From Rhizobiales bacterium 64-17 (lineage in GTDB: Bacteria; Pseudomonadota; Alphaproteobacteria; Rhizobiales; Xanthobacteraceae): 64,000 nt of DNA. This document shows positions 1 through 64,000 of this stretch, piece after piece; the first letter of the stretch is position 1; every line of letters begins with the position of its first letter. The stretch lies in the NCBI GenBank assembly GCA_001899285.1, contig MKWA01000002.1, positions 1 through 64,000 of the forward strand, written 5' to 3'. The position numbers were made by a program, and so were the translations under genes. Under the pieces are notes generated by a model. The model worked only from the letters and a program-made list of their open reading frames with translations. It had not been told where the DNA came from and did not search any database.

Positions 1-629
1 GCGCTGCTCCGGGCACCGGTCATCCGGGCGACAAGTGGGGCTACGCGGTCGGCGCGGGCATCAAGCTGAATGCTCCGATGATCGGCGCTGGCGACTACTT
101 CCAGGCGCAGATCAACTACGCCGAGGGCGCGTCCCGCTACGTGTTCGCCACCCCGAACACCAACTGGTTCAAGGGTGACGGCGCCAACGGCGCGTTCGGC
201 ATCCTGTCTGACGGCGTCTACGGCGGCGCGGTCGGTGCTGGTGCGACCGGCGTTGAGCTGACCAAGACCTGGGGCTTCAACGCGGCTTACGAGCACTTCT
301 GGAACCCGGCGTGGAAGACCTCGGTGTACGGCGGCTACGCGGCCGTTCGCTACAACGGCACGGCCAACAACATGCTGTGTGGCGGTGTCGTCGGCGTCGG
401 CCTCGGTGCCAACGCTCCGGTGGTTGCTGGTTGCGACAACAACTGGTCGACCTGGTGGCTCGGTTCGCGCACCCAGTGGAACGTCACCAAGGACTTCTAC
501 ATGGGCCTCGACGTTCTCTACTCGAACCTGACCTCCGCGAAGAACGCGGCTGTGCTGGCAATCGCCAACACTTCGAACCAGGACAACGTTGCGATCCGCT
601 TCCGCGTCCATCGCGACTTCATGCCCTGA
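1..629 (+). CDS. Porin, C-terminal part (cut by window start)
   Basis: Outer-membrane porin of the alphaproteobacterial Omp2b/porin_2 type, forming a trimeric beta-barrel diffusion channel. The reading frame is open from base 3, so the true start lies before the window and only the last ~209 residues are seen. The sequence is rich in Gly, Tyr, Asn and Trp in alternating strand-like segments (W-G-Y-A-V-G-A-G, W-W-L-G-S-R-T-Q-W) and ends with the R-F-R-V-H-R-D-F-M-P tail; rhizobial porins end with very similar R-x-x-R-x-F-x-P tails. Bradyrhizobium-type genomes carry several near-identical copies. A strong intrinsic terminator lies 34 bases after the stop, so this is the last gene of its transcript. 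Confidence 0.93.
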   Translation, partial: AAPGTGHPGDKWGYAVGAGIKLNAPMIGAGDYFQAQINYAEGASRYVFATPNTNWFKGDGANGAFGILSDGVYGGAVGAGATGVELTKTWGFNAAYEHFWNPAWKTSVYGGYAAVRYNGTANNMLCGGVVGVGLGANAPVVAGCDNNWSTWWLGSRTQWNVTKDFYMGLDVLYSNLTSAKNAAVLAIANTSNQDNVAIRFRVHRDFMP

Positions 630-662
630 TCGTCTGATCTAAGGCATAAAAGTCCAAGAGAG

Positions 663-688
663 CCCCGGCGGGAAACCGCCGGGGTTTT
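663..688 (+). terminator. Rho-independent terminator after the porin gene
   Basis: Perfect 9-bp GC stem (CCCCGGCGG / CCGCCGGGG) around a GAAA tetraloop-like spacer, directly followed by TTTT. It sits 34 bases after the porin stop codon. Confidence 0.93.
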
Positions 689-757
689 CCCCGTCAGGTT
701 TCCGGCGGATGACCTGTACGGAACGTATGATCCGCCACTTGTTGCGTAGGCGTGACC

Positions 758-1123
758 ATGCAAGCCCATACCGGCAGACAGAGCGCGCTCGCCGCTGTCA
801 TCCGTCAGGAGCAGCGGATTTTCGCCGCCAAGCTGCGCGCGACGCGCGCGGTTCTGGGCTGGAGCCAAACCGATCTCGCGGTTCATGTCGGCATGACCCA
901 GCGGGCTATTCACAAGCTGGAGCAGGGTGAGACCGAACCGCGCCGGGCGACGATCCTGGCGATGGCCGAGGTCTGGCGCGATCAGGGGCTTGTTTTCGAG
1001 GATATGCCGGATGGGTCTTTCCGGCTGACGGTTCCTGTATCCGTGGTAGAGGCTGGCGAGCGCTCGCAGAGTGGCAGGGGTCACGACATGCGCTCGATAC
1101 CGGCGCCCGTCTATCGGGCCTGA
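758..1123 (+). CDS. XRE-family helix-turn-helix regulator
   Basis: Small DNA-binding protein of about 121 residues. The HTH_3/XRE domain lies at about residues 20-75: L-R-A-T-R-A-V-L-G-W-S-Q-T-D-L-A is helix 1-2, V-G-M-T-Q-R-A-I-H-K-L-E-Q-G the recognition part, followed by E-P-R-R-A-T as in phage repressor-like proteins. The remaining C-terminus is short and without a known effector domain. The ATG at 758 has an AGGCG motif just upstream; a GTG at 752 in the same frame is the alternative. It stands alone between the porin and the NDUFS4-like gene, and its target is not visible from the sequence. Confidence 0.85.
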   Translation: MQAHTGRQSALAAVIRQEQRIFAAKLRATRAVLGWSQTDLAVHVGMTQRAIHKLEQGETEPRRATILAMAEVWRDQGLVFEDMPDGSFRLTVPVSVVEAGERSQSGRGHDMRSIPAPVYRA

Positions 1124-1200
1124 CGGATCGTCATTGCCGCCGTTGATCGGGCGGCTTATACGGACGGGGTTTGGTGCAGAAACCCTTGAGTCCCCCCGTC

Positions 1201-1506
1201 ATGATCGCCCGCATCTACAAGCCCGCGAAAACCGCCATGCAGTCCGGCACGGCCAAGACCAAGCAATGGGTGCTTGATTTTGAGCCGGAGCAGCCGCGGG
1301 TGGTCGAGCCGCTGATGGGGTGGACCTCCTCATCGGATATGCGCGCGCAGGTGCGCCTGCGGTTCGACAGCAAGGAGGCGGCGATCGCCTATTGCCAGCG
1401 CGAGAGCATTCCTTACCGCGTGGTCGAAGAGGAACAGATCGCCCGCCGCACCATCGCCTATGCTGACAATTTCGCGTTCCGGCGCCGGGACGCCTGGACG
1501 CACTAA
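1201..1506 (+). CDS. NADH dehydrogenase accessory subunit, NDUFS4-like (ETC complex I)
   Basis: 101-residue protein of the ETC_C1_NDUFS4 family, the small peripheral subunit of respiratory complex I found in mitochondria and alphaproteobacteria. Family features visible are the N-terminal A-R-I-Y-K-P-A-K-T-A-M-Q-S-G, the central W-V-L-D-F-E and L-M-G-W-T-S-S-S-D-M, and R-L-R-F-D-S-K-E-A-A-I-A-Y-C before the end. Length matches the bacterial family. ATG 1201 is chosen because homologues start at the M-x-A-R-I-Y motif; a GTG at 1171 would add ten unconserved residues. It is not in a nuo operon here, as is usual for this gene in rhizobia. Confidence 0.9.
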   Translation: MIARIYKPAKTAMQSGTAKTKQWVLDFEPEQPRVVEPLMGWTSSSDMRAQVRLRFDSKEAAIAYCQRESIPYRVVEEEQIARRTIAYADNFAFRRRDAWTH

Positions 1507-1602
1507 GGCGTTATCCGGAAAAGCCTGCCCCTGGGCCTGGCCCGAGGATGGAGACCGGCTTTCCCAACAAGTTCACGCCTGAACGACACATCGCTGGCGG
1601 TG

Positions 1603-2856
1603 TCAGGCGCGCCGTTTCTCGCGCACCGCGCCCTTGTCCAGCGTCGCGCCCTGATGCGACGCGCGCTGGCGCAGCAGCGACACAAAGCGCTCTTCCGCCA
1701 TCGGCTGGCCCAGCAGGAAACCCTGGCCGTAATCGCATCCCATGCTGACGAGGGCCATGGCGTCGGCGGCCTTTTCGATCCCGATCGCCACCGTGACGCT
1801 GCCAAAATTGTGCGCGAGGTCGATCACGGTTTTGCACAAAGGTGCTTTGACCTTGTCGGTGCCGCAGTCGGTCACGTAATTGCGATCGAGCTTGAGCTCG
1901 GCGAACGGCATGTTCTGCAGTCGCGACAGCGATGACAGGCCGCGCCCGAAGTCGTCGATCGCCAGTTTGACGTTGAGCCCGGTCATGCGCCGCGTCAGCT
2001 CTGCAGCGAGCGCGAGATCGGTCACGATCTGCTCTTCGGTCACGTCGATGATCAGCCCGGCCCATTTCGCGCCCGGCGCATGATGCGCCCGGATCATCTC
2101 TTCCAGCGGTAGCTTGGTCAGGGCCGGAACCGGAATATTCACGGCGATCGGCAGTTGCAGGCCGAGCTCGGCAAAGCTTTTCCCGGCACGAAGCGCGCTG
2201 GTAACGGCGAGTTCGGCCAGTTGCAGGATTGATCCGTCGCTGGCATCCGCCATGAAGCTCGCCGGCGACAGGATACCATGCTGCGGGTGCCGGATGCGGG
2301 CATAGGCTTCCGCGCCGGCCAGTTTCTTGCGGCGCAGCTCGATCTTGGGTTGATACCAGAACTCGACCCAGCCCTGGTCGAGCCCCTGATCGAGACTTGC
2401 CTTGATATCGCCGGCGATCGGCGTTCCCAGCCGCAGCTCCTGGATCACGCGCACGATCGCGTCGGTTTCGAACGGCTTTTTCAGCACCGGCAGCATGGTG
2501 AGCCGGTTCTGCACGCCGATGCTCTTGACGTGTTCGAGCACCGCGGCGCCCCGGCCGCTCATCAACTGGACCGAGCCAGCGAAGCCATATTTTCCGAGTG
2601 CGACGACGCATTCGATGGCGTCGGCCGATTCCAGCGAGATATTGATGAAAACCAGATCGGGCTGCCGCCGCTCCAGCGCCTCGCGCATCGCCGCGCCATC
2701 GGCAAACTCCTCGGTGTCGATGCCGAGGCCGTGCAGCACCAGCGACAGGAAGTGCCGCATGCTGCCTTCCTCATCGAGGACGAAGCACAGCGGCACCCGC
2801 GCGGTCCGGGACGGAACCGGGGATATGGGTTGCGACGTGAGGAGCGCGTCGGTCAT
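1603..2856 (-). CDS. REC-EAL domain protein with degenerate active sites
   Basis: 417-residue cytoplasmic protein with an N-terminal receiver-like domain (about 20-145) and a C-terminal EAL-like domain (about 165-400). EAL domains normally hydrolyse cyclic di-GMP. Here the signature motif reads E-A-Y instead of E-A-L, the usual E-L/I-T-E-S segment reads I-D-V-T-E-E, D-D-F-G is kept, but the A-E-G-V-E motif reads A-I-G-I-E, losing a catalytic glutamate. In the receiver the phospho-acceptor position reads L-V-F-I-N-I, Asn for Asp. I infer a non-catalytic c-di-GMP or protein-binding role. The ATG at 2856 (M-T-D-A-L-L) is preferred over upstream in-frame starts lacking family similarity. It is divergent from the glycosyltransferase at 2999. 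Confidence 0.85.
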   Translation of the reverse strand: MTDALLTSQPISPVPSRTARVPLCFVLDEEGSMRHFLSLVLHGLGIDTEEFADGAAMREALERRQPDLVFINISLESADAIECVVALGKYGFAGSVQLMSGRGAAVLEHVKSIGVQNRLTMLPVLKKPFETDAIVRVIQELRLGTPIAGDIKASLDQGLDQGWVEFWYQPKIELRRKKLAGAEAYARIRHPQHGILSPASFMADASDGSILQLAELAVTSALRAGKSFAELGLQLPIAVNIPVPALTKLPLEEMIRAHHAPGAKWAGLIIDVTEEQIVTDLALAAELTRRMTGLNVKLAIDDFGRGLSSLSRLQNMPFAELKLDRNYVTDCGTDKVKAPLCKTVIDLAHNFGSVTVAIGIEKAADAMALVSMGCDYGQGFLLGQPMAEERFVSLLRQRASHQGATLDKGAVREKRRA

Positions 2857-2998
2857 AACGCCGGCAGCATCGCGCCAAGCCGGTAAAAACCGCGTAACCG
2901 GATACCTGACAGGTGAGAAAAGCGTTAATTTGTGGTTGTCCGTGTGATTCAATTTTCTCCTTTTTCCGTCGTTCCTACAGCAGTGGCGCCGTTTCTGA

Positions 2999-5029
2999 AT
3001 GGTAAGCCCATTCACGCTTGTCCCGGAGCAGGGGATCGAAATCCGTCGAGGACGGATGACCGCCGTGGCGACGCCGGCCTGGCTCAGCATCAGTCCTGTG
3101 ACGCTGTTCACAACGCGGACATGGGTGCGGATCCGTTATCGCAGCAGTTTTTTCGACGATCCGGTGCGGCCGTTGTTGCGGTTCACGACCCGCAGCGGCG
3201 AGGTTCTCCACGACGCGATGACAGGCGCTTTTGCTGGCGGCGGCGAATGGATCGGGCGCGTACCGCCGGGCACCATGGCGGTGTCGGTCTCACCGGTGAC
3301 ACGCACTGGACAGTTCGATTTCACGCTGGAGAGCGTCGAGCCTGTCTCACCGTTGCATCTGTTCTGGCGTGGTCTGTTCCAAGCCTGGAAATGGACCGCA
3401 GGGTCGGTGATTGCGCGGCTGCTCAATGCACGCCGTGAGGCACGTCAAGCGTTGCGCTTTGCCGGCACGGCAACGCCGTTGTCAGATTATCATCGCTGGA
3501 TGCAGACGCGGTCGCGGGATTTCGACCCGGCGGGGCTCGACGCGCCGCGTTTCGACTGGACGACCGGACCGACGACTCGCTTACTCCTGTCGCTCAATGC
3601 TGCAGAGGACCAGGACGTTCGTGCGCTTCTCACCTCGCTGCAACGGCAAGCCTATGCGCGCTGGGTGCTCTATCTGGTCAGGCCGAATGATGGTGCTATG
3701 CCGGCGTTTGTCACCGAACTGGTGGAGAACGAGCCGCGTTGCCGCACGGTCACGGATATTGCGGATATCGTGCCAGACATTGCCGCTGGCGATTGGCTCT
3801 CGATCCTGCCGCATCACGCGCGGTTTCCGGATCACGCGCTTGCCTGTCTCATGGAGCACGCGGCACGTAATCCGGACGCACGATTGATCTATGGCGATGA
3901 AGATGCCGTCGATGCAAGCGGCAGGCTGCATGCGCCGATCCTGAAACCGGACTGGAGTCCGTTGTTCGAGCAAACCGTCGGATATCTGGGCGATGCGGTT
4001 TTTCTGAAAGCGCCGGAGGCGGGAGCGGACGGTCTCTTGTCTACGTTGTGGCCAAACCCGCGTGTTGAAAGCCGGCATATCGCCATGACGCTGCCGCCGG
4101 GTGCGGTCTCGCATCTGCGACGCCCTTTGCTCCGCCGTCTCTCGCCGGTCGATGCGCTCGCTGCGCATCCAGCGGTCCAGTCACCCGAGCCGCCGGCCGA
4201 TCCGTCATCATGGCCGCGCGTTCTGATCGTCGTGCCGACGCGGGATCGTTGCTCGCTGCTCCGCCGGTGTGTGCAAGGTCTGCGTGAAAGAACTGATTAT
4301 CCGGATTTTCACTGCGTCATCGTCGACAACGATTCACGGGAGCCCGATGCGCTGGCGCTGCTGAAGTCCCTGCAGGCGGATGCACGTTTCACGGTGCTGC
4401 ACCGGCCAGGCCCGTTCAATTTTTCGGCGCTGTCCAACGATGGTGCGCGATCGCTTCCATCGGACGTCATCGTCTTTCTCAACAATGATGTGGAGATGCT
4501 GTCGGCGGACTGGTTACGGGCGCTGGTGAAGCCCGCATTGCGGCCGCAGACCGGCATCGTCGGCGCGCTGCTCGAATTTCCGAACAGGAAAATCCAGCAC
4601 GCCGGCGTCGTGCTCGGGCTTGGCGGCGATGCGGGCCACATTTATCACAGCGAACCGGTCGCGACGCGCGGATATCTTGGCCAGTTAACCGGCGAGCGCG
4701 AGGTCAGCGCCGTGACCGCGGCGTGCGTCGCCATTGAGCGGAAAAAATTTGAAGCGGTTGGTGGATTTGACGAGGTCAACCTTCCGGTCGAACTCAATGA
4801 CATCGACCTGTGCCTGCGGCTGTCGGAGCGTGGCTTCGTGCATGTGCTGACGCCACACGCCCGGCTGATCCATCATGAATCGGCAAGCCGGGGATTCAAG
4901 ACCAACGGCTATACGGTCTATGCGCGCGAACGGGCCTATTTCGACGCGCGCTGGGCGCAGGTCATTCGCGACGATCCGTATTTCCATCCGGCCTTGTCGC
5001 TTTATTTCCTGCGGCCGGCGCTCGGATAG
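2999..5029 (+). CDS. Family 2 glycosyltransferase with two GT-A domains
   Basis: 676-residue glycosyltransferase probably acting on surface polysaccharide at the cytoplasmic side. Residues 1-180 form a beta-rich non-catalytic segment. Residues about 195-350 resemble a first GT2 domain: its L-I-Y-G-D-E-D-A-V-D and L-K-P-D-W-S-P motifs are typical of double GT2 enzymes, but the normal start of the fold is reduced. Residues about 405-650 form a complete GT2 domain: V-V-P-T-R-D-R, V-D-N-D-S, F-L-N-N-D-V-E (DxD-like), G-G-F-D-E and N-D-I-D-L-C-L-R. The ATG at 2999 follows a short AT-rich leader. No export or precursor gene is adjacent, so the polymer is unknown. The first domain may be inactive. 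Confidence 0.88.
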   Translation: MVSPFTLVPEQGIEIRRGRMTAVATPAWLSISPVTLFTTRTWVRIRYRSSFFDDPVRPLLRFTTRSGEVLHDAMTGAFAGGGEWIGRVPPGTMAVSVSPVTRTGQFDFTLESVEPVSPLHLFWRGLFQAWKWTAGSVIARLLNARREARQALRFAGTATPLSDYHRWMQTRSRDFDPAGLDAPRFDWTTGPTTRLLLSLNAAEDQDVRALLTSLQRQAYARWVLYLVRPNDGAMPAFVTELVENEPRCRTVTDIADIVPDIAAGDWLSILPHHARFPDHALACLMEHAARNPDARLIYGDEDAVDASGRLHAPILKPDWSPLFEQTVGYLGDAVFLKAPEAGADGLLSTLWPNPRVESRHIAMTLPPGAVSHLRRPLLRRLSPVDALAAHPAVQSPEPPADPSSWPRVLIVVPTRDRCSLLRRCVQGLRERTDYPDFHCVIVDNDSREPDALALLKSLQADARFTVLHRPGPFNFSALSNDGARSLPSDVIVFLNNDVEMLSADWLRALVKPALRPQTGIVGALLEFPNRKIQHAGVVLGLGGDAGHIYHSEPVATRGYLGQLTGEREVSAVTAACVAIERKKFEAVGGFDEVNLPVELNDIDLCLRLSERGFVHVLTPHARLIHHESASRGFKTNGYTVYARERAYFDARWAQVIRDDPYFHPALSLYFLRPALG

Positions 5030-5034
5030 GCAAC

Positions 5035-5724
5035 CTACCGCCGCGCGGGCGGGGTCGGATCCTCGGCCGAGAGCCGGGCGATATCCCGCACCATCAGGAT
5101 CGTGAAGGTAGTCAGCATGGAGATCGACCACAGGAGCGACAACAGGTCGGCATAGGTGACGATCCAGCCCGCCAGCGCGAACGGTGTCGGGGGAAAAAAG
5201 ATGATAACGGCATTCAGGATGATGAAGGCGACCCGCAGTTCCGTCGGCCCGAACCCGGCATAAGTCACCTGATAGGTGGAGAAGGCGCGGGCGCGCAGCA
5301 GCGTCAGGATCGACATGGCGAAGAACGACGCCAGCGCCAGATAGCAGAGGTCCGGCCGGATCCAGCCCGAGAGCGCGAAGCCGACGGCGGTGAGGATCTG
5401 CTGCGCCACGTCCACCGCATTGTCGAGATAGAAGCCGTAGCGGTGCCGCTCGATCCGCCGGTGGCGCGCCAGCGACCCGTCGAGCGAATCCCCGAACCAG
5501 TTGACGGCGAGGCCGAGGCTCGCGAGCCACAGGAAGTGCGGCTCATAGGCGCTCAACGCATAGCCGAAGAACACCATCACCGCCCCGACCACGCCGATCG
5601 TGGTCAGCATGTCCGGCGTCATCCAGAGCGGGATGCGGGGCGCCAGCCACGCCAAAGCGGCCGGCTCGAGCGGGCCGAACACACCGACATTGTGACGTTC
5701 GAGGAGTTGTTCTTCGGAGGGCAT
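5035..5724 (-). CDS. CDP-alcohol phosphatidyltransferase family membrane protein
   Basis: Integral inner-membrane enzyme of about 229 residues that would transfer a phosphatidyl or related group from a CDP-alcohol to a second alcohol. The family signature D-x-x-D-G-x-x-A-R ... G-x-x-x-D-x-x-x-D is complete (D-S-L-D-G-S-L-A-R, then G-F-Y-L-D-N-A-V-D) at about residues 79-110; these aspartates bind the metal ions. Several hydrophobic segments surround it (L-T-T-I-G-V-V-G-A-V-M-V-F-F-G; A-F-I-I-L-N-A-V-I-I-F-F). ATG 5724 is used; TTG 5745 is an in-frame alternative. The stop lies 5 bases after the convergent glycosyltransferase stop. The substrate cannot be told from the sequence. Confidence 0.85.
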   Translation of the reverse strand: MPSEEQLLERHNVGVFGPLEPAALAWLAPRIPLWMTPDMLTTIGVVGAVMVFFGYALSAYEPHFLWLASLGLAVNWFGDSLDGSLARHRRIERHRYGFYLDNAVDVAQQILTAVGFALSGWIRPDLCYLALASFFAMSILTLLRARAFSTYQVTYAGFGPTELRVAFIILNAVIIFFPPTPFALAGWIVTYADLLSLLWSISMLTTFTILMVRDIARLSAEDPTPPARR

Positions 5725-6021
5725 CAGGACGGCAATCAGCTGCAATATTCCGGGATCGAGAACGTCGTTATGGTACAGCAGGATTCCGCAAAAAATGCAC
5801 CCGTTATTTGATTTCCGTTGAAAAGCCGGACGCCCATCGGAGGTGTCCCGGCCGCGTTTTATCGCGATAAATAGCGGCTTTTCCGGATTCGCGCGGGCGG
5901 AAACGGGCTCGGGCTTTGAAAAACAATCAAACGCTCAAAAAATAGGATGGTGTGCCTATTTATATATTTGACTCCACACGGCGCCGGAATGCCGTCACGA
6001 TGCTCCGATGCGAGGTTTTCC
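5725..6021. promoter_or_regulatory. Divergent intergenic region
   Basis: About 297 bases between the phosphatidyltransferase (minus strand) and the zinc-ribbon gene (plus strand). The part at 5925-5970 is AT-rich and is the likely place for promoters of both genes. No clear operator or terminator was found. Confidence 0.4.
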
Positions 6022-6507
6022 ATGCGCTTTCCGATCCACTACGGGCAGCCGATCTTCACCTATGACCCCCGGTCGGCGCGACGGTTTCTCGAAGAGCAGC
6101 GCTGGCCGGACGGGCCGGTCTGTCCGGCTTGCCGGTCGAGAAAGGCTTACGCCAATCGATCGAAGCAGGGCTTTTACCGGTGCGCCCGGGCGTCCTGCGG
6201 CAAGGATTTCACGGTCACCACCGGGACGCTGATGGAGCGCAGCCACGTGCCGCTCCACAAATGGCTCGCGGCGCTGTTCATGGAGGCTGCCTCGCGGGAA
6301 GGCCCGACGCCGACCGATCTGCAGCGGGAGCTCGAGGTCACCTACAAGACCGCCTGGATTCTGTGCCAGCGCCTGCGGGATATCCGCCGCAGAACCCGCC
6401 TGCGGATCCGTTTGCCGCGCTCGCGGCCTCCGGTGCCGGCAGCGCGCGCGGTGTTCCCAGCGGGTGGTATTCCCGTTCGCAGCGCGATCAGCACGATCCG
6501 GAGGTGA
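6022..6507 (+). CDS. IS1595-type transposase zinc-ribbon protein lacking the catalytic domain
   Basis: 161-residue protein matching only the N-terminal part of IS1595-family transposases. The zinc ribbon is at about residues 33-60 (C-P-A-C-R-S-R-K ... Y-R-C-A-R-A-S-C-G-K-D-F-T-V-T-T-G-T), followed by the helical segment L-H-K-W-L-A-A-L-F-M and V-T-Y-K-T-A-W-I-L-C-Q-R-L-R. IS1595 enzymes continue with a DDE/DDN catalytic domain to about 300 residues; here the frame runs into an Arg/Pro-rich tail and stops. No inverted repeats were recognised. It is either a remnant or a domesticated DNA-binding protein; similar standalone proteins are common in this bacterial family. GAGG upstream of ATG 6022 supports the start. 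Confidence 0.7.
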   Translation: MRFPIHYGQPIFTYDPRSARRFLEEQRWPDGPVCPACRSRKAYANRSKQGFYRCARASCGKDFTVTTGTLMERSHVPLHKWLAALFMEAASREGPTPTDLQRELEVTYKTAWILCQRLRDIRRRTRLRIRLPRSRPPVPAARAVFPAGGIPVRSAISTIRR

Positions 6508-6543
6508 GGCTCCGATAGGCTCGATGAAGGCCGTCCGGTTGCG

Positions 6544-6705
6544 TCAGGGGGCGTCCGTTGTTTGCTTTCCCCGGCGCGGTTTCTTCTTCACGGTTTTGTC
6601 GACTGTCATCCGCGCCGGCGGCGTTTTGAGCGCGGTTGCCACCAGTCGGGTGAAACGCTCCGTCACTTCGTCTCTGCTGAAAGTCTCCGGACGCGGTTTC
6701 TTCAT
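6544..6705 (-). CDS. Small basic hypothetical protein (53 residues)
   Basis: Short reading frame starting M-K-K-P-R-P-E-T-F-S-R-D-E-V-T-E-R-F and ending K-K-K-P-R-R-G-K-Q-T-T-D-A-P, with the helical middle R-L-V-A-T-A-L-K-T-P-P. This layout (acidic/helical start, T-P-P, then a Lys-rich tail) is like small conserved hypothetical proteins of Bradyrhizobium relatives, but I cannot name a function. It is too short for certainty; the support is its composition and its placement alone in a 560-base space between two plus-strand genes. Confidence 0.45.
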   Translation of the reverse strand: MKKPRPETFSRDEVTERFTRLVATALKTPPARMTVDKTVKKKPRRGKQTTDAP

Positions 6706-7089
6706 GCGATCGCTGTTTTTTGCCCGTCGATGCCAAACGCTGAGGCCGGAACTGGCCGTGGGTTGGGATTGTAGGTCTGTTCGTCAGATATCGGCCGAAA
6801 GGAATTTGGCTTCGTTTTGCAATTTTGAGTTTTCTTCCGCGAACACCGATGGCCGGCGAGAGTGATCCAGAGCGATGATGTGGGCAAACAGGCGCGCGGC
6901 TGTGCATCATGCTTCGCCCACAAAACGCGATTTCGCCAGTTAGTCAGCCGTTCGGTCCGAGAGCTACAACCGCTCGGTTGAATCTGTAAATCGTGCGCAC
7001 CAGCGATCAAATTTTCGCGTTGTGCTTGCGCTGATCGTTGGCACGTTGTCGAATTGATTTAAATTTTAATGATCGCCGAGGAGACCGTC
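6706..7089. promoter_or_regulatory. Intergenic region upstream of luxR
   Basis: About 380 bases with no convincing gene on either strand. The last 50 bases before the LuxR start are AT-rich (around 7047-7068) and probably hold its promoter. No lux-box-like dyad was found here. Confidence 0.4.
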
Positions 7090-7833
7090 ATGTCGTCTAC
7101 GGACGATATTTACGGCCAGCGCACGCTCGATTTTGTGGAACGATTACAGAGGCTCACCGAATATACAGAAATATGCCGTGTAATTTCCGCAGAACTTGAA
7201 TGGTATGGCCTGAACTGCGTGACCGTCATGAGCCTTCCGGGGCCGGGGAGACCCGATGACGACGGCTTCCTGATGAACACGCGGCCGATGGACTACATCG
7301 CGAACTACAAGGAGAAGCATCATCTGGCGATCGATCCCGTCGTCACCGAACTGAAGCGGACCGCGGTCCCATATTCCTGGCAGGATGTCCGCGAGAAGCG
7401 CCCCTTAAACCGTCCGGAAAAGAGAATAATCGACGAGGGGCGCGATTTCGGGATGCGCGATGGTCTTATCGTTCCGATCGTCTCGCTCACGGGGGAACAG
7501 GCCGTTTTCAGCCCTTGCGGTGAAAATCCGGATCTCTCCCAGCGCGCCCGTTCCGCTCTGGAACTGGTCGGTATTTACAGCCATCAGGTGTTGAAACGCG
7601 CTTTGCTGAAGGAGCGCCGCGACCAGGCGGTGCACACGCCGCTCACCGCGCGCGAGCGGGAGGTCCTGCAATGGGTTGCAATTGGAAAATCCGACGATGA
7701 AATCGGCGATCTGCTCAATATCAGCGCGTTGACGGTGAAGAGTCACGTCGAGGCATCCAAGCGAAAACTGGACGCGTTCAGGCGAACCTATGCCGTCGTT
7801 CAGGCCATTCGTTTTGGGGAAATATCTTTGTAG
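7090..7833 (+). CDS. LuxR-type quorum-sensing transcription regulator
   Basis: 247-residue regulator with an N-terminal autoinducer-binding domain (about 10-165) and a C-terminal GerE/LuxR HTH domain (about 180-245). Binding-domain landmarks are W-Y-G-L-N-C, the Y-x-x-x-Y-x-x-K-H-H-L-A-I-D-P-V segment and P-Y-S-W-Q-D-V. The HTH reads L-T-A-R-E-R-E-V-L-Q-W-V-A-I-G-K-S-D-D-E-I-G ... T-V-K-S-H-V-E-A-S-K-R-K-L. GAGGAG six bases before ATG 7090 favours this start over the ATG at 7069. It lies 83 bases upstream of the LuxI gene in the same direction, so the two form a sense-response pair, with LuxR expected to bind the signal made by LuxI. Confidence 0.93.
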   Translation: MSSTDDIYGQRTLDFVERLQRLTEYTEICRVISAELEWYGLNCVTVMSLPGPGRPDDDGFLMNTRPMDYIANYKEKHHLAIDPVVTELKRTAVPYSWQDVREKRPLNRPEKRIIDEGRDFGMRDGLIVPIVSLTGEQAVFSPCGENPDLSQRARSALELVGIYSHQVLKRALLKERRDQAVHTPLTAREREVLQWVAIGKSDDEIGDLLNISALTVKSHVEASKRKLDAFRRTYAVVQAIRFGEISL

Positions 7834-7886
7834 GACGCGTCCATCCTCCTTTTCGAGGATACACCGCACGCGAAGTTTGCCGGAGG

Positions 7887-7911
7887 TTTCCCTGGTCTCT
7901 AACTGGGGGAA
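7887..7911. promoter_or_regulatory. Imperfect dyad upstream of luxI, possible lux-box-like site
   Basis: Arms TTTCCCTGGT and ACTGGGGGAA match at 7 of 10 positions around a 5-base spacer. The right arm overlaps the G-rich ribosome binding site of luxI, so a protein bound here would block expression rather than activate it. A separate 6-bp hairpin (ATCCTC/GAGGAT, 7843-7860) lies upstream. Confidence 0.25.
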
Positions 7912-7916
7912 TTTCC

Positions 7917-8570
7917 ATGATCATCGTGAATGGATCGCAGCGGCGTCAGCATGCTGCTTTATTTGAGCAACTGTATCGGCTCCGGCACGACGTCTTTATC
8001 AAAGGACGTGGCTGGTCGCTGCCATCGAGCGGCGGCAAGGAGATCGACCAATACGATACCGACGAGGCCATCTATTTCATCGATGTAGGCGATAACGGTC
8101 TCATCGAAGCCAGCGTTCGCGCAACGCCTTCGGCGACGGCTTCGCTTCTCGCCGACTACTTTCCGCATCTGATCGAAAACGGCGAGCCCGCGCGATCGCC
8201 GACGATCTACGAGTGCACGCGCTATATCGTGCGCCCGGCCGTCAAAAGCCGGAACGCCAACCGCGAGGCGAAAGCGAAGCTCCTCGCGGGCATGCTCGAA
8301 TGGGCGCTCTCGCAGCGGCTGTCGTTCATCCAGACGGTGATCGACGCGGCGACGCTGTCGAGTTTCGTCGAAATGACGCCCAAGACGATTCCACTCGGGC
8401 TCGCGCATCCCTATGGCGGCGGACGGAAAGTTCCGGGTGGCGGCGAGTGCCTCGCGATCCGGTGGCCCGTCCGGCCCGATGTCATTGCCGATATTCGCGA
8501 ATACGGCGGATGGCAGCAGTCATCCTTCCCGCAAGCCTTTTCATCCTCCGAGCATCGGGCGATCGCCTGA
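7917..8570 (+). CDS. LuxI-family acyl-homoserine-lactone synthase
   Basis: 217-residue autoinducer synthase that joins S-adenosylmethionine to an acyl donor to make a homoserine-lactone signal. The invariant LuxI residues are present: Arg and Phe in Y-R-L-R-H-D-V-F, Trp in K-G-R-G-W, the two Asp in E-I-D-Q-Y-D, Arg in A-S-V-R-A-T-P, and Glu/Arg in Y-E-C-T-R-Y. The start ATG 7917 has a G-rich ribosome site 6 bases upstream. Rhodopseudomonas and Bradyrhizobium relatives (RpaI, BjaI, BraI) use aryl- or branched acyl-CoA donors; whether this one does cannot be decided by eye. It is followed after 38 bases by a PhyH-type dioxygenase. Confidence 0.93.
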   Translation: MIIVNGSQRRQHAALFEQLYRLRHDVFIKGRGWSLPSSGGKEIDQYDTDEAIYFIDVGDNGLIEASVRATPSATASLLADYFPHLIENGEPARSPTIYECTRYIVRPAVKSRNANREAKAKLLAGMLEWALSQRLSFIQTVIDAATLSSFVEMTPKTIPLGLAHPYGGGRKVPGGGECLAIRWPVRPDVIADIREYGGWQQSSFPQAFSSSEHRAIA

Positions 8571-8608
8571 CGTCGCGCATCCACACACATCTATTTTTGG
8601 AGATCACA

Positions 8609-9574
8609 ATGACGAAGTTAGCACGACCGGTTACCCGCGACGAGGTTTCCGCCTACAGGACCGCGGGCGTGGTGCTGTTAAAAGGGGTTCTCGATCTGGC
8701 CGCCGTCAACGCCTTGCGCCGGTGCATCGATGACGCGGTTCGCACGATCGGCGAGAGCCCGTCAGGCTACGACCTGAGCGCGCTCACGCGCGCGATCCAG
8801 ACGCTCGACCAGGCGACGCTCGAAAATGCGAGCAGCGGACAACACGACATCGCCGCTATCGCAAGGCACATCAAATCCACCGGCAAGCCGTTTCTGCAGG
8901 ACGGGGCGACCGGGAAGGGGAGCTTCATCCTGGATACGGGTATCGCGGCCCGTCTGCGTGATTTCCGAAGGCTTGTCGTCGCTGGTGCGATGCCGGAAAT
9001 CGCTGCTTCACTTCTGCAGAGCGATGAAGTCCGCTTTTTCGGCGATCAGGTCTTCGTCAAGGAGCCCGGCACGCGGGAAAAGACCGCGTTCCACCAGGAC
9101 GCCACCTATTTCGAAATCGACGGCGACCAGTGCTGCGTGCTCTGGGTTCCGGTCGATCCGGTCACCCTCGAAAGCGGTGTGATGGAATACTGGCGCGGAT
9201 CGCATCGCAACGGCAAGCTTTACCAGCCGAACGTGTTCGTCTCCCAGGCGCCGCTGCCCGGCGCGGAAGGTGAGATGTTGCCGGATATCGAGGGCCGGCG
9301 CGATGATTTCGACATCGTTCACTTCGATGTCGAGCCGGGCGACGTGCTCGTTCATCACTACAAGACCGTCCATGGCACCGGCGGAAACGCGACCCGCTAC
9401 CAGGTCAGGCGCGCGGCTTCGATCCGTTACTGCGGAGACGATATCCGCGTCACCCAGCGGCCGTGGGCGCCGCGCCAGTTGCATCACACGCAACAGCTGG
9501 AAGAAGGGCAGTCGTTGAGTGGGCCGGATTTCCCAGTCGTGTGGCGCCGGGGGGCCGATGAACGCGCAGCCTGA
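8609..9574 (+). CDS. Phytanoyl-CoA dioxygenase (PhyH) family Fe(II)/2-oxoglutarate oxygenase
   Basis: 321-residue non-heme iron oxygenase. The metal triad is visible as H-Q-D in A-F-H-Q-D-A-T-Y and the distal His in V-H-G-T-G-G-N, with Arg of R-R-A-A-S-I-R-Y as the likely 2-oxoglutarate ligand. W-V-P-V-D-P-V-T-L-E-S-G-V-M-E-Y and W-R-G-S-H-R are typical PhyH motifs. ATG 8609 is used, since upstream in-frame sequence overlaps luxI in another frame. It lies 38 bases after luxI and overlaps the next small gene by 17 bases, so it is probably co-transcribed with luxI. It may hydroxylate the signal, its acyl precursor or a quorum-controlled product; the substrate is unknown. Confidence 0.88.
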   Translation: MTKLARPVTRDEVSAYRTAGVVLLKGVLDLAAVNALRRCIDDAVRTIGESPSGYDLSALTRAIQTLDQATLENASSGQHDIAAIARHIKSTGKPFLQDGATGKGSFILDTGIAARLRDFRRLVVAGAMPEIAASLLQSDEVRFFGDQVFVKEPGTREKTAFHQDATYFEIDGDQCCVLWVPVDPVTLESGVMEYWRGSHRNGKLYQPNVFVSQAPLPGAEGEMLPDIEGRRDDFDIVHFDVEPGDVLVHHYKTVHGTGGNATRYQVRRAASIRYCGDDIRVTQRPWAPRQLHHTQQLEEGQSLSGPDFPVVWRRGADERAA

Positions 9575-9749
9575 GGGGGGCCTTCAGACCAAAATCGGGG
9601 AAATCTCGACCGATGACCATTCCAGCCGGATCCGGGCGCTTCAGGCGATGCTGGATTATATTCTGGCGGAAGGAGCCGAACTGAAGCTTGCGCATTTTGT
9701 CATTCTTATGCGGGCTGCCAGTATCGTGCTTGATCGGGAACTCGACTGA
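9558..9749 (+). CDS. Small hypothetical protein (63 residues) after the dioxygenase
   Basis: Starts at ATG 9558 inside the 3' end of the dioxygenase gene, a 17-base overlap that suggests translational coupling. The sequence has a polar start and two amphipathic helices (S-S-R-I-R-A-L-Q-A-M-L-D-Y-I-L and H-F-V-I-L-M-R-A-A-S-I-V-L-D-R). No domain is recognised. It ends 7 bases before a strong hairpin. A similarly small helical protein is encoded convergently on the other side of the hairpin. Confidence 0.6.
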   Translation: MNAQPEGGLQTKIGEISTDDHSSRIRALQAMLDYILAEGAELKLAHFVILMRAASIVLDRELD

Positions 9750-9756
9750 AACAACA

Positions 9757-9788
9757 CTGCTGGCCGTCCAGGCGAGGGCGGCCAGCAG
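9757..9788. terminator. Bidirectional hairpin between two small convergent genes
   Basis: Perfect 10-bp stem CTGCTGGCCG / CGGCCAGCAG with a 12-base loop, placed exactly between the stop codons of the 63-residue gene (plus) and the 55-residue gene (minus). There is no long T-run, so terminator efficiency is uncertain. Confidence 0.65.
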
Positions 9789-9791
9789 CTA

Positions 9792-9959
9792 TCAGTCCTG
9801 CTTCAATTGATTTTGCGCCTCCTGGAGCGCCAGCACGAGCAGGCCGGCGATGACACTCAGGCCCTGTTCGCGGGCAAGCGCAATTGCGGGCTCCAGCCGT
9901 GCGATAATGACACGCAAATTCTCGAACTCATCGCTTTCCATCGTGCGACTTGAATCCAT
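9792..9959 (-). CDS. Small helical hypothetical protein (55 residues)
   Basis: Reads M-D-S-S-R-T-M-E-S-D-E-F-E-N-L-R-V-I-I-A-R-L, then a hydrophobic helix with G-L-S-V-I-A-G-L-L-V-L-A-L-Q-E-A-Q, stop TGA. A strong ribosome site (GGGAGG) precedes the ATG at 9959, which argues that it is real. No family recognised. Its size, helix content and convergent position mirror the 63-residue protein at 9558; whether they are related or interact is unknown. Confidence 0.55.
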   Translation of the reverse strand: MDSSRTMESDEFENLRVIIARLEPAIALAREQGLSVIAGLLVLALQEAQNQLKQD

Positions 9960-10381
9960 TGGCCGCCTCCCGGTCTATTATTCTTTCACCCGCTATGCGC
10001 CGCGCAACGCTCCGGTGCATCGGCCGCGTTCCTTTAGATTGATGCCCAGCTTACCCAAATTGATCAGGCATCAGGGAGGTTTCTTAAACGCATCGGACAT
10101 CGTCGCTGGTCGTGCTGTAGACGATGAGATCAGCGCGTCGATTGCATCGGATTTTATGGAATCGTTTTAATCGAACTGTGCGGTTGTTTGGACCGCTTCT
10201 ACGGTGTCGGTGTGCCGCATCGTGATGTGACAATTTATCGCTTGTTGCTGTCCAGAGCGTATCTCGCCAATTGCTGGCGCATTGTTGCGATCATCGCTTT
10301 GTGCAAGGCGAAATTGAGCACAGTTCTGGAAGGCTTATAAAAGATAGTGATTGCCTGGCGTTGATCGCGCGCCGAAACGTT
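9960..10381. promoter_or_regulatory. Intergenic region upstream of the TonB receptor
   Basis: About 420 bases without a convincing gene on either strand. It should hold the promoter of the 55-residue gene (left) and of the iron-uptake operon (right). I see no clear Fur or Irr-type box. Confidence 0.4.
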
Positions 10382-10399
10382 CCTCACTTGGAAGTGAGG
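10382..10399 (+). promoter_or_regulatory. Perfect inverted repeat covering the ribosome site of the TonB receptor gene
   Basis: CCTCACTT GG AAGTGAGG: 8-bp perfect arms and 2-base centre. The right arm contains the GAGG ribosome binding motif 10 bases before the ATG at 10410. In RNA it would need a larger loop by opening inner pairs, but could mask translation; in DNA it could be an operator. Confidence 0.45.
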
Positions 10400-10409
10400 G
10401 GCGTCGGCA

Positions 10410-12536
10410 ATGGTTTTGAATCGTGCGGTGGTGTGTTTAAGTTCATTGGTTCTGGCGTCGATTGCTCCGACGAGTGAGGCGGCTGCGCAGTCCGAGGTCG
10501 CGCTCCCGGCCGTCAACGTCACCGCCGGAACAGGTTCGAAGGATGGCGCCGCTACTGAAAATTCAGGTTCGTATGCGACGGACGTGACGGGTGTCGGATC
10601 GAAAGCGTCGGCTTCGACCCGGGAAATTCCCCAGACCGTCACGGTCATCACACGCAAGCGGATGGACGACCAGAATCTCACGAGCATCGAGGATGCGATG
10701 CGCGAGACGACGGGCATGACGGTACTGTCAGTCGATCCCGCCCGGTTCGATCTCTATTCGAGAGGCCATCGCGTCGACAGCATTCAGGTGGATGGTGTCA
10801 GCGCGAACCTCAACAATTTCTTCGTCACCCCCGATCTCGCGGTCTACGACCGGATCGAGGTCATGAAAGGCCCGAATGCCCTGTTTTCCGGATCTGGCAA
10901 TCCCGGCGCGACCGTCAATCTCGCGCGCAAACGCGCCCTGGATATCTGGCAGGTGCAGGGAAATGGCGCGGTCGGGTCACGAAATTACAGACGCGGTGAG
11001 TTCGACGTAACTGGCCCGCTGCATCCGTCAAAACGGATCAGGGCGCGCGTGGTCGGCGCCTATGAGGACAAGGATCTGATCTACAGTCCGAGCTATTATC
11101 GCAAGCCGACACTCTACGGCACCCTGGAAATGGATTTGACCGAGCAGACAACCCTGTCGCTCGGCGCGATCTATACCGCGGTGAATTACCTGCCGTTTGC
11201 CGGTCTTCCGGCCTATGCCAACGGCACATTGCTCGCCGTGCCGCGCTCGACGCTGGTCGGCGCAAGCTGGAACAGCTGGAAGACCAGCACGCTCGATAAA
11301 TTCGGCGAGCTGGAGCACCGGTTCGACAATGGGGCGCGGGCGAAGTTGAGCGCTCGGCAGGTGGATCGAAAGAGCGACGCGATTTATCTGACGCCAAGTT
11401 CCGCGGTCAATCCGGTGACCGGAATGGTCAATCTCAACCGAATCCGGCTCGATCTCGAACATCGCAACACCACTGTCGACCTCAATTATTCGACCCCGTT
11501 CCATCTGTTTGGCCAGACCCATAATTTCCTGGTGGGTGTCGATCGTCGCGACTTCACCTATACGCTGCGCAACGGATCCGGCGCGGCGACGACGCAGAAT
11601 GTGTTCTCGCCCAACAACGATCTTCCCTTCATTCCGGTCAATCTCACTGGCGGCAGTCAGACCCAGGAACAGCAACGGGGTGCCTACACGCAGCTGCGGG
11701 TGAAGCCCGTATCGTGGGCGACGTTGATCGCCGGTGCGCGGTTCAGTGACTGGAGCACGGCGGGACAGAATCTGATCACCGGAGCGCGCAGCGCCGTCGC
11801 CGACGTCAAAGGAAAGGTCACGGCGAACTACGGTGTGGTTTTCGATGTGACCCGCGATGTTTCGCTCTATGCGAGCTATGCCGACATCTTCCAGCCCCAA
11901 ACCGCCGTTGCTGCCGACGGATCGGTGCTGCCGCCCCGGGTCGGCTGGCAACGTGAAGCGGGCATCAAGACCAGCCTGCTCGATGACAAGCTCAAGGCGC
12001 ATGCGGCGCTGTTTCAGATCCGCGACGTCAACCGGGCCATGACCGATCCGAGCAACCCCACGTTCTCGATTGCCGCGGGCGAGGCCGAGAGCAGAGGATT
12101 CGAGACGGAGGTGACCGGCCGTATCGCCCGCGGCTGGGACGTCACGGCGGGATATGCGTTCACCCAGACCGAGTACCTGAACGAAAGCGCTGCCAATATC
12201 GGACAGCCGCTCGCATCGTTCACGCCGGCGCATGCCTATAATTTTTGGACTCGCTACGAGTTCGAGCATGGCCCGCTCGAAGGTCTGAGCCTTGGGCTGG
12301 GCGGTAAAATCGTCAGCTCGTTCTACACGCGCTCGGGCAATGTCCGCTGGACGCAGGAGGGCTACGAAATCTTCAGCGCCCAGCTCGGCTATAAATTCAG
12401 CCCCAACGTCTGGGCGACGCTGACGATCACCAATCTGTTCGACCGGACATATTACGCCTGGGTCAATACGTCGACGAGCGGCAACCGCTACGGTGAGCCG
12501 CGGACGGCCATGCTGAAAGTCAGCGCGAAATGGTAG
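10410..12536 (+). CDS. TonB-dependent siderophore receptor
   Basis: 708-residue outer-membrane receptor that imports a ferric siderophore using TonB energy. A signal peptide ends near E-A-A-A-Q. The plug domain (about 65-180) carries R-E-I-P-Q-T-V-T-V-I-T and the V-D-S-I-Q-V-D-G-V motif with V-M-K-G-P-N-A-L-F-S-G; the rest is a 22-strand-like barrel ending in the aromatic tail V-S-A-K-W. The pattern fits the FhuE/FpvA-type siderophore receptor family. It lacks an N-terminal STN signalling domain, so control through a FecI/FecR pair is not expected. It heads a four-gene operon with PepSY, DUF3649 and DUF3325 proteins, the usual partners of such receptors. Confidence 0.93.
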   Translation: MVLNRAVVCLSSLVLASIAPTSEAAAQSEVALPAVNVTAGTGSKDGAATENSGSYATDVTGVGSKASASTREIPQTVTVITRKRMDDQNLTSIEDAMRETTGMTVLSVDPARFDLYSRGHRVDSIQVDGVSANLNNFFVTPDLAVYDRIEVMKGPNALFSGSGNPGATVNLARKRALDIWQVQGNGAVGSRNYRRGEFDVTGPLHPSKRIRARVVGAYEDKDLIYSPSYYRKPTLYGTLEMDLTEQTTLSLGAIYTAVNYLPFAGLPAYANGTLLAVPRSTLVGASWNSWKTSTLDKFGELEHRFDNGARAKLSARQVDRKSDAIYLTPSSAVNPVTGMVNLNRIRLDLEHRNTTVDLNYSTPFHLFGQTHNFLVGVDRRDFTYTLRNGSGAATTQNVFSPNNDLPFIPVNLTGGSQTQEQQRGAYTQLRVKPVSWATLIAGARFSDWSTAGQNLITGARSAVADVKGKVTANYGVVFDVTRDVSLYASYADIFQPQTAVAADGSVLPPRVGWQREAGIKTSLLDDKLKAHAALFQIRDVNRAMTDPSNPTFSIAAGEAESRGFETEVTGRIARGWDVTAGYAFTQTEYLNESAANIGQPLASFTPAHAYNFWTRYEFEHGPLEGLSLGLGGKIVSSFYTRSGNVRWTQEGYEIFSAQLGYKFSPNVWATLTITNLFDRTYYAWVNTSTSGNRYGEPRTAMLKVSAKW

Positions 12537-12566
12537 CCCGACTCCGGTGATTTCAAGATATCGCCC

Positions 12567-14153
12567 ATGAAGGGTTCGTTCCGGCAGTCGATGGCATGGC
12601 TGCACACCGGAAGCGGTCTGGTGTTCGGCTGGCTGTTGTTCGCCGTTTTCTTCGCCGGCACGATCGCGGTGTTCCGGACCGAGGTGGACTACTGGATGCG
12701 GCCGGAACTGCATATGGCGCATCCGGGCCCCGGTGCGATCGATCTCGCGCAGTCCACGCTGGCCAAGCTCGCGCCGGACGCGTTGCGATGGTCGATCGAA
12801 TTGCCAACGCCGCGCAGCCCAACGCTCCGTGTCTCGTGGAGTCTGGAGCAGGGCAAGCGACCGCAGTCGAGCTATATCGATGCGGCGGGTCAGGCGGTCG
12901 TGCCGCGCGATACCGCTGGCGGCACGATGATCTATCGTTTTCACTATGGATTGCTGCTCGGCCTGACCGGCATGTGGTTCGTCGGAGCGCTGGGCATGGC
13001 AATGCTGGTCGGCCTTGTCACCGGCGTGATCACCCATGCGAAGATCATCAAAGACTTTTTCACGTTCAGACCACGTGCATCCCCACAGCGCGCATGGCTC
13101 GACGCGCACAATGTGAGCGCGGTGATGGTGCTGCCGTTTTCCTTCATGATTGCTTATAGCGGGCTGGTGATTTGGTGGTTCATCTGGATGCCCGCCGGCT
13201 GGCAGGTCGCCTATGGCGGCAACCGCGGCGCGTTCTTTGCGGATATCGCGCAACAGGGGACCGAGAATCCGACGCGCGCGGCAGCGACGGCGCCGCTCGT
13301 CCGACTGGCGTCCTTACCACCGTTGGCGAAAAACGCCGTATCGCACATGCCTGATGTGCGGAGCATTGCTGTCAACGATCCGGGTCGCGGCTCCTCGCGG
13401 GTCGATATCGTGCGCGTGGATAGCGATTCCATGTGGGGAGGGTCAGACCGTCTTCGTTTCGATGGCACCAATGGAACGCTGCTGACCCGGATCGAGGAAA
13501 CCGGGCCGCCCTGGTATGTGGCGTTTCGCGTCTTTCGCATCATCCACGAGATCAAGTTCGCCGACCCGCTCGTCCGTTGGCTCTATTTCATCATGAGCGC
13601 GATCAGCTGCGCGATGATTGCAACGGGTACGGTGTTATGGTCGGTGAAAAGACGCGCACGGCATGTCACGCTCCTGCGTCAAAGCGTGTCCAGGCCATTA
13701 ACGCAATTTTGGGCGGACGCTGGGAATGTCGGCATCATTGCGGGGCTTTGCACGGCGACCCTTGCTTATTTCTGGGCCAACCGTCTGATCCCGGCTGCGC
13801 TCAGTGGCCGGGCGGGACTGGAAACCGCCGTCTTCTTTACGGTTTGGGCGCTGAGCTTGATGGCCGCTTTCGTCGAGATCGCGGCACGCCGCAAAGCACT
13901 TGGTAACGCCGTCTCAGCCCAGCGAGTGCTGCGCCGCCTGTGGGCACGGCACTGGATGGTGGCGGCCGTGTTGGCCTTCCTGTTGCCGGTGATCGACCAG
14001 CTTAGCGTTGAGGGAATCGGGCAGGCGCTGAGAACCGCCGACGAACTCGTCCTTGGCTTCCACGCGACAGTCTTGATCGCCGGGAGCGCGATGGCGGCGG
14101 CGGCGTGGATCTCATCGCGCTCGCCCGAAGGTCGCGCGAGCCTTCGACGATGA
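12567..14153 (+). CDS. PepSY-associated transmembrane protein (iron uptake operon)
   Basis: 528-residue inner-membrane protein of the PepSY_TM family, seen next to siderophore receptors and thought to take part in reductive iron release. The N-terminal helix contains the family start W-L-H-T-G-S-G-L-V-F-G-W-L-L-F, followed by a periplasmic region, further membrane helices near 135-155 and 190-210 with D-A-H-N in A-W-L-D-A-H-N-V, a helix near 340-360 (W-L-Y-F-I-M-S-A-I-S-C-A-M-I), and four to five more at the C-terminus. The conserved His residues (H of W-L-H-T-G, D-A-H-N, I-I-H-E-I-K) could bind heme or metal. It starts 30 bases after the receptor and overlaps the next gene. Confidence 0.88.
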   Translation: MKGSFRQSMAWLHTGSGLVFGWLLFAVFFAGTIAVFRTEVDYWMRPELHMAHPGPGAIDLAQSTLAKLAPDALRWSIELPTPRSPTLRVSWSLEQGKRPQSSYIDAAGQAVVPRDTAGGTMIYRFHYGLLLGLTGMWFVGALGMAMLVGLVTGVITHAKIIKDFFTFRPRASPQRAWLDAHNVSAVMVLPFSFMIAYSGLVIWWFIWMPAGWQVAYGGNRGAFFADIAQQGTENPTRAAATAPLVRLASLPPLAKNAVSHMPDVRSIAVNDPGRGSSRVDIVRVDSDSMWGGSDRLRFDGTNGTLLTRIEETGPPWYVAFRVFRIIHEIKFADPLVRWLYFIMSAISCAMIATGTVLWSVKRRARHVTLLRQSVSRPLTQFWADAGNVGIIAGLCTATLAYFWANRLIPAALSGRAGLETAVFFTVWALSLMAAFVEIAARRKALGNAVSAQRVLRRLWARHWMVAAVLAFLLPVIDQLSVEGIGQALRTADELVLGFHATVLIAGSAMAAAAWISSRSPEGRASLRR

Positions 14154-14437
14154 TGCGAATGTTCCGTTCACCAGCCACTCACGTGCTGGTCCGCATCGTG
14201 GTCGCGGTTTTTGGCGGATACGCCGCCACTTGGCTTTCCGCAGGCGCCGCGGCGCTATGGCTGCCTCTCCCGCGCCCGGAAGCGGTTCTTGCCTCCAGTG
14301 TGCTGTCGTTCATGCTTTATACGGTGCTCATCCTCTTTGCGTTTGCCTCCCGGCGATTGTGGCCGGTGGCGGCAGCGACGTTGTTGGTATGCACGATCGG
14401 AGGCTTCGGCATCTGGGCCGGAGGCGGCTGGTCGTGA
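14150..14437 (+). CDS. DUF3649-type small membrane protein
   Basis: 95-residue inner-membrane protein with three hydrophobic helices (V-L-V-R-I-V-V-A-V-F-G-G-Y; L-S-F-M-L-Y-T-V-L-I-L-F-A-F-A; A-A-A-T-L-L-V-C-T-I-G-G-F). The R-x-x-x-A-x-x-G-G-Y-A opening and its position after PepSY fit DUF3649 of iron-uptake operons. The ATG at 14150 overlaps the PepSY stop (ATGA), and ATG 14153 is an equal alternative. Function unknown; it is probably an accessory to siderophore uptake or heme/iron reduction. Confidence 0.82.
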   Translation: MMRMFRSPATHVLVRIVVAVFGGYAATWLSAGAAALWLPLPRPEAVLASSVLSFMLYTVLILFAFASRRLWPVAAATLLVCTIGGFGIWAGGGWS

Positions 14438-14769
14438 TGATTGCCGCGGCGGCGTTTTTTGCTTTTTCCGGATTACTGCAAATCAGTCTCGGCCAGCGGC
14501 GTCATCGATCCTCCGGCCTGATCCGATGGCTTCCGGCATGGGCTCTCAAGCTCGGGGGCGGAGCGCTTCTTGCTCTATCCGCGGCCATTCTCATCAGCGC
14601 CAATCCGCAACTGGGCGGTCTTCACTGGTGCGGAATAATGGCGATCGGCGGCGTCGGTGTCGTGCTGTTGCAGAGCTTCGCTAACGACACCGTGAAACTC
14701 GTTTGTCTTGGGGCCGGTATCGGATCAGGCTTGGTTCTGACAGCCATGATGGTCTTCGTGTCGCTTTGA
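14437..14769 (+). CDS. DUF3325-type small membrane protein
   Basis: 110-residue membrane protein, last of the iron-uptake operon. It has the DUF3325 pattern: an opening helix with F-F-A-F-S-G-L-L-Q-I-S, the basic Q-R-R-H motif, then a helix L-G-G-G-A-L-L-A-L-S-A-A, G-L-H-W-C-G and a last helix. ATG 14437 overlaps the previous stop by one base; GTG 14434 is also possible. The function of the family is unknown. Confidence 0.8.
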   Translation: MIAAAAFFAFSGLLQISLGQRRHRSSGLIRWLPAWALKLGGGALLALSAAILISANPQLGGLHWCGIMAIGGVGVVLLQSFANDTVKLVCLGAGIGSGLVLTAMMVFVSL

Positions 14770-14857
14770 CCTGCAGCTTGAAAGGCCGTAGCCCCCTAAA
14801 TCCTTGCTTTGAGCCCTTCTGAGCCGGCCATGACCGGTCGTCTGCTAAGCGGCGGCT

Positions 14858-15619
14858 TTATGCCATCTTCGGCGAACCTAGGCGATTCGAGATCAGTTGA
14901 GCCGTTTGCGCTGCTTCAGCTGCGAAATCTTTAGGTTCGAAGCGAAAACTTGGCCCTGCAATCACAAGCCCTGCGATGGGTTCGCCCTGTTTGCCGAAAA
15001 TCGGAACGGCAATGGCATTGATGCCATCGACCGGAATGTTGCGGACGATCGAATGGCCGGCTTTTCGAACGTCCCCCAATGTAACCGTCATGGCGTCGCG
15101 CTCTTCTTGGCTCATGTTCAGGGCGTTGAGGAGTTGCTGACGCGGTTGATCGGACATCGCTCCCAGGATCACGCGACCGATCGCGGAATTGTGCAACGGA
15201 AATCGTGTGCCGATCTTGAGGTCGACTCTGAGGACCGATTTGGCTTCGACACGATGAATCAGCACAATTTCATGAGACGCCATGATGCCAATGGACGATG
15301 TCTCGCCGACGCGTCGCACCAGATCCTCGAGGATCGGGGTTACGGCGGGTCCGAGGCCGACATGCTCGCCGGCGATTGCACCGCCTTCCATGAGGCGCGT
15401 GCCAAGCCGATAGCGCGCTGACGTTTCCACCTGATCCAGAAATCCGTGAGCCGCGAGCGTCGCCACTAACTGATGAGCGGTGCTTTTTCCAATCGAGAGC
15501 GCGCGCGCAATCTGGGTGATGCCCAGTTCGTGCTCAGGCTCGTTGATGAGCAACTCGACGATCCGCAGCGCACGAGCGACCGAAGCAACCTGTCTCACAG
15601 GTTTCGCGGGCTGGATCAT
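14858..15619 (-). CDS. IclR-family transcription regulator
   Basis: 253-residue regulator. The winged helix lies at about residues 10-70 (A-S-V-A-R-A-L-R-I-V-E-L-L; G-I-T-Q-I-A-R-A-L-S-I-G-K-S-T-A-H-Q-L-V; Y-R-L-G). The IclR effector domain follows (R-V-G-E-T-S-S-I-G; F-P-L-H-N-S-A-I-G-R-V-I-L; A-I-A-V-P-I-F). ATG 15619 is chosen because the longer frame to 15661 adds only unconserved residues. It is transcribed away from the ABC-importer operon, across a space that contains three GAAC/GTTC half-sites, so it is the expected regulator of 15740-23178, with a pathway substrate as effector. Confidence 0.92.
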   Translation of the reverse strand: MIQPAKPVRQVASVARALRIVELLINEPEHELGITQIARALSIGKSTAHQLVATLAAHGFLDQVETSARYRLGTRLMEGGAIAGEHVGLGPAVTPILEDLVRRVGETSSIGIMASHEIVLIHRVEAKSVLRVDLKIGTRFPLHNSAIGRVILGAMSDQPRQQLLNALNMSQEERDAMTVTLGDVRKAGHSIVRNIPVDGINAIAVPIFGKQGEPIAGLVIAGPSFRFEPKDFAAEAAQTAQLISNRLGSPKMA

Positions 15620-15687
15620 GGGTTCCTCTGCGTCAGTGAGCCGCTTTACAGCGCCGGCCAAACTCCCTTATGGTCGGTCGCAATCAA

Positions 15688-15712
15688 CGAACGATGTTCG
15701 TCATATACGAAC
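15688..15712. promoter_or_regulatory. Probable IclR operator: three alternating half-sites
   Basis: CGAAC-GAT-GTTCG directly followed by TCATATA-CGAAC, giving two overlapping inverted repeats (spacers 3 and 7). It lies between the divergent IclR gene and the importer operon, 27 bases before the ATG at 15740. Confidence 0.7.
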
Positions 15713-15739
15713 AATCAAAAATAGCCAAGGGAGGATTTG

Positions 15740-16738
15740 ATGCTCTTTAGCCGTTTTGGGGTTTTCGCGGCCGCCCTCACGCTGGGCGGTGCACTGGTAT
15801 CAGTGCCGGTTCAGGCCCAGTCCAAGCTCGGCGAGGTTTCAGTCTCGGTCGTGCCGTCAACCAGCGCGGTCGTGCTCTACGTCGCCCGCGATAAGGGTTA
15901 TTTCGCCAAGGAAGGCCTCGATGTGAAAATCACCGAGTTCGCCAGCGGCGCTGAATCCGAGCGTGCCATGGCGTCCGGCGCGGTGGACATGGGCGGTGGC
16001 GGCCTCGGCACCACTTTGATCATGGCCAACCAGGGCATCAAAGCGAAGAACGTCGCCCTGTTCCAGAGCAAGTCGATTTTCACGCTGGTGGCTTCGAACA
16101 AGCTCGATGTGAAGCCCGGCGATCTCAAGGCGCTGCGTGGCAAGAACATCGGCATTTCGTCGCCGGGGAGTCTGACCGATCTGTTCCTGCGGATCGCGCT
16201 GCGCGACGCGGGGCTCGATCCTGATCGCGACGTGACGATCATCGCCACCGGCGGCCTCAATGCTCACCTGCCGGCGCTGCAGGCTGGCCGCATCGACGCC
16301 CAGATGACCTGGGAGCCGGCGACGGTGACCATCACCAAGGGTGAGAAGGCGGGCAAGATCCTGCTCGATCTGCGCACCAATGACGTGCCGGCGAGCCTCA
16401 ATCTGCTGGGCTCCTCGCTGCAGGCCACCGACAAGTGGCTCGCGGCGCCCGGCAATCTCGAAAAGGCGAAGGCGGCCGCGCGCGCCATCGTCGCGGCACG
16501 CAAGGCGATTGCCGCCGATCCCAACGTGATGATCGAGCCACTGCACAAAATCTTCCCGAAGCTGTCGAACGATCTGCTGAAGGACATCGCCAGCGTCGAG
16601 GCGGCGTCCTACACCGGCACCATCACCAAGGAAGCGGTCGACCACATGAACAAGGTCTATCGCGCCGCCGGCATTACCAAGACTGACGTCACCTACGAAG
16701 ACGTCGTCGATCCGCGGCTCGCGGCCGAGTGGAAGTAA
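15740..16738 (+). CDS. ABC importer, periplasmic binding protein (NMT1/SsuA-like)
   Basis: 332-residue solute-binding protein with a signal peptide ending at V-Q-A-Q. The fold follows the NMT1/SsuA/TauA group: V-V-P-S-T-S-A-V-V-L-Y-V-A-R-D-K-G-Y-F-A-K-E-G-L-D near the start, then S-G-A-V-D-M-G-G-G-G and L-R-G-K-N-I-G-I-S. Members bind sulfonates, aromatic acids, thiamine precursors or nitrate-like anions. ATG 15740 has a strong AGGGAGGA site 5 bases upstream; TTG 15737 is rejected. It is the first gene of an operon with ATPase, permease and acyl-CoA enzymes, so the ligand is probably the acid broken down by those enzymes. Confidence 0.92.
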   Translation: MLFSRFGVFAAALTLGGALVSVPVQAQSKLGEVSVSVVPSTSAVVLYVARDKGYFAKEGLDVKITEFASGAESERAMASGAVDMGGGGLGTTLIMANQGIKAKNVALFQSKSIFTLVASNKLDVKPGDLKALRGKNIGISSPGSLTDLFLRIALRDAGLDPDRDVTIIATGGLNAHLPALQAGRIDAQMTWEPATVTITKGEKAGKILLDLRTNDVPASLNLLGSSLQATDKWLAAPGNLEKAKAAARAIVAARKAIAADPNVMIEPLHKIFPKLSNDLLKDIASVEAASYTGTITKEAVDHMNKVYRAAGITKTDVTYEDVVDPRLAAEWK

Positions 16739-16755
16739 GCGGTCAGATCGCGGCG

Positions 16756-17562
16756 ATGATGCAAGAAGCGTCAACAACTGAAACCCCAGCGAAGCTCAGC
16801 GCAAAGCTGCGGGTGGAGGGTGTCTCGCTGGAGTTTCCCGGCGGCGACGGTCGCGCGATCAAGGTGCTCAACGGCATCGATCTCGCGATCGCGCCCGGCG
16901 AGTTCTGCACCATCGTCGGCCCGTCCGGCTGCGGCAAGAGCACGCTGCTCAGCGTGATCGCTGGATTGCTGGCGCCGGCGTCGGGTCGCTGTTTGCTCGA
17001 TGAGAAGCCGGTTCAGGTCGGCAATCCGCGCATTGGCTACATGTTCCAGTCGGACACGCTGCTGCCCTGGGCGACGGCACTCGATAATGTGCGCCTGCCG
17101 CTCGAGGCGGTAGGGCGCAAAGACGATGGCCGCTGTCTTGACCTGCTGCGCCGGGTCGGCGTTGGCGATTTCGCCGCAAGTTATCCGTGGCAACTCTCCG
17201 GTGGCATGCGCAAGCGCGTGCAATTGGCCCGGCTCCTGGCGCAAGAGCCTGACGTCCTGCTGATGGATGAGCCGTTCGGCGCCCTCGACGCGCAAACCAA
17301 GCTGCTGATGCAGGAAGAGCTGCTCCGCTTGTGGGAATCCACCAAGCTTACGGTGCTGTTTGTGACGCACGATCTCTCCGAGGCGATCAGCCTGTCGGAT
17401 CGCGTGTTGCTGTTCAGCGCGCGGCCTGGCCGCATCAAGGAGCAGTATGACGTGCCGCTCGATCGCCCGCGTCAGATCGAGGAGATCGTCAGCGATCCGC
17501 ACTACAACGAATTGTTTGTCCGCATCTGGCGCAGCCTTCGCGAGGAGATCAGGCTGTCATGA
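16756..17562 (+). CDS. ABC importer ATP-binding protein
   Basis: 268-residue ATPase of the SsuB/TauB type. Walker A is G-P-S-G-C-G-K-S-T, the Q-loop F-Q-S-D-T-L-L-P-W, the signature L-S-G-G-M-R-K-R-V, Walker B V-L-L-M-D-E-P-F-G-A-L-D and the H-loop V-T-H-D. The change of the usual signature Q to K (G-G-M-R-K-R) is seen in this subgroup. Two ATGs at 16756/16759 are possible starts. It ends with a 4-base overlap with the permease gene, indicating one transcript. Confidence 0.94.
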   Translation: MMQEASTTETPAKLSAKLRVEGVSLEFPGGDGRAIKVLNGIDLAIAPGEFCTIVGPSGCGKSTLLSVIAGLLAPASGRCLLDEKPVQVGNPRIGYMFQSDTLLPWATALDNVRLPLEAVGRKDDGRCLDLLRRVGVGDFAASYPWQLSGGMRKRVQLARLLAQEPDVLLMDEPFGALDAQTKLLMQEELLRLWESTKLTVLFVTHDLSEAISLSDRVLLFSARPGRIKEQYDVPLDRPRQIEEIVSDPHYNELFVRIWRSLREEIRLS

Positions 17563-18329
17563 GCCGGACCTTGTCGCTCAATCTCATTCGTCTCGCCGTG
17601 GTCGCGGTGTTCCTCGCGCTGTGGGAGGGCGTTGCCCACCTCGGCTTGACGCAGGACTTCGTGCTGAGCCGCCCGTCGCGCGTGTTCCTCTGGCTGGAGC
17701 AGGCGGTTATCAGCGAATTTTTCTGGATCAATGTGGGCGTCACATTGCGCGAGACATTGCTCGGCTTGATCATCGGTGCGGTTCTCGGTGTTGCGTCGGG
17801 ATTTGCACTGGCGCACTGGCGCCGCTCGTTCGAGGTGCTCGAGCCGTTCATCATGGCGCTGTACAGCTTGCCGCGTGTTGCGCTGGCGCCGCTGTTCCTC
17901 GTCTGGTTCGGGATCGGCGAGGGATCGAAGGTCGCGCTGGCGGCGTCACTTGTCTATTTCGTGATGCTGCTCAACACCTATACCGGCGTGCGGGAGATCG
18001 ATCCCAATCTGGTCAATGCCGCGCGCACGATGGGCGCGTCGAAGAGCTTTATCACCCGGCGCATTCAGCTTCCGGCGTCGATGACCTTCATCTTCGCCGG
18101 GCTTCGCGTCAGCATCGGTCTGGCGCTGATCGGCACCATCGTCGGTGAAATGATCGCCGGCCGCTTCGGCCTGGGCCAGATGATCGCGCGTGCCGCCAAC
18201 ATGTTCGACACGGCGCAGGTCTTCGGCATCATCATTGTTTTGGCCGTGCTCGCGGTCGTCCTCAACGAGGCGATGAAGCTCATCGAGCGTCGCGTCATGC
18301 GCTGGCAACCGCAATCGAAGAGGGTGTGA
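17559..18329 (+). CDS. ABC importer permease
   Basis: 256-residue inner-membrane permease of the binding-protein-dependent type (SsuC/TauC-like), with about six helices and the coupling-helix motif at R-T-M-G-A-S-K-S-F-I-T-R-R-I-Q-L-P. It overlaps the ATPase gene at its start and the thiolase gene at its end, both by short ATGA/GTGA-type junctions, so importer and catabolic enzymes are translated from one message. Confidence 0.93.
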   Translation: MSRTLSLNLIRLAVVAVFLALWEGVAHLGLTQDFVLSRPSRVFLWLEQAVISEFFWINVGVTLRETLLGLIIGAVLGVASGFALAHWRRSFEVLEPFIMALYSLPRVALAPLFLVWFGIGEGSKVALAASLVYFVMLLNTYTGVREIDPNLVNAARTMGASKSFITRRIQLPASMTFIFAGLRVSIGLALIGTIVGEMIAGRFGLGQMIARAANMFDTAQVFGIIIVLAVLAVVLNEAMKLIERRVMRWQPQSKRV

Positions 18330-19504
18330 TGCAGCCCGTCTATATTTGCGGTGTGGGGATGAACCGGTTCGGCAAATATCCGGACCGGACGCTGAGGGAT
18401 CTCGCCGGTGGTCCGATTGTCGATGCTCTGGCAGATGCCGGGGTTCAGGCAAGGGATATCCAGGCGGCCTTCGTTGCCAATTCGATGGCCGGGATCGTAA
18501 CCGGTCAGGAAGCGATCCGTGGTCAAACAATACTTCCGGCGCACGGGATTTCCGGCCTGCCGATCGTCAATGTGGAGAATGCCTGTGCGAGCGGTTCGAC
18601 CGCCCTGCATCAGGCGGTGACCGCCGTTCTCGCCGGGCTTTACGACATTGTTCTCGTGCTCGGCGTCGAGAAGCTGTTTCACACGGACCGTTCGGTCTCT
18701 TATCGGGCACTGTCGTCGGCGACCGATCTTGCCGAAAGCGCCGCGGGCGGCGGCTCGAGCGTGTTTCTCGAAGAGTCCAACCGCCGGCTGGCGAAATATA
18801 TGGAGCGATCCGGCGCGACTATCGCCCATGTGGCGAAGATCGCGGAGAAGAGCCATCGCAATGGCGCGCGCAATCCGCTGGCGCAGTATCGCGAGGTCTA
18901 CACCGTGGACGAGATCATGGCGTCTCCGGTGGTGACGGCGCCGCTGACGCGGCTGATGTGCTCGCCGATCGGCGATGGCGCGGCCGTGCTGGTGATCTGC
19001 TCGCAGGCTGCCGCGCGACGGCTCGGCCGCGATCAGGTGAGGATTGCCGCCTCGGTGCTGCGCTCGGCGACGGGCCAGAGTGACGCGAGCATGGGTATTG
19101 CCGAGCGTTCTGTTACGGCGGCTTACGAGATGGCGGGTATCGGGCCTGGTGATCTCAACGTGGTCGAACTGCACGACACCACGGCCGCGAGCGAGCTGAT
19201 GCTCTATGAGCGGCTCGGGCTTTGCCCAGCCGGTGGCGCGCCGGAACTGGTGGATAGCGGTGCGACCGAGATTGGCGGACGGGTCCCGGTCAATCCGAGC
19301 GGCGGCCTTATTTCACGTGGTCATCCGGTCGGCGCGACTGGCGTTGCCCAGATCTGCGAGCTGACCTGGCAACTGCGTGGAGCAGTTGACGGCCGGCAGG
19401 TCGACGGCGCGCGCACGGCGATGGCGCATAACGCCGGCGGCACGGTGCTCGGCGAGCCCGCGGCCTTGAGCATTCACATCTTGACCAGCGAGCGCAGGGT
19501 ATGA
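18329..19504 (+). CDS. Thiolase family protein (SCP2/lipid-transfer type acetyl-CoA acetyltransferase)
   Basis: 391-residue thiolase that would cleave a beta-ketoacyl-CoA. The nucleophilic Cys is in N-A-C-A-S-G-S-T-A-L (about residue 90), the second-site His in E-L-H-D-T-T-A-A-S-E, and the C-terminal catalytic motif is R-G-H-P-V-G-A-T-G. The usual last Cys motif is replaced by A-H-N-A-G-G, which is normal for SCP2-type thiolases that lack it. ATG 18329 overlaps the permease stop; GTG 18326 is an alternative. Its place between importer and acyl-CoA dehydrogenase fits the last step of a beta-oxidation-like pathway. Confidence 0.88.
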   Translation: MQPVYICGVGMNRFGKYPDRTLRDLAGGPIVDALADAGVQARDIQAAFVANSMAGIVTGQEAIRGQTILPAHGISGLPIVNVENACASGSTALHQAVTAVLAGLYDIVLVLGVEKLFHTDRSVSYRALSSATDLAESAAGGGSSVFLEESNRRLAKYMERSGATIAHVAKIAEKSHRNGARNPLAQYREVYTVDEIMASPVVTAPLTRLMCSPIGDGAAVLVICSQAAARRLGRDQVRIAASVLRSATGQSDASMGIAERSVTAAYEMAGIGPGDLNVVELHDTTAASELMLYERLGLCPAGGAPELVDSGATEIGGRVPVNPSGGLISRGHPVGATGVAQICELTWQLRGAVDGRQVDGARTAMAHNAGGTVLGEPAALSIHILTSERRV

Positions 19505-19566
19505 ACGCGCGCCGGTCTCTCATCCATTCCGTTCTTTGACATCTGTTCGTCAGAAAGGCTCAATCC

Positions 19567-20724
19567 ATGTTGCACTCCCTCACGCCGGCCCAGATCGCCA
19601 TCCGCGACAAGGCAGCCGGTGCGGCCAAACACATCGCCAAGACGATCGATGCGATCGACAAGCAGACCGGACATTCCAAGGAATGGTGGAACGCGCTGCA
19701 CGCGATGGAGCACGCTGGTTTGCTGCGGCTCTATATCCCGAAGGAGCAAGGCGGCGAGGGCTGTGACGTCCTCTCGCTGGTGTTGGCGCAGGAAGAGATG
19801 GGCAAGATCGATGGCGGCTTTTCCAACATCATTTCGCACGAAGCCTGTGCCTATGTGATCTTCACGAACCTGCCGGACAAGAAGCTGCGCGATCACTGCC
19901 TCAAGCGCATGTCCGAGGGTGCGCTGACCTGTATCGCCATCACCGAACCCGAGACCGGCACGGATCTCGCCGGCATGAAGACGGAAGCACGGCGCGATGG
20001 CGACAGCTGGGTGATCTCCGGCCACAAGCGCGTCGCCTCGCTGGCTGCTGCCGCCGGCATGTACCTTGTTTTCGCGATCACCGATCGTTCCAAGGGGACC
20101 CGTGGCATTTCGGCGTTTCTCGTCGATCAGGGTACGCCGGGCCTTTCGGTCGGCGAAGTCGATGAGTTGATGGGGTATCGACAGTTGCCGCCCGCCGACG
20201 TCCATCTCAAGGACGTGCGGATTCCGGCATCGCAGCTCCTCGGCGAAGAGGGCAACGGCCTCAATATCTTCGCGCAGGCTCTCAATCTCGGCCGTCTTGG
20301 CGGCGGCACGCAAGCGCTGGGCGTGGCTCAAGGGGCGTTCGAACTCGCGCTGGAACACGCCAAGACCCGAAAGACTTTCGGCAAGCCGCTGATTGAGCAT
20401 CAAGCGATCCAGTTCAGTCTGTCGGAAATGGCGATCCAGATCGAAGCCAGCCGTGCCATGATCTATCAGGTCGCGCGCTGGATGCAGGAGCACGGCGACC
20501 TCTCGAGCCGCGAGACCGGTACATACTGCGCGATGGTCAAGTCGCAGGCGTCCGACATGGCGATGAAAGTCACGATAGATGCCGTGCAGATCTTTGGCTC
20601 CTACGGCAACTACCGCTCGCGCGGCGTCGAACGGCTAATGCGTGACGCGAAGGTTACACAGCTCGTCGACGGACCGAACGAGGTGATGAAGATGCGCATC
20701 GGCCACACCCTGCGGCGCGGCTGA
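19567..20724 (+). CDS. Acyl-CoA dehydrogenase
   Basis: 385-residue FAD enzyme forming enoyl-CoA from an acyl-CoA. The three ACAD domains are visible, with the FAD/substrate motif C-I-A-I-T-E-P-E-T-G-T-D at about 120, the middle S-G-H-K, and the C-terminal F-G-S-Y-G-N-Y and E-R-L-M-R-D-A-K. At the position of the medium-chain enzyme catalytic Glu (E-G-T) the sequence has Asp in V-D-G-P-N-E-V; the D-G-P-x-E-V form is usual in ACAD10/11-like bacterial enzymes, so it need not mean loss of activity. It lies 62 bases after the thiolase and before the AMP-ligase. Confidence 0.92.
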   Translation: MLHSLTPAQIAIRDKAAGAAKHIAKTIDAIDKQTGHSKEWWNALHAMEHAGLLRLYIPKEQGGEGCDVLSLVLAQEEMGKIDGGFSNIISHEACAYVIFTNLPDKKLRDHCLKRMSEGALTCIAITEPETGTDLAGMKTEARRDGDSWVISGHKRVASLAAAAGMYLVFAITDRSKGTRGISAFLVDQGTPGLSVGEVDELMGYRQLPPADVHLKDVRIPASQLLGEEGNGLNIFAQALNLGRLGGGTQALGVAQGAFELALEHAKTRKTFGKPLIEHQAIQFSLSEMAIQIEASRAMIYQVARWMQEHGDLSSRETGTYCAMVKSQASDMAMKVTIDAVQIFGSYGNYRSRGVERLMRDAKVTQLVDGPNEVMKMRIGHTLRRG

Positions 20725-20758
20725 CACTTCTTCTTTTCAGGCTCATAACGAGGCGTCC

Positions 20759-22291
20759 ATGTTGACCGGCGATATGCTGCGCCGCGCCGCGGAGCGGTTT
20801 CCCGATAAAGCGGCGGTGATCTGTGACGATCAGGCGATAACCTATCGCGCACTAGCTGCGCGTTCGGCTCAGTTCGCCCATGCACTGGTAGCTCAGGGGC
20901 TCGGCCGCGGCGCCAAGGTCGCGATCGTGGCCCGCAACTGCACGGACTATGTCACGGCGTTCTTCGGGACGGCGCTGTCCGGGGCGGTGCTGGTCAACGT
21001 TTCGGTGCTCTATGCCGTTGAGGAGCTTGTCTATGTCCTGGACAAGGCCGATGTCGACGCGCTGATCTTCGAGGACGTGTTCGCCGACAAGGTGGCGGCG
21101 GCGCTGCCGCGTCTGCCACGCATCCGCGTGAGGATCGCCATCGGCGGCCCGGTCGAGGGGACGACGACGTTTTCGTCGTTCATGAATGGTCAGCCCGAGA
21201 TGCCGCCCGACGTTCTGCTCTCGGAAGATGAAGCGTTCTGCATGACTTATACTGGCGGTACCACCGGGCGCCCCAAGGGTGTGCTGGCGAGCCATCGGGC
21301 GCGTGTTGTGACAGCGCATACTGTGGTGGTGGAAAGCGGCGTTAATGAGCGCGATGTGGTGGCGATCGTCACGCCGCTGTTCCACGTGGCGGCACTGAAC
21401 ATCATGCTGCAGCCGGCCATTCTCGTCGGCGCCACATCCGTGCTGATGGGGAAGTGGGACGTTCGCGAATACGCGAGGCTATCGCGAACCCATGGAATTT
21501 CCGCGGCATTCATGGTGCCGACCCAGGTCCGCATGATCGTTAGCGATCCGGAGTTCGATGTCGCCGACTATCAGAGCTGGCGGCGTCTGAATTTCTCCGG
21601 TGCGCCGATGCCTGACTGGGTGCAGCAAGCGATGCTGGAGAAGTTACCGCAGGTGTCGTTGACGCAGTTCTATGGCCAATCGGAGATGGGCATTGTCGCT
21701 TCGCTCAAGCAATGCGATCTCCCGCACAAACTCGGTTGCGTGGGGCGGCAGGTATTCAACGCCGATATGGCAGTGCTGTTGCCGGATGGAGAGCGCGTGA
21801 AACCGGGTGAAGTCGGCGAGATTTGTGCGCGCGGCAAGAACGTCATGCTCGAATATTACAACGAGCCGGAACAGACCCGCGCATTTCGGCGCCACGGTTG
21901 GGCCTGGAGCGGGGATCTCGCCACCATCGACGCGGATGGCTTTGTCACGCTGGTCGACCGCTCGAAAGACATGATCATTTCAGGCGGTGAGAACATCTAT
22001 CCCAAGGAGATCGAGGACGTCCTCTACCGGCATGCCGCCGTCGGAGAATGCGCCGTGTTCGGCGTACCTGACGATAAATGGGGGGAGGTGCCTGTCGCAT
22101 ACGTCAATCTGAAGATGGGTGCTCAGGTAAGTGAGGATGCGCTGATTGAGCATTGCGCCTTGTTGCTGGCCCGATTCAAGCGTCCGCGGTGGGTCAAGTT
22201 CGTCAGCGAATTTCCAAAAACACCGATCGGGAAGATCCAGAAAAACGTTCTGCGAGCACCCTATTGGTCTGGCCGAGACAAGAAGATCTAA
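20759..22291 (+). CDS. Acyl-CoA synthetase (AMP-forming ligase)
   Basis: 510-residue enzyme of the ANL superfamily that activates a carboxylic acid with ATP and CoA. Motifs in order are the P-loop T-Y-T-G-G-T-T-G-R-P-K-G (about 162), F-Y-G-Q-S-E-M-G (A5), W-S-G-D-L-A-T-I-D (A7), D-R-S-K-D-M-I-I-S-G-G-E-N-I-Y-P-K-E-I-E (A8 hinge) and the catalytic Lys of P-I-G-K-I-Q-K-N (A10). It probably activates the acid brought in by the ABC importer as the first step of the pathway. Acid type (aromatic, branched or cyclic) cannot be decided. Confidence 0.93.
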   Translation: MLTGDMLRRAAERFPDKAAVICDDQAITYRALAARSAQFAHALVAQGLGRGAKVAIVARNCTDYVTAFFGTALSGAVLVNVSVLYAVEELVYVLDKADVDALIFEDVFADKVAAALPRLPRIRVRIAIGGPVEGTTTFSSFMNGQPEMPPDVLLSEDEAFCMTYTGGTTGRPKGVLASHRARVVTAHTVVVESGVNERDVVAIVTPLFHVAALNIMLQPAILVGATSVLMGKWDVREYARLSRTHGISAAFMVPTQVRMIVSDPEFDVADYQSWRRLNFSGAPMPDWVQQAMLEKLPQVSLTQFYGQSEMGIVASLKQCDLPHKLGCVGRQVFNADMAVLLPDGERVKPGEVGEICARGKNVMLEYYNEPEQTRAFRRHGWAWSGDLATIDADGFVTLVDRSKDMIISGGENIYPKEIEDVLYRHAAVGECAVFGVPDDKWGEVPVAYVNLKMGAQVSEDALIEHCALLLARFKRPRWVKFVSEFPKTPIGKIQKNVLRAPYWSGRDKKI

Positions 22292-22296
22292 GAACG

Positions 22297-23178
22297 ATGA
22301 TTGCCATCACCGGTGCCTCCGGCCAACTTGGCCGGCTTGTGGCTGAGGAACTGAAGCAGCGCGGCCACGCAGAGAAGATCAGTCTCGGCACGCGTGATCC
22401 GGCGAAACTCCAATCGCTGGCTGATGCGGGCTTTCGTGTTGTTGCTGCGGACTTTGATCGGCCTGAGACACTTGCATCGCTGTTTGCGGGCAGCGAGATC
22501 GCGCTGGTGATCTGTGGCAATGCGCCGAACGATGTTCGCGTCCGCCAGCATCGCGCTGCCATCGCCGCCGCCAAAAGCGTCGGCGTTCAGCGGCTCGTTT
22601 ATACGAGTTTCGTTAATCCGCATGATGACAGCTTGTTTTCATTTGCAAAGGTGCACGCGGCGACCGAGCGTGACATGCTGTCATCGGGGCTTTCGTGTAC
22701 CTTCCTGCGAAGCAATCAATATTTTGAGAATCTCAATGCGGCGTTGAAGATCGCGCTGGAGACCGGCGTGCTGTCGATGCCGGGTGTGTCCGGGAAGGTC
22801 GCTTATCTGGCGCGTAGCGATATCGCTGCGGCAGCGGCTTCGGTTCTGACCGATCGTCGTCATGCCGAACAGGCCTATGAGCTGACGGGGCCCGAGGCGC
22901 TCGACCTGTTCGAGGTCGCCAGGTGCGCAGCCGCGTCATGGGCGCGCGGGGTGTCCGCGTGCGATATGCCGGTCGATGACTATCGGAAGCTTCTTATGGC
23001 GCGAGGTCTACCGGCTTATGCGGTCGAAGGGCAGGTCGGTATTCGCTTGGCCGCCGCGGCCGGAGAGCAGGCCAAAATCACCGATGACGCGCATCGGCTG
23101 GTTGGGAAGCCTTTGCAGACAATGGACGGCTATCTGGGCCGTATCCGCAGCGTGGGCGGCGATCCGAGGCCTACATAG
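22297..23178 (+). CDS. NmrA-like NAD(P)-binding SDR family protein
   Basis: 293-residue protein of the atypical SDR/NmrA group. It starts with M-I-A-I-T-G-A-S-G-Q-L-G-R-L-V, the glycine-rich nucleotide-binding motif, and has the group's R-L-V-Y-T-S-F-V-N segment and F-L-R-S-N-Q-Y-F-E-N at about 145. Members act as NAD(P)H:quinone reductases (QorB type) or redox sensors. The Tyr-x-x-x-Lys catalytic pair of classical SDRs is absent, as is normal in this group. It starts 5 bases after the AMP-ligase stop and closes the IclR-controlled operon. Confidence 0.85.
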   Translation: MIAITGASGQLGRLVAEELKQRGHAEKISLGTRDPAKLQSLADAGFRVVAADFDRPETLASLFAGSEIALVICGNAPNDVRVRQHRAAIAAAKSVGVQRLVYTSFVNPHDDSLFSFAKVHAATERDMLSSGLSCTFLRSNQYFENLNAALKIALETGVLSMPGVSGKVAYLARSDIAAAAASVLTDRRHAEQAYELTGPEALDLFEVARCAAASWARGVSACDMPVDDYRKLLMARGLPAYAVEGQVGIRLAAAAGEQAKITDDAHRLVGKPLQTMDGYLGRIRSVGGDPRPT

Positions 23179-23180
23179 AA

Positions 23181-23200
23181 CGTCTCGTACAGACGAGACG
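23181..23200. terminator. Hairpin after the catabolic operon
   Basis: Perfect 8-bp stem CGTCTCGT / ACGAGACG with a 4-base loop, 2 bases after the NmrA-like gene stop. No T-run follows, so it may be a 3' stabilising hairpin or a weak terminator. Confidence 0.55.
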
Positions 23201-23356
23201 GGTATCGGCTCACCAACAAACCGCGCCCGCCGGGAGAACCTGCATCAATTCAAGCCACGCGCTGGGGTTTGCCATAGAGCCAAACGGTTAGTCGGAATCC
23301 GATCCCTCGGCGGCTCATTTTCCCTTTTATTTCCAGTAGTTGACTGATACTATTTA

Positions 23357-23520
23357 GTTGGAACGGGCATCCGTTCTGGGGCGTGAGAACCCCGCGTCTA
23401 ACGGCGTCATGCGACCGTGACTCGCATCCTCGACCCTATGGTCGGGGAGGCAGCGGCGTATGTCCAAGGCGAAAGCCTAAAGGCCGGTGCGAGCCCCTTA
23501 GACGCGGCTTTCTCAACTCC
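23357..23520 (+). ncRNA. Highly structured RNA candidate resembling HEARO / omega RNA
   Basis: A 164-base stretch with at least five well-formed pairings: GAACGG/CCGTTC (23361-23376), GGGG/CCCC (23378-23393), a long-range 10-bp perfect helix CCGCGTCTAA (23392-23401) with TTAGACGCGG (23498-23507) extended by GAGA/TCTC, CCTCGACC-CTAT-GGTCGGGG (23428-23447), and AGGC-GAAA-GCCT (23467-23478). Between them are GGAGGCAGCGGCG and GCGAGCCCC. The overall order (GTGAGAAC, hairpin with CTAT loop, GGCAGCGG, GNRA hairpin, GAGCC, closing helix, TTTCTC) is what I remember of HEARO RNAs, the guide RNAs of IscB/IsrB nucleases; this is from memory and unverified. No IscB gene follows. The RNA ends 25 bases before a secreted-protein gene. 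Confidence 0.6.
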
Positions 23521-23544
23521 CCGATCACCAGGCCGGGGGATGTG

Positions 23545-24291
23545 ATGCTATTCTTGAAATGTTTTGCCGCGGGTTCAGCATTGATCGCGAGCGTGCTGAT
23601 TGCATTCGCGCAAGAGCAGGCCGCCCAGGAAAATGTCCAATTCACCAATTGTCTGGTCTCGAAACTGAAGACCGGGAAATATCGATCCCTCGAAAAAAAC
23701 CAAGCGGTGCTCCGGCTTCTCCAGGACTGCGGTCAGGAATGGGAAGGGTACAGCGCTCACTGTCTCCGGATCGGGGCATCATCAACAAAACAAGCCTGCA
23801 ATCTTAAAGGAGATTTGGTCGCCGCCATCGCGGTTGAGATGCTCAACAACCAGGAAGGACAGAATTGGGATGATCTCGCAGACCGCTTCAATGAAAAATT
23901 GCAATCGGCCTCACCTGACAAGCGGCCGTCGCAATTGGCGAGCAACAAAATCAAGAACCACCCGGATGGAAGCATCAGCTCCGACTATGGAAACATGGTC
24001 GTCACGGGGCGTGACTTCAAATGGCCGGTCTGGATGAAAAACTGGCAAGAATGCGTGGAGCGGGCACGCATTCTGAGTTTCAAAAACGGCTTCCAATCTA
24101 CATCAACCACAGCTTATGCGAATGAACTCAGCGTCTCCAGCGATCATTATCATTACCTCATGCGTTGGCGGTGTTCAAATATAGGCGGAGAGAGGATGGC
24201 CGGAATCGACGTGACGTCTTTCCCGAAATATTCCCAAACCATTTCACCTCGCGAGTTGCTCGAAAAACTCGGCGCCGATTTCAATCAGTAG
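23545..24291 (+). CDS. Secreted protein of unknown function
   Basis: 248-residue protein with a clear signal peptide (F-A-A-G-S-A-L-I-A-S-V-L-I-A-F-A, then Q-E-Q-A). The mature part has several Cys residues (F-T-N-C-L, L-Q-D-C-G, H-C-L-R, Q-A-C-N), which could form disulfides in the periplasm. No family recognised. ATG 23545 is chosen because it starts the signal peptide; an upstream in-frame start at 23383 would run through the structured RNA. It opens a small group of three plus-strand genes with lower GC than neighbours, probably acquired. Confidence 0.7.
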   Translation: MLFLKCFAAGSALIASVLIAFAQEQAAQENVQFTNCLVSKLKTGKYRSLEKNQAVLRLLQDCGQEWEGYSAHCLRIGASSTKQACNLKGDLVAAIAVEMLNNQEGQNWDDLADRFNEKLQSASPDKRPSQLASNKIKNHPDGSISSDYGNMVVTGRDFKWPVWMKNWQECVERARILSFKNGFQSTSTTAYANELSVSSDHYHYLMRWRCSNIGGERMAGIDVTSFPKYSQTISPRELLEKLGADFNQ

Positions 24292-24308
24292 AAGAAAGGA
24301 GGGCTCAG

Positions 24309-24758
24309 ATGGGATGGTTATATTTTAGTGAGTCGAACTTGAAAGCTGAAGTGTGCGTTGGTGTTGGCCATATATCAGTCTGGCGAAATTACGCGATAGC
24401 GTCGATTGCGGTAATCGCAACAGGCGTCGCCATCACACCGTCGAGCGCCTGCGCTGTTTCTGACTTTGAGATTATCCAGGCTGACTGGCGCATTACAAAC
24501 AAAGAATTGCACTTCGTTACCATGGTAGGTGAGATCAAAAGCAACTGCGTCACGCCGATGGGCGCTGAGATTCAAGTCGTTTTTCGTGATTCCGCTGGCA
24601 AGGTGGTGGTGACAAAGGAGTTTTATCCGAAGAGGTCGCGCGACTTGCAGCCAGGTGAAATTTGCGCATTTACGAATGAATTTCTAGCTGATGATTTGGA
24701 AAAAAATTTTGCAACAGCAAGCGTGAAGGTTATTGGCACATATCGTTGGGGCAAATAA
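24309..24758 (+). CDS. Hypothetical exported protein, possible FxLYD-like domain
   Basis: 149-residue protein with a hydrophobic segment at about 25-50 (signal anchor or long signal peptide) and a beta-sandwich-like remainder: F-E-I-I-Q-A-D-W-R-I-T, H-F-V-T-M-V-G-E-I-K-S-N-C-V-T, I-Q-V-V-F-R-D-S-A-G-K-V-V and L-Q-P-G-E-I-C-A-F. This pattern recalls FxLYD domains, but the match is weak. A strong AGGAGG ribosome site lies 6-12 bases before ATG 24309, 17 bases after the previous gene. AT-rich codon use. Confidence 0.6.
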   Translation: MGWLYFSESNLKAEVCVGVGHISVWRNYAIASIAVIATGVAITPSSACAVSDFEIIQADWRITNKELHFVTMVGEIKSNCVTPMGAEIQVVFRDSAGKVVVTKEFYPKRSRDLQPGEICAFTNEFLADDLEKNFATASVKVIGTYRWGK

Positions 24759-24760
24759 CG

Positions 24761-24991
24761 ATGAAAATCCTCTCCAACGAAACTGATTTTGGCGTTGCGA
24801 CGATGAAAAACGCCTGGGGGCCAACCTGGAGGAGTGTCTGTTATCTCGCGCTCATTTGGGGTGCCGTATGGATGGTGAGCAAAGTTTTTACAGCTCTCTC
24901 TGAGGAGACATTGATAGCGACCGGTGTTCTTTGGACGGGTTGGAATGTATTCTGGTGGGGTGCGGTGATCTCATCTCGTATCCGATCTTAG
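24761..24991 (+). CDS. Small membrane protein of unknown function
   Basis: 76 residues with two hydrophobic segments (S-V-C-Y-L-A-L-I-W-G-A-V-W-M-V and I-A-T-G-V-L-W-T-G-W-N-V-F-W-W-G-A-V-I). ATG 24761 begins 2 bases after the previous stop. Trp-rich. No family recognised. Likely third gene of the 23545-24991 unit. Confidence 0.5.
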   Translation: MKILSNETDFGVATMKNAWGPTWRSVCYLALIWGAVWMVSKVFTALSEETLIATGVLWTGWNVFWWGAVISSRIRS

Positions 24992-25052
24992 AGCACGGTG
25001 CTGGGATGGGTGAATGGTCATAGAAGGCATGCCCTGTAAAAACGGAAGATTG

Positions 25053-25583
25053 CTATTTGGATGGGCGTCCGTGTTTCAAAATAAAGATAATCTGCGCCAC
25101 TTGCCGCCAGAGTGTCTTTTCATACCGCTGTAGCCGGTCAAACGCAGCCCCACTGCGGTTCGAGAGTCTAACAAACGTTTCCGCAATGTCGGCTTTAGCG
25201 CGTTCGGCACGGCTCCCGTGTTTTTCGACAACGATGAGCTGATTGCCGTTTGGAACGAGGGTGAGCTCCGGAGGAAGTGGAGAGGGTACATGGATGGACA
25301 AAAGCCCGTTTTCGATCGCGGCGGCGCGTCGCAGCCGCCATAGGAGTGAGCATAGCCGATCGATAAGTTCTTCGTCTGTCGGATGTATAGGTTGGTATTG
25401 ACGGCGCATCTGTAACTGGAATTGACGATACTCGTCCGGATCCTCAACGCCCGGGATCACGGTCGCCGTCATTCCGTGTTTGATCGCATTGGCGCGCGAT
25501 CGCATTTTTCCTGCGATCGTTTTCGGGCCGGTACTTTGCCTGGCGTTCTTGCGGTTTGCTGCGATTTGGCGGGGCGAGGCCAT
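25053..25583 (-). CDS. Conserved hypothetical protein (T-G-P-K-T ... N-A-I-K-H-G family)
   Basis: 176-residue basic protein with an N-terminal conserved block A-A-N-R-K-N-A-R-Q-S-T-G-P-K-T and S-R-A-N-A-I-K-H-G-M-T-A, followed by helices containing L-I-D-R-L-C-S-L-L-W-R-L-R-R and F-D-R-L-Q-R-Y-E-K-T-L-W-R. I know this N-terminal block from many short alphaproteobacterial hypothetical proteins, often in mobile or variable DNA; no function is established to my knowledge. It overlaps the Rad52-HNH stop/start junction at 25583, so it is probably the third gene of the minus-strand recombination operon. Confidence 0.7.
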   Translation of the reverse strand: MASPRQIAANRKNARQSTGPKTIAGKMRSRANAIKHGMTATVIPGVEDPDEYRQFQLQMRRQYQPIHPTDEELIDRLCSLLWRLRRAAAIENGLLSIHVPSPLPPELTLVPNGNQLIVVEKHGSRAERAKADIAETFVRLSNRSGAAFDRLQRYEKTLWRQVAQIIFILKHGRPSK

Positions 25584-26563
25584 TAGTTGTTTCTATTTTT
25601 CAATTCGCTTTTCTCGCAGCCCCGCGCGCCCAAAAATTCCAGCCAGAGACCATGGGCGATCGGGAGGGGATCGATGTCCATATCGATCCACCAGGCGATC
25701 TCGTTTCCGCTGTCGTGAAGCTGGCGATGATGCGTCCGACAAAGGGGGACGGTAAATTCGTCGCTCACCTTTCTGCTCATCGCGCGAGGCTGCGTGAACT
25801 TAAGATGATGAGCGTCGGACGGTGTCCGGCCGCAGAGGAGGCATGGCTGCGTCGCCACAAAACGCAAATGCTCCGGTTCTCTTTTTCGCGCGGGGCGCGG
25901 CATCGGATTGACCGAGGAGATTTTCAGAGCGGGGACGAGGGGCGTGTCCTGGCGGGCTTGATTCTGCGTCGGCGTCATCTCCGCAAGACTCGTTTCGTTC
26001 CTCTCCTGGGATTGGGAGGCCGACGCGGCGTCGACAAGAAAGCTCTTGTCAGCAATATGATCGAGCGGGCCAACGGGTAAAGCGGGTTCCCCCAGTGCCG
26101 ATGGTGGGATATCGGCTTGGTTCTTCGTCGCGGGTTTTGGCTGATGTTTGCCGAGATAGAGGGAGAGCCCAAAAGGTTTTCCGAATGTCGCCAAGGCTCG
26201 TTTGGTGGCGTCGGTCTCCGCGGTCTTGATGGCTTTGTCATGGGCCTCACCCAGGCTTTCGCCTTGTGCGTCGCCGCTGCCTATACCGTCGCGGGTGATG
26301 GTCTGATCTGAAGCACGCACGGTAATCCGTACACGGGCCACGTAAACGGCTTCGTATTGTCCCTGACGTTCGCGGCCGAGGAGGCATTTGGTCTCCACGG
26401 TCTCTCTGTTCCAACCATCCGGTCCGAAGATACGGTTTGCCTCAGCGATGGCGTGCCAGCCTTCAATGTAACTGAGTTCACGTCCTTGCCGCTGACGCGT
26501 GCGCACGACGCTTGGCTTAAGCTCGGTGTTGAGCGCTCGGCGCTGTTTGACGGAAAACCCCAT
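25583..26563 (-). CDS. Rad52-family annealing protein fused to an HNH-like nuclease domain
   Basis: 326-residue protein. Residues about 1-135 match the Rad52/Rad22 single-strand annealing fold (R-E-L-S-Y-I-E-G-W-H-A-I-A-E-A-N-R-I-F-G-P-D-G-W and E-T-D-A-T-K-R-A-L-A-T-F-G). A Pro/Gln-rich linker follows, then residues about 235-300 carry a zinc/HNH-like unit: C-L-L-C-G ... D-A-H-H-L ... V-P-L-C-R-T-H-H-R-Q-L-H, similar to phage DUF968-type nucleases. Such a fusion would combine strand annealing with DNA or junction cleavage. It abuts the Gp157-like gene (26563) and the 176-residue gene, so one operon. Rhizobial chromosomes carry related proteins. Confidence 0.82.
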   Translation of the reverse strand: MGFSVKQRRALNTELKPSVVRTRQRQGRELSYIEGWHAIAEANRIFGPDGWNRETVETKCLLGRERQGQYEAVYVARVRITVRASDQTITRDGIGSGDAQGESLGEAHDKAIKTAETDATKRALATFGKPFGLSLYLGKHQPKPATKNQADIPPSALGEPALPVGPLDHIADKSFLVDAASASQSQERNETSLAEMTPTQNQARQDTPLVPALKISSVNPMPRPARKREPEHLRFVATQPCLLCGRTPSDAHHLKFTQPRAMSRKVSDEFTVPLCRTHHRQLHDSGNEIAWWIDMDIDPLPIAHGLWLEFLGARGCEKSELKNRNN

Positions 26564-27063
26564 TACTTGACCCTCACCGTCAGCACCGGTTCAGGATTGG
26601 AAAGATTGACGCCGGCGACCGGTTCCCCGCGCTTGAGTTCGCTCAGCAACGCTTGCCGATTGAGCTTTGGTTCTCGTGGCTCCCAGTAGGCCAAGGGAAT
26701 TTCGGTCTCGTCGATCACGACGAGGCCGGGCATTCCGAGCCGGACCGAGAGAGTAAAATCCGCCGCCGTGATTTTGGGAATCTGCGCCTCGACCATGACG
26801 TCGCGGGCGATTGTTCGACGCTTGGAAGCCCGGTCGAGAAACCGCTCGCGGCGCTCCTGCATTTCGGTAATCCGGATCTTAAGCCCTTCGGCCAGAGCTT
26901 CGTCGGTCAATGCCGAGCGCATGATCGCCGCCAGGATTTCGTGGAGGTCGGTGAGACCTTCCACGGTATCGGCGAGGGTTTGTTCATCGAGATCGGGTTC
27001 GTCGGCCTGCAGGCGGGTGCGGACGGCTTGATAATGAGCGCGGGCAAAATCGAGGTGATTCAT
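26563..27063 (-). CDS. Siphovirus Gp157-like protein
   Basis: 166-residue protein matching the phage Gp157 family: a helical N-terminal half (L-T-D-L-H-E-I-L-A-A-I; L-K-I-R-I-T-E-M-Q-E-R-R-E-R-F) and a C-terminal half with I-P-K-I-T-A-A-D-F-T-L-S-V-R and I-P-L-A-Y-W. The family sits in early phage operons beside annealing or recombination genes and its activity is unknown. ATG 27063 has GGAG eight bases upstream; TTG 27066 is rejected. It is the first gene of the minus-strand operon and starts just beside a double palindrome. Confidence 0.82.
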   Translation of the reverse strand: MNHLDFARAHYQAVRTRLQADEPDLDEQTLADTVEGLTDLHEILAAIMRSALTDEALAEGLKIRITEMQERRERFLDRASKRRTIARDVMVEAQIPKITAADFTLSVRLGMPGLVVIDETEIPLAYWEPREPKLNRQALLSELKRGEPVAGVNLSNPEPVLTVRVK

Positions 27064-27077
27064 CAAGGTTACTCCAC

Positions 27078-27107
27078 ATCACTCGTTAATGAGTGATTAT
27101 CACTCAT
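27078..27107. promoter_or_regulatory. Two overlapping palindromes, probable operator of the XRE regulator
   Basis: ATCACTC-GTTAAT-GAGTGAT overlaps ATGAGTGA-TTA-TCACTCAT (8-bp perfect arms). The sites share the GAGTGA half and lie between the divergent Gp157 and XRE genes, the typical layout of a repressor that controls its neighbour and itself. Confidence 0.75.
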
Positions 27108-27153
27108 ATAGAAGTGCTTGTAAAGTTAGATCAAATGGAGAACACTCGGTTTT

Positions 27154-27393
27154 ATGCTCACGGCACAACAAGTCCGCGCTGCTCGGGCGCTTCTCGGGTG
27201 GAAACAGGAAGAACTTGCTCAAAAAGCGGGTATCGGTCTTGCCACGATTCAGCGCCTCGAACGCGGTTCGGGGCCTCTGATGGCTCATGTCTCGACGGCT
27301 GTGAAAATTGAAACCTGCCTCAAGGAGGCCGGCATTGAATTTATGGAAGCCGACGTTTCTGCGGGGGAAGGGGTCCGCTTCGCAAAGGTCTGA
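27154..27393 (+). CDS. Small XRE-family repressor
   Basis: 79-residue protein, almost wholly an HTH_3 domain: V-R-A-A-R-A-L-L-G-W-K-Q-E-E-L-A-Q-K-A-G-I-G-L-A-T-I-Q-R-L-E-R-G at residues 7-38, then a helix and F-M-E-A-D-V-S-A-G-E-G-V-R-F. Proteins with this ending are common small regulators of rhizobial chromosomes. It is divergent from the Gp157/Rad52 operon over the double palindrome, so it likely represses that operon. Confidence 0.85.
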   Translation: MLTAQQVRAARALLGWKQEELAQKAGIGLATIQRLERGSGPLMAHVSTAVKIETCLKEAGIEFMEADVSAGEGVRFAKV

Positions 27394-27417
27394 CGCTGTC
27401 CCGTGCAGCTGTTTTCC

Positions 27418-27846
27418 TTACGACGTTCCCGCCATCTGGGAGACCTTCAAACGCAATGCCTTCATCTCGTTGAACTCCCGGGTGACGTCGCGCATGACGG
27501 CGACGAGCAGGGCAATTTTCCCACCCACGCTCACCGGCGCGATGGTGAAGGCGACGGAAATCCGCTCGCCGTCCTTGCGGATCGCCGGCACGGACAGGAG
27601 GTCGCTCCCCGCGTAGCGACTTCGTCCGGTTTGCATCACCTTGTGCCAGCCGTCCCAGTGCGCTTTCCGTAACCGCTCGGGGATGATCAGATCGAGCGAT
27701 TGTCCGCTCGCTTCGGTGGCCGTGTAGCCGAAGATGCGCTCGGCCCCCGGATTCCAGAACCTGATCAGCCCTTCGGGGTCGCCGGCGACAATGGCATCGG
27801 CTTCGCTGGCAAGCACGGCGCTGGCGATCGAAGAGGTGAGGTCCAT
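27418..27846 (-). CDS. Standalone PAS-domain protein
   Basis: 142-residue single PAS domain: [24 protein letters not shown] near the start, [26 protein letters not shown] and a final R-D-V-T-R-E-F. There is no kinase, cyclase or HTH partner domain. It may sense redox or a small ligand and act through another protein. Convergent with the XRE gene (24 bases apart) and divergent from cysD. Confidence 0.85.
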
Positions 27847-27911
27847 GGTGCGATCCGAAAGGGGGCTGTCGGCTGCCCCGTGTTATGTCGGAAAAGGTGC
27901 CATCGCGGGCG

Positions 27912-27952
27912 CCGCAGCGAAATCCGACAAAAGGCTGCGGTTAGGGTTTTTT
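27912..27952 (+). promoter_or_regulatory. Hairpin plus T-tract in the cysD leader, possible attenuator
   Basis: CCGCAGC / GCTGCGG (7-bp perfect stem, 15-base loop) followed by TTAGGG and a TTTTTT run, about 100 bases before cysD. A second hairpin, CCGGTGC / GCACCGG, lies at 27976-27999. The pair suggests leader-based control, but no known riboswitch was recognised. Confidence 0.4.
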
Positions 27953-28051
27953 CGGAGCATTCTGCGACGGAAATGCCGGTGCCCGAGGGGTTGCACCGGT
28001 AATAGGCGCAGCGTAACCAGTCGCCAGATCACAGGTGGTATTTTTGAGCCG

Positions 28052-28963
28052 ATGAACTGGCGCCAGCACAATGTCCGTCTCGCCGCGCTGGAGGCGCAGG
28101 CGATCGAAATCATCCGTGAGGCCGAGGCGGAGCTCGCCAATCCGGTGATGCTCTATTCCATCGGCAAGGATTCCAGTGTGATGCTGCACCTGGCGCTGAA
28201 GGCTTTCACGCCCTCGAAGCTGCCGTTCCCGCTGCTGCATGTCGACACTACCTGGAAATTTCGCGAGATGATCGCGTTTCGCGACGAGACGGCGAAACGT
28301 CTTGGTGTCGATCTACAGGTCTATACCAATGAGGACGGCGTCAGGCGTGGCATTTCGCCGGTAGCCTCTGGCGCCTCGATCCACACCCAGGTGATGAAGA
28401 CCGAGGCGCTGCGCCAGGCGCTCGACAAGGGCCGGTTCGACGCAGCCTTTGGCGGCGCGCGCCGCGACGAGGAAAAGAGCCGCGCCAAGGAGCGCATCTT
28501 CTCGCACCGGACGCAGACCCATGGCTGGGATCCGCGCTCGCAGCGGCCGGAATTGTGGCGCGTGTTCAATACGCGCCTCAAGGCAGGGGAATCGATGCGG
28601 GTGTTTCCGCTGTCGAACTGGACCGAACTCGACGTCTGGGACTACGTGGCGGCCGAAGCCATTCCAGTGGTGCCGCTCTATTTCGCAAAGCCGCGCCCGG
28701 TGGTGGAGCGCGACGGCGCATTGATCATGGTTGACGACGACCGGCTGCCGCTACGGGCGGGTGAGCAACCGCGCGAGATGATGGTGCGCTTTCGCACCCT
28801 CGGCTGTTATCCGCTGACCGGCGCGATCCGCTCGGAAGCTACCACGCTCGATGCGATCCTTGACGAAATGCGGCAGTCGCGTACGTCGGAACGGCAGGGG
28901 CGATTGATTGATCATGACGAAAGCGGTTCGATGGAGAAGAAGAAGCGAGAGGGTTATTTCTGA
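28052..28963 (+). CDS. cysD: Sulfate adenylyltransferase subunit 2
   Basis: 303-residue small subunit of ATP sulfurylase, making APS from sulfate and ATP with CysN. The PP-loop motif is [10 protein letters not shown] at about 35-44, followed by the family's [10 protein letters not shown] and [17 protein letters not shown]. The C-terminus [10 protein letters not shown] is the typical CysD end. ATG 28052 is chosen at the conserved start. It overlaps cysNC by one base. Rhizobial NodP is the same enzyme; here the location next to a polysaccharide locus with sulfotransferases suggests use in polymer sulfation as well as, or instead of, assimilation. Confidence 0.96.
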
Positions 28964-30837
28964 TGACCCCGTCTTCGTCTGACAACACGCTGCTGGCGAC
29001 GCGGCCGGCGCTTCGCTTTCTCACCTGTGGTTCCGTTGATGACGGAAAGTCGACGCTGATCGGGCGGCTGCTTTATGAGCAGGGTTTGATCTTCGACGAT
29101 CATATGACCGCGCTGCAAAGCGATTCCCGTAAGCACGGTACGACCGGCGAGGATATCGATTTCGCGCTTCTGCTCGACGGTCTCGAGGCCGAGCGCGAGC
29201 AGGGCATCACCATCGACGTCGCCTATCGTTATTTCGCGACACCGCGCCGCCATTTCATCGTCGCTGATGCGCCGGGTCATGAGCAATATACGCGCAACAT
29301 GGCGACCGGCGCGTCGAACAGCGATCTTGCTGTGATCCTGGTCGATGCGTCGAAGGGGCTGATGCCGCAGACGCGACGGCATGCGATGATCGCAAGCCTG
29401 CTCGGCATCCGTTATGTGGCGCTGGCGATCAACAAGATCGATCTGGTCGATTTCCGTCAGGATGTTTTCGACCTGATCGTTGCCGAGTTCACCGTTTTCG
29501 CGGCGGCGCTGGGATTCAAAGATATCAGGCCGATCCCGCTGGCGGCGCGTTTCGGCGATAACGTGTTGTCGCCGAGTTCTCGGACGCCTTGGTACGATGG
29601 CCCGTCACTGATGGCCTATCTGGAGGCGGTCGAGATCGACGACGACCGTGCTGCGCAGCCGTTCCGCATGCCCGTGCAATGGGTCAATCGGCCGAATGCC
29701 GATTTCCGCGGATTTGCCGGAACAGTCGCCGCGGGTGCTGTTGCGCCGGGCGATCCCGTTGTCGTCCTGCCGTCGGGGCAGGGGAGCCGGATCAAGGACG
29801 TGCTGGGTCCGCAGGGCGCAGTCGAGCGCGCCGGGGCGGGGACAGCGGTGACGGTGACGCTCGCAAGCGAGATCGATATCGCGCGCGGCGATATGCTCGC
29901 CGCGCCGGATCATCGTCCGCAGGTTGCCGACCAGTTCGCCGCACATCTCGTTTGGATGTCATCGGAACCATTGCTGCCTGGCCGCTCCTATTTGATGAAA
30001 ATCAATCATGTGACGATGACCGCGAGCGTCACCGAGCTAAAGCACCGCATCGACGTCGAAAATCTCGACAAGCTCGCCGCCAAGACGCTGGCGATGAATG
30101 AGATTGGTGTGGCCAATCTCTCGCTGGCGCGACCCATTCCGTTCGACGCCTATGCCGATAATCGCACGACCGGCGCTTTCATACTTATCGACCGCTACAG
30201 CAATGAAACCGTCGCTGCCGGTATGATCGACTTCGCGCTGCGCCGTGCGACCAATATCCACTATCAGCCGATCACGGTGGCAAAGGCGGAACGCACCCGG
30301 CTGATGACGCATAAGCCGGTGGTGCTGTGGTTCACCGGATTGTCCGGCGCCGGCAAATCGACGATTGCCAATCTCGTGGAAGCGAGCCTGCACGCGCGCG
30401 GGGTGCACACGACGCTTCTGGATGGCGACAATATCCGCCACGGCCTCAACAAGGATTTGGGCTTCACAGCCGGCGAGCGCGTCGAGAACATCCGACGCAT
30501 CGGCGAGGTGGCGAAGCTGATGACCGAGGCCGGTCTGGTCGTGCTGTGTTCGTTTATCTCGCCGTTCCGCGCCGAACGGCGGATGGTGCGTGAGTTGCTG
30601 CCCGATGGTGAGTTCATTGAGGTTTTCGTCGATGCCGACCTTGATGCCTGCATCGCCCGTGACCCGAAAGGGCTCTACCGCCGGGCGCTGGCCGGGGAGA
30701 TCAAGAATTTCACCGGTGTTGACCAGCCCTATGAGCGCCCGGAGAACGCCGAGCTGACGCTCGACACCGCTCATGACAGTGCGGCCACGCTCGCCGATCA
30801 GGTGGTGGCCGAACTGATCCGGCGGCGGGTTTTCTGA
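28963..30837 (+). CDS. cysNC: Bifunctional sulfate adenylyltransferase subunit 1 / APS kinase
   Basis: 624-residue fusion, same layout as rhizobial NodQ. The N-terminal GTPase part has G-S-V-D-D-G-K-S-T (about 23-31), D-A-P-G-H-E-Q-Y and N-K-I-D; its GTP hydrolysis drives APS formation by CysD. The APS kinase part begins near residue 448 and carries [20 protein letters not shown] and C-S-F-I-S-P-F. It yields PAPS, the donor for sulfotransferases and for cysteine synthesis. ATG 28963 overlaps the cysD stop (TGATG). Confidence 0.96.
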
Positions 30838-31085
30838 CCATCGTCGTCCCTGTGTCGGAGTGATTCCGCTGTCGATCGGGATTTCGCTGGGTCGCTGCAC
30901 TCGATTCAAGCGGGAGGCGGTATTTAAATACTCCCCTCAGAGCTGGTTAAAGTTCTGATGTTTCTGATATTTTTGCTGAGAGCGAATCCGTCTTAACCTT
31001 CGGAAGCCGAATACAACTAATTGGCGAGCGAAGGGTTATAAGTTATTTATGCGATTGATGTTCGTGCCGCAGGGGCGGCTATCCG
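30838..31085 (+). promoter_or_regulatory. Leader of the polyketide synthase gene with a palindrome
   Basis: 248 bases without a gene. At 30920-30931 lies the perfect 12-bp palindrome GTATTTAAATAC, flanked by GGGAG (30912-30916) and CTCCC (30931-30935). It may be an operator or end structure for cysNC; an AT-rich stretch follows up to the PKS start. Confidence 0.45.
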
Positions 31086-34000
31086 GTGGGTATTTTGGGC
31101 GACCTGCATCATATCAACGACGATATCGCGATCGTCGGTTGGGCTTGCCGTTTTCCCGGCGCCAATAGCACAAGCGATTTCTGGGATTTGATGGCGCGCG
31201 GACAATGCACCGTGACGCGCGTGCCAGAGGATCGTTTTTCCCTCGCGCGCTTCGGGCATCCCCGCCGGCAGGAACGGGGCCGGAGCTATAGCTGGGCCGC
31301 GGGCGTCCTCGACAATGTCTGGCACTTCGACCCCAGCGTGTTCGGCATTTCGCCGCGCGAGGCGATCCAGATGGACCCGCAGCAGCGGCTGCTGCTGCAA
31401 CTGACCTGGGAGGCGTTCGAGGATGCCGGCATTCGCCCCTCGACCGTGGCGGGTAAGGATGTCGGCGTTTATGTCGGTGCGTCGCAGATCGACTATGCGC
31501 ATACTTTCGTCACCGACCAGGCGATCGCGGATTCGCATTTCGCGACCGGGACCGCGCTCGCCATTCTCGCCAACCGGATTTCCTACATTTTCGATCTGCG
31601 CGGACCGAGCGTCACGGTCGACACCGCGTGCTCATCGTCGCTGGTAGCGCTGCATCAGGCAGTTGAGGCGTTGCGATCGGGTCGCATCGATACTGCGATT
31701 GTTGGCGGCACCAACGTCATTACCAGCCCATCTTCGTTCATCGCCTTCTCGCAAGCCTCGATGCTGTCGCCGACAGGGTTGTGTCAGGCGTTCTCCAGCA
31801 AGGCGGACGGCTTCGTCCGTGCGGAGGGCGGGGGGATCGTCATTTTGCGGCGGCTGGCGCAGGCGCAGGCCGCGCGCAATCCGGTCCATGGCTTTGTCCT
31901 GGCAACCGATGTCAATTCCGACGGCCGTACCGGCGGCATTTCACTGCCGTCGCTGGAGGCGCAACAAGCGCTTCTCGAACGTATTTATGGACCGGATGGC
32001 GTTGACCCCAATCGTCTGGCGTTCGTCGAAGCGCACGGGACGGGAACTGCGGCCGGCGATCCGATCGAGGCGACGGCGCTCGGCCGTGGATTGGGTCAGC
32101 GTCGTTCAAAGCCACTGCCGATCGGCTCGGTCAAAACCAATATCGGCCACCTCGAGCCGGGCGCCGGCATCGCGGGCCTGATCAAGTCGGTGATGGCGCT
32201 CAATCACGGTGTGCTGCCGCCGTCGCTCCATTGTGACGAACTCAATCCGAACATTGCGTTTGACGACCTCAATCTCAAGGTCTGCCAGGAGGCCATATCG
32301 CTACGCGGCGAAGCGGGCACGCTGGCCGGCGTCAATTCCTTCGGGTTCGGTGGCACGAATGCGCATGCGGTGGTCGCTGGCGGGAAGAGCGCGGCGCCGC
32401 CGCGCGCGTTGGCTCCTGGGGCGGGATCATTTGTGATCTCGGCCGAAACGGCGCCCGCGCTGGCGTCGCTTGCCCAAAGCTATGCCGGCAAGATCGACGG
32501 GCTATCTAAACGCGATGTTGCGGCGATGGCCGGCGCTGCGGCGCATCGGCGCGAGCATCTGTCCCATCGTCTGGTGGTGACGTCATCCGATACCAAGGAA
32601 ATCGCACGCGCACTTCAGGCTTTCGCGGTTGATGGGGAAGATCCCAATCTTGTCGTCGGGAACGCCGTCGGCCGAAATCTTCCGGTCGCCTTCGTCTATG
32701 CTGGAAACGGCAGCCAATGGGTCGGCATGGGTCAGGCCGCTCATCGGACCAATGCGGTCTTCCGCAAGCACTTCGATCAGGTCGATGAATTGTTTGCGCC
32801 TTTGGGTGGCTGGTCGCTGCGGGATATTCTCTTCAGCGACGAACTTTCCGAGAAACTGTCACTCACGAGCGTCGCGCAGCCTCTTATTTTTGCAATCCAG
32901 AGCGCGATCACCGCCGTTCTGACATCACGTGGAATCAAGCCTGTTGCCGTGCTCGGACACAGCGTCGGCGAAATTGCTGCGGCCGAGGCGGCGGGCATTC
33001 TCGATCTCGAGACCGCAATCCGGCTCGTTTATATTCGCAGCCATCATCAGGAACGCACGCGCGGCTTTGGCCGCATGGTCGCGCTGCGCTCGACCGTGGA
33101 TACCGCGGGCGAGATGCTGCAAGCCGTGCCGGAAGTCGAGATCGCGGCCTTCAATAGCCCACGCAGCCTGACGCTGGCCGGGCCCGCCGATAAACTTGCG
33201 GCGCTGGCGACGGGCAATCCCGGCGTTGCCATGGTCGATCTCGATCTCGATTACCCATTCCATACCGGATTACTGGCGCCGATTCAGCGCGATCTGATCG
33301 CCGATCTCCAGGACATTCACGGTCATGCCGGACATACGCCGTTTGTGTCGACGGTGACTGGCCAGCAGGAATCCGGCGAAAAGCTCGACGGCGCTTATTG
33401 GTGGTGCAATGTTCGCGAGCCTGTTCAACTTGTCAGCGGATTGCACAAAGCTGCCGCACTCGGCGCGCGCTGCTTCCTCGATATTGGCGCGCGGCCGACG
33501 CTCCTCAAGCACATCACTGACAGCCTCGACGGCGAAACCACCAGCTTTGCGGTTCACGCGACGCTGGACCGTAAGGATGGCGACGGCGACCCGTTCGACC
33601 GGATCGTTGCGAAAGCTCTGGTCGCTGGCGCAGCGATCGATATGGAGCAGCTGTTCGGCGTTGATCCCGGACCTGCGATCAAGCTGCCGTCCTATCCATG
33701 GCAACAACGAGAATTTCGCTTCGAGCATACCGTTGAAGCGGTCGGGATCGAACCGATCCGGCACCCGTTCGCCGGCATGCGCTATTCTGCGGATTCGCTG
33801 GAGTGGCACGCCAATATCGATACGGCGGTGCATTCCGCGTTGCAGGATCACAAAGTCGGCGAGCAGGTTCTGTTTCCCGGCACCGCGTTCCTGGAAATCG
33901 CCTTCGCCGTCGCGCGCGAGTGGCTGAAGTCCGAACAGGTCGCCATCACGAATTTCGAGATCATTAAGGCGCTCGACCTCACCAAAGGCGAGGTCCGCGA

Positions 34001-37000
34001 GGTCATGACCAGGGTCTCGCCGGGCTCGAATGTGATCGAGATTTTCAGCAGGCCACGTCTGTCGCATGCCGCCTGGCTGCAGAATTGCCGTGGCAAGATC
34101 CAGCCCAGCCACCGCACGCCCGCCGGCGGTTTGCCGATCTGTGGCGATCGGGTGCGCGATCTCACGCGCGCTGACGTTTACCGCATCGCCGCAGATGCCG
34201 GTCTGCACTACGGCCCGGAATTTCAACTCGTTCGGGCGATGTCTATTCACGCCGGCGATGTGATCGATGTTCGCCTCGATCCGCCGTCCGGTGAAACGCC
34301 GTTCGTCCTTGACCCGATCCGGTCTGACTGCTGCTCGCATGGTATTTTCGCGGTCTTACCCGATGTACAGGCGAAAGAACGCGGGGTCGCTTATATTCCG
34401 GTCCGGATTGATCGGGCGGCGATCTATCAACCGAACGCAAAGCCGGCGCGTGCTCTTGTCGAAATTCACAGCAAGACATCGCGGGCCATCTTCGCCACGT
34501 ACTGGATTCTCGATCGTCATGATGGCGTCATTGCCGTGCTCGGCGGCGTGCGGTGCCAGGCCGTGCCGGTTCGGCATGTGGCGCACGTGGAATCGGTCGC
34601 CGTGGTCGAAGCACCGAAACTGCTGGACGGCCAGACGATTGGTGCCACCGGTCTGCCGGTCACGCCACGACAGGTTGTCGAGGCCGCCCGAAGCGCCAAT
34701 GTAGCGTTAGCGGAGGGTCCGCCGGCATCCGGCTTCGCCGATCTGCTCGACGGATTCGCCATGGCCGAGGGCCATCAGATCGCCCAATCGCTGGCAGACG
34801 ATGGTGTCGTTGACCCGCAACAGTTGGTGACAAGCGGCCGTCTTCCGGAAGAGCTTGTGCCATGGCTCGTCAATCTGCTCGCGCATCTGGAAAATGCTGG
34901 CCTCGCCAGCGAGCGTCATGGCGCGTGGCGCATCGTGTCCGACAATCTTCTGCCAAAAGCCGACGCACTTTTGAAACTGCTCGCGACCGAGCATCCGGAT
35001 CGTGGTTCGGAGTTGTTGCTGGCTGGAGCGTTGTCGGGTTTTTCTCAAAAGATATTTAAAGATCGCGCCATTGCTTTCGGCACCGAAGCTATCTTTTCGG
35101 CGTCTGCGCTCGACTTCTACAAATCCGGACATGTCTTTGCCGAAGCTGGACGACAGGCGCTCTATAAGATTTTGCAGAAGCTTCCCGGCTTCTGGCCGAA
35201 GGACCGCTCGTTGCGGATTCTTCAACTGGGCTATGGCCCACTGACGCAAATGCTGGCGCTGTCGTCGCAGGATGTCGATCTGACGGTGATCGAGCCGGAT
35301 CGTCTGGCATTCGACCGGGCCGAGGCTGCGTTAAGCAGGGATGCCTCGGTTCGCATCGTGCCGGATGCCGAGGGGATTGCAGCTGATCAGTTTGACGCCG
35401 TCATCGGTGTCGACGGCTTGCACCGGCTGGCGAAAGATATCGACCTCGACACACTGCGCGGCGCGCTGTCGGCTCATGGCCTGTTGATCGCGATCGAGGC
35501 CGAACCCTCATTGTTCCGCGACATGGTTTTTGGCTTGGAGGCCGGATGGTTCGTCGAGGAGGGGCGGGATCGCCCCGTCGGCCGTCTGCGCGCGGCGGCC
35601 AGCTGGCACGGAATGCTCGGCGGTTTCGCGCAAGCCGAGACGATCCGTGTTGTTTGCGGTTCGGATGCCGCGTCGTTGTTGGTGGCCTCCGTGGGAAGTC
35701 GCGAAGACACGCAATCCATCATCCAGGCAGATGCCAAGCCGATGGCGTCTCCAGTCATGGTGTCAATCCGATCGTCGGCGTCGACGCCACTTGCGGGCGA
35801 GATTTTGCGGTTGCTCAAAGCTGCTGGCGACGATCTTCCGGTAGTGCTGGATCCGGAGCAATTGTCTGACGCAACTGGTCGGTCGTTGATCCTGACGCCG
35901 CCGATATCATCGGAAAAGCTGGACTCGGAAACGGCGATCCTGCGTCGTTGCCTTGATCTGAAATCGCTGGCGATGACGCTCGGCGGCTGCAAGACGACAA
36001 TCTGGCTGGTCTTCGTCGGCGCGCTCGGTATCGATGGGTGTTCGGTTGATCCCGTTGAAGCCGGTACATGGTCGTTTTCGCGCACGCTCGCCAATGAGTT
36101 TCCGGCACTGGATATCCGGCGGATCGATATCGCCGAAGGGACATCGCCCGCCAGCGCGGCGAAGATCGTCCGCAGCATCATCCGGTCAGGCACTGCTGAA
36201 ACCGAGCTTCACACCGACGGTACCAAGGTTCAGGCTGTTCGCGTCAAGGGGTTGAAGTCGGTCGTCGAGCACCTGACGCGGGCTGAACCCGCCGCAGCTC
36301 GACTGCAACGGCGCAGCGGCACCGGTCAGCGGCTGTTCTGGGAAAGCGTGCATCGCGTCCGGCCCGACCCGAATGATGTCGAGATCGCGGTCGAGGCGAC
36401 GGGGCTTAATTTTCGGGATCTGATGTGGATGCTGTCGTTGTTGCCTGACGACATGCTGGAGGATGGTTTTACCGGCCCGACGCTCGGTCTCGAATGTGCA
36501 GGACGGATCGTGAGGGTCGGATCGGCCGTGACCGGGTTGAAGCCGGGCGATCCGGTACTGGCACTGGCGGCGTCCGCATTCGCAACGCATACGGTTGTTC
36601 CAGCGGCGCGCGTCGCCAAGGTTCCGCAGGGAATGTCGCTCGATGCCGCGGCAACGATCCCGGTCGCCTTCCTCACGGCGTATTATGCCCTGATCAAACT
36701 CGCGCATCTCGATCGTGACGAGACCATTCTCATCCATGGTGGCGCGGGCGCCGTCGGCATGGCCGCGATCCAGATCGCGCAATGGCGCGGCGCGCGGATC
36801 ATCGCGACAGCCGGATCTCCTGCCAAGCGAAGTCTGTTGAGGGCTTTGGGCGTCGATCACCTTCTCGATTCCCGATCTACGGCATTTGTCGAATCCGTGC
36901 GCGAGATCGTTCCGAACGGTGTCGACGTTGTGCTGAACAGTCTGGCCGGCGACGCGATGGAAATGAGCATCGCCTGCCTCGGGTCGTTCGGCCGGTTTGT

Positions 37001-38531
37001 CGAACTCGGCAAGCGCGACTACATCACCAACACGCATATCGGGCTGCGGCCGTTCCGCAAAAATCTCAGCTACTTTGGTGTCGATCTCGATCAACTCGTC
37101 GTTGGCCGGGAAACGGTTGGCGACGCGCTCCTCAGGGAGGTGATGGCGCTGTTCGAGCAAGGCGCGTTCACGCCGTTGCCGTATAGTGTGTTCGGCGGAT
37201 CGAATGTCGCGGAAGCGTTCCACCTGATGCAGGAGTCGAGCCATATCGGCAAGATTGTCGTGAAACCGGCGCCGGCTGGTTTGGCGCGGTCCGTGCAAGG
37301 CGCATGGACGCCGAAAGCCGGGACGCATGTCATCACCGGCGCTTTCGGCGGGTTTGGCGCCGAGATTGCTCGCTGGTTGGCCGAGCGGGGCGTCCGTCAC
37401 CTGGTGCTGATTGGCCGAAAGGGCGCCGCGCGCCCGGATGCGAAGGCGTTGGTGCGAGAACTGACCGAGCGCGGTGTCACAGTCATGGCCGATCCGTGTG
37501 ATATCGCTGATCCACGCGCGGTCGAGGCACTGTTCCGCAAGATTCACGCGACGATGCCACCCGTGGTTGGCGTGATGCACGCGGCGATGTTGCTCGACGA
37601 CGCGATCCTCACGAATTTGAGCGAGGATCGGTTCCGGCGCGTCCTGGCGCCGAAGGTGAAGGGCGCCGAAAATCTCGATATCGTCACGCGCGGCTTGCCG
37701 CTCGATTACTTTGTCCTGTTCTCGTCGGTGACGACCCTGATCGGTAATCCGGGCCAGGCCAATTACGTGGCGGCCAACGGATTTATGGAAGGATTGGCGC
37801 GACGCCGGCGGCAGATGGGATTGCCGGCGCTGGCGGTCGGGTGGGGGCCAATCACGGATGTCGGCGTGGTGGCCACCAGCGACCGCTTGCGCAGCAGTCT
37901 GGAAAAGTTGACCGGTGTTAAGGGTATTCGCGCGCGCGAGGGTCTCGAATTGCTGGCGCAGGCGCTTGCTCTGGCGCCGAAAGCGACCGAGATCGCCGCG
38001 ATGACTATCTCTCCCAATGATGGCAACTTCTCCAAGGAGCGTCTGCCGATCCTGCGGTCGCCGACCTATGTGTCGTTTGTCCGCAGCGAGGACGCAACCG
38101 ATGCCTCTGGAGACGCTATCGATCTGCGAGCGTTGTTGCAGCAGGAACCCATCGAGGCTGTGCGGCGCAAGGTTTCTGATGTGGTCGTCAGGGCGCTCGG
38201 TAAGGTTCTGCATGCCCGCCCGGAAGATATCAGCAGGGTGCGGCCGCTGGGCGAAATCGGCCTGGACTCGTTGATGACGCTGGAGCTCGTGATGAGTCTC
38301 GAGTCTGCTTTCGGTTTGAATATCTCGCTGGTCAATTCGGTCGGAACGTTGACCATCTCGGCGTTGTCGGATGAAATCATTGCGCAGGTCGATCTTGACC
38401 AACATCGTGACGATACCGCCGTCGCCGATATGGCGGGTCGGCATGTGACCTCGATGACGCCAGAGGCAGTTCAGACTTTGAAGAATATTGCCGTCACCGA
38501 TGCGATCCGCCCGGAGGGGCGCGCATCTTGA
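31086..38531 (+). CDS. rkpA: Single-module reducing type I polyketide synthase (RkpA-like)
   Basis: 2481-residue cytosolic megasynthase. Domains in order: ketosynthase 10-430 (Cys182 in D-T-A-C-S-S-S, His317, His355); acyltransferase 530-830 (Ser626 in G-H-S-V-G); dehydratase 890-1170 (His922, Asp1081); a methyltransferase-like segment about 1370-1500; enoyl reductase 1745-2065 (H-G-G-A-G-A-V-G); ketoreductase 2075-2260 (Ser2214, Tyr2227); acyl carrier 2360-2430 (Ser2395 in L-D-S-L). No thioesterase is present; release is probably by the next gene, an alpha-oxoamine synthase overlapping by 4 bases. With all reducing steps it should act iteratively to make a long saturated acyl chain. The domain order and gene order match RkpA of Sinorhizobium K-antigen loci and Burkholderia capsule synthases. 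Start is GTG 31086 with AGGGGCGG upstream. Confidence 0.92.
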   Translation: MGILGDLHHINDDIAIVGWACRFPGANSTSDFWDLMARGQCTVTRVPEDRFSLARFGHPRRQERGRSYSWAAGVLDNVWHFDPSVFGISPREAIQMDPQQRLLLQLTWEAFEDAGIRPSTVAGKDVGVYVGASQIDYAHTFVTDQAIADSHFATGTALAILANRISYIFDLRGPSVTVDTACSSSLVALHQAVEALRSGRIDTAIVGGTNVITSPSSFIAFSQASMLSPTGLCQAFSSKADGFVRAEGGGIVILRRLAQAQAARNPVHGFVLATDVNSDGRTGGISLPSLEAQQALLERIYGPDGVDPNRLAFVEAHGTGTAAGDPIEATALGRGLGQRRSKPLPIGSVKTNIGHLEPGAGIAGLIKSVMALNHGVLPPSLHCDELNPNIAFDDLNLKVCQEAISLRGEAGTLAGVNSFGFGGTNAHAVVAGGKSAAPPRALAPGAGSFVISAETAPALASLAQSYAGKIDGLSKRDVAAMAGAAAHRREHLSHRLVVTSSDTKEIARALQAFAVDGEDPNLVVGNAVGRNLPVAFVYAGNGSQWVGMGQAAHRTNAVFRKHFDQVDELFAPLGGWSLRDILFSDELSEKLSLTSVAQPLIFAIQSAITAVLTSRGIKPVAVLGHSVGEIAAAEAAGILDLETAIRLVYIRSHHQERTRGFGRMVALRSTVDTAGEMLQAVPEVEIAAFNSPRSLTLAGPADKLAALATGNPGVAMVDLDLDYPFHTGLLAPIQRDLIADLQDIHGHAGHTPFVSTVTGQQESGEKLDGAYWWCNVREPVQLVSGLHKAAALGARCFLDIGARPTLLKHITDSLDGETTSFAVHATLDRKDGDGDPFDRIVAKALVAGAAIDMEQLFGVDPGPAIKLPSYPWQQREFRFEHTVEAVGIEPIRHPFAGMRYSADSLEWHANIDTAVHSALQDHKVGEQVLFPGTAFLEIAFAVAREWLKSEQVAITNFEIIKALDLTKGEVREVMTRVSPGSNVIEIFSRPRLSHAAWLQNCRGKIQPSHRTPAGGLPICGDRVRDLTRADVYRIAADAGLHYGPEFQLVRAMSIHAGDVIDVRLDPPSGETPFVLDPIRSDCCSHGIFAVLPDVQAKERGVAYIPVRIDRAAIYQPNAKPARALVEIHSKTSRAIFATYWILDRHDGVIAVLGGVRCQAVPVRHVAHVESVAVVEAPKLLDGQTIGATGLPVTPRQVVEAARSANVALAEGPPASGFADLLDGFAMAEGHQIAQSLADDGVVDPQQLVTSGRLPEELVPWLVNLLAHLENAGLASERHGAWRIVSDNLLPKADALLKLLATEHPDRGSELLLAGALSGFSQKIFKDRAIAFGTEAIFSASALDFYKSGHVFAEAGRQALYKILQKLPGFWPKDRSLRILQLGYGPLTQMLALSSQDVDLTVIEPDRLAFDRAEAALSRDASVRIVPDAEGIAADQFDAVIGVDGLHRLAKDIDLDTLRGALSAHGLLIAIEAEPSLFRDMVFGLEAGWFVEEGRDRPVGRLRAAASWHGMLGGFAQAETIRVVCGSDAASLLVASVGSREDTQSIIQADAKPMASPVMVSIRSSASTPLAGEILRLLKAAGDDLPVVLDPEQLSDATGRSLILTPPISSEKLDSETAILRRCLDLKSLAMTLGGCKTTIWLVFVGALGIDGCSVDPVEAGTWSFSRTLANEFPALDIRRIDIAEGTSPASAAKIVRSIIRSGTAETELHTDGTKVQAVRVKGLKSVVEHLTRAEPAAARLQRRSGTGQRLFWESVHRVRPDPNDVEIAVEATGLNFRDLMWMLSLLPDDMLEDGFTGPTLGLECAGRIVRVGSAVTGLKPGDPVLALAASAFATHTVVPAARVAKVPQGMSLDAAATIPVAFLTAYYALIKLAHLDRDETILIHGGAGAVGMAAIQIAQWRGARIIATAGSPAKRSLLRALGVDHLLDSRSTAFVESVREIVPNGVDVVLNSLAGDAMEMSIACLGSFGRFVELGKRDYITNTHIGLRPFRKNLSYFGVDLDQLVVGRETVGDALLREVMALFEQGAFTPLPYSVFGGSNVAEAFHLMQESSHIGKIVVKPAPAGLARSVQGAWTPKAGTHVITGAFGGFGAEIARWLAERGVRHLVLIGRKGAARPDAKALVRELTERGVTVMADPCDIADPRAVEALFRKIHATMPPVVGVMHAAMLLDDAILTNLSEDRFRRVLAPKVKGAENLDIVTRGLPLDYFVLFSSVTTLIGNPGQANYVAANGFMEGLARRRRQMGLPALAVGWGPITDVGVVATSDRLRSSLEKLTGVKGIRAREGLELLAQALALAPKATEIAAMTISPNDGNFSKERLPILRSPTYVSFVRSEDATDASGDAIDLRALLQQEPIEAVRRKVSDVVVRALGKVLHARPEDISRVRPLGEIGLDSLMTLELVMSLESAFGLNISLVNSVGTLTISALSDEIIAQVDLDQHRDDTAVADMAGRHVTSMTPEAVQTLKNIAVTDAIRPEGRAS

Positions 38532-39871
38532 CTGAACCGGGCGATGGCGATCAGGACGCCCGCCAGCGTCTGATGGCGCGCGTTCAATCGATGCGGCGTG
38601 GCCTGGACGCGGCTCCTCGCGATTTTGGCGACCCGACGGACTTTGGTTCGCTTCCGGGGTTTGAGGAATTACGCGTCCAGCGCGCAATCGGAAACCGGCT
38701 CGGACTCAATAATCCGTATTTCAAGATGCACGAAGGCCGCGCCGGTTCACATACGCTGATCGGCAATCGCGATCTGATCAATTTCTCCTGCTACGATTAT
38801 CTCGGTCTCAACGGCCACCCGGAAATTCTCGACGCAGCACAGGATGCGATCCGCCGCTTCGGTGTGTCGTGCTCGGCGAGCCGCGTCGTCGCCGGCGAGC
38901 GCCAGGTTCATCGCGATCTTGAGCAGGCGTTGGCGAAGCATTACACCGCTGATGATGCGGTTGTCATGGTCAGCGGCTACGCTACCAATCTTGGCGTGAT
39001 CGGACAGCTTGTCGGTCCGAAGGATCTGATTGTTTATGACGCCGTGTCCCACAATAGTGTGGTGATGGGTAGCGTTCTCTCCGGCGCGACGCGCCGCAGT
39101 TTCGCGCACAACGACCTCGACAATCTCGACGAGATTTTAACGGCCAATAGAGCGAAATATCATCGCGTGCTGGTGATCGTCGAAGGTCTTTACAGTATGG
39201 ATGGTGATTATCCGGATTTGCCACGGCTGATCGACATCAAGCGCCGGCACAAGGCTTGGTTGATGGTGGATGAGGCGCACAGCCTCGGCGTCCTGGGTGC
39301 CAGGGGCGGCGGTGTGGCCGAGCATTTTGGTGTCGACCCACGCGAGGTCGATATCTGGATGGGAACGCTGTCGAAAACGCTTGCCGGGTGCGGCGGTTAC
39401 ATCGCCGGGTCGGCAGTATTGGTCGATTATCTCCGTTCACTCTGCAATGCCTTCGTTTACAGCGTCGGCATGCCGCCCGCCATTGCGGCATCCGCGGGCA
39501 AGGCGCTGGAGATCATGCACCGCGAGCCGGAACGGGTGGAGCGGCTGCAACACAACAGCCGCTATTTTCAGGCTGGGGCCCAGTCGCGCGGCATGAATAC
39601 GGGAACGGCGCCGGGCACGGCTGTGTGTCCGATCATCGTCGGGGATTCGGTTGCCGCCGCTTATCTGTCGCAGCGCATGTTCGACTGCGGGATCAACGTG
39701 CAACCGGTTCTCTATCCCGCAGTTCCGGCGAAAACCTCGCGACTGCGGTTCTTCCTGACCGCTATGCACAGCGAGGCCGATATGGACACGACGCTGTCGG
39801 TATTGCAGGAAGAACTCGTGGCTTTGCCGGCGGCGATGGAAAAGCTGACGACTCGCGATGGCCATCGCTGA
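38528..39871 (+). CDS. rkpG: Alpha-oxoamine synthase (RkpG-like; AONS/serine palmitoyltransferase family)
   Basis: 447-residue PLP enzyme that joins an acyl thioester and an amino acid with loss of CO2. The PLP Lys is K283 in G-T-L-S-K-T-L-A, the cofactor Asp/His are in V-D-E-A-H-S-L-G, and substrate His in A-V-S-H-N-S. N-terminal Y-D-Y-L-G-L-N-G-H and S-A-S-R-V-V-A-G are family marks. The start is TTG 38528, forming a TTGA overlap with the PKS stop; ATG 38573 is an alternative. Taking the acyl chain directly from the PKS carrier domain would give a 3-keto long-chain base-like product. RkpG in Sinorhizobium is the closest known counterpart by context. Confidence 0.9.
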   Translation: MTEPGDGDQDARQRLMARVQSMRRGLDAAPRDFGDPTDFGSLPGFEELRVQRAIGNRLGLNNPYFKMHEGRAGSHTLIGNRDLINFSCYDYLGLNGHPEILDAAQDAIRRFGVSCSASRVVAGERQVHRDLEQALAKHYTADDAVVMVSGYATNLGVIGQLVGPKDLIVYDAVSHNSVVMGSVLSGATRRSFAHNDLDNLDEILTANRAKYHRVLVIVEGLYSMDGDYPDLPRLIDIKRRHKAWLMVDEAHSLGVLGARGGGVAEHFGVDPREVDIWMGTLSKTLAGCGGYIAGSAVLVDYLRSLCNAFVYSVGMPPAIAASAGKALEIMHREPERVERLQHNSRYFQAGAQSRGMNTGTAPGTAVCPIIVGDSVAAAYLSQRMFDCGINVQPVLYPAVPAKTSRLRFFLTAMHSEADMDTTLSVLQEELVALPAAMEKLTTRDGHR

Positions 39872-39922
39872 AAGCGGTGTTATTCTCATTCGGTTCAGGA
39901 CGTTGTGCGTGAAGTCCGGATC

Positions 39923-40696
39923 ATGACCCGTACTGTCGTTATCACCGGTGCGACCAGCGGCATCGGTCAGGCACTAGCCCAGCGGTATGCCGCGCCGGGT
40001 ATCGTTCTGGGCCTGATCGGTCGTGACCCAGAGCGGCTCGGCCGTATCGCTGACGATGCGCGGCAGCGCGGTGCGGTGATCGTGACCGGAGCGATTGATG
40101 TCCGTGATCGCGTCGCGATGCAAACCTGGTTGCGAAACCTGGACCGGGATCATTCCATCGACCTCGTCATCGCCAATGCCGGCGTGATGGAAGGGACGCC
40201 GCCCGGCGGTACGATCGAGCCAGCCGACGCCGCTTACGATCTGATGCAGACCAATGTGCTGGGCGTGATGAACACCGTACAGCCGATACTGGACGCGATG
40301 GTGACGCGCGGACGCGGGCAGGTGGCGATCATGTCGTCGATCGCCGCTTTCATCCCGCTGGCGGATTCGCCGAGCTATTGCGCGAGCAAATCGGCCGTCC
40401 TCAGCTACGGTTTGTCGCTGCGCGCGTTGCTTGCCCGGCAGGGCATTCGCGTCAGCGTCATTTGCCCCGGCTATATCGAGACGCCGATGATGTTGCGCGA
40501 GAATGGGCCAAAACCATTCAAGATGTCGGCGGAACGTGCGGCAGAGTTGATCGCCACGGGGCTCGAACGCGACAAGGCCGTGATTTCGTTCCCGGCCTTC
40601 TTCGCATGGATGACGTGGCTGAACGGGATTTTGCCGGATGGCCTGCGTCGGCAGTTATCGCGCTCGTTCCGCTTTACCGTCTCTCCTTGGGGATGA
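39923..40696 (+). CDS. rkpH: Short-chain dehydrogenase/reductase (RkpH-like)
   Basis: 257-residue classical SDR. It has T-G-A-T-S-G-I-G for NAD(P) binding, N-A-G, catalytic Ser in M-S-S-I-A-A, and Y-C-A-S-K (Tyr-x-x-x-Lys). The C-terminal region (V-I-S-F-P-A-F-F-A-W-M) is hydrophobic, as in membrane-associated 3-keto lipid reductases. ATG 39923 is used, GTG 39905 is possible. By position after the oxoamine synthase it probably reduces the 3-keto group of its product, like 3-ketodihydrosphingosine reductase. Its 3' end overlaps the convergent acyltransferase by 42 bases. Confidence 0.88.
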   Translation: MTRTVVITGATSGIGQALAQRYAAPGIVLGLIGRDPERLGRIADDARQRGAVIVTGAIDVRDRVAMQTWLRNLDRDHSIDLVIANAGVMEGTPPGGTIEPADAAYDLMQTNVLGVMNTVQPILDAMVTRGRGQVAIMSSIAAFIPLADSPSYCASKSAVLSYGLSLRALLARQGIRVSVICPGYIETPMMLRENGPKPFKMSAERAAELIATGLERDKAVISFPAFFAWMTWLNGILPDGLRRQLSRSFRFTVSPWG

Positions 40697-41653
40697 GGGT
40701 TCGTCCTCATAGTCGAGCGAAAAATACCACTGATCGAGCCGCGCACCTACGATCGGCTCGATCACGGCGTTGAGCGCCGCAGCGTTCTCACGAACGCGCA
40801 TGGACTTGTTAGCGGCTGATGACATGGACAACTGCGGCAGGAAGGTCACACGAAAGCGCGCGGCATCATCGAGCCGCTCGCAATAGGCGGGGATCAGGGC
40901 CGCGTCGCTGCGCTCGGCCAATTGAACGGCATAGTAAATATTGCTTGCCGGATTGAGTGTTCGTCCGAACGCCGGCGCCTGAACGCGATCGTGCATCAGT
41001 GCGTCGATATAGATGATGAAAGGCCCGCCGCCGGCGCGCAGTTCCCGATAGGCTTCGCGCAGACTGTTCGGCCCTGCCGCAATGAAGCGTGCGCCATATC
41101 GGGCGCGAACGCGGTTGATGAGCCTGTGCAAGAAGCGGTTCTCGGGCGCAAGATAGATGCCGGTGCCATGATAGCCGTTGGCGATTCCGGCTACGAGCAC
41201 CACCTCCCAATTGGCGAGATGAACCGGTGTCACGACGATCGGCTGGCCGCGATCGCGCGCGGCGTGCATGTGTTCGAGACCCGCGGTCGCGATCCGCCCC
41301 TCAGCCCACAGCCGGTCGATCACCGAATATTCGTGCATGGTGCGGCCGACATTGCGCCAGAGCCGCTCCATCGCCGCGTCGGTCGAAGTCGTATCCGCAT
41401 GTTCCGGGTTGTGCCGCTGCCACAGACGTCGCGCGCGTGCATCGCTGTCGGGATAGAACTTGCGTGTCAGCCGTGTCAGCACCGCGCCTGCCCAAGAGCA
41501 CGCGTCGGTCGGTAAAATACGCATCGCGCCGTGGATCGCGTGGAAATAAGCGCCTGCGATCGGATCAGCGAGCCAGTACAGCAGCGCTGTGCGCCGTTTG
41601 TCGCGTTCGGCGAACAGCCAGCGGATCGGCGGCGTGGTCGCGTCCAATGTCAT
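40655..41653 (-). CDS. LpxL/HtrB-like lysophospholipid acyltransferase family protein
   Basis: 332-residue protein of the LPLAT superfamily, similar to lipid A lauroyl acyltransferases. The H-x-x-x-x-E catalytic motif is H-L-A-N-W-E at about residue 144, followed by V-L-V-A-G-I-A. The A-A-G-P-N-S-L-R-E-A segment and G-G-P-F-I-I-Y-I-D at about 200-220 are the other family blocks. It is 2 codons downstream of the P450 stop (1-base gap), so the two are co-expressed. In this setting it may N- or O-acylate the PKS-derived base rather than lipid A. The 3' end overlaps rkpH on the other strand. Confidence 0.85.
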   Translation of the reverse strand: MTLDATTPPIRWLFAERDKRRTALLYWLADPIAGAYFHAIHGAMRILPTDACSWAGAVLTRLTRKFYPDSDARARRLWQRHNPEHADTTSTDAAMERLWRNVGRTMHEYSVIDRLWAEGRIATAGLEHMHAARDRGQPIVVTPVHLANWEVVLVAGIANGYHGTGIYLAPENRFLHRLINRVRARYGARFIAAGPNSLREAYRELRAGGGPFIIYIDALMHDRVQAPAFGRTLNPASNIYYAVQLAERSDAALIPAYCERLDDAARFRVTFLPQLSMSSAANKSMRVRENAAALNAVIEPIVGARLDQWYFSLDYEDEPSSPRRDGKAERAR

Positions 41654-41654
41654 G

Positions 41655-43043
41655 TCAATGAACCGGCGCCGCGATGGCTGTTCGTGCGCGAGGCTCGATC
41701 GTCATTGGCAGCCCGCCGTCTGGCCGCAAGGTGAGGCGGCAGACTGGCTCGACCACATATCCCGGTCGCAGCCGAGCGCGGAAGTGCTGCGCCAGGGTCG
41801 CGATGCACAGGATCGTTTCGGTCAAGGCGAAGGATTGTCCGACACAGACGCGTGGGCCGATGCTGAACGGCACGAAGGCGTATTTCGACACCGGCTCTTT
41901 GCTGCCGGGGAGGAACCGCTCGGGAATGAAATGGTCAGGCTTGTCCCACAGCCGGCGATGCCTGTGGAGCAGCCATGGTACGACAAACACCATGGAGCCT
42001 TTAGGAATGCGTACGCCGTTGAAGGTTTCCTCCTGCAAGACCTCGCGTGGCAGGATCGGAAGCGGCGGATAGAGGCGCAGTGTCTCCTCGACCACGGCCT
42101 GTGTATAGGTGAGCTTGCGCAGATCCGCGAGCGTCGGCAGACGACCGCCGAGCACCCCATCCAGTTCAGCGTGCAGTCGCGCTTCGACTTCAGGGCACTG
42201 CGACAGCAAGAACCAGACCCAGGCCATGGTGTTGGCGGTGGTTTCATGTCCGGCGAGGAACAGCATGGCGGCTTCGTTGCGCAGCGTCACTTCGTCGAGC
42301 GGCTTTCCCTTGCTGTCGCGGGCGTCGAGCAGTCGACTGATCACAGAGGCTTCTTTGGTCGCGGGGCGTGACCGGTAATCGGCGATCATCGCATCGAGCA
42401 CGGTGTGGATGCGGCGCTGCGCGCGCCGGACTTTGGCGTTGCGGAAGCGTGGCACCCAGTCCGGCAGCCCGAGAAACGAAATCAGGTCGATCTGGCTGAT
42501 CGCTTGCTGGTACTCGGTGAAGCTCTGGAACGTCTCGCCGGTATAGTCGCGCCCGAGCTGACGCCCGAAGGTGGCGCGGCAGATGATCTCAGCCGCGAGA
42601 TGCGCCATCTCTTCGAGGACGTTGACCTCTCCGGACAGGTTGTCCCAGCGTCCGCGCAACTCGTCGGCGGTTTCGGCCATGACCTTGGCGAACTCTTCGA
42701 GCCGCGACGCATGCAGGATTGGCGCGATGATCTGTCGACGTTGCCGCCACGTTTCGCCGTCACTGATGAACAAGCTGTCGCCTATCAGCGGCTCGAGCGC
42801 GTGGCGGGTTTGCGGCCCTTTGCGTTCGAAGCTCGCATTTTTGAGGTTGAACGCGAACTGCACGGATTCCGGGCTGTTGCAGAGGAAGGTGGTACGTGTG
42901 AATATTCGTTCATGTGAAAACTCCAGGGTGAAGGCGCTTTCCTCCCAGATTGACACTGTGTTGGCACGGGCGAGTCGCAGGCGCGTCCAGGGCCAAGGTG
43001 GCTGCCGCAGCCGCGGGGGGTAGGGAGGAACGAAATCGCTCAC
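41655..43043 (-). CDS. Cytochrome P450
   Basis: 462-residue P450. The I-helix oxygen-binding motif is A-G-H-E-T-T-A-N, the ExxR pair is in E-E-T-L-R-L-Y-P-P, and the heme ligand is Cys400 in F-S-I-G-P-R-V-C-V-G. The sequence resembles CYP4/CYP102-like fatty-acid hydroxylases in general pattern. There is no fused reductase, so it needs external ferredoxin and reductase, not visible here. Start is GTG 43043 with AGGA upstream. Together with the acyltransferase it faces the rkpAGH genes; hydroxylation of the long alkyl chain is the most natural inference. Confidence 0.93.
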   Translation of the reverse strand: MSDFVPPYPPRLRQPPWPWTRLRLARANTVSIWEESAFTLEFSHERIFTRTTFLCNSPESVQFAFNLKNASFERKGPQTRHALEPLIGDSLFISDGETWRQRRQIIAPILHASRLEEFAKVMAETADELRGRWDNLSGEVNVLEEMAHLAAEIICRATFGRQLGRDYTGETFQSFTEYQQAISQIDLISFLGLPDWVPRFRNAKVRRAQRRIHTVLDAMIADYRSRPATKEASVISRLLDARDSKGKPLDEVTLRNEAAMLFLAGHETTANTMAWVWFLLSQCPEVEARLHAELDGVLGGRLPTLADLRKLTYTQAVVEETLRLYPPLPILPREVLQEETFNGVRIPKGSMVFVVPWLLHRHRRLWDKPDHFIPERFLPGSKEPVSKYAFVPFSIGPRVCVGQSFALTETILCIATLAQHFRARLRPGYVVEPVCRLTLRPDGGLPMTIEPRARTAIAAPVH

Positions 43044-43389
43044 CGGGCGGTCCTGCTCTGAAGTTGCCGTTCGCGCTCGTGTTGGCGAGACGATTCGACA
43101 ACCGTTATACTTAGCTTAACCATGCGACCCTTGTTGTATCCGTCGCGAGTTATGATTGTTTAACCTTTTGATTTACAATGGGGAATTGCGATTCTAGTGT
43201 GTCCTGTCAGTATTTCTGGAGTATAAAATCACGGGTCGGATAGCTGTTGGGTTTATCCCAAGTAGTTTGGAAGCATATTTTTCCGACGGCTTCGATACTG
43301 CTGTGATGTACCTGCCACGATCGTTAGAATTTGCGGAAGCGGGCTTCTCGACAAGCGGGTTGTACGATACAGCTTAAAGATACGTCAGG
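43044..43389. promoter_or_regulatory. Divergent regulatory region between P450 and capsule export genes
   Basis: About 345 bases, clearly richer in A+T than the flanking genes, without a gene. It contains the inverted repeat TTGGG-TTTAT-CCCAA at 43247-43261. It should hold the promoters of the P450/acyltransferase pair and of the export operon. Confidence 0.5.
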
Positions 43390-44616
43390 TTGGTGGGAAT
43401 CTTGCAGGCACGCGGCGCCTCTCAACGTCTGAGATCGAGTTCGGTCTGGCGCTCTGCGACCGGGTGGCTTGCCCTTTTGGGCGCTGCCGGACTGGCGGGC
43501 TGCACGGCCATGCCCTCAGCGGGGCCCACCGCAACCGAAATCGTGCAGAACGAAGCGCCGGCCAGCGCTCCGACCCTGACGGGCTATATGGTCGTCGATA
43601 TCGACGGTCATGTGATCTCCGTGCTGAGCCGGCGGCCGAAGTCGTCGCTGTTCAGCATGTTCAAGACTGGTAAGAAGCCGCCGGATGTCCGCCTCGGCGT
43701 TGGCGATTCCATTAGCGTGACTATCTGGGAAGCGAGTGCCGGCGGCTTGTTCTCGACCGCGAGCGTCGACAAGACGACACCGGGGTCGCGCACCGCGACG
43801 CTGCCTGTCCAGGAAATCGCGCAGGACGGCACCATTCAAATTCCCTATGCGGGTCGCTTGAAGGTCGCCGGCTTGCGTCCGGCGCAGGTTGAGGCGCTGA
43901 TCGTCAAGGACCTGCAAGGCAAGGCTATCGAGCCGCAGGCGGTTGTCACGTTGGCGAAAACACGCAGCTCGACCGTGACCATCACCGGCGAAGTGACGAA
44001 CGGCATGCTTGCGCCGGTCAGCGTGGTCGGTGACCGCGTGCTCGACGTGATCGCAACCGCCGGCGGCATCAAGGCTCCAGCCTATGAGACATTCGTGTCG
44101 CTGACGCGCGGCGAGACGACCGCGACCATCGCGTTCAATGCCATCCTCGCCGACGCCCGCGAGAACGTCTATGTGCGTCCGGGCGATGTGCTGACGGTGA
44201 TCAAGCAGCCGCAGCGGTTCACGGTGTTTGGTGGCACGGGTCGTAACGAACTAGTTCCGTTCGATGCGGCGGGCATTACGCTCGAAGAAGCATTGGCGCG
44301 TGCAGGTGGTTTGCAAGATTTACGCGCCGATGCCAATGGTGTGTTCCTGCTGCGCTTCGAACCGGCGGCGATCGCAGCGCAACTCGAACCGTCCCGCAAG
44401 AATCAAATTGCAACGCCGGTCGTGCCGATCGTCTATCGGCTCGCGTTGCGCGATGCCAACTCCTACTTCCTAGCCCGCTCGTTCCAGATGCGCGACAAGG
44501 ACATCATCTATGTCGCGAACGCGCCGATGACCGAAGTTCAGAAGGCTCTCAGTGTGATCGGTTCGGTGACGGCGCCGGTGGTTTCGGGTGCTGCCGTTTA
44601 CAGCATCGCCAAATAG
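43390..44616 (+). CDS. Capsule polysaccharide export outer-membrane lipoprotein (Wza/KpsD-like)
   Basis: 408-residue lipoprotein with a lipobox L-A-G-C after a hydrophobic stretch (G-W-L-A-L-L-G-A-A-G). The Poly_export domain is at about 85-195 (L-G-V-G-D-S-I-S-V-T-I-W-E ... G-T-I-Q-I-P-Y-A-G-R-L-K-V-A-G), followed by SLBB-like beta-grasp repeats (T-V-T-I-T-G-E-V; R-F-T-V-F-G-G-T-G-R-N). It would form the outer-membrane channel for polymer exit. Start is uncertain: TTG 43390, GTG 43393 and TTG 43402 are in frame and there is no ATG; the frame is closed at 43375. First gene of the export operon. Confidence 0.9.
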   Translation: MVGILQARGASQRLRSSSVWRSATGWLALLGAAGLAGCTAMPSAGPTATEIVQNEAPASAPTLTGYMVVDIDGHVISVLSRRPKSSLFSMFKTGKKPPDVRLGVGDSISVTIWEASAGGLFSTASVDKTTPGSRTATLPVQEIAQDGTIQIPYAGRLKVAGLRPAQVEALIVKDLQGKAIEPQAVVTLAKTRSSTVTITGEVTNGMLAPVSVVGDRVLDVIATAGGIKAPAYETFVSLTRGETTATIAFNAILADARENVYVRPGDVLTVIKQPQRFTVFGGTGRNELVPFDAAGITLEEALARAGGLQDLRADANGVFLLRFEPAAIAAQLEPSRKNQIATPVVPIVYRLALRDANSYFLARSFQMRDKDIIYVANAPMTEVQKALSVIGSVTAPVVSGAAVYSIAK

Positions 44617-44745
44617 GCTCGCGCAACGGCGGGAGACAGCCGCCATGATCTGTCCGAAGTGTTCGATCATGTGGTGTGATCCGCGTGTGGGCTTACCCGT
44701 CCGCGGTAGGGGCGATCGCCTCGATTCTGCGCGTGAGATCTGCTG

Positions 44746-45972
44746 ATGCTCGACATGCCAGGACCATTACGGGTCGTATCGGACGGCGAAACCAGGACTG
44801 CCGCCCGTGCCGGACGTATAGTTGGTGCGTTGGCGGGGCGGCGAACGATTGCTCAAACCGTTGAGCGTCTTGGTGTTTTGCGGCTGTCGTTTCTGTTGTG
44901 CGTGATCGTTCCGACACTGATTGCCGGGCTTTATTTGTCGGTCATGGCTTCGGACCAATATGTCTCCGAGGCGCGGTTTTCCGTTCGGCGGGGGACCGAA
45001 ACCAAAATGCCGCCGATGTTGAGCGGCTTGTCGTTCCTGACATCGTTGACCACCAGCGGCGCGTCGACGATGCAGGACGCGTTCATCGTCACCGATTATG
45101 TCCGCAGCCGCACTATCATCGAGGATCTTGGCGGCAAGGACGTGATTGCGAAAATCTACGCGCATCCGGACGCGGACTGGTTCTCCCGGATGCGGTCGGA
45201 TCTGCCGCTGGAGAAAGTCTGGAAATACTGGAAGCGCAAGGTCACGGCGACGATCGATACGCAATCCGGCATTGTGACGCTCGAGATCGCAACCTTTTCA
45301 CCGCAGGAAGCATTCGATCTTGCCCGCCGCATCGTTGAAAAAAGCGAGAAACTCGTCAACGAGATTTCCGAGCGCAGCCGCAACGATGCCCTTGAGCGCG
45401 CACGCGGGGAAGTGACGCTTGCTCAAGAGCGTGTGCGCAAGGCGCGCGAGGAATTGTTGCAGTTCCGCAATGCGAACAGCTCTATCGATCCTGTTGCCAG
45501 TGCGACGTCACTCAGCGAGACGGTCGCGACGCTGATGCGCGAGCGGATAAAGCTCGATAACGACCGGGCAAGCCTGCTCGGCGTTGTGGCTGCGGAATCG
45601 CCTATTCGCAGGCAGCTCGACGCGCGCATTGCCAATATCGACAAGCAGATTGCCGCGCTGCGAGACCAGATGACGAAAGAAGGGCAGGACACGGCGATTT
45701 CGGGTCAGATCGCCGGTTATGAAAACCTGCAACTGGAATCGCAATTCGCCGAAAAGCTGTACGAAGTGGCGCAAAGCGCGTTCGAACAGGCGCGGACCGA
45801 ACAGGATAAAAAGCAGCTTTACCTCGCGACCATCGTGAAACCCGCATTGCCCGAACTGCCGCTTTATCCTCGTATCGGCCTCGGCATGTTTGTGGTGATG
45901 GCTGTATGCTTTGTCCTGTGGAGCATGATGGCACTGCTGATAGCCGCTGTCCGCGATCACATGGGACATTGA
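44746..45972 (+). CDS. Capsule export inner-membrane/periplasmic protein, KpsE-like (copy 1)
   Basis: 408-residue polysaccharide co-polymerase-type protein (KpsE/RkpR group). One membrane helix lies at about 45-70 (F-L-L-C-V-I-V-P-T-L-I-A-G-L-Y), then a periplasmic part with V-S-E-A-R-F-S-V-R and A-F-I-V-T-D-Y-V-R-S-R, a long coiled coil (about 195-325), and a C-terminal helix after P-E-L-P-L-Y-P-R. It links the inner-membrane ABC transporter with the outer-membrane channel. ATG 44746 is used. It is about 35% of the way along a broken operon; a second paralogue lies at 48656. Overall architecture is the same in both. Confidence 0.9.
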   Translation: MLDMPGPLRVVSDGETRTAARAGRIVGALAGRRTIAQTVERLGVLRLSFLLCVIVPTLIAGLYLSVMASDQYVSEARFSVRRGTETKMPPMLSGLSFLTSLTTSGASTMQDAFIVTDYVRSRTIIEDLGGKDVIAKIYAHPDADWFSRMRSDLPLEKVWKYWKRKVTATIDTQSGIVTLEIATFSPQEAFDLARRIVEKSEKLVNEISERSRNDALERARGEVTLAQERVRKAREELLQFRNANSSIDPVASATSLSETVATLMRERIKLDNDRASLLGVVAAESPIRRQLDARIANIDKQIAALRDQMTKEGQDTAISGQIAGYENLQLESQFAEKLYEVAQSAFEQARTEQDKKQLYLATIVKPALPELPLYPRIGLGMFVVMAVCFVLWSMMALLIAAVRDHMGH

Positions 45973-45981
45973 GAGGACGTA

Positions 45982-47028
45982 TCAGGGGTGTGACAGGCCC
46001 CGAAGAATGGCGTCGCTGGCTCTGGCGTAGAGCTCTGCGTCGAACGCCAGCAATCGGCGCACCGGATCGAGCTTGCGCAACTCAGCCGCCATCCGCGAGA
46101 CGAATGAGACCTCATTCAGCTGCGCTTCGCCAAGGCCGTCGATGCCCATAAGCTCGGCGAGCGTCGGGCGGAACTCCTCGAAATGACTGAACAGACCAAC
46201 GGCATTCATGCCGGCGAGATAATCCAGCGCGATCGGGATATGCTTTGCGGACGGGGTTTCGTCGAGCTCGCAGGCGAGAGTGCGGATCATTGGGTTAAAC
46301 AAAGCGTCTTGTTGGCTTTCGGTGAGTTTTCCGAATGTCGCGGCGATCGTGCCCGGCTCGTTGAAGTCGCAATGGCGGGCGACGCCGGCGAGAGGTTCAA
46401 GCCCGGTGAGATACTTGCCAGTAAAACTCGGGCTTTTGTCACTTGCAGCATAACGGACGAACAGCATCCGTTCCGCCAGTTCGTCGAATGGATCGCGCAG
46501 CAGAGCGGCGGAGTTGAATCCGCGATCTTTGAGCAGGCCTCGGTAGCGGAAGTAACGCGGACGCCCCGCGACGAAGATCGAGTTGCCGAACTGGTTGTTG
46601 ATGATGCTGAACAGCGTGTCGAATGAGTGCTGTTCGATCGCCGAATAGCTCAATGCGAAATGCCGGGAGAGAGCGGATTCAACCTGCATCTGCGGCATCG
46701 CATGGAACGTGTATAGGAACAGCTTGCGTGGCAGGTGATGCTGCGGACGAAAGCGACGGAAAATCGGAATTTGCGTCGCGGCATCGCGGATTTCGACCTC
46801 ATCGGCAGTGCCGAGGCCCGGCAGAATCGAATCGTCGATCAGGAAGCCGGCCATGCCGGTCGCGTGCAGGCCGAGGTCCTTCAAATCGGTCCGCAGCACA
46901 TTGGCCTCAAGCTTGCGCTCGTCATGCCCCGGTACGCTGATCACGATCGCTGGCGTCAGGGCTGGATTGTCCGGCACAAGCCAGCCCGCAATCGTTGCGC
47001 CTGCATCTTGGTCGATATGAAATTGCAT
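45982..47028 (-). CDS. Hypothetical protein inserted in the export cluster
   Basis: 348-residue soluble protein with no signal peptide or membrane helix. The N-terminal 100 residues look beta-rich (G-W-L-V-P-D-N-P-A-L-T-P-A-I-V-I-S-V-P-G-H), followed by the conserved-looking block R-K-L-F-L-Y-T-F-H-A-M-P-Q-M-Q-V-E-S-A-L-S and a helical rest (N-N-Q-F-G-N-S-I-F-V-A-G-R-P-R-Y-F). I recognise no family or P-loop. It runs against the export genes and lies only 9 bases from the end of the KpsE-like gene. By location it may serve polysaccharide modification or export. Confidence 0.65.
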   Translation of the reverse strand: MQFHIDQDAGATIAGWLVPDNPALTPAIVISVPGHDERKLEANVLRTDLKDLGLHATGMAGFLIDDSILPGLGTADEVEIRDAATQIPIFRRFRPQHHLPRKLFLYTFHAMPQMQVESALSRHFALSYSAIEQHSFDTLFSIINNQFGNSIFVAGRPRYFRYRGLLKDRGFNSAALLRDPFDELAERMLFVRYAASDKSPSFTGKYLTGLEPLAGVARHCDFNEPGTIAATFGKLTESQQDALFNPMIRTLACELDETPSAKHIPIALDYLAGMNAVGLFSHFEEFRPTLAELMGIDGLGEAQLNEVSFVSRMAAELRKLDPVRRLLAFDAELYARASDAILRGLSHP

Positions 47029-47190
47029 TCTTGGCAGCCGGTCCGCAGCAGGGTTTCTGGCGAGCTTAACCGTTGAAATTTAATGTATTTTTGGCAGTTT
47101 TTGCTATAGTCAAGCGGTGTCGTATTGATCCCCACTCTGCCGCCACTGGCGGGTCCTTGAACGTTCGGCGACGAGGCGAGCGGCCTTCCG

Positions 47191-48009
47191 ATGACCGAGA
47201 CCCTTCTCAACTATCGCGATTCGGGGACGCTGGGCCACGCGAGCCCGCTAAGGGTTCAGGTCCGAGTGATTGGTGCGCTCATATTGCGCGACATGCGTAC
47301 GCGCTTTGGCCGTAAAATCACCGGCTGGATTATCATGGTGATGTGGCCACTGTCGCATCTGCTGTTTCTGATGATCGGCTATTTGATCGCACATCGGATC
47401 GCGCCTGTCGGCACCAATGTGACGGTGTTTATTGGCACCGGCGTGCTGCCTTATATCCTCTGCTTATATCCAGCACGCATGATCATGCTGTGTCTGGTGC
47501 AGAACCAGCCTCTGCTGTTGTTCCCGCCGGTTACCGCGGTCGATGTGATTATCGCGCGTTCGATCCTGGAGATCGTCAACGCTTTCTGGGTCGTGGCATT
47601 GTTCTGCCTGACGCTATTCGTGCTAGATATTGATTTTCTGCCGATGCGATATGGCGATGCGATCCTGGCGATCCTGGCCACGATCTATCTCGGTTTTGCT
47701 ATCGGCTTCATCTCGGCGATCTTGTTGAAGCTCGTGCGTGCCTGGCTTCCGATTCAGATCGTATTACTGATCCTCGCTTATATCGTGTCCGGCGCGATTG
47801 TGCCAATTACCAGCGTGCCCGAACAAATCCGGCAATGGCTTTGGTTCAATCCGCTAGTGCATAGCGTAGAATGGCTGCGTGGGGCCTACTACGATGCGTA
47901 TGGCGAAGGTGTTCTGAGCCGTGGCTATCTGATTGGCTACGCCACGATGCTGATATTCATCGGTCTGGTCATGGAACGTGCTATTCGTGGGCGTTTGCTT
48001 GAATCATGA
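47191..48009 (+). CDS. Capsule ABC exporter permease, KpsM-like
   Basis: 272-residue inner-membrane protein of the ABC-2 type. Six hydrophobic segments follow an N-terminal amphipathic part with I-L-R-D-M-R-T-R-F-G, the KpsM-family entry motif. W-L-W-F-N-P-L-V-H-S-V-E-W-L-R at about 225-240 is the characteristic late motif. With the next gene it forms the exporter that moves the finished polymer across the inner membrane. It overlaps the ATPase gene by 4 bases. Confidence 0.93.
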   Translation: MTETLLNYRDSGTLGHASPLRVQVRVIGALILRDMRTRFGRKITGWIIMVMWPLSHLLFLMIGYLIAHRIAPVGTNVTVFIGTGVLPYILCLYPARMIMLCLVQNQPLLLFPPVTAVDVIIARSILEIVNAFWVVALFCLTLFVLDIDFLPMRYGDAILAILATIYLGFAIGFISAILLKLVRAWLPIQIVLLILAYIVSGAIVPITSVPEQIRQWLWFNPLVHSVEWLRGAYYDAYGEGVLSRGYLIGYATMLIFIGLVMERAIRGRLLES

Positions 48010-48659
48010 TCAAGCTCGACAACGTCTATAAGTTCTACAAGATCGAGCGGCACCGTAAGGTCGTGCTCAACGACGTGTCGATCAATTTTGAACCTGGTGT
48101 CAATTATGCTGTGCTTGGGATCAATGGCGCTGGTAAGTCGACACTTGTTCGTCTGTTGGCCGGTGCCGAACTGCCGAACCGTGGTCGCATTCGCCGCTCA
48201 GTGCGGGTGTCATGGCCGCTTGGTTTTTCGGGAGGTCTTCATTTCAGTATGACCGGTCGCGAAAATGCGCAATTCGTTGCCCGCATCTATGGCGAGGACG
48301 TCCGTAAGGTCGTCAACTTTGTCGAGGATTTTGCCGAGATCGGCCATTACATCGATGCGCCGGTGAAAACCTATTCTTCAGGCATGTTGGCGCGTGTGGC
48401 GTTTGGTTTGTCGATGGCAATCCAATTTGAATGCTACCTAATCGATGAGGTGATGGCGGTGGGGGACGCACGATTCCAGGCGCGCTGTAATGCGGTTTTC
48501 AAAAGCCGTAAAGAGAATGCCGATATCATCCTCGTGTCGCACGATATGGGCTCGGTGCTGGAATATTGCGATCGCGGAATTGTGCTATCTCACGGCCGCC
48601 TGCAGCAGTTCAACCGGGTCGATGAGGCCATCGAGGTCTACAAGAAGCTGAACATGTGA
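48006..48659 (+). CDS. Capsule ABC exporter ATPase, KpsT-like
   Basis: 217-residue ATPase of the KpsT/RkpS group. Walker A is G-I-N-G-A-G-K-S-T, the signature is Y-S-S-G-M-L-A-R-V-A-F, and Walker B reads C-Y-L-I-D-E-V. V-S-W-P-L-G-F-S-G-G-L-H-F after the Q-loop region is typical of polysaccharide exporters. The lack of a C-terminal carbohydrate-binding domain points to KpsT-type export (lipid-linked capsule) rather than Wzt-type O-antigen export. Overlaps both neighbours by 4 bases. Confidence 0.94.
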   Translation: MIKLDNVYKFYKIERHRKVVLNDVSINFEPGVNYAVLGINGAGKSTLVRLLAGAELPNRGRIRRSVRVSWPLGFSGGLHFSMTGRENAQFVARIYGEDVRKVVNFVEDFAEIGHYIDAPVKTYSSGMLARVAFGLSMAIQFECYLIDEVMAVGDARFQARCNAVFKSRKENADIILVSHDMGSVLEYCDRGIVLSHGRLQQFNRVDEAIEVYKKLNM

Positions 48660-49933
48660 TGCCGACACGCGACCATAATGACATGCTGGCCGAAGGGGCG
48701 GTGATCGATGTTCAGCCGGGTACAAATGGCCGGGCCAGCCTCGTCTCGCAGTCTTTGCGCGAGGCGGCGCGCGAAGCTCGGGCACCGCGCGCGCGCTGGA
48801 TGCCATTCCGGTACGTGCACATGCCGATGCGGCGAAACTTCGCATTCTGGCTGGTTGCGAGCTTTATCGCGGTGGTCGTGCTTCCCGTATTCGGTTCCGG
48901 CCTCTATCTCGCGCTGCTTTCTTCTAACCAATATGCATCGGAGGTGCGGTTCGCGGTGCGGGGCGGAGAGCGCAGCCCCTTCGATGCGTTGAGCGGCGTG
49001 CTCGGCGCCGCCGGCAGCGAGTATTTCCAGGATGCGCTGATTGTCACGACTTATCTGCGCGGGCGGCAAGCGATCGATGACATCAACAAGATCGTCGATC
49101 TGCGCCAGGCATTCTCGCGGCCGGAAGCGGATTTTCTCTCGCGCTTCGATCCCAAGGATTCGATCGAGGAGTTGGTGTGGTACTGGCGCTGGCGCACCGA
49201 TATCAGCATCGATTCATTGTCGGGCGTCATCACTGTGGTCGTGCGTGCGTTTACGCCGCAAGATTCGCTCGATATTGCCAATCAAGTGATCGCCGTTAGC
49301 GAGAAACTGGTCAACGATCTGTCCGAGCGATCGCGGCGCGATGCATTGCGCCAGGCGCAGGTGGAATTAGCACGCGCTGAGGCCGGTTTACAGGAAAAGA
49401 TCAGCGCAATGCGCAATCTCCGCAACAGCGAAGGAGTGCTTGACGCCGACAAGGCTGCGGAAGCGATGATCAAGATGCTCGCGGAGATGCGGCTTGAGCG
49501 GTTGCGGCTGGAGCAGGAATATGCGGTGCAGGTGCGCACGGTAGCGCCGGAGACGCCGCATCTGCGCGTTCTGGCGGCGCGTATTGCCAGCATGAAGGAG
49601 CAGATCGAGCGGCTAGAAGCACAGATGACGCGCGGCGGCGTGCAGAATGCACCGGCGCTGGCCGATGCGATGGGGCAGTTTGATCAGCAGAAGCTGGAGC
49701 GCGATATCGCGCAGAAGCAATATATTGCCGCGGCGAGCGCGTTCGAGCGGGCGCGTGTGCAACTCGAAACCCAGCAGCTTTATCTTGCAACCTTTCTCAA
49801 GCCGGTGCTGGCGCAGGAAGCGCTTTACCCCAAGCGCTGGTGGATCTGGTCGATCATCCTGCTCGGTGGACTGGCTCTGTGGGCTGCGGGTGTCGGAGTT
49901 GCGGTATTGGTGCGGAATTATGGGATGGTATGA
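48656..49933 (+). CDS. Capsule export protein, KpsE-like (copy 2)
   Basis: 425-residue paralogue of the protein at 44746, with the same plan: helix at about 60-85 (F-W-L-V-A-S-F-I-A-V-V-V-L-P-V-F-G-S-G-L-Y), periplasmic V-R-F-A-V-R-G-G-E and D-A-L-I-V-T-T-Y-L-R, coiled coil about 215-345, then L-A-Q-E-A-L-Y-P-K-R-W-W and a last helix. The 5' overlap with the KpsT-like gene shows it belongs to the core exporter unit. The two copies may form a mixed complex or serve two polymers. Confidence 0.9.
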   Translation: MMPTRDHNDMLAEGAVIDVQPGTNGRASLVSQSLREAAREARAPRARWMPFRYVHMPMRRNFAFWLVASFIAVVVLPVFGSGLYLALLSSNQYASEVRFAVRGGERSPFDALSGVLGAAGSEYFQDALIVTTYLRGRQAIDDINKIVDLRQAFSRPEADFLSRFDPKDSIEELVWYWRWRTDISIDSLSGVITVVVRAFTPQDSLDIANQVIAVSEKLVNDLSERSRRDALRQAQVELARAEAGLQEKISAMRNLRNSEGVLDADKAAEAMIKMLAEMRLERLRLEQEYAVQVRTVAPETPHLRVLAARIASMKEQIERLEAQMTRGGVQNAPALADAMGQFDQQKLERDIAQKQYIAAASAFERARVQLETQQLYLATFLKPVLAQEALYPKRWWIWSIILLGGLALWAAGVGVAVLVRNYGMV

Positions 49934-49960
49934 GCTATCTTGCGATAGAGGGCTTTATAC

Positions 49961-50185
49961 GTGAACACGCTAAAGCTTGGCTGGAAAATCCTTGAGGTTT
50001 TTAAAAGTGGCGCGCGGGAGGTCTGGCTTGTCGCCGAGACGGACCCCGGAAAAGCGATGAAGCTAATTCACGATCAAGTGCACGAAAAAACGATACTGGA
50101 AATTCTTGAAGCGGTCTCCGAGAAAGAGCTCGACAGGCAGAATATGAGCAGGGGATCTCTCAGAAAAATTTCTACCAATACATGA
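49961..50185 (+). CDS. Small hypothetical protein (74 residues)
   Basis: Starts at GTG 49961 and reads L-G-W-K-I-L-E-V-F-K-S-G-A-R-E-V-W, then K-A-M-K-L-I-H-D-Q-V-H-E-K-T-I-L-E-I-L-E-A-V, a mostly helical charged protein. No family seen. It follows the export operon by 27 bases and overlaps the convergent methyltransferase by 14 bases. Codon use is more AT-rich than the export genes. Confidence 0.45.
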   Translation: MNTLKLGWKILEVFKSGAREVWLVAETDPGKAMKLIHDQVHEKTILEILEAVSEKELDRQNMSRGSLRKISTNT

Positions 50186-50924
50186 CTGTCATAAAGTCGT
50201 TAGTCGTATCAAAAACGATTTTCTGTTTATTGAATCCCAATCGTTCGCGCAGAACTCCTATCGTTCTAGCATTAAAAAACCAAATGTGGGCCGGAAATAC
50301 ATTTTGCCTTCGGTAAAGAGGGACCTGGAAATATATCACCCCGGTACGACTGAGCGCTCGCTTCAGATCTTTGAGAAACTCCAAAGGATTTTGAATGTGT
50401 TCGAGCGTATGCCAGAGAACGATCAAATCTGCTGAAGCGCCGACGCGCGAAAATTCATTTATATTACTCATGACTTTCGCGGAGGCGACGTTCATGGCGT
50501 CAAAAGTCTTTTTTATCTCGCGCGAGTCCAGTTCGATGGTGAAAATGTTCGTAAACGAGCGTGCAGCCGCTGCCGCCAAATATCCAGCGCCAGCTCCGAC
50601 TTCGAGATAGGTGCCTCTGTTCAGCGGTATTTCGTTCTGCTCAAACAGGAATGAGATGATCGGCTCACTTTCGGCGACACGCGTTCCTATGCGTGCCAGT
50701 TCGTCATCGCTTATATGATAAACGCCTTGGACCGCTGCCCGCTGAAAGTTTTCGATTTCTGAAGAAGTAAAATTCTGCTGTTCGAGTGTTTCATTGTACA
50801 AGACATTGCAACTTGGGCAAACGAGGATATCTCGTTGGCACTGATCTTTATCGAGAACCGTTTCGTACAGAGAGTAGTCGGCGATATCGTGACAGACGTT
50901 GCAACGGCGCATCGAAATTCTCAC
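50172..50924 (-). CDS. Class I SAM-dependent methyltransferase with N-terminal zinc finger
   Basis: 250-residue enzyme. The N-terminus has C-N-V-C and C-P-S-C pairs (residues ~8-40) as in sugar C-methyltransferases. The SAM site is L-E-V-G-A-G-A-G-Y at about 108, with I-E-L-D as the acidic end of strand 2 and L-W-H-T-L-E-H-I at the motif II/post-I region. It probably methylates a sugar of the polymer or its terminus. GTG 50924 makes a GTGA overlap with the preceding glycosyltransferase stop; ATG 50912 is the alternative. Last gene of the minus-strand operon that starts with rfbC; low GC. Confidence 0.88.
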   Translation of the reverse strand: MRISMRRCNVCHDIADYSLYETVLDKDQCQRDILVCPSCNVLYNETLEQQNFTSSEIENFQRAAVQGVYHISDDELARIGTRVAESEPIISFLFEQNEIPLNRGTYLEVGAGAGYLAAAAARSFTNIFTIELDSREIKKTFDAMNVASAKVMSNINEFSRVGASADLIVLWHTLEHIQNPLEFLKDLKRALSRTGVIYFQVPLYRRQNVFPAHIWFFNARTIGVLRERLGFNKQKIVFDTTNDFMTVMYW

Positions 50925-53482
50925 TGATGTATGATTTTCTCACGCAACTTATTGATAGCTTCGTGCTCAGAATCCATGCGGGAAGCGTAAATTCGCGCAT
51001 TCTCCGCTATTCTTTTCCTCTTACCATCATCATTGAGAACGGCATGAATCTCCTTTGCTATCAAATCAGGATCGGGACCAACGAGAAATACATTGTCGCG
51101 ACCTCCATAGTTTTCAGCATTTCCGTCGACGTCGAGGTCGATGACTGGGAGTCCGCATGCCATCATTTCGAATGGAACCATGGACGGGTTTGTGGGTGAA
51201 AAAACCAAACCCGCAGTCGCGATATTATACAGGTTAGCTAGATGCAGCGGTTTCAAGACCTGAAGATCGGTATATGGAAAAGGTATTGCTATATCTTTCA
51301 CCGCATAGGAGCCGAACAAAATGATCTCTGCTTCTGAGTCATACTTGTCATGAAACGCTTTCAATGCCTTTATTCCAAGATCAAAGCATCGCCGCGGCAT
51401 TTCGGGACGAGCGAAGTACAGTATTTTTCTATTTGAGCGCGTTGCGTCAGGGTTCGGCTTGTATATGTTTTTATCAAAATAAAAAGGAATATCGTCGGCA
51501 TGCAGGCCGTGCCGTTGCTTGATGATACGTTTGATCCATGGGCCGTAGCTGATTTTATGAAAGGGTTTTTGCATCGCGTTGATCGCGAGCAAATAGTCAG
51601 TGCCCATTGCAAAAAAGTATGGTTCGTAATCCTGAAGGAAATGATACTGGCGGCCTGCCCAATAACGAGAAGATTCTATATTGTAAACTGTTTTCCAGTA
51701 GGTCGCGAACGTGATGTTCGAAGGACAAATGAGTTGTTCGGAGTAGACGACTCTGATCCGCCGACTATCGAATTCAAACTCTCGTGAGATGTCTTCAGAT
51801 GTTGGGTACTCGTTTGTGGGTTCAGTAAATTGGAGCAGGATTGTATGCCCGGAATCCGCAAACCAGCGCGCCAAGGAAATAATCTTGTTGTGGCCGCCGC
51901 TTCCTCGCATCATCCCCGGAATAACAAAAGTTATTGTTTGATGGTATTTTTCTGGACTAGCGCGAACCTTCTGTTCTTGAGCCGCAAGAATCCCCGAGAA
52001 AACGGCGGCGGCATCTCGCTGTTTTGCAAGAGGTCCATAGACATCAATGGCATGGCGATATGCGTTGTCGCCCAATCTGGCTCTTAGAGAAGCATCTTTG
52101 ACCAGACTGTCGAGTGCTTTCAGCCAATCCTCAGTTGTTGTAGCGAGCATGCCGTTTTCGCCGTGTTTTATTGCCGCACGGAACGGTGCTGTACTGCTGG
52201 CAATGGTTGGAATATGAAGCAGTCCAGCTTCGTAATATTTCAGGTCACTTTTTGCCTCGCAAAACGGGTTTCCGACCTCCAGCGGAGCGATATTGACGTC
52301 GAAATTGGCTATTTCATCAGGCAAAGCATGATGGGGCACCAGAGGTCTTTGCTCAATTCTGTGGTTGAACGGCAATAGCATCGGAAATTCATTCAGATCC
52401 AACATGCCTATAATGATGAGGCGTGTTGCCGGATAAGTGGCGAGTATTTTAGCAATCGCTTCTGCCGCAGCGGAAAAATCGCGTTGATGAGTCATCGATC
52501 CGCTTGCGTAGCCAATATTGATCGTGTCCGTGTATTTCCGATCAAGCGCGGATTGACGTGCGGTTTCGGAAGATTCGAAGGTTTTCCGACTGAAGCCATT
52601 TCGGATGATATTTGCATTCTTACCCATCCGTCGAAACGCTTCAGCCAGATACTCGGTGGTGGCGATGCATTCGTCGGAGTTGGTCGCCATCAGATGATAT
52701 CGCCGAACGCCGTCGAAATATTGCGGAAGATCGTCTCTCTTTAGAAAACGGAGTCCATCAACGTTCTGTTCTGTCGCGACGGATGGGTCAAAAACAAAAT
52801 CGTCAATATCAAAAACGATCCTTGCCCCTGCTAAGCGGCATTTCTCGACAAGCGAGGCAACTGCATCATCCCATGCGACGCGAAAAAAGACGACTATTTG
52901 TGAAAAAATGAGCCGATGTTCGAATTCATTAATCTGGCCGATACTGCACCAATCTGCACTTATCCCTGCCGCATTAAGCGCCTCGATCTGATGGTCAACT
53001 CGATAAAAATGGCTTGTATTTTCGGGTAAGCCGGAAACGTACATGACCGCCGGCTGCTGATGCCCGCGCTGGAGAATCTCGGCTTTCGCTCGCTCTGTCG
53101 GCAGTGTCTTTCCGTCGGCAGGCGGCAGTGCATGCCGGCCCTCTGCTATGCCAAATTCCAGATAATGAGCTAAAGGATTGATGCCCGATATGGCAACGTC
53201 AGGATAAGCAGAAAGATACCATTTTGTATTGAAAAGCGAACTTGGATTCCGTCCTTCTGTAACGCCATGGATAACGTAGTGAACCAGCGGGTTTTCTTTT
53301 GCGTTGGCAACATCGGGATATGTCGAGAGATAATATTGCGGGTCAAAGAAGCCATTAGGCTTCCGCCCTTCAAAAGCGCCGTAGCGCATAAAATGGACGA
53401 AGGGATCCTCTCCGGCGTTACGGACGTCTGGGTTATTTGCAAGATAATATTCTGCGTCGAAGAGTGGATGGGTGTAATCCAT
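50921..53482 (-). CDS. Double GT-B glycosyltransferase with N-terminal F-D-x-x-Y-L repeats
   Basis: 853-residue cytosolic or peripheral enzyme. Residues 5-118 hold three repeats of about 37 residues (F-D-A-E-Y-Y-L; F-D-P-Q-Y-Y-L; F-N-T-K-W-Y-L, each followed by P-D-V, H-Y/F and E-G-R). Residues about 140-500 form one GT-B-like unit (G-Y-A-S-G-S-M-T-H-Q-R-D-F; Y-Y-E-A-G-L-L-H-I-P-T-I-A). Residues about 520-850 form a second, resembling WsaF-type rhamnosyltransferases (G-S-G-G-H-N-K-I; Y-F-A-R-P; P-F-E-M-M-A-C-G-L-P-V). It probably adds two sugars of a rhamnan-like chain. The gene is clearly AT-richer than the rfb genes. Confidence 0.85.
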   Translation of the reverse strand: MDYTHPLFDAEYYLANNPDVRNAGEDPFVHFMRYGAFEGRKPNGFFDPQYYLSTYPDVANAKENPLVHYVIHGVTEGRNPSSLFNTKWYLSAYPDVAISGINPLAHYLEFGIAEGRHALPPADGKTLPTERAKAEILQRGHQQPAVMYVSGLPENTSHFYRVDHQIEALNAAGISADWCSIGQINEFEHRLIFSQIVVFFRVAWDDAVASLVEKCRLAGARIVFDIDDFVFDPSVATEQNVDGLRFLKRDDLPQYFDGVRRYHLMATNSDECIATTEYLAEAFRRMGKNANIIRNGFSRKTFESSETARQSALDRKYTDTINIGYASGSMTHQRDFSAAAEAIAKILATYPATRLIIIGMLDLNEFPMLLPFNHRIEQRPLVPHHALPDEIANFDVNIAPLEVGNPFCEAKSDLKYYEAGLLHIPTIASSTAPFRAAIKHGENGMLATTTEDWLKALDSLVKDASLRARLGDNAYRHAIDVYGPLAKQRDAAAVFSGILAAQEQKVRASPEKYHQTITFVIPGMMRGSGGHNKIISLARWFADSGHTILLQFTEPTNEYPTSEDISREFEFDSRRIRVVYSEQLICPSNITFATYWKTVYNIESSRYWAGRQYHFLQDYEPYFFAMGTDYLLAINAMQKPFHKISYGPWIKRIIKQRHGLHADDIPFYFDKNIYKPNPDATRSNRKILYFARPEMPRRCFDLGIKALKAFHDKYDSEAEIILFGSYAVKDIAIPFPYTDLQVLKPLHLANLYNIATAGLVFSPTNPSMVPFEMMACGLPVIDLDVDGNAENYGGRDNVFLVGPDPDLIAKEIHAVLNDDGKRKRIAENARIYASRMDSEHEAINKLREKIIHQ
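53129..53470 (-). repeat. Three protein-level repeats (F-D-x-x-Y-L ... E-G-R) in the glycosyltransferase
   Basis: Three tandem units of about 37 residues with invariant Y-L, P-D-V, N-P-L/D-P-F, H-Y/F, G and E-G-R positions. The same unit occurs at the C-terminus of the sulfotransferase fusion and once in the methyltransferase at 60958. Confidence 0.85.
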
Positions 53483-53496
53483 GATGTATCCAACGC

Positions 53497-56145
53497 TTAG
53501 TTCGAAGCGGCGCGATTGATCAGGTATTCTTCGAGAGGGTCGAGGCTGAATCCAGGCTTAATCCCGGGATGTCGGCGATAATCAAACAGCGGATGGGGCG
53601 CGCGGGCTTCGCGCCAACCGTGGGTGCGGTAGTGGGCTAGCGGATTTTCACCGGCACGTTTCACATCCGGATTTTTCTCCAGATACCACGACGTATCGAA
53701 CATTGGGTTGGGATCGAGACCGTGTGATGCGCCGACCGTCCAGAAGTGATGCAGCGGATTGAGGCTGCTTGCAGCGATGTCCGGATATTGTCGCAGATAC
53801 CAGTCGGTATCGAACAGCGGATTGGGATCGTAGCCCTTGGTCACACCCTCGACGACGTAATGCCCGAGCGGTGACAGGCAGCTTACAGTATAATCCGCGT
53901 ATTGCGCGATATACCATTTTCCGTCGAACAGAGGATGAGGATCGCGACCTTCCGCGCCGCCATGCAGGACGTAATGCATCAAAGGATCTTGGCCGGTAGC
54001 AGCGACATCGGGATAGCGCTTGAGATACCACAGCGGGTCGAAAAGGCCGGATCGCCGGATCGCCTCCGTCTCCTGGTGCTGGCGCGCGGTCATCGCGCGT
54101 TGCCGTAGACGTGAGAATGGCCAGACGCTCCGGCGAGCCTGTGCAGCATCGCGACGTTTCTGTTCATCCGCCTGCCGCTTGAGGCGTTCGGCCTCCGCTT
54201 CCGCGCGCAAGCTGGTAAGCTCGCGCTGCAGGCGCGCCGTCTCCTCGCTACGTGCAGTCAGGTCCCGTTGTGCCTGCGCCCATGTTTGCTGAACCGTGGC
54301 GCGAAGCCGTGTGACTTCGTTCTCGGCACGGGTCGCTTCGTCTGCTTTGCATTGCAAAAAATCCCGTACCTCGCGAACGCTCTGGAGCTCCGCTTGCGCT
54401 GCATATAAGACCTCACGCGTGGCTATCAATTCGTTTCCGAGTTGCGATCGCTCCTGTCGGCCATCCTGCACGATACGCTGTGCTTCTTCGAGTGCGGCGG
54501 TTATAAGACCATTTTCACGCCGCGCGTCACGGAGGATACTTTGGGTGAGACCGAGTTCGCGGCGTGTTTTTTCGCCATCGGCGCGCGTCGCGGCGAGGGC
54601 TTTATTTTGATCGGCAAGCAGGAGAGTTGTTTTCTCTGCCTCGCTGCGTAGATGTTGCAAGTCGGTGGCGGCAGCTTGTAGTTGTTCCGTGGTGTCGCCA
54701 AGCTCTTGAGAAACATGTTTTAATTCATGCGCGCGCGCCTGCGCGTCGTTCAGCGCCTCAAGCAGTCGACGGTGAGCGGTCGCAAGGTCGGATTCGCGAG
54801 TGGCAGCAAGGGTGCGAGCCGCGTCGCGTTCGGTGTTGATCACCTTGATAACTTGCCGCGCCTCGTCAAGTTGCTTTTGTGCCTGCTCGGATTCGCCAGC
54901 GAGACGTTGCGCCTCGGTCTGGCTTTCCCGGAGTAGGGCGCGGGTAGCTTCGAGCTCTTGCTGTCGACGCTCGGCTTCCTGCCGTCTGGCGGCAGCCTCG
55001 GTCTCGGCTTCATGCGCGCGGCCGCGCGTCGCAACAAGCTCTTCGTCGAGCGCCCGCACGCGCGTTGCATAATCGGTAGCGAGCTGCCGGGCTTGGGTGA
55101 ATGCATTGTTCGCTTCCGCGAGACTGGCGTCGCGTTCGGCGATGGCTGCGTCGCGTTCGCCGGCTATCGTCGCAATGCGTGCGTCGATATCACGGATCCG
55201 AGCTTCTGCGTCTTCGATTTCACCGGCGAGCAGCAGGCCAAAGGCAGTTGTCGCCTTGTTGAATTCCGCACTGACCTGGTCGAGTATGCGGTGATGCTCC
55301 TCACGCTCGGGGCCGCGGCTCATGGCGAGGAGCGCGCCATAGGTGGTTTTTACCCAGTCCGTGACATCGGCACGGGCGTTGAGTTGTGTTTCGTCGGTCA
55401 CATGATGGCGATGCGCGTCCGCGAGGAAGCGGTCGACAGCGAGTTCGGTTGAATCGGTGCGGCGTGGCCAGCGCAGATCGGTCGTTTCGCTGATGCGCGC
55501 CACCAAAGCGCGCCAATCGTCCATTAGCATGTCATAGGTGACGATAGCGCGCGGCATTTCGCGAGTTGTGCGCTCGGCATCGAGAGTATGCCGTAGCCAC
55601 AGCAGGTACGATTTTGTGAGTGCGAAGCCATTACGGCGACGCAAGGATGCGGCAACTTCGAGGGGGTTGCGGATTGGTAGGACGGGGACTGGCGTTGTAT
55701 CGAAACGGTCAAGAACATCGCGCCACAACGGTACGAAGCGGCATATGCGCGGATCCTTCACTGTGAACAAATTTGAGTGTGTAAAGTCATTGCGTATCAC
55801 GGTGAGGAGTTGTTGTTTAACGGCCTCCGCTGCCGCAGACCCGATCCAGTCGGGGTTGACCTTCCGCCAATCGTGCCATGAGGTGCCAGCGGCATCGAGC
55901 ATCGCATCGTGGATGATGACTAGGTCGGCCGATTCCCAATGTCCTGTATCGTTTCCGATGCCTGGTCCCATAACGTTTTTTGGCAGATCGGCTCCGAGCA
56001 AACTGAGGACGCGCGTTAGCGCCGACGTGCCGCTGCGATGCATGCCGAGCACCATGATCGCTTGCTTCATCGTTGCGAGACGATGCGGACTCCCGGCTTT
56101 GCGTAGTTGTTCAGGCCGTCGGCTGGTCTTGCGGTTAGCCGGCAT
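53497..56145 (-). CDS. Sulfotransferase / coiled-coil / repeat fusion protein
   Basis: 882-residue protein of unusual build. Residues about 26-250 are a sulfotransferase: the 5'-phosphosulfate loop is L-G-M-H-R-S-G-T-S-A, followed by T-G-H-W-E-S, F-T-V-K-D-P-R-I-C-R-F and P-I-R-N-P-L-E-V-A (3'-phosphate part). Residues about 290-690 are one long Glu/Ala/Arg-rich coiled coil. The last 181 residues hold four full F-D-x-x-W-Y-L ... H-Y repeats. It would place a PAPS-dependent sulfotransferase on a rod with a repeat head. ATG 56145 is used, with GGAGCG upstream; TTG 56151 is rejected. It is co-transcribed with the repeat-bearing glycosyltransferase 14 bases downstream. Confidence 0.87.
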   Translation of the reverse strand: MPANRKTSRRPEQLRKAGSPHRLATMKQAIMVLGMHRSGTSALTRVLSLLGADLPKNVMGPGIGNDTGHWESADLVIIHDAMLDAAGTSWHDWRKVNPDWIGSAAAEAVKQQLLTVIRNDFTHSNLFTVKDPRICRFVPLWRDVLDRFDTTPVPVLPIRNPLEVAASLRRRNGFALTKSYLLWLRHTLDAERTTREMPRAIVTYDMLMDDWRALVARISETTDLRWPRRTDSTELAVDRFLADAHRHHVTDETQLNARADVTDWVKTTYGALLAMSRGPEREEHHRILDQVSAEFNKATTAFGLLLAGEIEDAEARIRDIDARIATIAGERDAAIAERDASLAEANNAFTQARQLATDYATRVRALDEELVATRGRAHEAETEAAARRQEAERRQQELEATRALLRESQTEAQRLAGESEQAQKQLDEARQVIKVINTERDAARTLAATRESDLATAHRRLLEALNDAQARAHELKHVSQELGDTTEQLQAAATDLQHLRSEAEKTTLLLADQNKALAATRADGEKTRRELGLTQSILRDARRENGLITAALEEAQRIVQDGRQERSQLGNELIATREVLYAAQAELQSVREVRDFLQCKADEATRAENEVTRLRATVQQTWAQAQRDLTARSEETARLQRELTSLRAEAEAERLKRQADEQKRRDAAQARRSVWPFSRLRQRAMTARQHQETEAIRRSGLFDPLWYLKRYPDVAATGQDPLMHYVLHGGAEGRDPHPLFDGKWYIAQYADYTVSCLSPLGHYVVEGVTKGYDPNPLFDTDWYLRQYPDIAASSLNPLHHFWTVGASHGLDPNPMFDTSWYLEKNPDVKRAGENPLAHYRTHGWREARAPHPLFDYRRHPGIKPGFSLDPLEEYLINRAASN
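53500..54042 (-). repeat. Four protein-level repeats at the end of the sulfotransferase fusion
   Basis: Units begin F-D-P-L-W-Y-L, F-D-G-K-W-Y-I, F-D-T-D-W-Y-L and F-D-T-S-W-Y-L, spaced about 38 residues, with a partial fifth (F-D-Y-R-R). The H-Y/H-F and G-x-x-x-G/A-R positions are kept. Confidence 0.87.
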
Positions 56146-56210
56146 GAGCAACGCTCCGCAAGGGCATGTGAGTGGCTTGATCGGGCGGATGCAACATCAG
56201 AAGCATCGTT

Positions 56211-57491
56211 CTAAATCGAACCATGACTGTGCAGAATGCGGCGCAGTCCCTTGAAGTGCATCGATGTGCCAGCGCGGCGCAGGTCCGCCATCACCTCGTC
56301 GCGCAAGGGTTCGTTGAAGTCGCTAAGGATGCGATACACTTCTTCGAGAGAATAAACGCTACGATAAAAAATGTCGCGTTTAATGGCAGGGAGGCCGAGA
56401 TACTTCATGAACAGAAAGCCGCCGACGTGCACCTGATTGCGCTTGGCAATGAGGCTGATCAGGCGGTTACCGAAAATCTCGAAATTCCAGCGATCCATAG
56501 TCTCAAGCTGGCCGTGGATGCCCGGCAAACCGGCTGGGCGGTTGCTGGGGCCGATTGGCCGCACACCCTGCGAGATGGCTTCAAAATCAGTGGCGGAAAA
56601 ACCCTCGGCTCCGATGAATGTGTCGAACTCCCTGTAGAGCAGAGGGCGGCAGTAGCTCGGCAGCAATCTCACCGATTCCAGAACATCGCGGACGGGACGG
56701 GGGCGCAGATGCGGAATGAGTTGTGCGGCCTGGAACAGGATATGCGGGCGAAAGCCGGCCTTGGTCATATGTCGCGTCAGGCTGACTTCGCCTTTATGGA
56801 TCGACCAGCGCCGCGTGCCGATCGGCTTGTAGCTTTTCCAGAATTTGCGGAAAGCCCGGCTGCGGACGGCATGGAATCCAAATGACAGCAGGAAAGACTG
56901 GACGTGGTAATGATATTCGAACACTTCCGTCAGGCCGATGAACTCGTCTTCGCCGTCGAGGTCGGCAATCAGTTTGCCGAGACCCCGCTCGAAGAAGAAC
57001 ATGCTGTCGTTCATCAGGATCAGCCGATCCACATCCTTTTCGCTGCGCATCAGGATATTGGCGGCATCCTTATAAGCGCCGAAATCCCGGCCGACATTGG
57101 AGCGCTCGATCAGCACGTAGCATGCATCGAGCAGCTGGGCGCGCAGGAGTGGCGTAATGGGGCCATTGGCGACGACGACGAGGTTGATGTCACTGCGTCC
57201 AATCGCGTTGATCATGTTCGCAGTGAACGAGGCGAGCGGAGAATTAGTGTAGATCACCAGGACCGCATATTTTTGCGATTTCTTGTCCGCCTTGCCTGCG
57301 GTAACGGAGCGAACCCGCAGACGCTCGGAATAAACCCGCGGATCGAGCCGATACCACAAGCGCATCAGGATCTCCGCGAGCGGAATGATGGTCCACGATT
57401 CGAGCGTGTACCACGCGCCATAAAGCGCCTTGCCGATCGAAGCGAGGGTGTCCCCGATCGCTGCCATTACGACGTTGCCGCGGGTGCCCAT
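56211..57491 (-). CDS. Rhamnan synthesis protein F (RgpF)-like glycosyltransferase
   Basis: 426-residue protein of the RgpF family involved in rhamnose polymer synthesis. Core motifs are V-I-Y-T-N-S-P-L-A, E-R-S-N-V-G-R-D-F-G-A-Y-K-D-A at about 133, and R-L-I-L-M-N-D-S-M-F-F; later S-F-G-F-H-A-V-R-S and F-W-K-S-Y. ATG 57491 begins 1 base after the rfbA stop, so translation is coupled. It gives the main evidence, with the rfb genes, that the polymer contains rhamnose. Confidence 0.87.
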   Translation of the reverse strand: MGTRGNVVMAAIGDTLASIGKALYGAWYTLESWTIIPLAEILMRLWYRLDPRVYSERLRVRSVTAGKADKKSQKYAVLVIYTNSPLASFTANMINAIGRSDINLVVVANGPITPLLRAQLLDACYVLIERSNVGRDFGAYKDAANILMRSEKDVDRLILMNDSMFFFERGLGKLIADLDGEDEFIGLTEVFEYHYHVQSFLLSFGFHAVRSRAFRKFWKSYKPIGTRRWSIHKGEVSLTRHMTKAGFRPHILFQAAQLIPHLRPRPVRDVLESVRLLPSYCRPLLYREFDTFIGAEGFSATDFEAISQGVRPIGPSNRPAGLPGIHGQLETMDRWNFEIFGNRLISLIAKRNQVHVGGFLFMKYLGLPAIKRDIFYRSVYSLEEVYRILSDFNEPLRDEVMADLRRAGTSMHFKGLRRILHSHGSI

Positions 57492-57492
57492 C

Positions 57493-58365
57493 TTATTGTG
57501 CCGTTTGCAGGAGGGAGTGGAGATATTCGCCGTAGGAGGTCTTTGGCATCATGTTTGCGATTGCGCCGATCTGATTGGCTGAGATCCAGCCATTGGCATA
57601 AGCAATTTCCTCGATACAGGCGATCTTCAACCCCTGTCGGTGTTCGATGGCGCGGACAAATTCCGATGCTTCGAGAAGAGACTCGTGGGTGCCGGTATCG
57701 AGCCAGGCAAAGCCACGGCCGAGCTGCTGGACTTTGAGCTTGCCGGCGCGGCGATAGTGCTCGTTGACGTCGGTGATCTCGATTTCGCCCCGTGCTGACG
57801 GTTTGACGTCTTTAGCGATGCGCACCACATCGTTATCGTAGAAATAGAGGCCGGTGACGGCCCAATTGGATTTTGGCGATGCCGGCTTTTCTTCCAGTGA
57901 TAGCGCCAAGCCGTGTTGATCGAACTCGACAACGCCATAACGCTGCGGGTCGCTGACGTGATACGCGAATACAGTCGCCCCGTCGGTCAGCCGGGCCGCG
58001 TCCTGCAGCAATGGTGAAAGGTTGTGGCCGTAGAAGATATTGTCGCCCAGCACGAGCGCTGTCGGGGCATTGCCGATAAATTGCTCGCCGATGATGAAAG
58101 CGTCCGCGAGGCCGCGCGGCTGCGTTTGCACCGCGTAAAAGATATCGATGCCCCAGCGTGAGCCGTCGCCCAGCACATGCTTGAACGATCCGATATCGCG
58201 CTCGGTGGAAATGAGCAGGATTTCACGGATTCCGGCCAGCATCAGGACCGATAAGGGATAATAGATCATCGGCTTGTCGAACACCGGCAGCAACTGCTTG
58301 CTGATGGCGAGTGTCACCGGGTAGAGCCGTGTGCCCGAGCCGCCCGCCAGAATGATCCCCTTCAT
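57493..58365 (-). CDS. rfbA: Glucose-1-phosphate thymidylyltransferase
   Basis: 290-residue nucleotidyltransferase making dTDP-glucose, the first step to dTDP-rhamnose. [18 protein letters not shown] at the start is the signature, followed by [24 protein letters not shown] and [10 protein letters not shown]. Length and motifs are standard. Fourth gene of the minus-strand operon, 24 bases after rfbD. Confidence 0.97.
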
Positions 58366-58389
58366 GGCTCTCCCCAGCTGTTTCGCACG

Positions 58390-59259
58390 CTAGTATCCCT
58401 TGGCCGCGAGGTAGGAATCCAGTGCTTCCTGCCAGGGCCGCATCGGGCCGATGGCCGCTGTAAGCTTGGCGTTGTCGAGAACGCTATAAGGTGGCCGGGT
58501 AGCGGGCGTCGGGAACTCGGCGGAGGAAATTGCTTCGACCTTCACGGCAATCTTCGCCCGTTTGACGATCTCTGTTGCAAAGTCGTGCCAGGTTGCGCTG
58601 CCGGAATTCACCACATGCCATACGCCATGCGGCGCTTGTCGGTCGAGCAGGGCAAACATTGCGGTGGCGATGTCAGCCGTCGAAGTCGGCGACATTGTCT
58701 GATCGGCAACCACCCGGAGGTGGCCCTTTTCGCGACCGAACCGGATCATCGTCTCGACAAAGTTGCCACCTTTACCGCTCGCGCCGGCAACACCGAACAG
58801 CGAAGCGACACGGAGAATGAGGGCATCAGCTTGGGTGCGCAGCACCAGGTCTTCGCCCATGCCTTTCGATGCGCCATAGACGTTGAGCGGCGCTTTGCCG
58901 TCATCTTCCGCCAGCGGCTTTCGTTTCGCTTGGCCGCCGAAAACATAATCGGTAGAAATGTGAACCAGTCGCGCGCCTTTCTCCGCGCAAAGCCGTGCCA
59001 GGGCCTGCGGTAGGTGCGTATTGATCGCGAATGCCAGCTGGGCATTGCGCTCGACGTCATCGGTCTTGTGATAGCTGGAGCAATTGATCAGGCAACCGAA
59101 GTCGATGCCGCGCAAAACATCGATCGCCGGCTCGATCTCTGAGAGATCGAGCCTGACGCGGTCGATGCAGAGGATATCGAACGGTTTTGCGCGCGCCGCA
59201 TTGACGGCACGGATGTCAGTGCCGAGCTGTCCGTTGGGGCCGAGCAGGACCGTCCGCAT
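58390..59259 (-). CDS. rfbD: dTDP-4-dehydrorhamnose reductase
   Basis: 289-residue SDR performing the last step of dTDP-L-rhamnose formation. N-terminal L-G-P-N-G-Q-L-G-T-D binds NAD(P)H; H-I-S-T-D-Y-V-F-G-G, then Y-G-A-S-K-G-M-G-E gives the Tyr/Lys pair; V-A-D-Q-T-M-S-P-T is the substrate loop. Length is normal. Starts 2 bases after the upstream SDR gene stop. Confidence 0.96.
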   Translation of the reverse strand: MRTVLLGPNGQLGTDIRAVNAARAKPFDILCIDRVRLDLSEIEPAIDVLRGIDFGCLINCSSYHKTDDVERNAQLAFAINTHLPQALARLCAEKGARLVHISTDYVFGGQAKRKPLAEDDGKAPLNVYGASKGMGEDLVLRTQADALILRVASLFGVAGASGKGGNFVETMIRFGREKGHLRVVADQTMSPTSTADIATAMFALLDRQAPHGVWHVVNSGSATWHDFATEIVKRAKIAVKVEAISSAEFPTPATRPPYSVLDNAKLTAAIGPMRPWQEALDSYLAAKGY

Positions 59260-59261
59260 GA

Positions 59262-60308
59262 TCAGATTTTCAGCACGCCGCCGTACATTTCGAGGCTACG
59301 CATGCGTTCATGCCATGCGGTCAGCTCGCGATACCAGTCGAGCGTGATCGTCTGGGGTGTGCGATCAACCTTGCCGGATGCGAGAGCCTCGCAGAGCTCC
59401 TTCACGCCATCTTCGGCATGATAGAGCGCCTTGTAGCCAAGGCCATAGATCTTATCGAACGAAACGCGATAGGAGCGATGATCCGGATCTCCGTACCATT
59501 CGATCTTGACGTCGTGCGGAACGGTCGCCGCGACTTTTTCAGCGAGCGGGCCGAGCTGGTAGTTGTTTGTTTCCGATCCGACGTTGAAAACCTGTCCGCT
59601 CACCTTGGAATGAGGCGCGGTCAGCATGAAAATCTGCGCGCGGGCGGTATCCTTGACATGAACCATCGGGCGCCATTGGGTGCCGTCGCGCATCAGCGGT
59701 AGCACGCCGGTCTTATAAGCGCCATAGGTCATGCCGTTGATAGCAAGATCGAACCGCATCCGCGGGCTATAACCATAGACGGTGGCCTGGCGCAGGACGA
59801 TGACGCCGAAATTTTCGGAGGCGAGCGGCAACACATCGTGCTCGGCCATTTCGTTCGCCTTGGCGTAAGTCGTTAGCGGATTGGTCTTGGTCGTCTCGTC
59901 GGCGATGACACCGGCTTCCTGGAAGCCATAGAGACTGCAGGAGGAGGGCAACACATAACGTTTCACGCCGGCGTCTTTAGCGAGACGTGCCGTCGTTGCG
60001 CGGGCGCGGTGATTGATCGCGTAGGTCTCGTTCTGGAACAACTCGCCGGACGGATCGTTCGAAATCGCCACCAGATCGATCACGTGGTCGATCCCGGCAA
60101 GGTGCTCCGGTTTGATGGCGCGTGCGTCTTCCTGGATCAGTTCTAGGTTCGGATGCTCAGACAGTAATTCCCGACCAAAGAAATAGCGATCGATGGCCCG
60201 CACCCGAAAGTTCTGTTCGAGCAACATTGGCACCAGTGTCGTGCCAATATAGCCGCCGGCGCCTGTCACCAGAACCCTTGCGGCGGAGTTTCCATTTTGA
60301 GCTGCCAT
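59262..60308 (-). CDS. NAD-dependent epimerase/dehydratase family protein, not RmlB
   Basis: 348-residue extended SDR. V-T-G-A-G-G-Y-I-G is the nucleotide site, and Y-V-L-P-S-S-C-S-L-Y-G is the active-site strand. The expected Tyr-x-x-x-Lys reads Y-A-K-A-N, so Asn stands at the Lys place. W-R-P-M-V-H-V-K-D-T-A-R-A is the usual later block. It occupies the place of rfbB between rfbC and rfbD, but lacks the RmlB marks (T-D-E-V-Y-G, Y-S-A-S-K-A). It may modify another nucleotide sugar. The dTDP-glucose dehydratase must therefore be outside this window. Confidence 0.85.
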   Translation of the reverse strand: MAAQNGNSAARVLVTGAGGYIGTTLVPMLLEQNFRVRAIDRYFFGRELLSEHPNLELIQEDARAIKPEHLAGIDHVIDLVAISNDPSGELFQNETYAINHRARATTARLAKDAGVKRYVLPSSCSLYGFQEAGVIADETTKTNPLTTYAKANEMAEHDVLPLASENFGVIVLRQATVYGYSPRMRFDLAINGMTYGAYKTGVLPLMRDGTQWRPMVHVKDTARAQIFMLTAPHSKVSGQVFNVGSETNNYQLGPLAEKVAATVPHDVKIEWYGDPDHRSYRVSFDKIYGLGYKALYHAEDGVKELCEALASGKVDRTPQTITLDWYRELTAWHERMRSLEMYGGVLKI

Positions 60309-60326
60309 AATTCCCTCGCACCATTG

Positions 60327-60884
60327 TCAGAACGGTGATGTGATGTCTTTCAGGAACGGCTGCTTGGTATCCTTGTCGGAGAGCACCATGTCCTTTTCGC
60401 TAAACGGCCAGTCTATTCCGAGAGCAGGGTCGTTCCAGCGGATCCCGAAGTCGTGTTGGGCCGAATAGAAATTCGTTACTTTGTAAAGCAGTTCGGTATC
60501 TGGCTCCAAGGTGCAGACGCCGTGGGCAAAGCCGGCGGGGACAAGAATCTGGTTCCATTTTTCCGCTGAAATTTCGGCGGCGACCCATTTCCCAAAAGTC
60601 GGCGAACCGCGGCGGATATCCACCGCCACGTCGAGTATCTTGCCGCGCACGACGCGCACCAGCTTGTCCTGGGCAAAAGGCGGGCTTTGATAATGCAACC
60701 CGCGCAAGGTCCCGGCTTGCGCAGAGAAGGACTGGTTGTCCTGAACGAAGTCGAGATTGATTCCATGAGCGGCGAAAGTAGTTTTGTTGTAAGTTTCCGA
60801 AAAGAAGCCACGCGCATCGCCGTGTTTTTTCGGGACGATCAGTTTGACGTCAGGTATTTTCAGCGAAATGACTTCAAGGCTCAT
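60327..60884 (-). CDS. rfbC: dTDP-4-dehydrorhamnose 3,5-epimerase
   Basis: 185-residue cupin-fold epimerase. Signature blocks are D-A-R-G-F-F-S-E-T-Y-N, F-V-Q-D-N-Q-S-F-S, G-T-L-R-G-L-H-Y-Q (catalytic His), V-R-V-V-R-G-K-I-L-D-V-A-V-D-I-R, and G-F-A-H-G-V-C-T-L; all are normal. It is the first gene of the minus-strand operon and is divergent from the methyltransferase at 60958 over a 73-base promoter space. Confidence 0.97.
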   Translation of the reverse strand: MSLEVISLKIPDVKLIVPKKHGDARGFFSETYNKTTFAAHGINLDFVQDNQSFSAQAGTLRGLHYQSPPFAQDKLVRVVRGKILDVAVDIRRGSPTFGKWVAAEISAEKWNQILVPAGFAHGVCTLEPDTELLYKVTNFYSAQHDFGIRWNDPALGIDWPFSEKDMVLSDKDTKQPFLKDITSPF

Positions 60885-60957
60885 TTTTAATATTCAGAAT
60901 TCATCACCCAAACCCGTATAAGTTGTAAGTACGGATAAATTCGGTGTAAAGGGTCGG

Positions 60958-61965
60958 ATGGGACTTCTTCGCTGGTTTAAATCACGACTCGGTGCCCATG
61001 GGGCCTTCGGCGAATCGGGGCGCAGGCGCCCGGTGGACATTCTTGCAACCCCGGATAATTTTGACGAAGCAGGGTATCTCGCGGCGAACCCGGACATTGC
61101 CGCTGCGGTTGTGCGGGGTGACTGGGCTTCTGGCTTGGCGCATTTCCGCGAGCAGGGCTGCCGGGAAGGGCGGCGCCAGCAGCCCACCACCTCAATCGAG
61201 GAGATGCGTCGGGCTAAGCTGGAAAAGCTGAGGCCTTTTATCCGCAGCGACCTGCCGCATCAGGTCAAGGACGGCAAGCTCGATTTCCTGTCGGATGAAC
61301 TGCGTCTGAAAACCGGTATTGTCGAGACTGGTGCCGTCTCAGCTAACGAATATGATGGATATGTTCGAGGGCTTATCGATGAGTTCAGCGATGGGCTGGT
61401 GCTCGACTGCGGCGCGGGCAGACGGCCGGTTTGCTACCCGAATGTCGTCAACTATGAGATCGTCGACTATGACACTACGGATGTCATCGGCGTCGGCGAG
61501 GTGTTGCCGTTCCAGGATGGCGCATTCGACGCGGTGATCTCCATCGCTGTCCTCGAACACGTCAAGGATCCGTTCGCGTGCGCGAGGGAGATCATCCGCG
61601 TCCTGAAGCCCGGCGGTAAGCTGATCTGCTGTGTGCCGTTCCTGCAGCCGCTGCACGGTTATCCCAATCACTACTACAACATGACCGGGCAGGGGCTGCG
61701 TGCCCTGTTCGAGCCGGCATTGATGATCGACGATCACCGCGTGATCGAGTCTCTGTTGCCGGTCTGGTCGCTCACCTGGATTGTGCAGAGCTGGGCGCGG
61801 GGATTACACGGGGCGACCCGAGAGGAATTTCTCGATCTCAAACTACGCGATCTGATGGCGCCGTCGCATGAGTTATTGGGGTGTCGCTGGGTTCGCGGTT
61901 TGCCGGATGACAAGAACTTCGAATTAGCGAGCGCGACGATGGTGTTCGCGCACAAATCTAAGTAA
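60958..61965 (+). CDS. SAM-dependent methyltransferase with one F-D-x-x-Y-L repeat
   Basis: 335-residue protein. Residues about 35-72 carry a single copy of the repeat (F-D-E-A-G-Y-L-A-A-N-P-D-I ... H-F-R-E-Q-G-C-R-E-G-R). A Methyltransf_11-type domain follows at about 140-245: V-L-D-C-G-A-G-R-R-P at the SAM site, I-V-D-Y-D, L-P-F-Q-D-G-A-F-D-A-V-I-S-I-A-V-L-E-H-V and L-K-P-G-G-K-L-I-C-C-V-P-F. ATG 60958 is near AAGGG. Shared repeat and location point to a role with the sulfotransferase and glycosyltransferase, likely methylating the polymer. Confidence 0.88.
   Translation: MGLLRWFKSRLGAHGAFGESGRRRPVDILATPDNFDEAGYLAANPDIAAAVVRGDWASGLAHFREQGCREGRRQQPTTSIEEMRRAKLEKLRPFIRSDLPHQVKDGKLDFLSDELRLKTGIVETGAVSANEYDGYVRGLIDEFSDGLVLDCGAGRRPVCYPNVVNYEIVDYDTTDVIGVGEVLPFQDGAFDAVISIAVLEHVKDPFACAREIIRVLKPGGKLICCVPFLQPLHGYPNHYYNMTGQGLRALFEPALMIDDHRVIESLLPVWSLTWIVQSWARGLHGATREEFLDLKLRDLMAPSHELLGCRWVRGLPDDKNFELASATMVFAHKSK
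61060..61173 (+). repeat. Single F-D-x-x-Y-L ... E-G-R repeat in the methyltransferase
   Basis: One unit of 38 residues, N-terminal to the catalytic domain; closer to the P-D-I-A-A-A-V form seen in alphaproteobacterial secreted repeat proteins than to the two neighbours. Confidence 0.75.
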
Positions 61966-62398
61966 GAGAGTTAGGTGGTTCACGGAGCATAGACCCAACG
62001 GATATTTTGGACCAGCGAGATAGAGAATACCGCATCGGCTTGTCTGCTTTGGATTCTGGGCTGATTTAAACGAGCGCCTCCGGCAATTATTGAACTGATG
62101 GGGCCGTTCCTACTAGCGGTAAACATTCTCATCAGCGGTCTCTCGCCGATTGCTATGCGGTCTCACGTGGTTGTGTCCAAGTGCCGCCCGACCTAGAGCG
62201 TGGGACATACTCCGGAGAAGTGATCCGTCAGCGTCAAAACCCAAAGCTGCATACCGTCGAACAACTGATCGTACATCCCGTCCATCGACTAATAGTCGTT
62301 GGGAGCAATCCCATCGGATCACCTCTAGCTTGGTCATGCTCGTCGCGGCAAGCAGCTGAAGTCGAGGAAGAATTAAAACCGCAACTGTCACGGTGCCC
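61966..62398. other. Gene-free stretch in the polysaccharide region
   Basis: 433 bases with no convincing gene. Short frames on both strands lack start signals or similarity. It may be decayed coding or insertion-sequence DNA, since the GC content falls here and remains lower to the window end. Confidence 0.45.
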
Positions 62399-63193
62399 TT
62401 AACTGGGCTTTTGAATTATTCCCAGACCCGATGCATCTTTGTAGACCGTTCGTTCGCCAAAATGCTGATCAGTGCAGAAGTCGTTGATGAAGATGGTTTG
62501 CGCTTCGGGATGTTTCGATACCCATGTCTGTAGCGCGCCTTTTACGCCAACCCCTTTCTTGGCATCAAACCTGACGGCAAACTGGCTAACATCATGAAGG
62601 GCGATGAACCCGCCAGGCTGTAGAAGGGGATACCATAGATCCAGTTCGCGAATTGTGTGGTCGTATTCGTGTGAGGAATCGATGAACACGACCTGCGGAG
62701 CGCCTTTCAAGAATGATTTCGCATTTTGCGCTGCTTGTGGGTTCGCGGAATCATTGATGTCAATCCGGACCTGTGGTTCAAGGCCTGCGCGCTGAACCCA
62801 TGAACTAGTATATGCAGATACGTAAGGGTCGATATCGACACTGAAGACTGAGTTCTGGTGGCTCATGCGACGCATCATGAAACCGAGCAGTAAGGTCGAG
62901 AAGCCTATGTAGTGGCCGCATTGCGCAACGCGGGAGATATTGTTGCCCATGATCAAGCCCATGAGCATCGACATCGCCGGGACGTTGCATTCGCCTGTGC
63001 CGAGCGGGCGGGTTTTTTCGCTGTCTTCATACCAGAGCCGCATCACCTCCCATTCCTGATCGGAGAGAAAGTCAAAAATAGGCGGCACATACTTGGCTTT
63101 TGTGGCTGTAAACCACCAATAGCGGCCGTGCTGTTTGTCTGAGAATTTAAGAGTTCTGACAGGCGGATTAGGTGATTTCTGAGGATTGAGCAT
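62399..63193 (-). CDS. Class I SAM methyltransferase (Methyltransf_24-like)
   Basis: 264-residue protein. The SAM site is unusual: V-A-Q-C-G-H-Y-I-G-F-S-T, where the normal E-x-G-x-x-x-G-x-S reads Q-C-G-H-Y-I-G-F-S. V-F-S-V-D-I-D-P at about 118, V-V-F-I-D-S-S-H-E-Y-D-H (motif with the metal/acidic residues typical of this family) and L-Q-P-G-G-F-I-A-L-H-D-V follow. Such enzymes O-methylate sugars or glycan ends in polysaccharide clusters. ATG 63193 is used. Monocistronic, facing the repeat-bearing methyltransferase; AT-rich. Confidence 0.8.
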   Translation of the reverse strand: MLNPQKSPNPPVRTLKFSDKQHGRYWWFTATKAKYVPPIFDFLSDQEWEVMRLWYEDSEKTRPLGTGECNVPAMSMLMGLIMGNNISRVAQCGHYIGFSTLLLGFMMRRMSHQNSVFSVDIDPYVSAYTSSWVQRAGLEPQVRIDINDSANPQAAQNAKSFLKGAPQVVFIDSSHEYDHTIRELDLWYPLLQPGGFIALHDVSQFAVRFDAKKGVGVKGALQTWVSKHPEAQTIFINDFCTDQHFGERTVYKDASGLGIIQKPS

Positions 63194-63262
63194 GGAGTCC
63201 AGTGACAGCCATTTGTGGTTACAGCCATCGATAGAATAGCAACCGTGCTAGCATGTGCAAAC

Positions 63263-63286
63263 AGCCGCCTCCGGGCGGCTTTTTGT
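63263..63286 (+). terminator. Intrinsic terminator-like hairpin
   Basis: AGCCGCC-TCCG-GGCGGCT stem (7 bp) followed by TTTTTG on the plus strand. Neighbouring genes are on the minus strand, where the same stem is followed only by GTTTGC; it may serve the gene ending at 63317 weakly, or be left from a lost plus-strand gene. Confidence 0.6.
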
Positions 63287-63316
63287 TCCCCAAGGCGGGC
63301 GGCGGCTATGCGTTAA

Positions 63317-64000
63317 TCACGGCGCCGATTGTATCTTTGCTATGTCTCTTATTTCACCGATGTTGGAAAAAGCGTCGGCGTAATTGACCGCCGTTTTACG
63401 TGCTAAAGATGGGTGAATCTGAATATATTTCCGATCTATATTGAGTTGGTATTTCGATGCCCAATCCATAATGAAGCTAAGTAAATTATCTGGAAGTTTT
63501 GCCGAGGCTGCTAAGTCGGTGTAGTTGATGATATGAAAGTTTGGATAGTTTGCCATCGCAAGGTGTAATTGGTCTTGATGCCATCGCACGGTCCGCGCGT
63601 AATTCGTGAAATCATTCGCATCCAGTACTAATGGTTCAATCGCGTGTTGTGGGTCTGCCACATATCCATGCGCTACACCTGTTCGTTCAAGGAATTTCCC
63701 TGAAACATATGTATCAACAACATCCCGTTCCAGCGAGATGACAAGCGCTCCACGCGAGCGGAGATACCCATACATGAAGAAACCTGGAAACGGATTCCAA
63801 CTAAGACATGGAATTTCGAGTTGATTGAACATTAGGTCAAAGTGGATAGGTCTCCAGGTGTGGAAGATATGAGCGAAATACCGATCAAGAACGATGTCGG
63901 CTGGTAGCTCTTGAAGTGTACGATAGCCTTCAGCTTTCAGGAATTGCGAATAGCATCCTAACGCAATGCGATCCGGGTTAAAGATTTCTCCCAACGGCTT
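63317..64000 (-). CDS. Sulfotransferase-like protein, partial (cut by window end)
   Basis: The frame is open to base 64000, so the N-terminus, which would hold any 5'-phosphosulfate loop, is outside. The visible ~227 residues have F-M-Y-G-Y-L-R-S-R-G-A-L-V-I-S-L-E-R-D-V-V-D-T-Y-V-S, resembling the R-D-P-x-D-x-x-x-S 3'-phosphate motif of sulfotransferases, then R-W-H-Q-D-Q and I-I-N-Y-T-D-L-A, which also occur at matching spacing in that fold. The assignment is tentative. If right, it is a second user of PAPS made by cysDNC. Confidence 0.6.
   Translation of the reverse strand, partial: KPLGEIFNPDRIALGCYSQFLKAEGYRTLQELPADIVLDRYFAHIFHTWRPIHFDLMFNQLEIPCLSWNPFPGFFMYGYLRSRGALVISLERDVVDTYVSGKFLERTGVAHGYVADPQHAIEPLVLDANDFTNYARTVRWHQDQLHLAMANYPNFHIINYTDLAASAKLPDNLLSFIMDWASKYQLNIDRKYIQIHPSLARKTAVNYADAFSNIGEIRDIAKIQSAP

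Follow-up and report, generated by a model that had tools for sequence, protein, structure and literature searches.

A polyketide synthase and α-oxoamine synthase locus with a cytochrome P450 and an LpxL-like acyltransferase beside capsule export genes: a possible route to a sphingoid capsule anchor

Gene organization of the locus

The window, i.e. the whole stretch of 64,000 nucleotides analyzed here, contains a group of five genes next to a set of capsule export genes. On the forward strand, an ORF with a GTG start (31086-38531, 2481 aa) encodes an iterative type I polyketide synthase (PKS), for which Pfam and motif analysis gave the domain order KS-AT-DH-ER-KR-ACP. It is followed by a PLP-dependent α-oxoamine synthase (AOS; 38528-39871, TTG start, 447 aa, assigned by ORF and Pfam), whose start overlaps the end of the PKS gene by 4 bases (38528-38531), and by a short-chain dehydrogenase (SDR; 39905-40696, 263 aa, Pfam adh_short and motifs), a putative 3-keto-long-chain-base reductase. 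Two genes on the reverse strand converge on these three: an acyltransferase of the LpxL/LPLAT fold with an HX4E motif (40655-41653, 332 aa, PF03279), the 3′ end of which shares 42 bases with that of the SDR gene, and a cytochrome P450 (41655-43043, 462 aa, Pfam), a candidate chain hydroxylase, with a gap of one base between the two (41654). The original prediction had described the PKS as lacking a thioesterase, overlapping the AOS gene by 4 bases, preceding an SDR and facing a closely spaced P450 and acyltransferase, all of which was seen in the ORF and Pfam data.

The genes that follow on the forward strand encode a KpsD/E/M/T-type exporter, the family models of which were matched below their curated cut-offs. 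They comprise an outer-membrane polysaccharide export protein similar to KpsD/VexA (43390-44616; Pfam Poly_export and SLBB; NCBIfam PRK15078 and VexA models, both below cut-off), a first KpsE/BexC-family inner-membrane export protein (44746-45972; TIGR01010, E 1.1e-75, below cut-off), a KpsM-type capsule ABC permease (47191-48009; NF050053 KpsM, E 2.1e-31, below cut-off; PDB match 8tsh, E 6.6e-26), a KpsT-type ABC ATPase (48006-48659; PF00005) and a second KpsE-family protein (48656-49933; TIGR01010 match 48863-49870, E 2.7e-57).

The five-gene order was found again in a Bradyrhizobiaceae MAG (L035) and in a genome of the window's own genus (L022), where the PKS gene is truncated by the contig end. 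The PKS gene lies immediately 5′ of the AOS gene in 77 of 80 scanned loci, which are the nearest of 581 relatives and hence biased to close kin. The adjacency and the recurrence of the five-gene order indicate that the arrangement is not due to chance.

The polyketide synthase, the α-oxoamine synthase and the reductase

Judged by the patterns that we take to define their catalytic motifs, all five enzymes are intact: the KS Cys/His/His, AT GHSVGE, DH His, ER and KR nucleotide motifs, KR Ser-Tyr-Asn and ACP Ser of the PKS, the lysine motif TLSK and VDEAH of the AOS, Ser-Tyr-Lys of the SDR, ExxR and FxxGxxxCxG of the P450, and HX4E (HLANWE) of the acyltransferase. In the PKS, the domains recognized by Pfam were KS, AT, DH, ER, KR and PP-binding, and the part beyond the ACP (residues 2366-2429 of 2481) had no match, hence no thioesterase domain was recognized; the closest solved structure is mycocerosic acid synthase. 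An active methyltransferase domain was considered and dismissed, as the stretch between DH and ER (translated from 34500-36300) gave no Pfam match.

The closest described counterpart is PfSgaAB(C) of Pseudomonas fluorescens MYb115, where, as described in PMC12134224 (2025), a monomodular iterative PKS is followed by an AOS, with an SDR in the cluster, and the PKS-AOS pair, of the same make-up as that in the window, together with the SDR yields C24-C28 sphinganines. The window likewise has a single reducing module without a thioesterase and an AOS directly next to it, and an AOS tree that contains the window's protein also takes in those of two further species of Pseudomonas (L086, L109). Our comparison with PfSgaAB(C), as with the rkp-1 and wcb loci below, is made with published descriptions rather than with their sequences. 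By analogy, the precedent supports the predicted release of the chain by condensation with an amino acid and subsequent ketone reduction; at the same time, it means that a long-chain-base lipid made by a PKS, presented in the original prediction as new, had already been published. The consulted main text of PMC12134224 contains no mention of P450, capsule, rkp, kps, Kdo, polysaccharide or wcb.

The AOS scored below every NCBIfam cut-off of its family. The highest score was that of bioF (360 bits), as would be expected if the protein were an ordinary BioF- or KBL-type enzyme of biotin or glycine metabolism that uses free acyl-CoA and is unrelated to the PKS. We regard this explanation as very improbable, since 360 bits is short of the bioF cut-off of 426, the AOS gene almost always adjoins a PKS gene, and the best PDB match is a serine palmitoyltransferase (E 1e-71), albeit followed closely by entries of the BioF and KBL type. 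In the alignment of that match, the PAVP loop and the next Arg are common to both proteins. Relatives of the SDR, with 49-63% identity, lie behind the AOS gene at five loci (L022, L023, L033, L035 and L036); in the searches with the SDR itself, no 3-ketosphinganine reductase was specifically matched.

Association with capsule export genes

The distribution of the genes was analyzed in 347 genomes drawn evenly from the order, with cut-offs set after the score lists had been seen (AOS, E<=1e-120; P450, 1e-100; KpsE TIGR01010, E<1e-40; KpsC/KpsS, 1e-20). No KpsE match in these genomes reached the curated cut-off of TIGR01010. AOS and KpsE were both present in 80 genomes, AOS alone in 10, KpsE alone in 26 and neither in 231 (odds ratio 71), i.e. 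KpsE was found in 80/90 AOS-positive vs 26/257 AOS-negative genomes; 9 genomes with a weak AOS were entered as AOS-negative, and the counts are not independent, as the genomes are related. Such co-occurrence of the PKS-type AOS with capsule KpsE across the order is a new observation.

Gene order at the loci of relatives points in the same direction. Capsule genes flank 35 of the 80 PKS-AOS loci, and 25 of the 50 at which the flank is at least 19 kb. In Nitrosomonas europaea, the genes for PKS, AOS, KpsD, KpsM, KpsT and KpsE occur in series, and in Pseudomonas (P. putida 31753, P. paraversuta) the PKS-AOS pair adjoins KpsC/KpsS-family genes. As in the window, where PKS, AOS and SDR lie within a capsule locus, the published descriptions place a PKS/FAS-like protein, RkpA or WcbR, in the rkp-1 capsule locus of Sinorhizobium and the wcb capsule locus of Burkholderia, the latter also with an AOS and an SDR. 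The capsule table for B. pseudomallei in PMC4275268 lists an oxononanoate-synthase-like protein, the WcbR PKS, a sulfatase-like protein, an SDR and KpsS as adjacent. The window differs from wcb as described in having neither KpsS nor the sulfatase-like protein at the locus, and from the descriptions of both rkp-1 and wcb in having the P450 and the LpxL-like acyltransferase. The proposed link to the capsule is thus supported by both co-occurrence and gene order.

A different explanation is that the product of the PKS, AOS and SDR is a free sphingolipid, kept in the membrane or secreted, with no part in the capsule, the Kps genes being neighbors by chance or through co-regulation. The PfSgaAB lipids are indeed described in PMC12134224 as secondary metabolites acting on the host, KpsE is missing from 10 of the 90 AOS-positive genomes, and only 24 of the 80 genomes with both genes have AOS no more than 30 kb from KpsE, in part owing to draft assemblies. 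We nevertheless consider a free sphingolipid unlikely, given the strength of the AOS-KpsE association, the KpsC/KpsS-family neighbors even in Pseudomonas, and the arrangement tabulated for the B. pseudomallei capsule.

A PF00884 gene resembling phosphoglycerol transferases, with weak LtaS and phosphoglycerol transferase matches, was observed at 18 of the 80 loci. As a partner in the pathway it was set aside, because both copies in the window's own genome lie on other contigs.

KpsC/KpsS and the usual anchor

PMC9597891 describes a single lipid, Kdo-phosphatidylglycerol, as conserved among ABC-exported capsules and names the Vi antigen as the only known exception. Capsules of group 2 in E. coli have KpsD-, KpsE-, KpsM- and KpsT-type proteins, as the window does, but use KpsC/KpsS, whereas a search of the window's host genome with PF05159 gave no match. 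The usual anchor is therefore unlikely in this organism. Among relatives, however, KpsC/KpsS was found in 78 of the 90 AOS-positive genomes, which refutes the idea that KpsC/KpsS and the PKS-AOS pair are general alternatives: the Kdo route usually persists beside the sphingoid, which would at most be its lipid acceptor there. KpsC/KpsS is missing from 9 of the 106 KpsE-positive genomes; four of these have a strict AOS, three a weaker AOS (1e-103 to 1e-108) and two neither. KpsC/KpsS at the loci themselves was checked at 50 of the 80, plus five further genomes. N. europaea, with its series of PKS, AOS and Kps genes, gave no match to PF05159.

At the positions of Trp45, Arg89 and Arg94, reported to line the lipid site in the substrate canyon of StKpsM (PMC11041684), the KpsM of the window has Ile, Leu and Met. 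The equivalent of Arg94 is kept in 2/12 KpsM rows without KpsC/KpsS vs 13/32 with them. Over these 44 classed rows (three loci were unclassed) the two classes were not separated, and the canyon residues are not counted as support for the anchor proposed below. For S. meliloti 1021, a capsule with a phospholipid anchor has been reported (PMC7902896; likewise the title of Fraysse 2005).

The P450 subfamily and its acyltransferase neighbor

The P450 subfamily (E<=1e-100) was found in 39 of the 347 genomes, which span 18 genera and 11 families (by group code), and all 39 are AOS-positive. When the score was loosened, the first AOS-negative genome appeared only at E 2e-83. On a quick AOS tree without bootstraps, in which P450 rows cut by contig ends (L040, 2e-97; L098, 7e-87) were labeled P450-positive and a stop in row L109 was read as a gap by the tree program, the P450 label switches 6 to 9 times, so the nesting does not go back to one inherited event. 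P450s of 33-34% identity adjoin KpsC in two AOS-less genomes (G128, G271). The PDB matches of the window's P450 include LUT5, CYP4B1 and CYP102, yet also CYP3A4 and a sterol hydroxylase, and its nearest NCBIfam models are terpene oxidases, far under cut-off, so that the sequence gives no pointer to a fatty-chain substrate.

An LpxL-like gene lies immediately behind the P450 gene in 35 of the 39 genomes and is missing at the other four. These numbers suggested a strict operon, but among 13 further P450 genomes, with flanks of only about 1.5 kb and some at contig ends, six had the neighbor and seven, including three Enterovirga, did not; the pairing is thus frequent rather than fixed. The pair is directly linked to PKS-AOS or Kps genes in Halomonas urumqiensis (L103) and five other genomes (G303, G124, G156, G138, G141). 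Roseibium aggregatum carries an AOS and a P450 gene followed by an LpxL-like gene. A third partner was sought within 5 kb of the pair, as judged from the coordinates of example members: by this measure, the components shared across numerous families appeared to be alternative frames or the antisense strand of P450, LpxL or PKS, and each remaining component was confined to at most three families. The original prediction had singled out the P450 and acyltransferase as the part it did not know from described loci. Both the nesting of the subfamily within AOS-positive genomes and its frequent LpxL-like neighbor are new observations.

In the window's acyltransferase, PF03279, the HX4(D/E) motif (HX4E is present in 40/40 aligned rows) and the predicted fold point to the LPLAT/LpxL family. 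Its AlphaFold model, of moderate confidence (mean pLDDT 60), best matches LpxM and PatA; the PDB sequence search placed designed repeat proteins on top, with LpxM only at a non-significant E of 0.52. The nearest NCBIfam model, below cut-off, is lipid A lauroyl acyltransferase (PRK06553), and rhizobial lipid A bears hydroxylated very-long chains. PKS, AOS and SDR could thus make the anchor while P450 and acyltransferase act on some other lipid, for example in hydroxylation and acylation of lipid A. P450 and AOS lie within 30 kb of each other in only 6 of the 39 genomes (not in 33, in part owing to draft assemblies), as this division of labor would allow. We nonetheless judge it to be quite unlikely, because the P450 is nested without exception in AOS-positive genomes, several families show direct linkage of the pair to PKS-AOS or Kps genes, and no third gene common to many families was found within 5 kb of it, as judged from example coordinates.

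Proposed pathway and comparison with known capsule anchors

Taken together, these data suggest that the five genes may encode a lipid pathway for the capsule whose exporter genes adjoin them. Given its complete set of reducing domains, the PKS would be expected to build a long, saturated acyl chain on its own ACP. By analogy with the assayed PfSgaB, the AOS would free this chain in a decarboxylative condensation, most likely with serine as the amino acid, to give a 3-keto long-chain base, the ketone of which the SDR would reduce. The P450 would then put a hydroxyl on the chain. The acyltransferase, which has relatives in LpxL, LpxM, PatA and VexE that act on glycolipid hydroxyls, would add an acyl group to this hydroxyl or to the amine. 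On the finished amino lipid, the polysaccharide exported by KpsM/T/E/D could be started and then anchored in the membrane. That a hydroxylated, acylated, PKS-derived long-chain base takes the place of Kdo-phosphatidylglycerol as the capsule anchor is, in our estimate, a reasonable reading slightly short of an even chance. The idea that rkp-type genes make the lipid carrier or anchor is itself older (PMC3557214, as far as the part consulted goes), and in that respect the prediction was not new.

The Vi antigen offers a partial parallel. To our knowledge, this system has no PKS and no AOS. As described in PMC9597891, its ABC-exported capsule lacks KpsS/KpsC and needs an LPLAT-fold acyltransferase, VexE, which acylates the anchor. 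In the same paper, the nearest proteins by fold to the catalytic domain of VexE are PatA and LpxM, the two that also best match our model. VexE, however, is a 686-residue protein that contains TPR repeats and transfers its acyl group to UDP-GlcNAc, whereas the 332-residue protein of the window, with its only Pfam match at 39-310, is without the TPR part and adjoins a P450.

More tentatively, and with greater doubt than confidence, PKS-derived sphingolipids might be widespread in Proteobacteria as a second class of capsule anchor, with two branches. In one, KpsS would act on a phosphoglycerol sphinganine as its acceptor in place of phosphatidylglycerol; in the other, that of the window, KpsC/KpsS would have been lost, and the P450 and LPLAT acyltransferase would instead complete the lipid, a hydroxylated and acylated long-chain base on which the polysaccharide starts directly. 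On this view, the Sga lipids, described as secondary metabolites, would be precursors of the anchor. The occurrence of the LpxL-like neighbor in only 6 of the 13 further genomes lowered our confidence both in the anchor proposed for the window and in the two-branch scheme. If the scheme is correct, many soil, marine and plant-associated bacteria would anchor their capsules on polyketide-made sphingolipids; it would explain the PKS and AOS in rkp/wcb capsule loci, tie the Sga sphingolipids reported in 2025 to a role at the cell surface, and give a function to the P450 subfamily and its frequent acyltransferase neighbor.

Upstream of the five genes, the window also carries CysD and CysNC (28052-30837, forward strand, Pfam; the CysD start codon was picked by eye), which serve in sulfate activation to PAPS and are a possible partner of the locus. 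CysD/CysNC were likewise observed near PKS-AOS at L023, L024/L034, L025, L051, L100 and L103, and CysD without CysNC at L042 and L058.

Organization of the five-gene core

The original prediction had placed a PKS gene (31086–38531, + strand), an alpha-oxoamine synthase gene (AOS; 38528–39871, +), an SDR gene (39905–40696, +) and genes for an LpxL-like acyltransferase (LPLAT fold; 40655–41653, −) and a P450 (41655–43043, −) side by side. Analysis of ORFs, Pfam matches and catalytic motifs confirmed this placement, and all five genes are intact. As claimed, no thioesterase is recognised in the PKS, a single full reducing module that ends just past the ACP. The predicted PKS/AOS overlap was also found, the AOS starting within the final 4 bases of the PKS gene, and the SDR starts 33 bases after the AOS. 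The P450 and acyltransferase genes do converge on the others, both running in the opposite direction and pointing at the SDR, and the 3′ ends of the SDR and acyltransferase genes overlap by 42 bases. The observation of the five-gene arrangement is sound.

Beyond the P450 follow genes for a KpsD-like protein, KpsE, a 348-aa ORF without a Pfam match (45982–47028, −), KpsM, KpsT and a second KpsE, and then methyltransferase, glycosyltransferase, RgpF and RmlA/RmlD/epimerase genes. The two KpsE-family proteins (44746–45972 and 48656–49933), which lie either side of the single KpsM/KpsT pair, differ from each other.

PKS-AOS loci and capsule export

At E≤1e-80, 12 of 100 relatives have a PKS-type AOS match (4/42 in the same-genus subset); in an even draw of 347 genomes from the host's order, 99 have one at E≤1e-100, 90 of them at E≤1e-120. 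A scan of named genomes gave at least 581 relatives, and the best 80 loci were kept. These come mostly from alpha-, beta- and gammaproteobacteria, with one Desulfomicrobium MAG (by name), and in 77 of these best 80 the PKS lies directly 5′ of the AOS. In the three exceptions the PKS is downstream (L039), on the opposite strand (L056) or absent from the sequence available (L041).

Among the 347 genomes, AOS and KpsE occurred together in 80, AOS only in 10, KpsE only in 26 and neither in 231 (odds ratio 71), and the corresponding numbers for KpsC/KpsS were 78, 12, 29 and 228; the significance of both couplings is overstated, because the genomes are related. KpsE was called with TIGR01010 at E<1e-40, a threshold placed in a wide gap of the score list; the curated cut-off of this model was reached by no KpsE match in the 347 genomes. 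KpsC/S, KpsE, KpsD or KpsM was present in the available flank of 35 of these best 80 named loci, and capsule genes flank 25 of the 50 loci within this set that span at least 19 kb.

The Nitrosomonas europaea locus has the series PKS, AOS, KpsD, KpsM, KpsT, KpsE, and Halomonas loci have the order SDR, LtaS-like PF00884 protein, PKS, AOS. In two Pseudomonas loci (L086, 11208–20080; L109, 11269–19626) the AOS is adjoined, on the opposite strand, by a PhyH-type dioxygenase, which may substitute for the P450, and by KpsC/KpsS-family genes. Such loci beside capsule genes resemble the B. pseudomallei capsule set, as far as its gene table goes: an oxononanoate-synthase-like protein, the WcbR PKS, a sulfatase-like membrane protein, an SDR and KpsS (PMC4275268).

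A P450 subfamily nested in AOS-containing genomes

Relatives of the window P450 at E≤1e-100 occurred in 39 of the 347 genomes (18 genera and 11 families by group codes), and all 39 belong to the 90 genomes with the PKS-type AOS (chance 7e-27 under free shuffling, with kinship ignored). The nesting extends to 41/41 genomes down to E 7e-86; the first genome without the AOS (G253) appears at 2e-83, and lower in the list are P450s of ∼30–37% identity, in genomes with and without the AOS alike. Only in 6 of the 39 genomes is the P450 seen within 30 kb of the AOS, and therefore the coupling is genome-wide, not just that of one cluster. When 55 AOS proteins were placed in a tree, P450 presence had to change 9 times, and well-supported branches force at least 6 of these changes. 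The nearest NCBIfam models of the window P450 are terpene oxidases, and its PDB matches are mixed (fatty-acid, carotenoid, sterol and drug P450s).

P450s of 33–34% identity directly adjoin KpsC-family genes in two genomes where no AOS is matched at E≤1e-100 (G128, contig C7, 1420–2790; G271, contig C22, 42795–44165). This is a second P450-capsule link.

An LpxL-like gene stands directly behind the P450 on the same strand in 34 of 38 surroundings (35/39 including the window); in L155, L179, L186 and L189 it was absent from this position, and a profile search there was also empty. Thirteen further P450 genomes were reached via AOS loci, and are hence all AOS-positive by selection, with ∼1.5 kb of flank each. 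The neighbour was present in six (G411, G015, G018, Roseibium aggregatum, Ancylobacter crimeensis and Halomonas urumqiensis) and was not seen within that flank in seven (three Enterovirga, two Cocleimonas, G055 and the lichen MAG L040); in the two Cocleimonas the PKS follows the P450 where the LpxL-like gene would stand. In Cocleimonas L101, with its P450 5′ of the PKS, formyltransferase-like and chorismate-lyase-like genes (11240–12670) follow the AOS.

All 40 aligned LpxL-like acyltransferases contain HX4E. In several families the P450-LpxL unit is joined to capsule or PKS-AOS genes (G156, G138, G141, H. urumqiensis L103, G303 with KpsD, P450, LpxL, SDR, PKS and AOS, and G124 with KpsM, KpsT, KpsE, P450, LpxL, KpsC/S, AOS and PKS).

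A candidate anchor lipid

The KpsC/KpsS family PF05159 had no match in the host genome (100% complete by estimate, 26 contigs). Across 55 genomes of AOS loci it matched in 39 and not in 16 rows, G018 and G410 being one genome in this count; the negative set includes G018, G005 and G055 (99% complete), N. europaea, Methylocella silvestris and Leeia oryzae, and several others are draft MAGs. Canonical ABC-exported capsules, according to passages of PMC11041684 and PMC12220298, start from phosphatidylglycerol, to which KpsS and KpsC add Kdo, and this Kdo-extended end is recognised by KpsMT. In the window the exporter genes occur without KpsC/S and are joined with PKS-AOS-SDR, P450 and LPLAT genes. 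Passages of PMC9597891 name the Vi antigen as the sole known outlier; it is without KpsS/KpsC, its anchor is acylated by VexE, and the VexE catalytic domain has an LPLAT fold nearest to PatA and LpxM. LpxM and PatA were likewise the best matches of the predicted model of the window LPLAT (moderate confidence).

The PKS-AOS pair PfSgaAB of Pseudomonas fluorescens MYb115 is described in PMC12134224 as incorporating serine and yielding C24–C28 sphinganines and, probably, phosphoglycerol sphingolipids; the serine palmitoyltransferase activity of SgaB was assayed there. The simplest account of the window locus, every chemical step of which is drawn from homology, is that PKS, AOS and SDR would make an anchor lipid of this class, which the putative hydroxylase P450 would hydroxylate and the LPLAT would acylate.

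The pathway originally proposed is partly anticipated in the literature; what is new is the combination of the P450 subfamily nested in AOS-containing genomes, its frequent LPLAT neighbour and the missing KpsC/S match in the host genome, which makes the system a variant of a known one. The main text of the Sga paper (PMC12134224) contains none of the terms capsul, rkp, Rhizob, P450, kps, Kdo, polysaccharide and wcb. Among the open-access papers listed by full-text searches, judged by title and abstract start, none linked sphinganine or AOS to a lipid anchor of capsules, and none paired P450 and LpxL in a capsule-anchor setting. For S. meliloti 1021, the title of Fraysse 2005 reports a phospholipid anchor.

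PAPS supply and other genes in the window

Directly 5′ of the PKS lie CysD and CysNC genes for PAPS supply (28052–30837). Both also occur near PKS-AOS in L023, L024/L034, L025, L051, L100 and L103, and CysD without CysNC in L042 and L058; this recurrence hints that the lipid or the polysaccharide is sulfated. An 884-aa ORF (53497–56151) without a Pfam match has, by eye, a sulfotransferase-like N-terminus (HRSGTSALTRVL), a reading that would agree with the PAPS genes upstream of the PKS. Elsewhere in the window, an ORF that is LuxR-like by eye (7069–7833) is followed by a LuxI-type autoinducer synthase gene (Autoind_synth, E 1.3e-20), the pair spanning 7069–8570.
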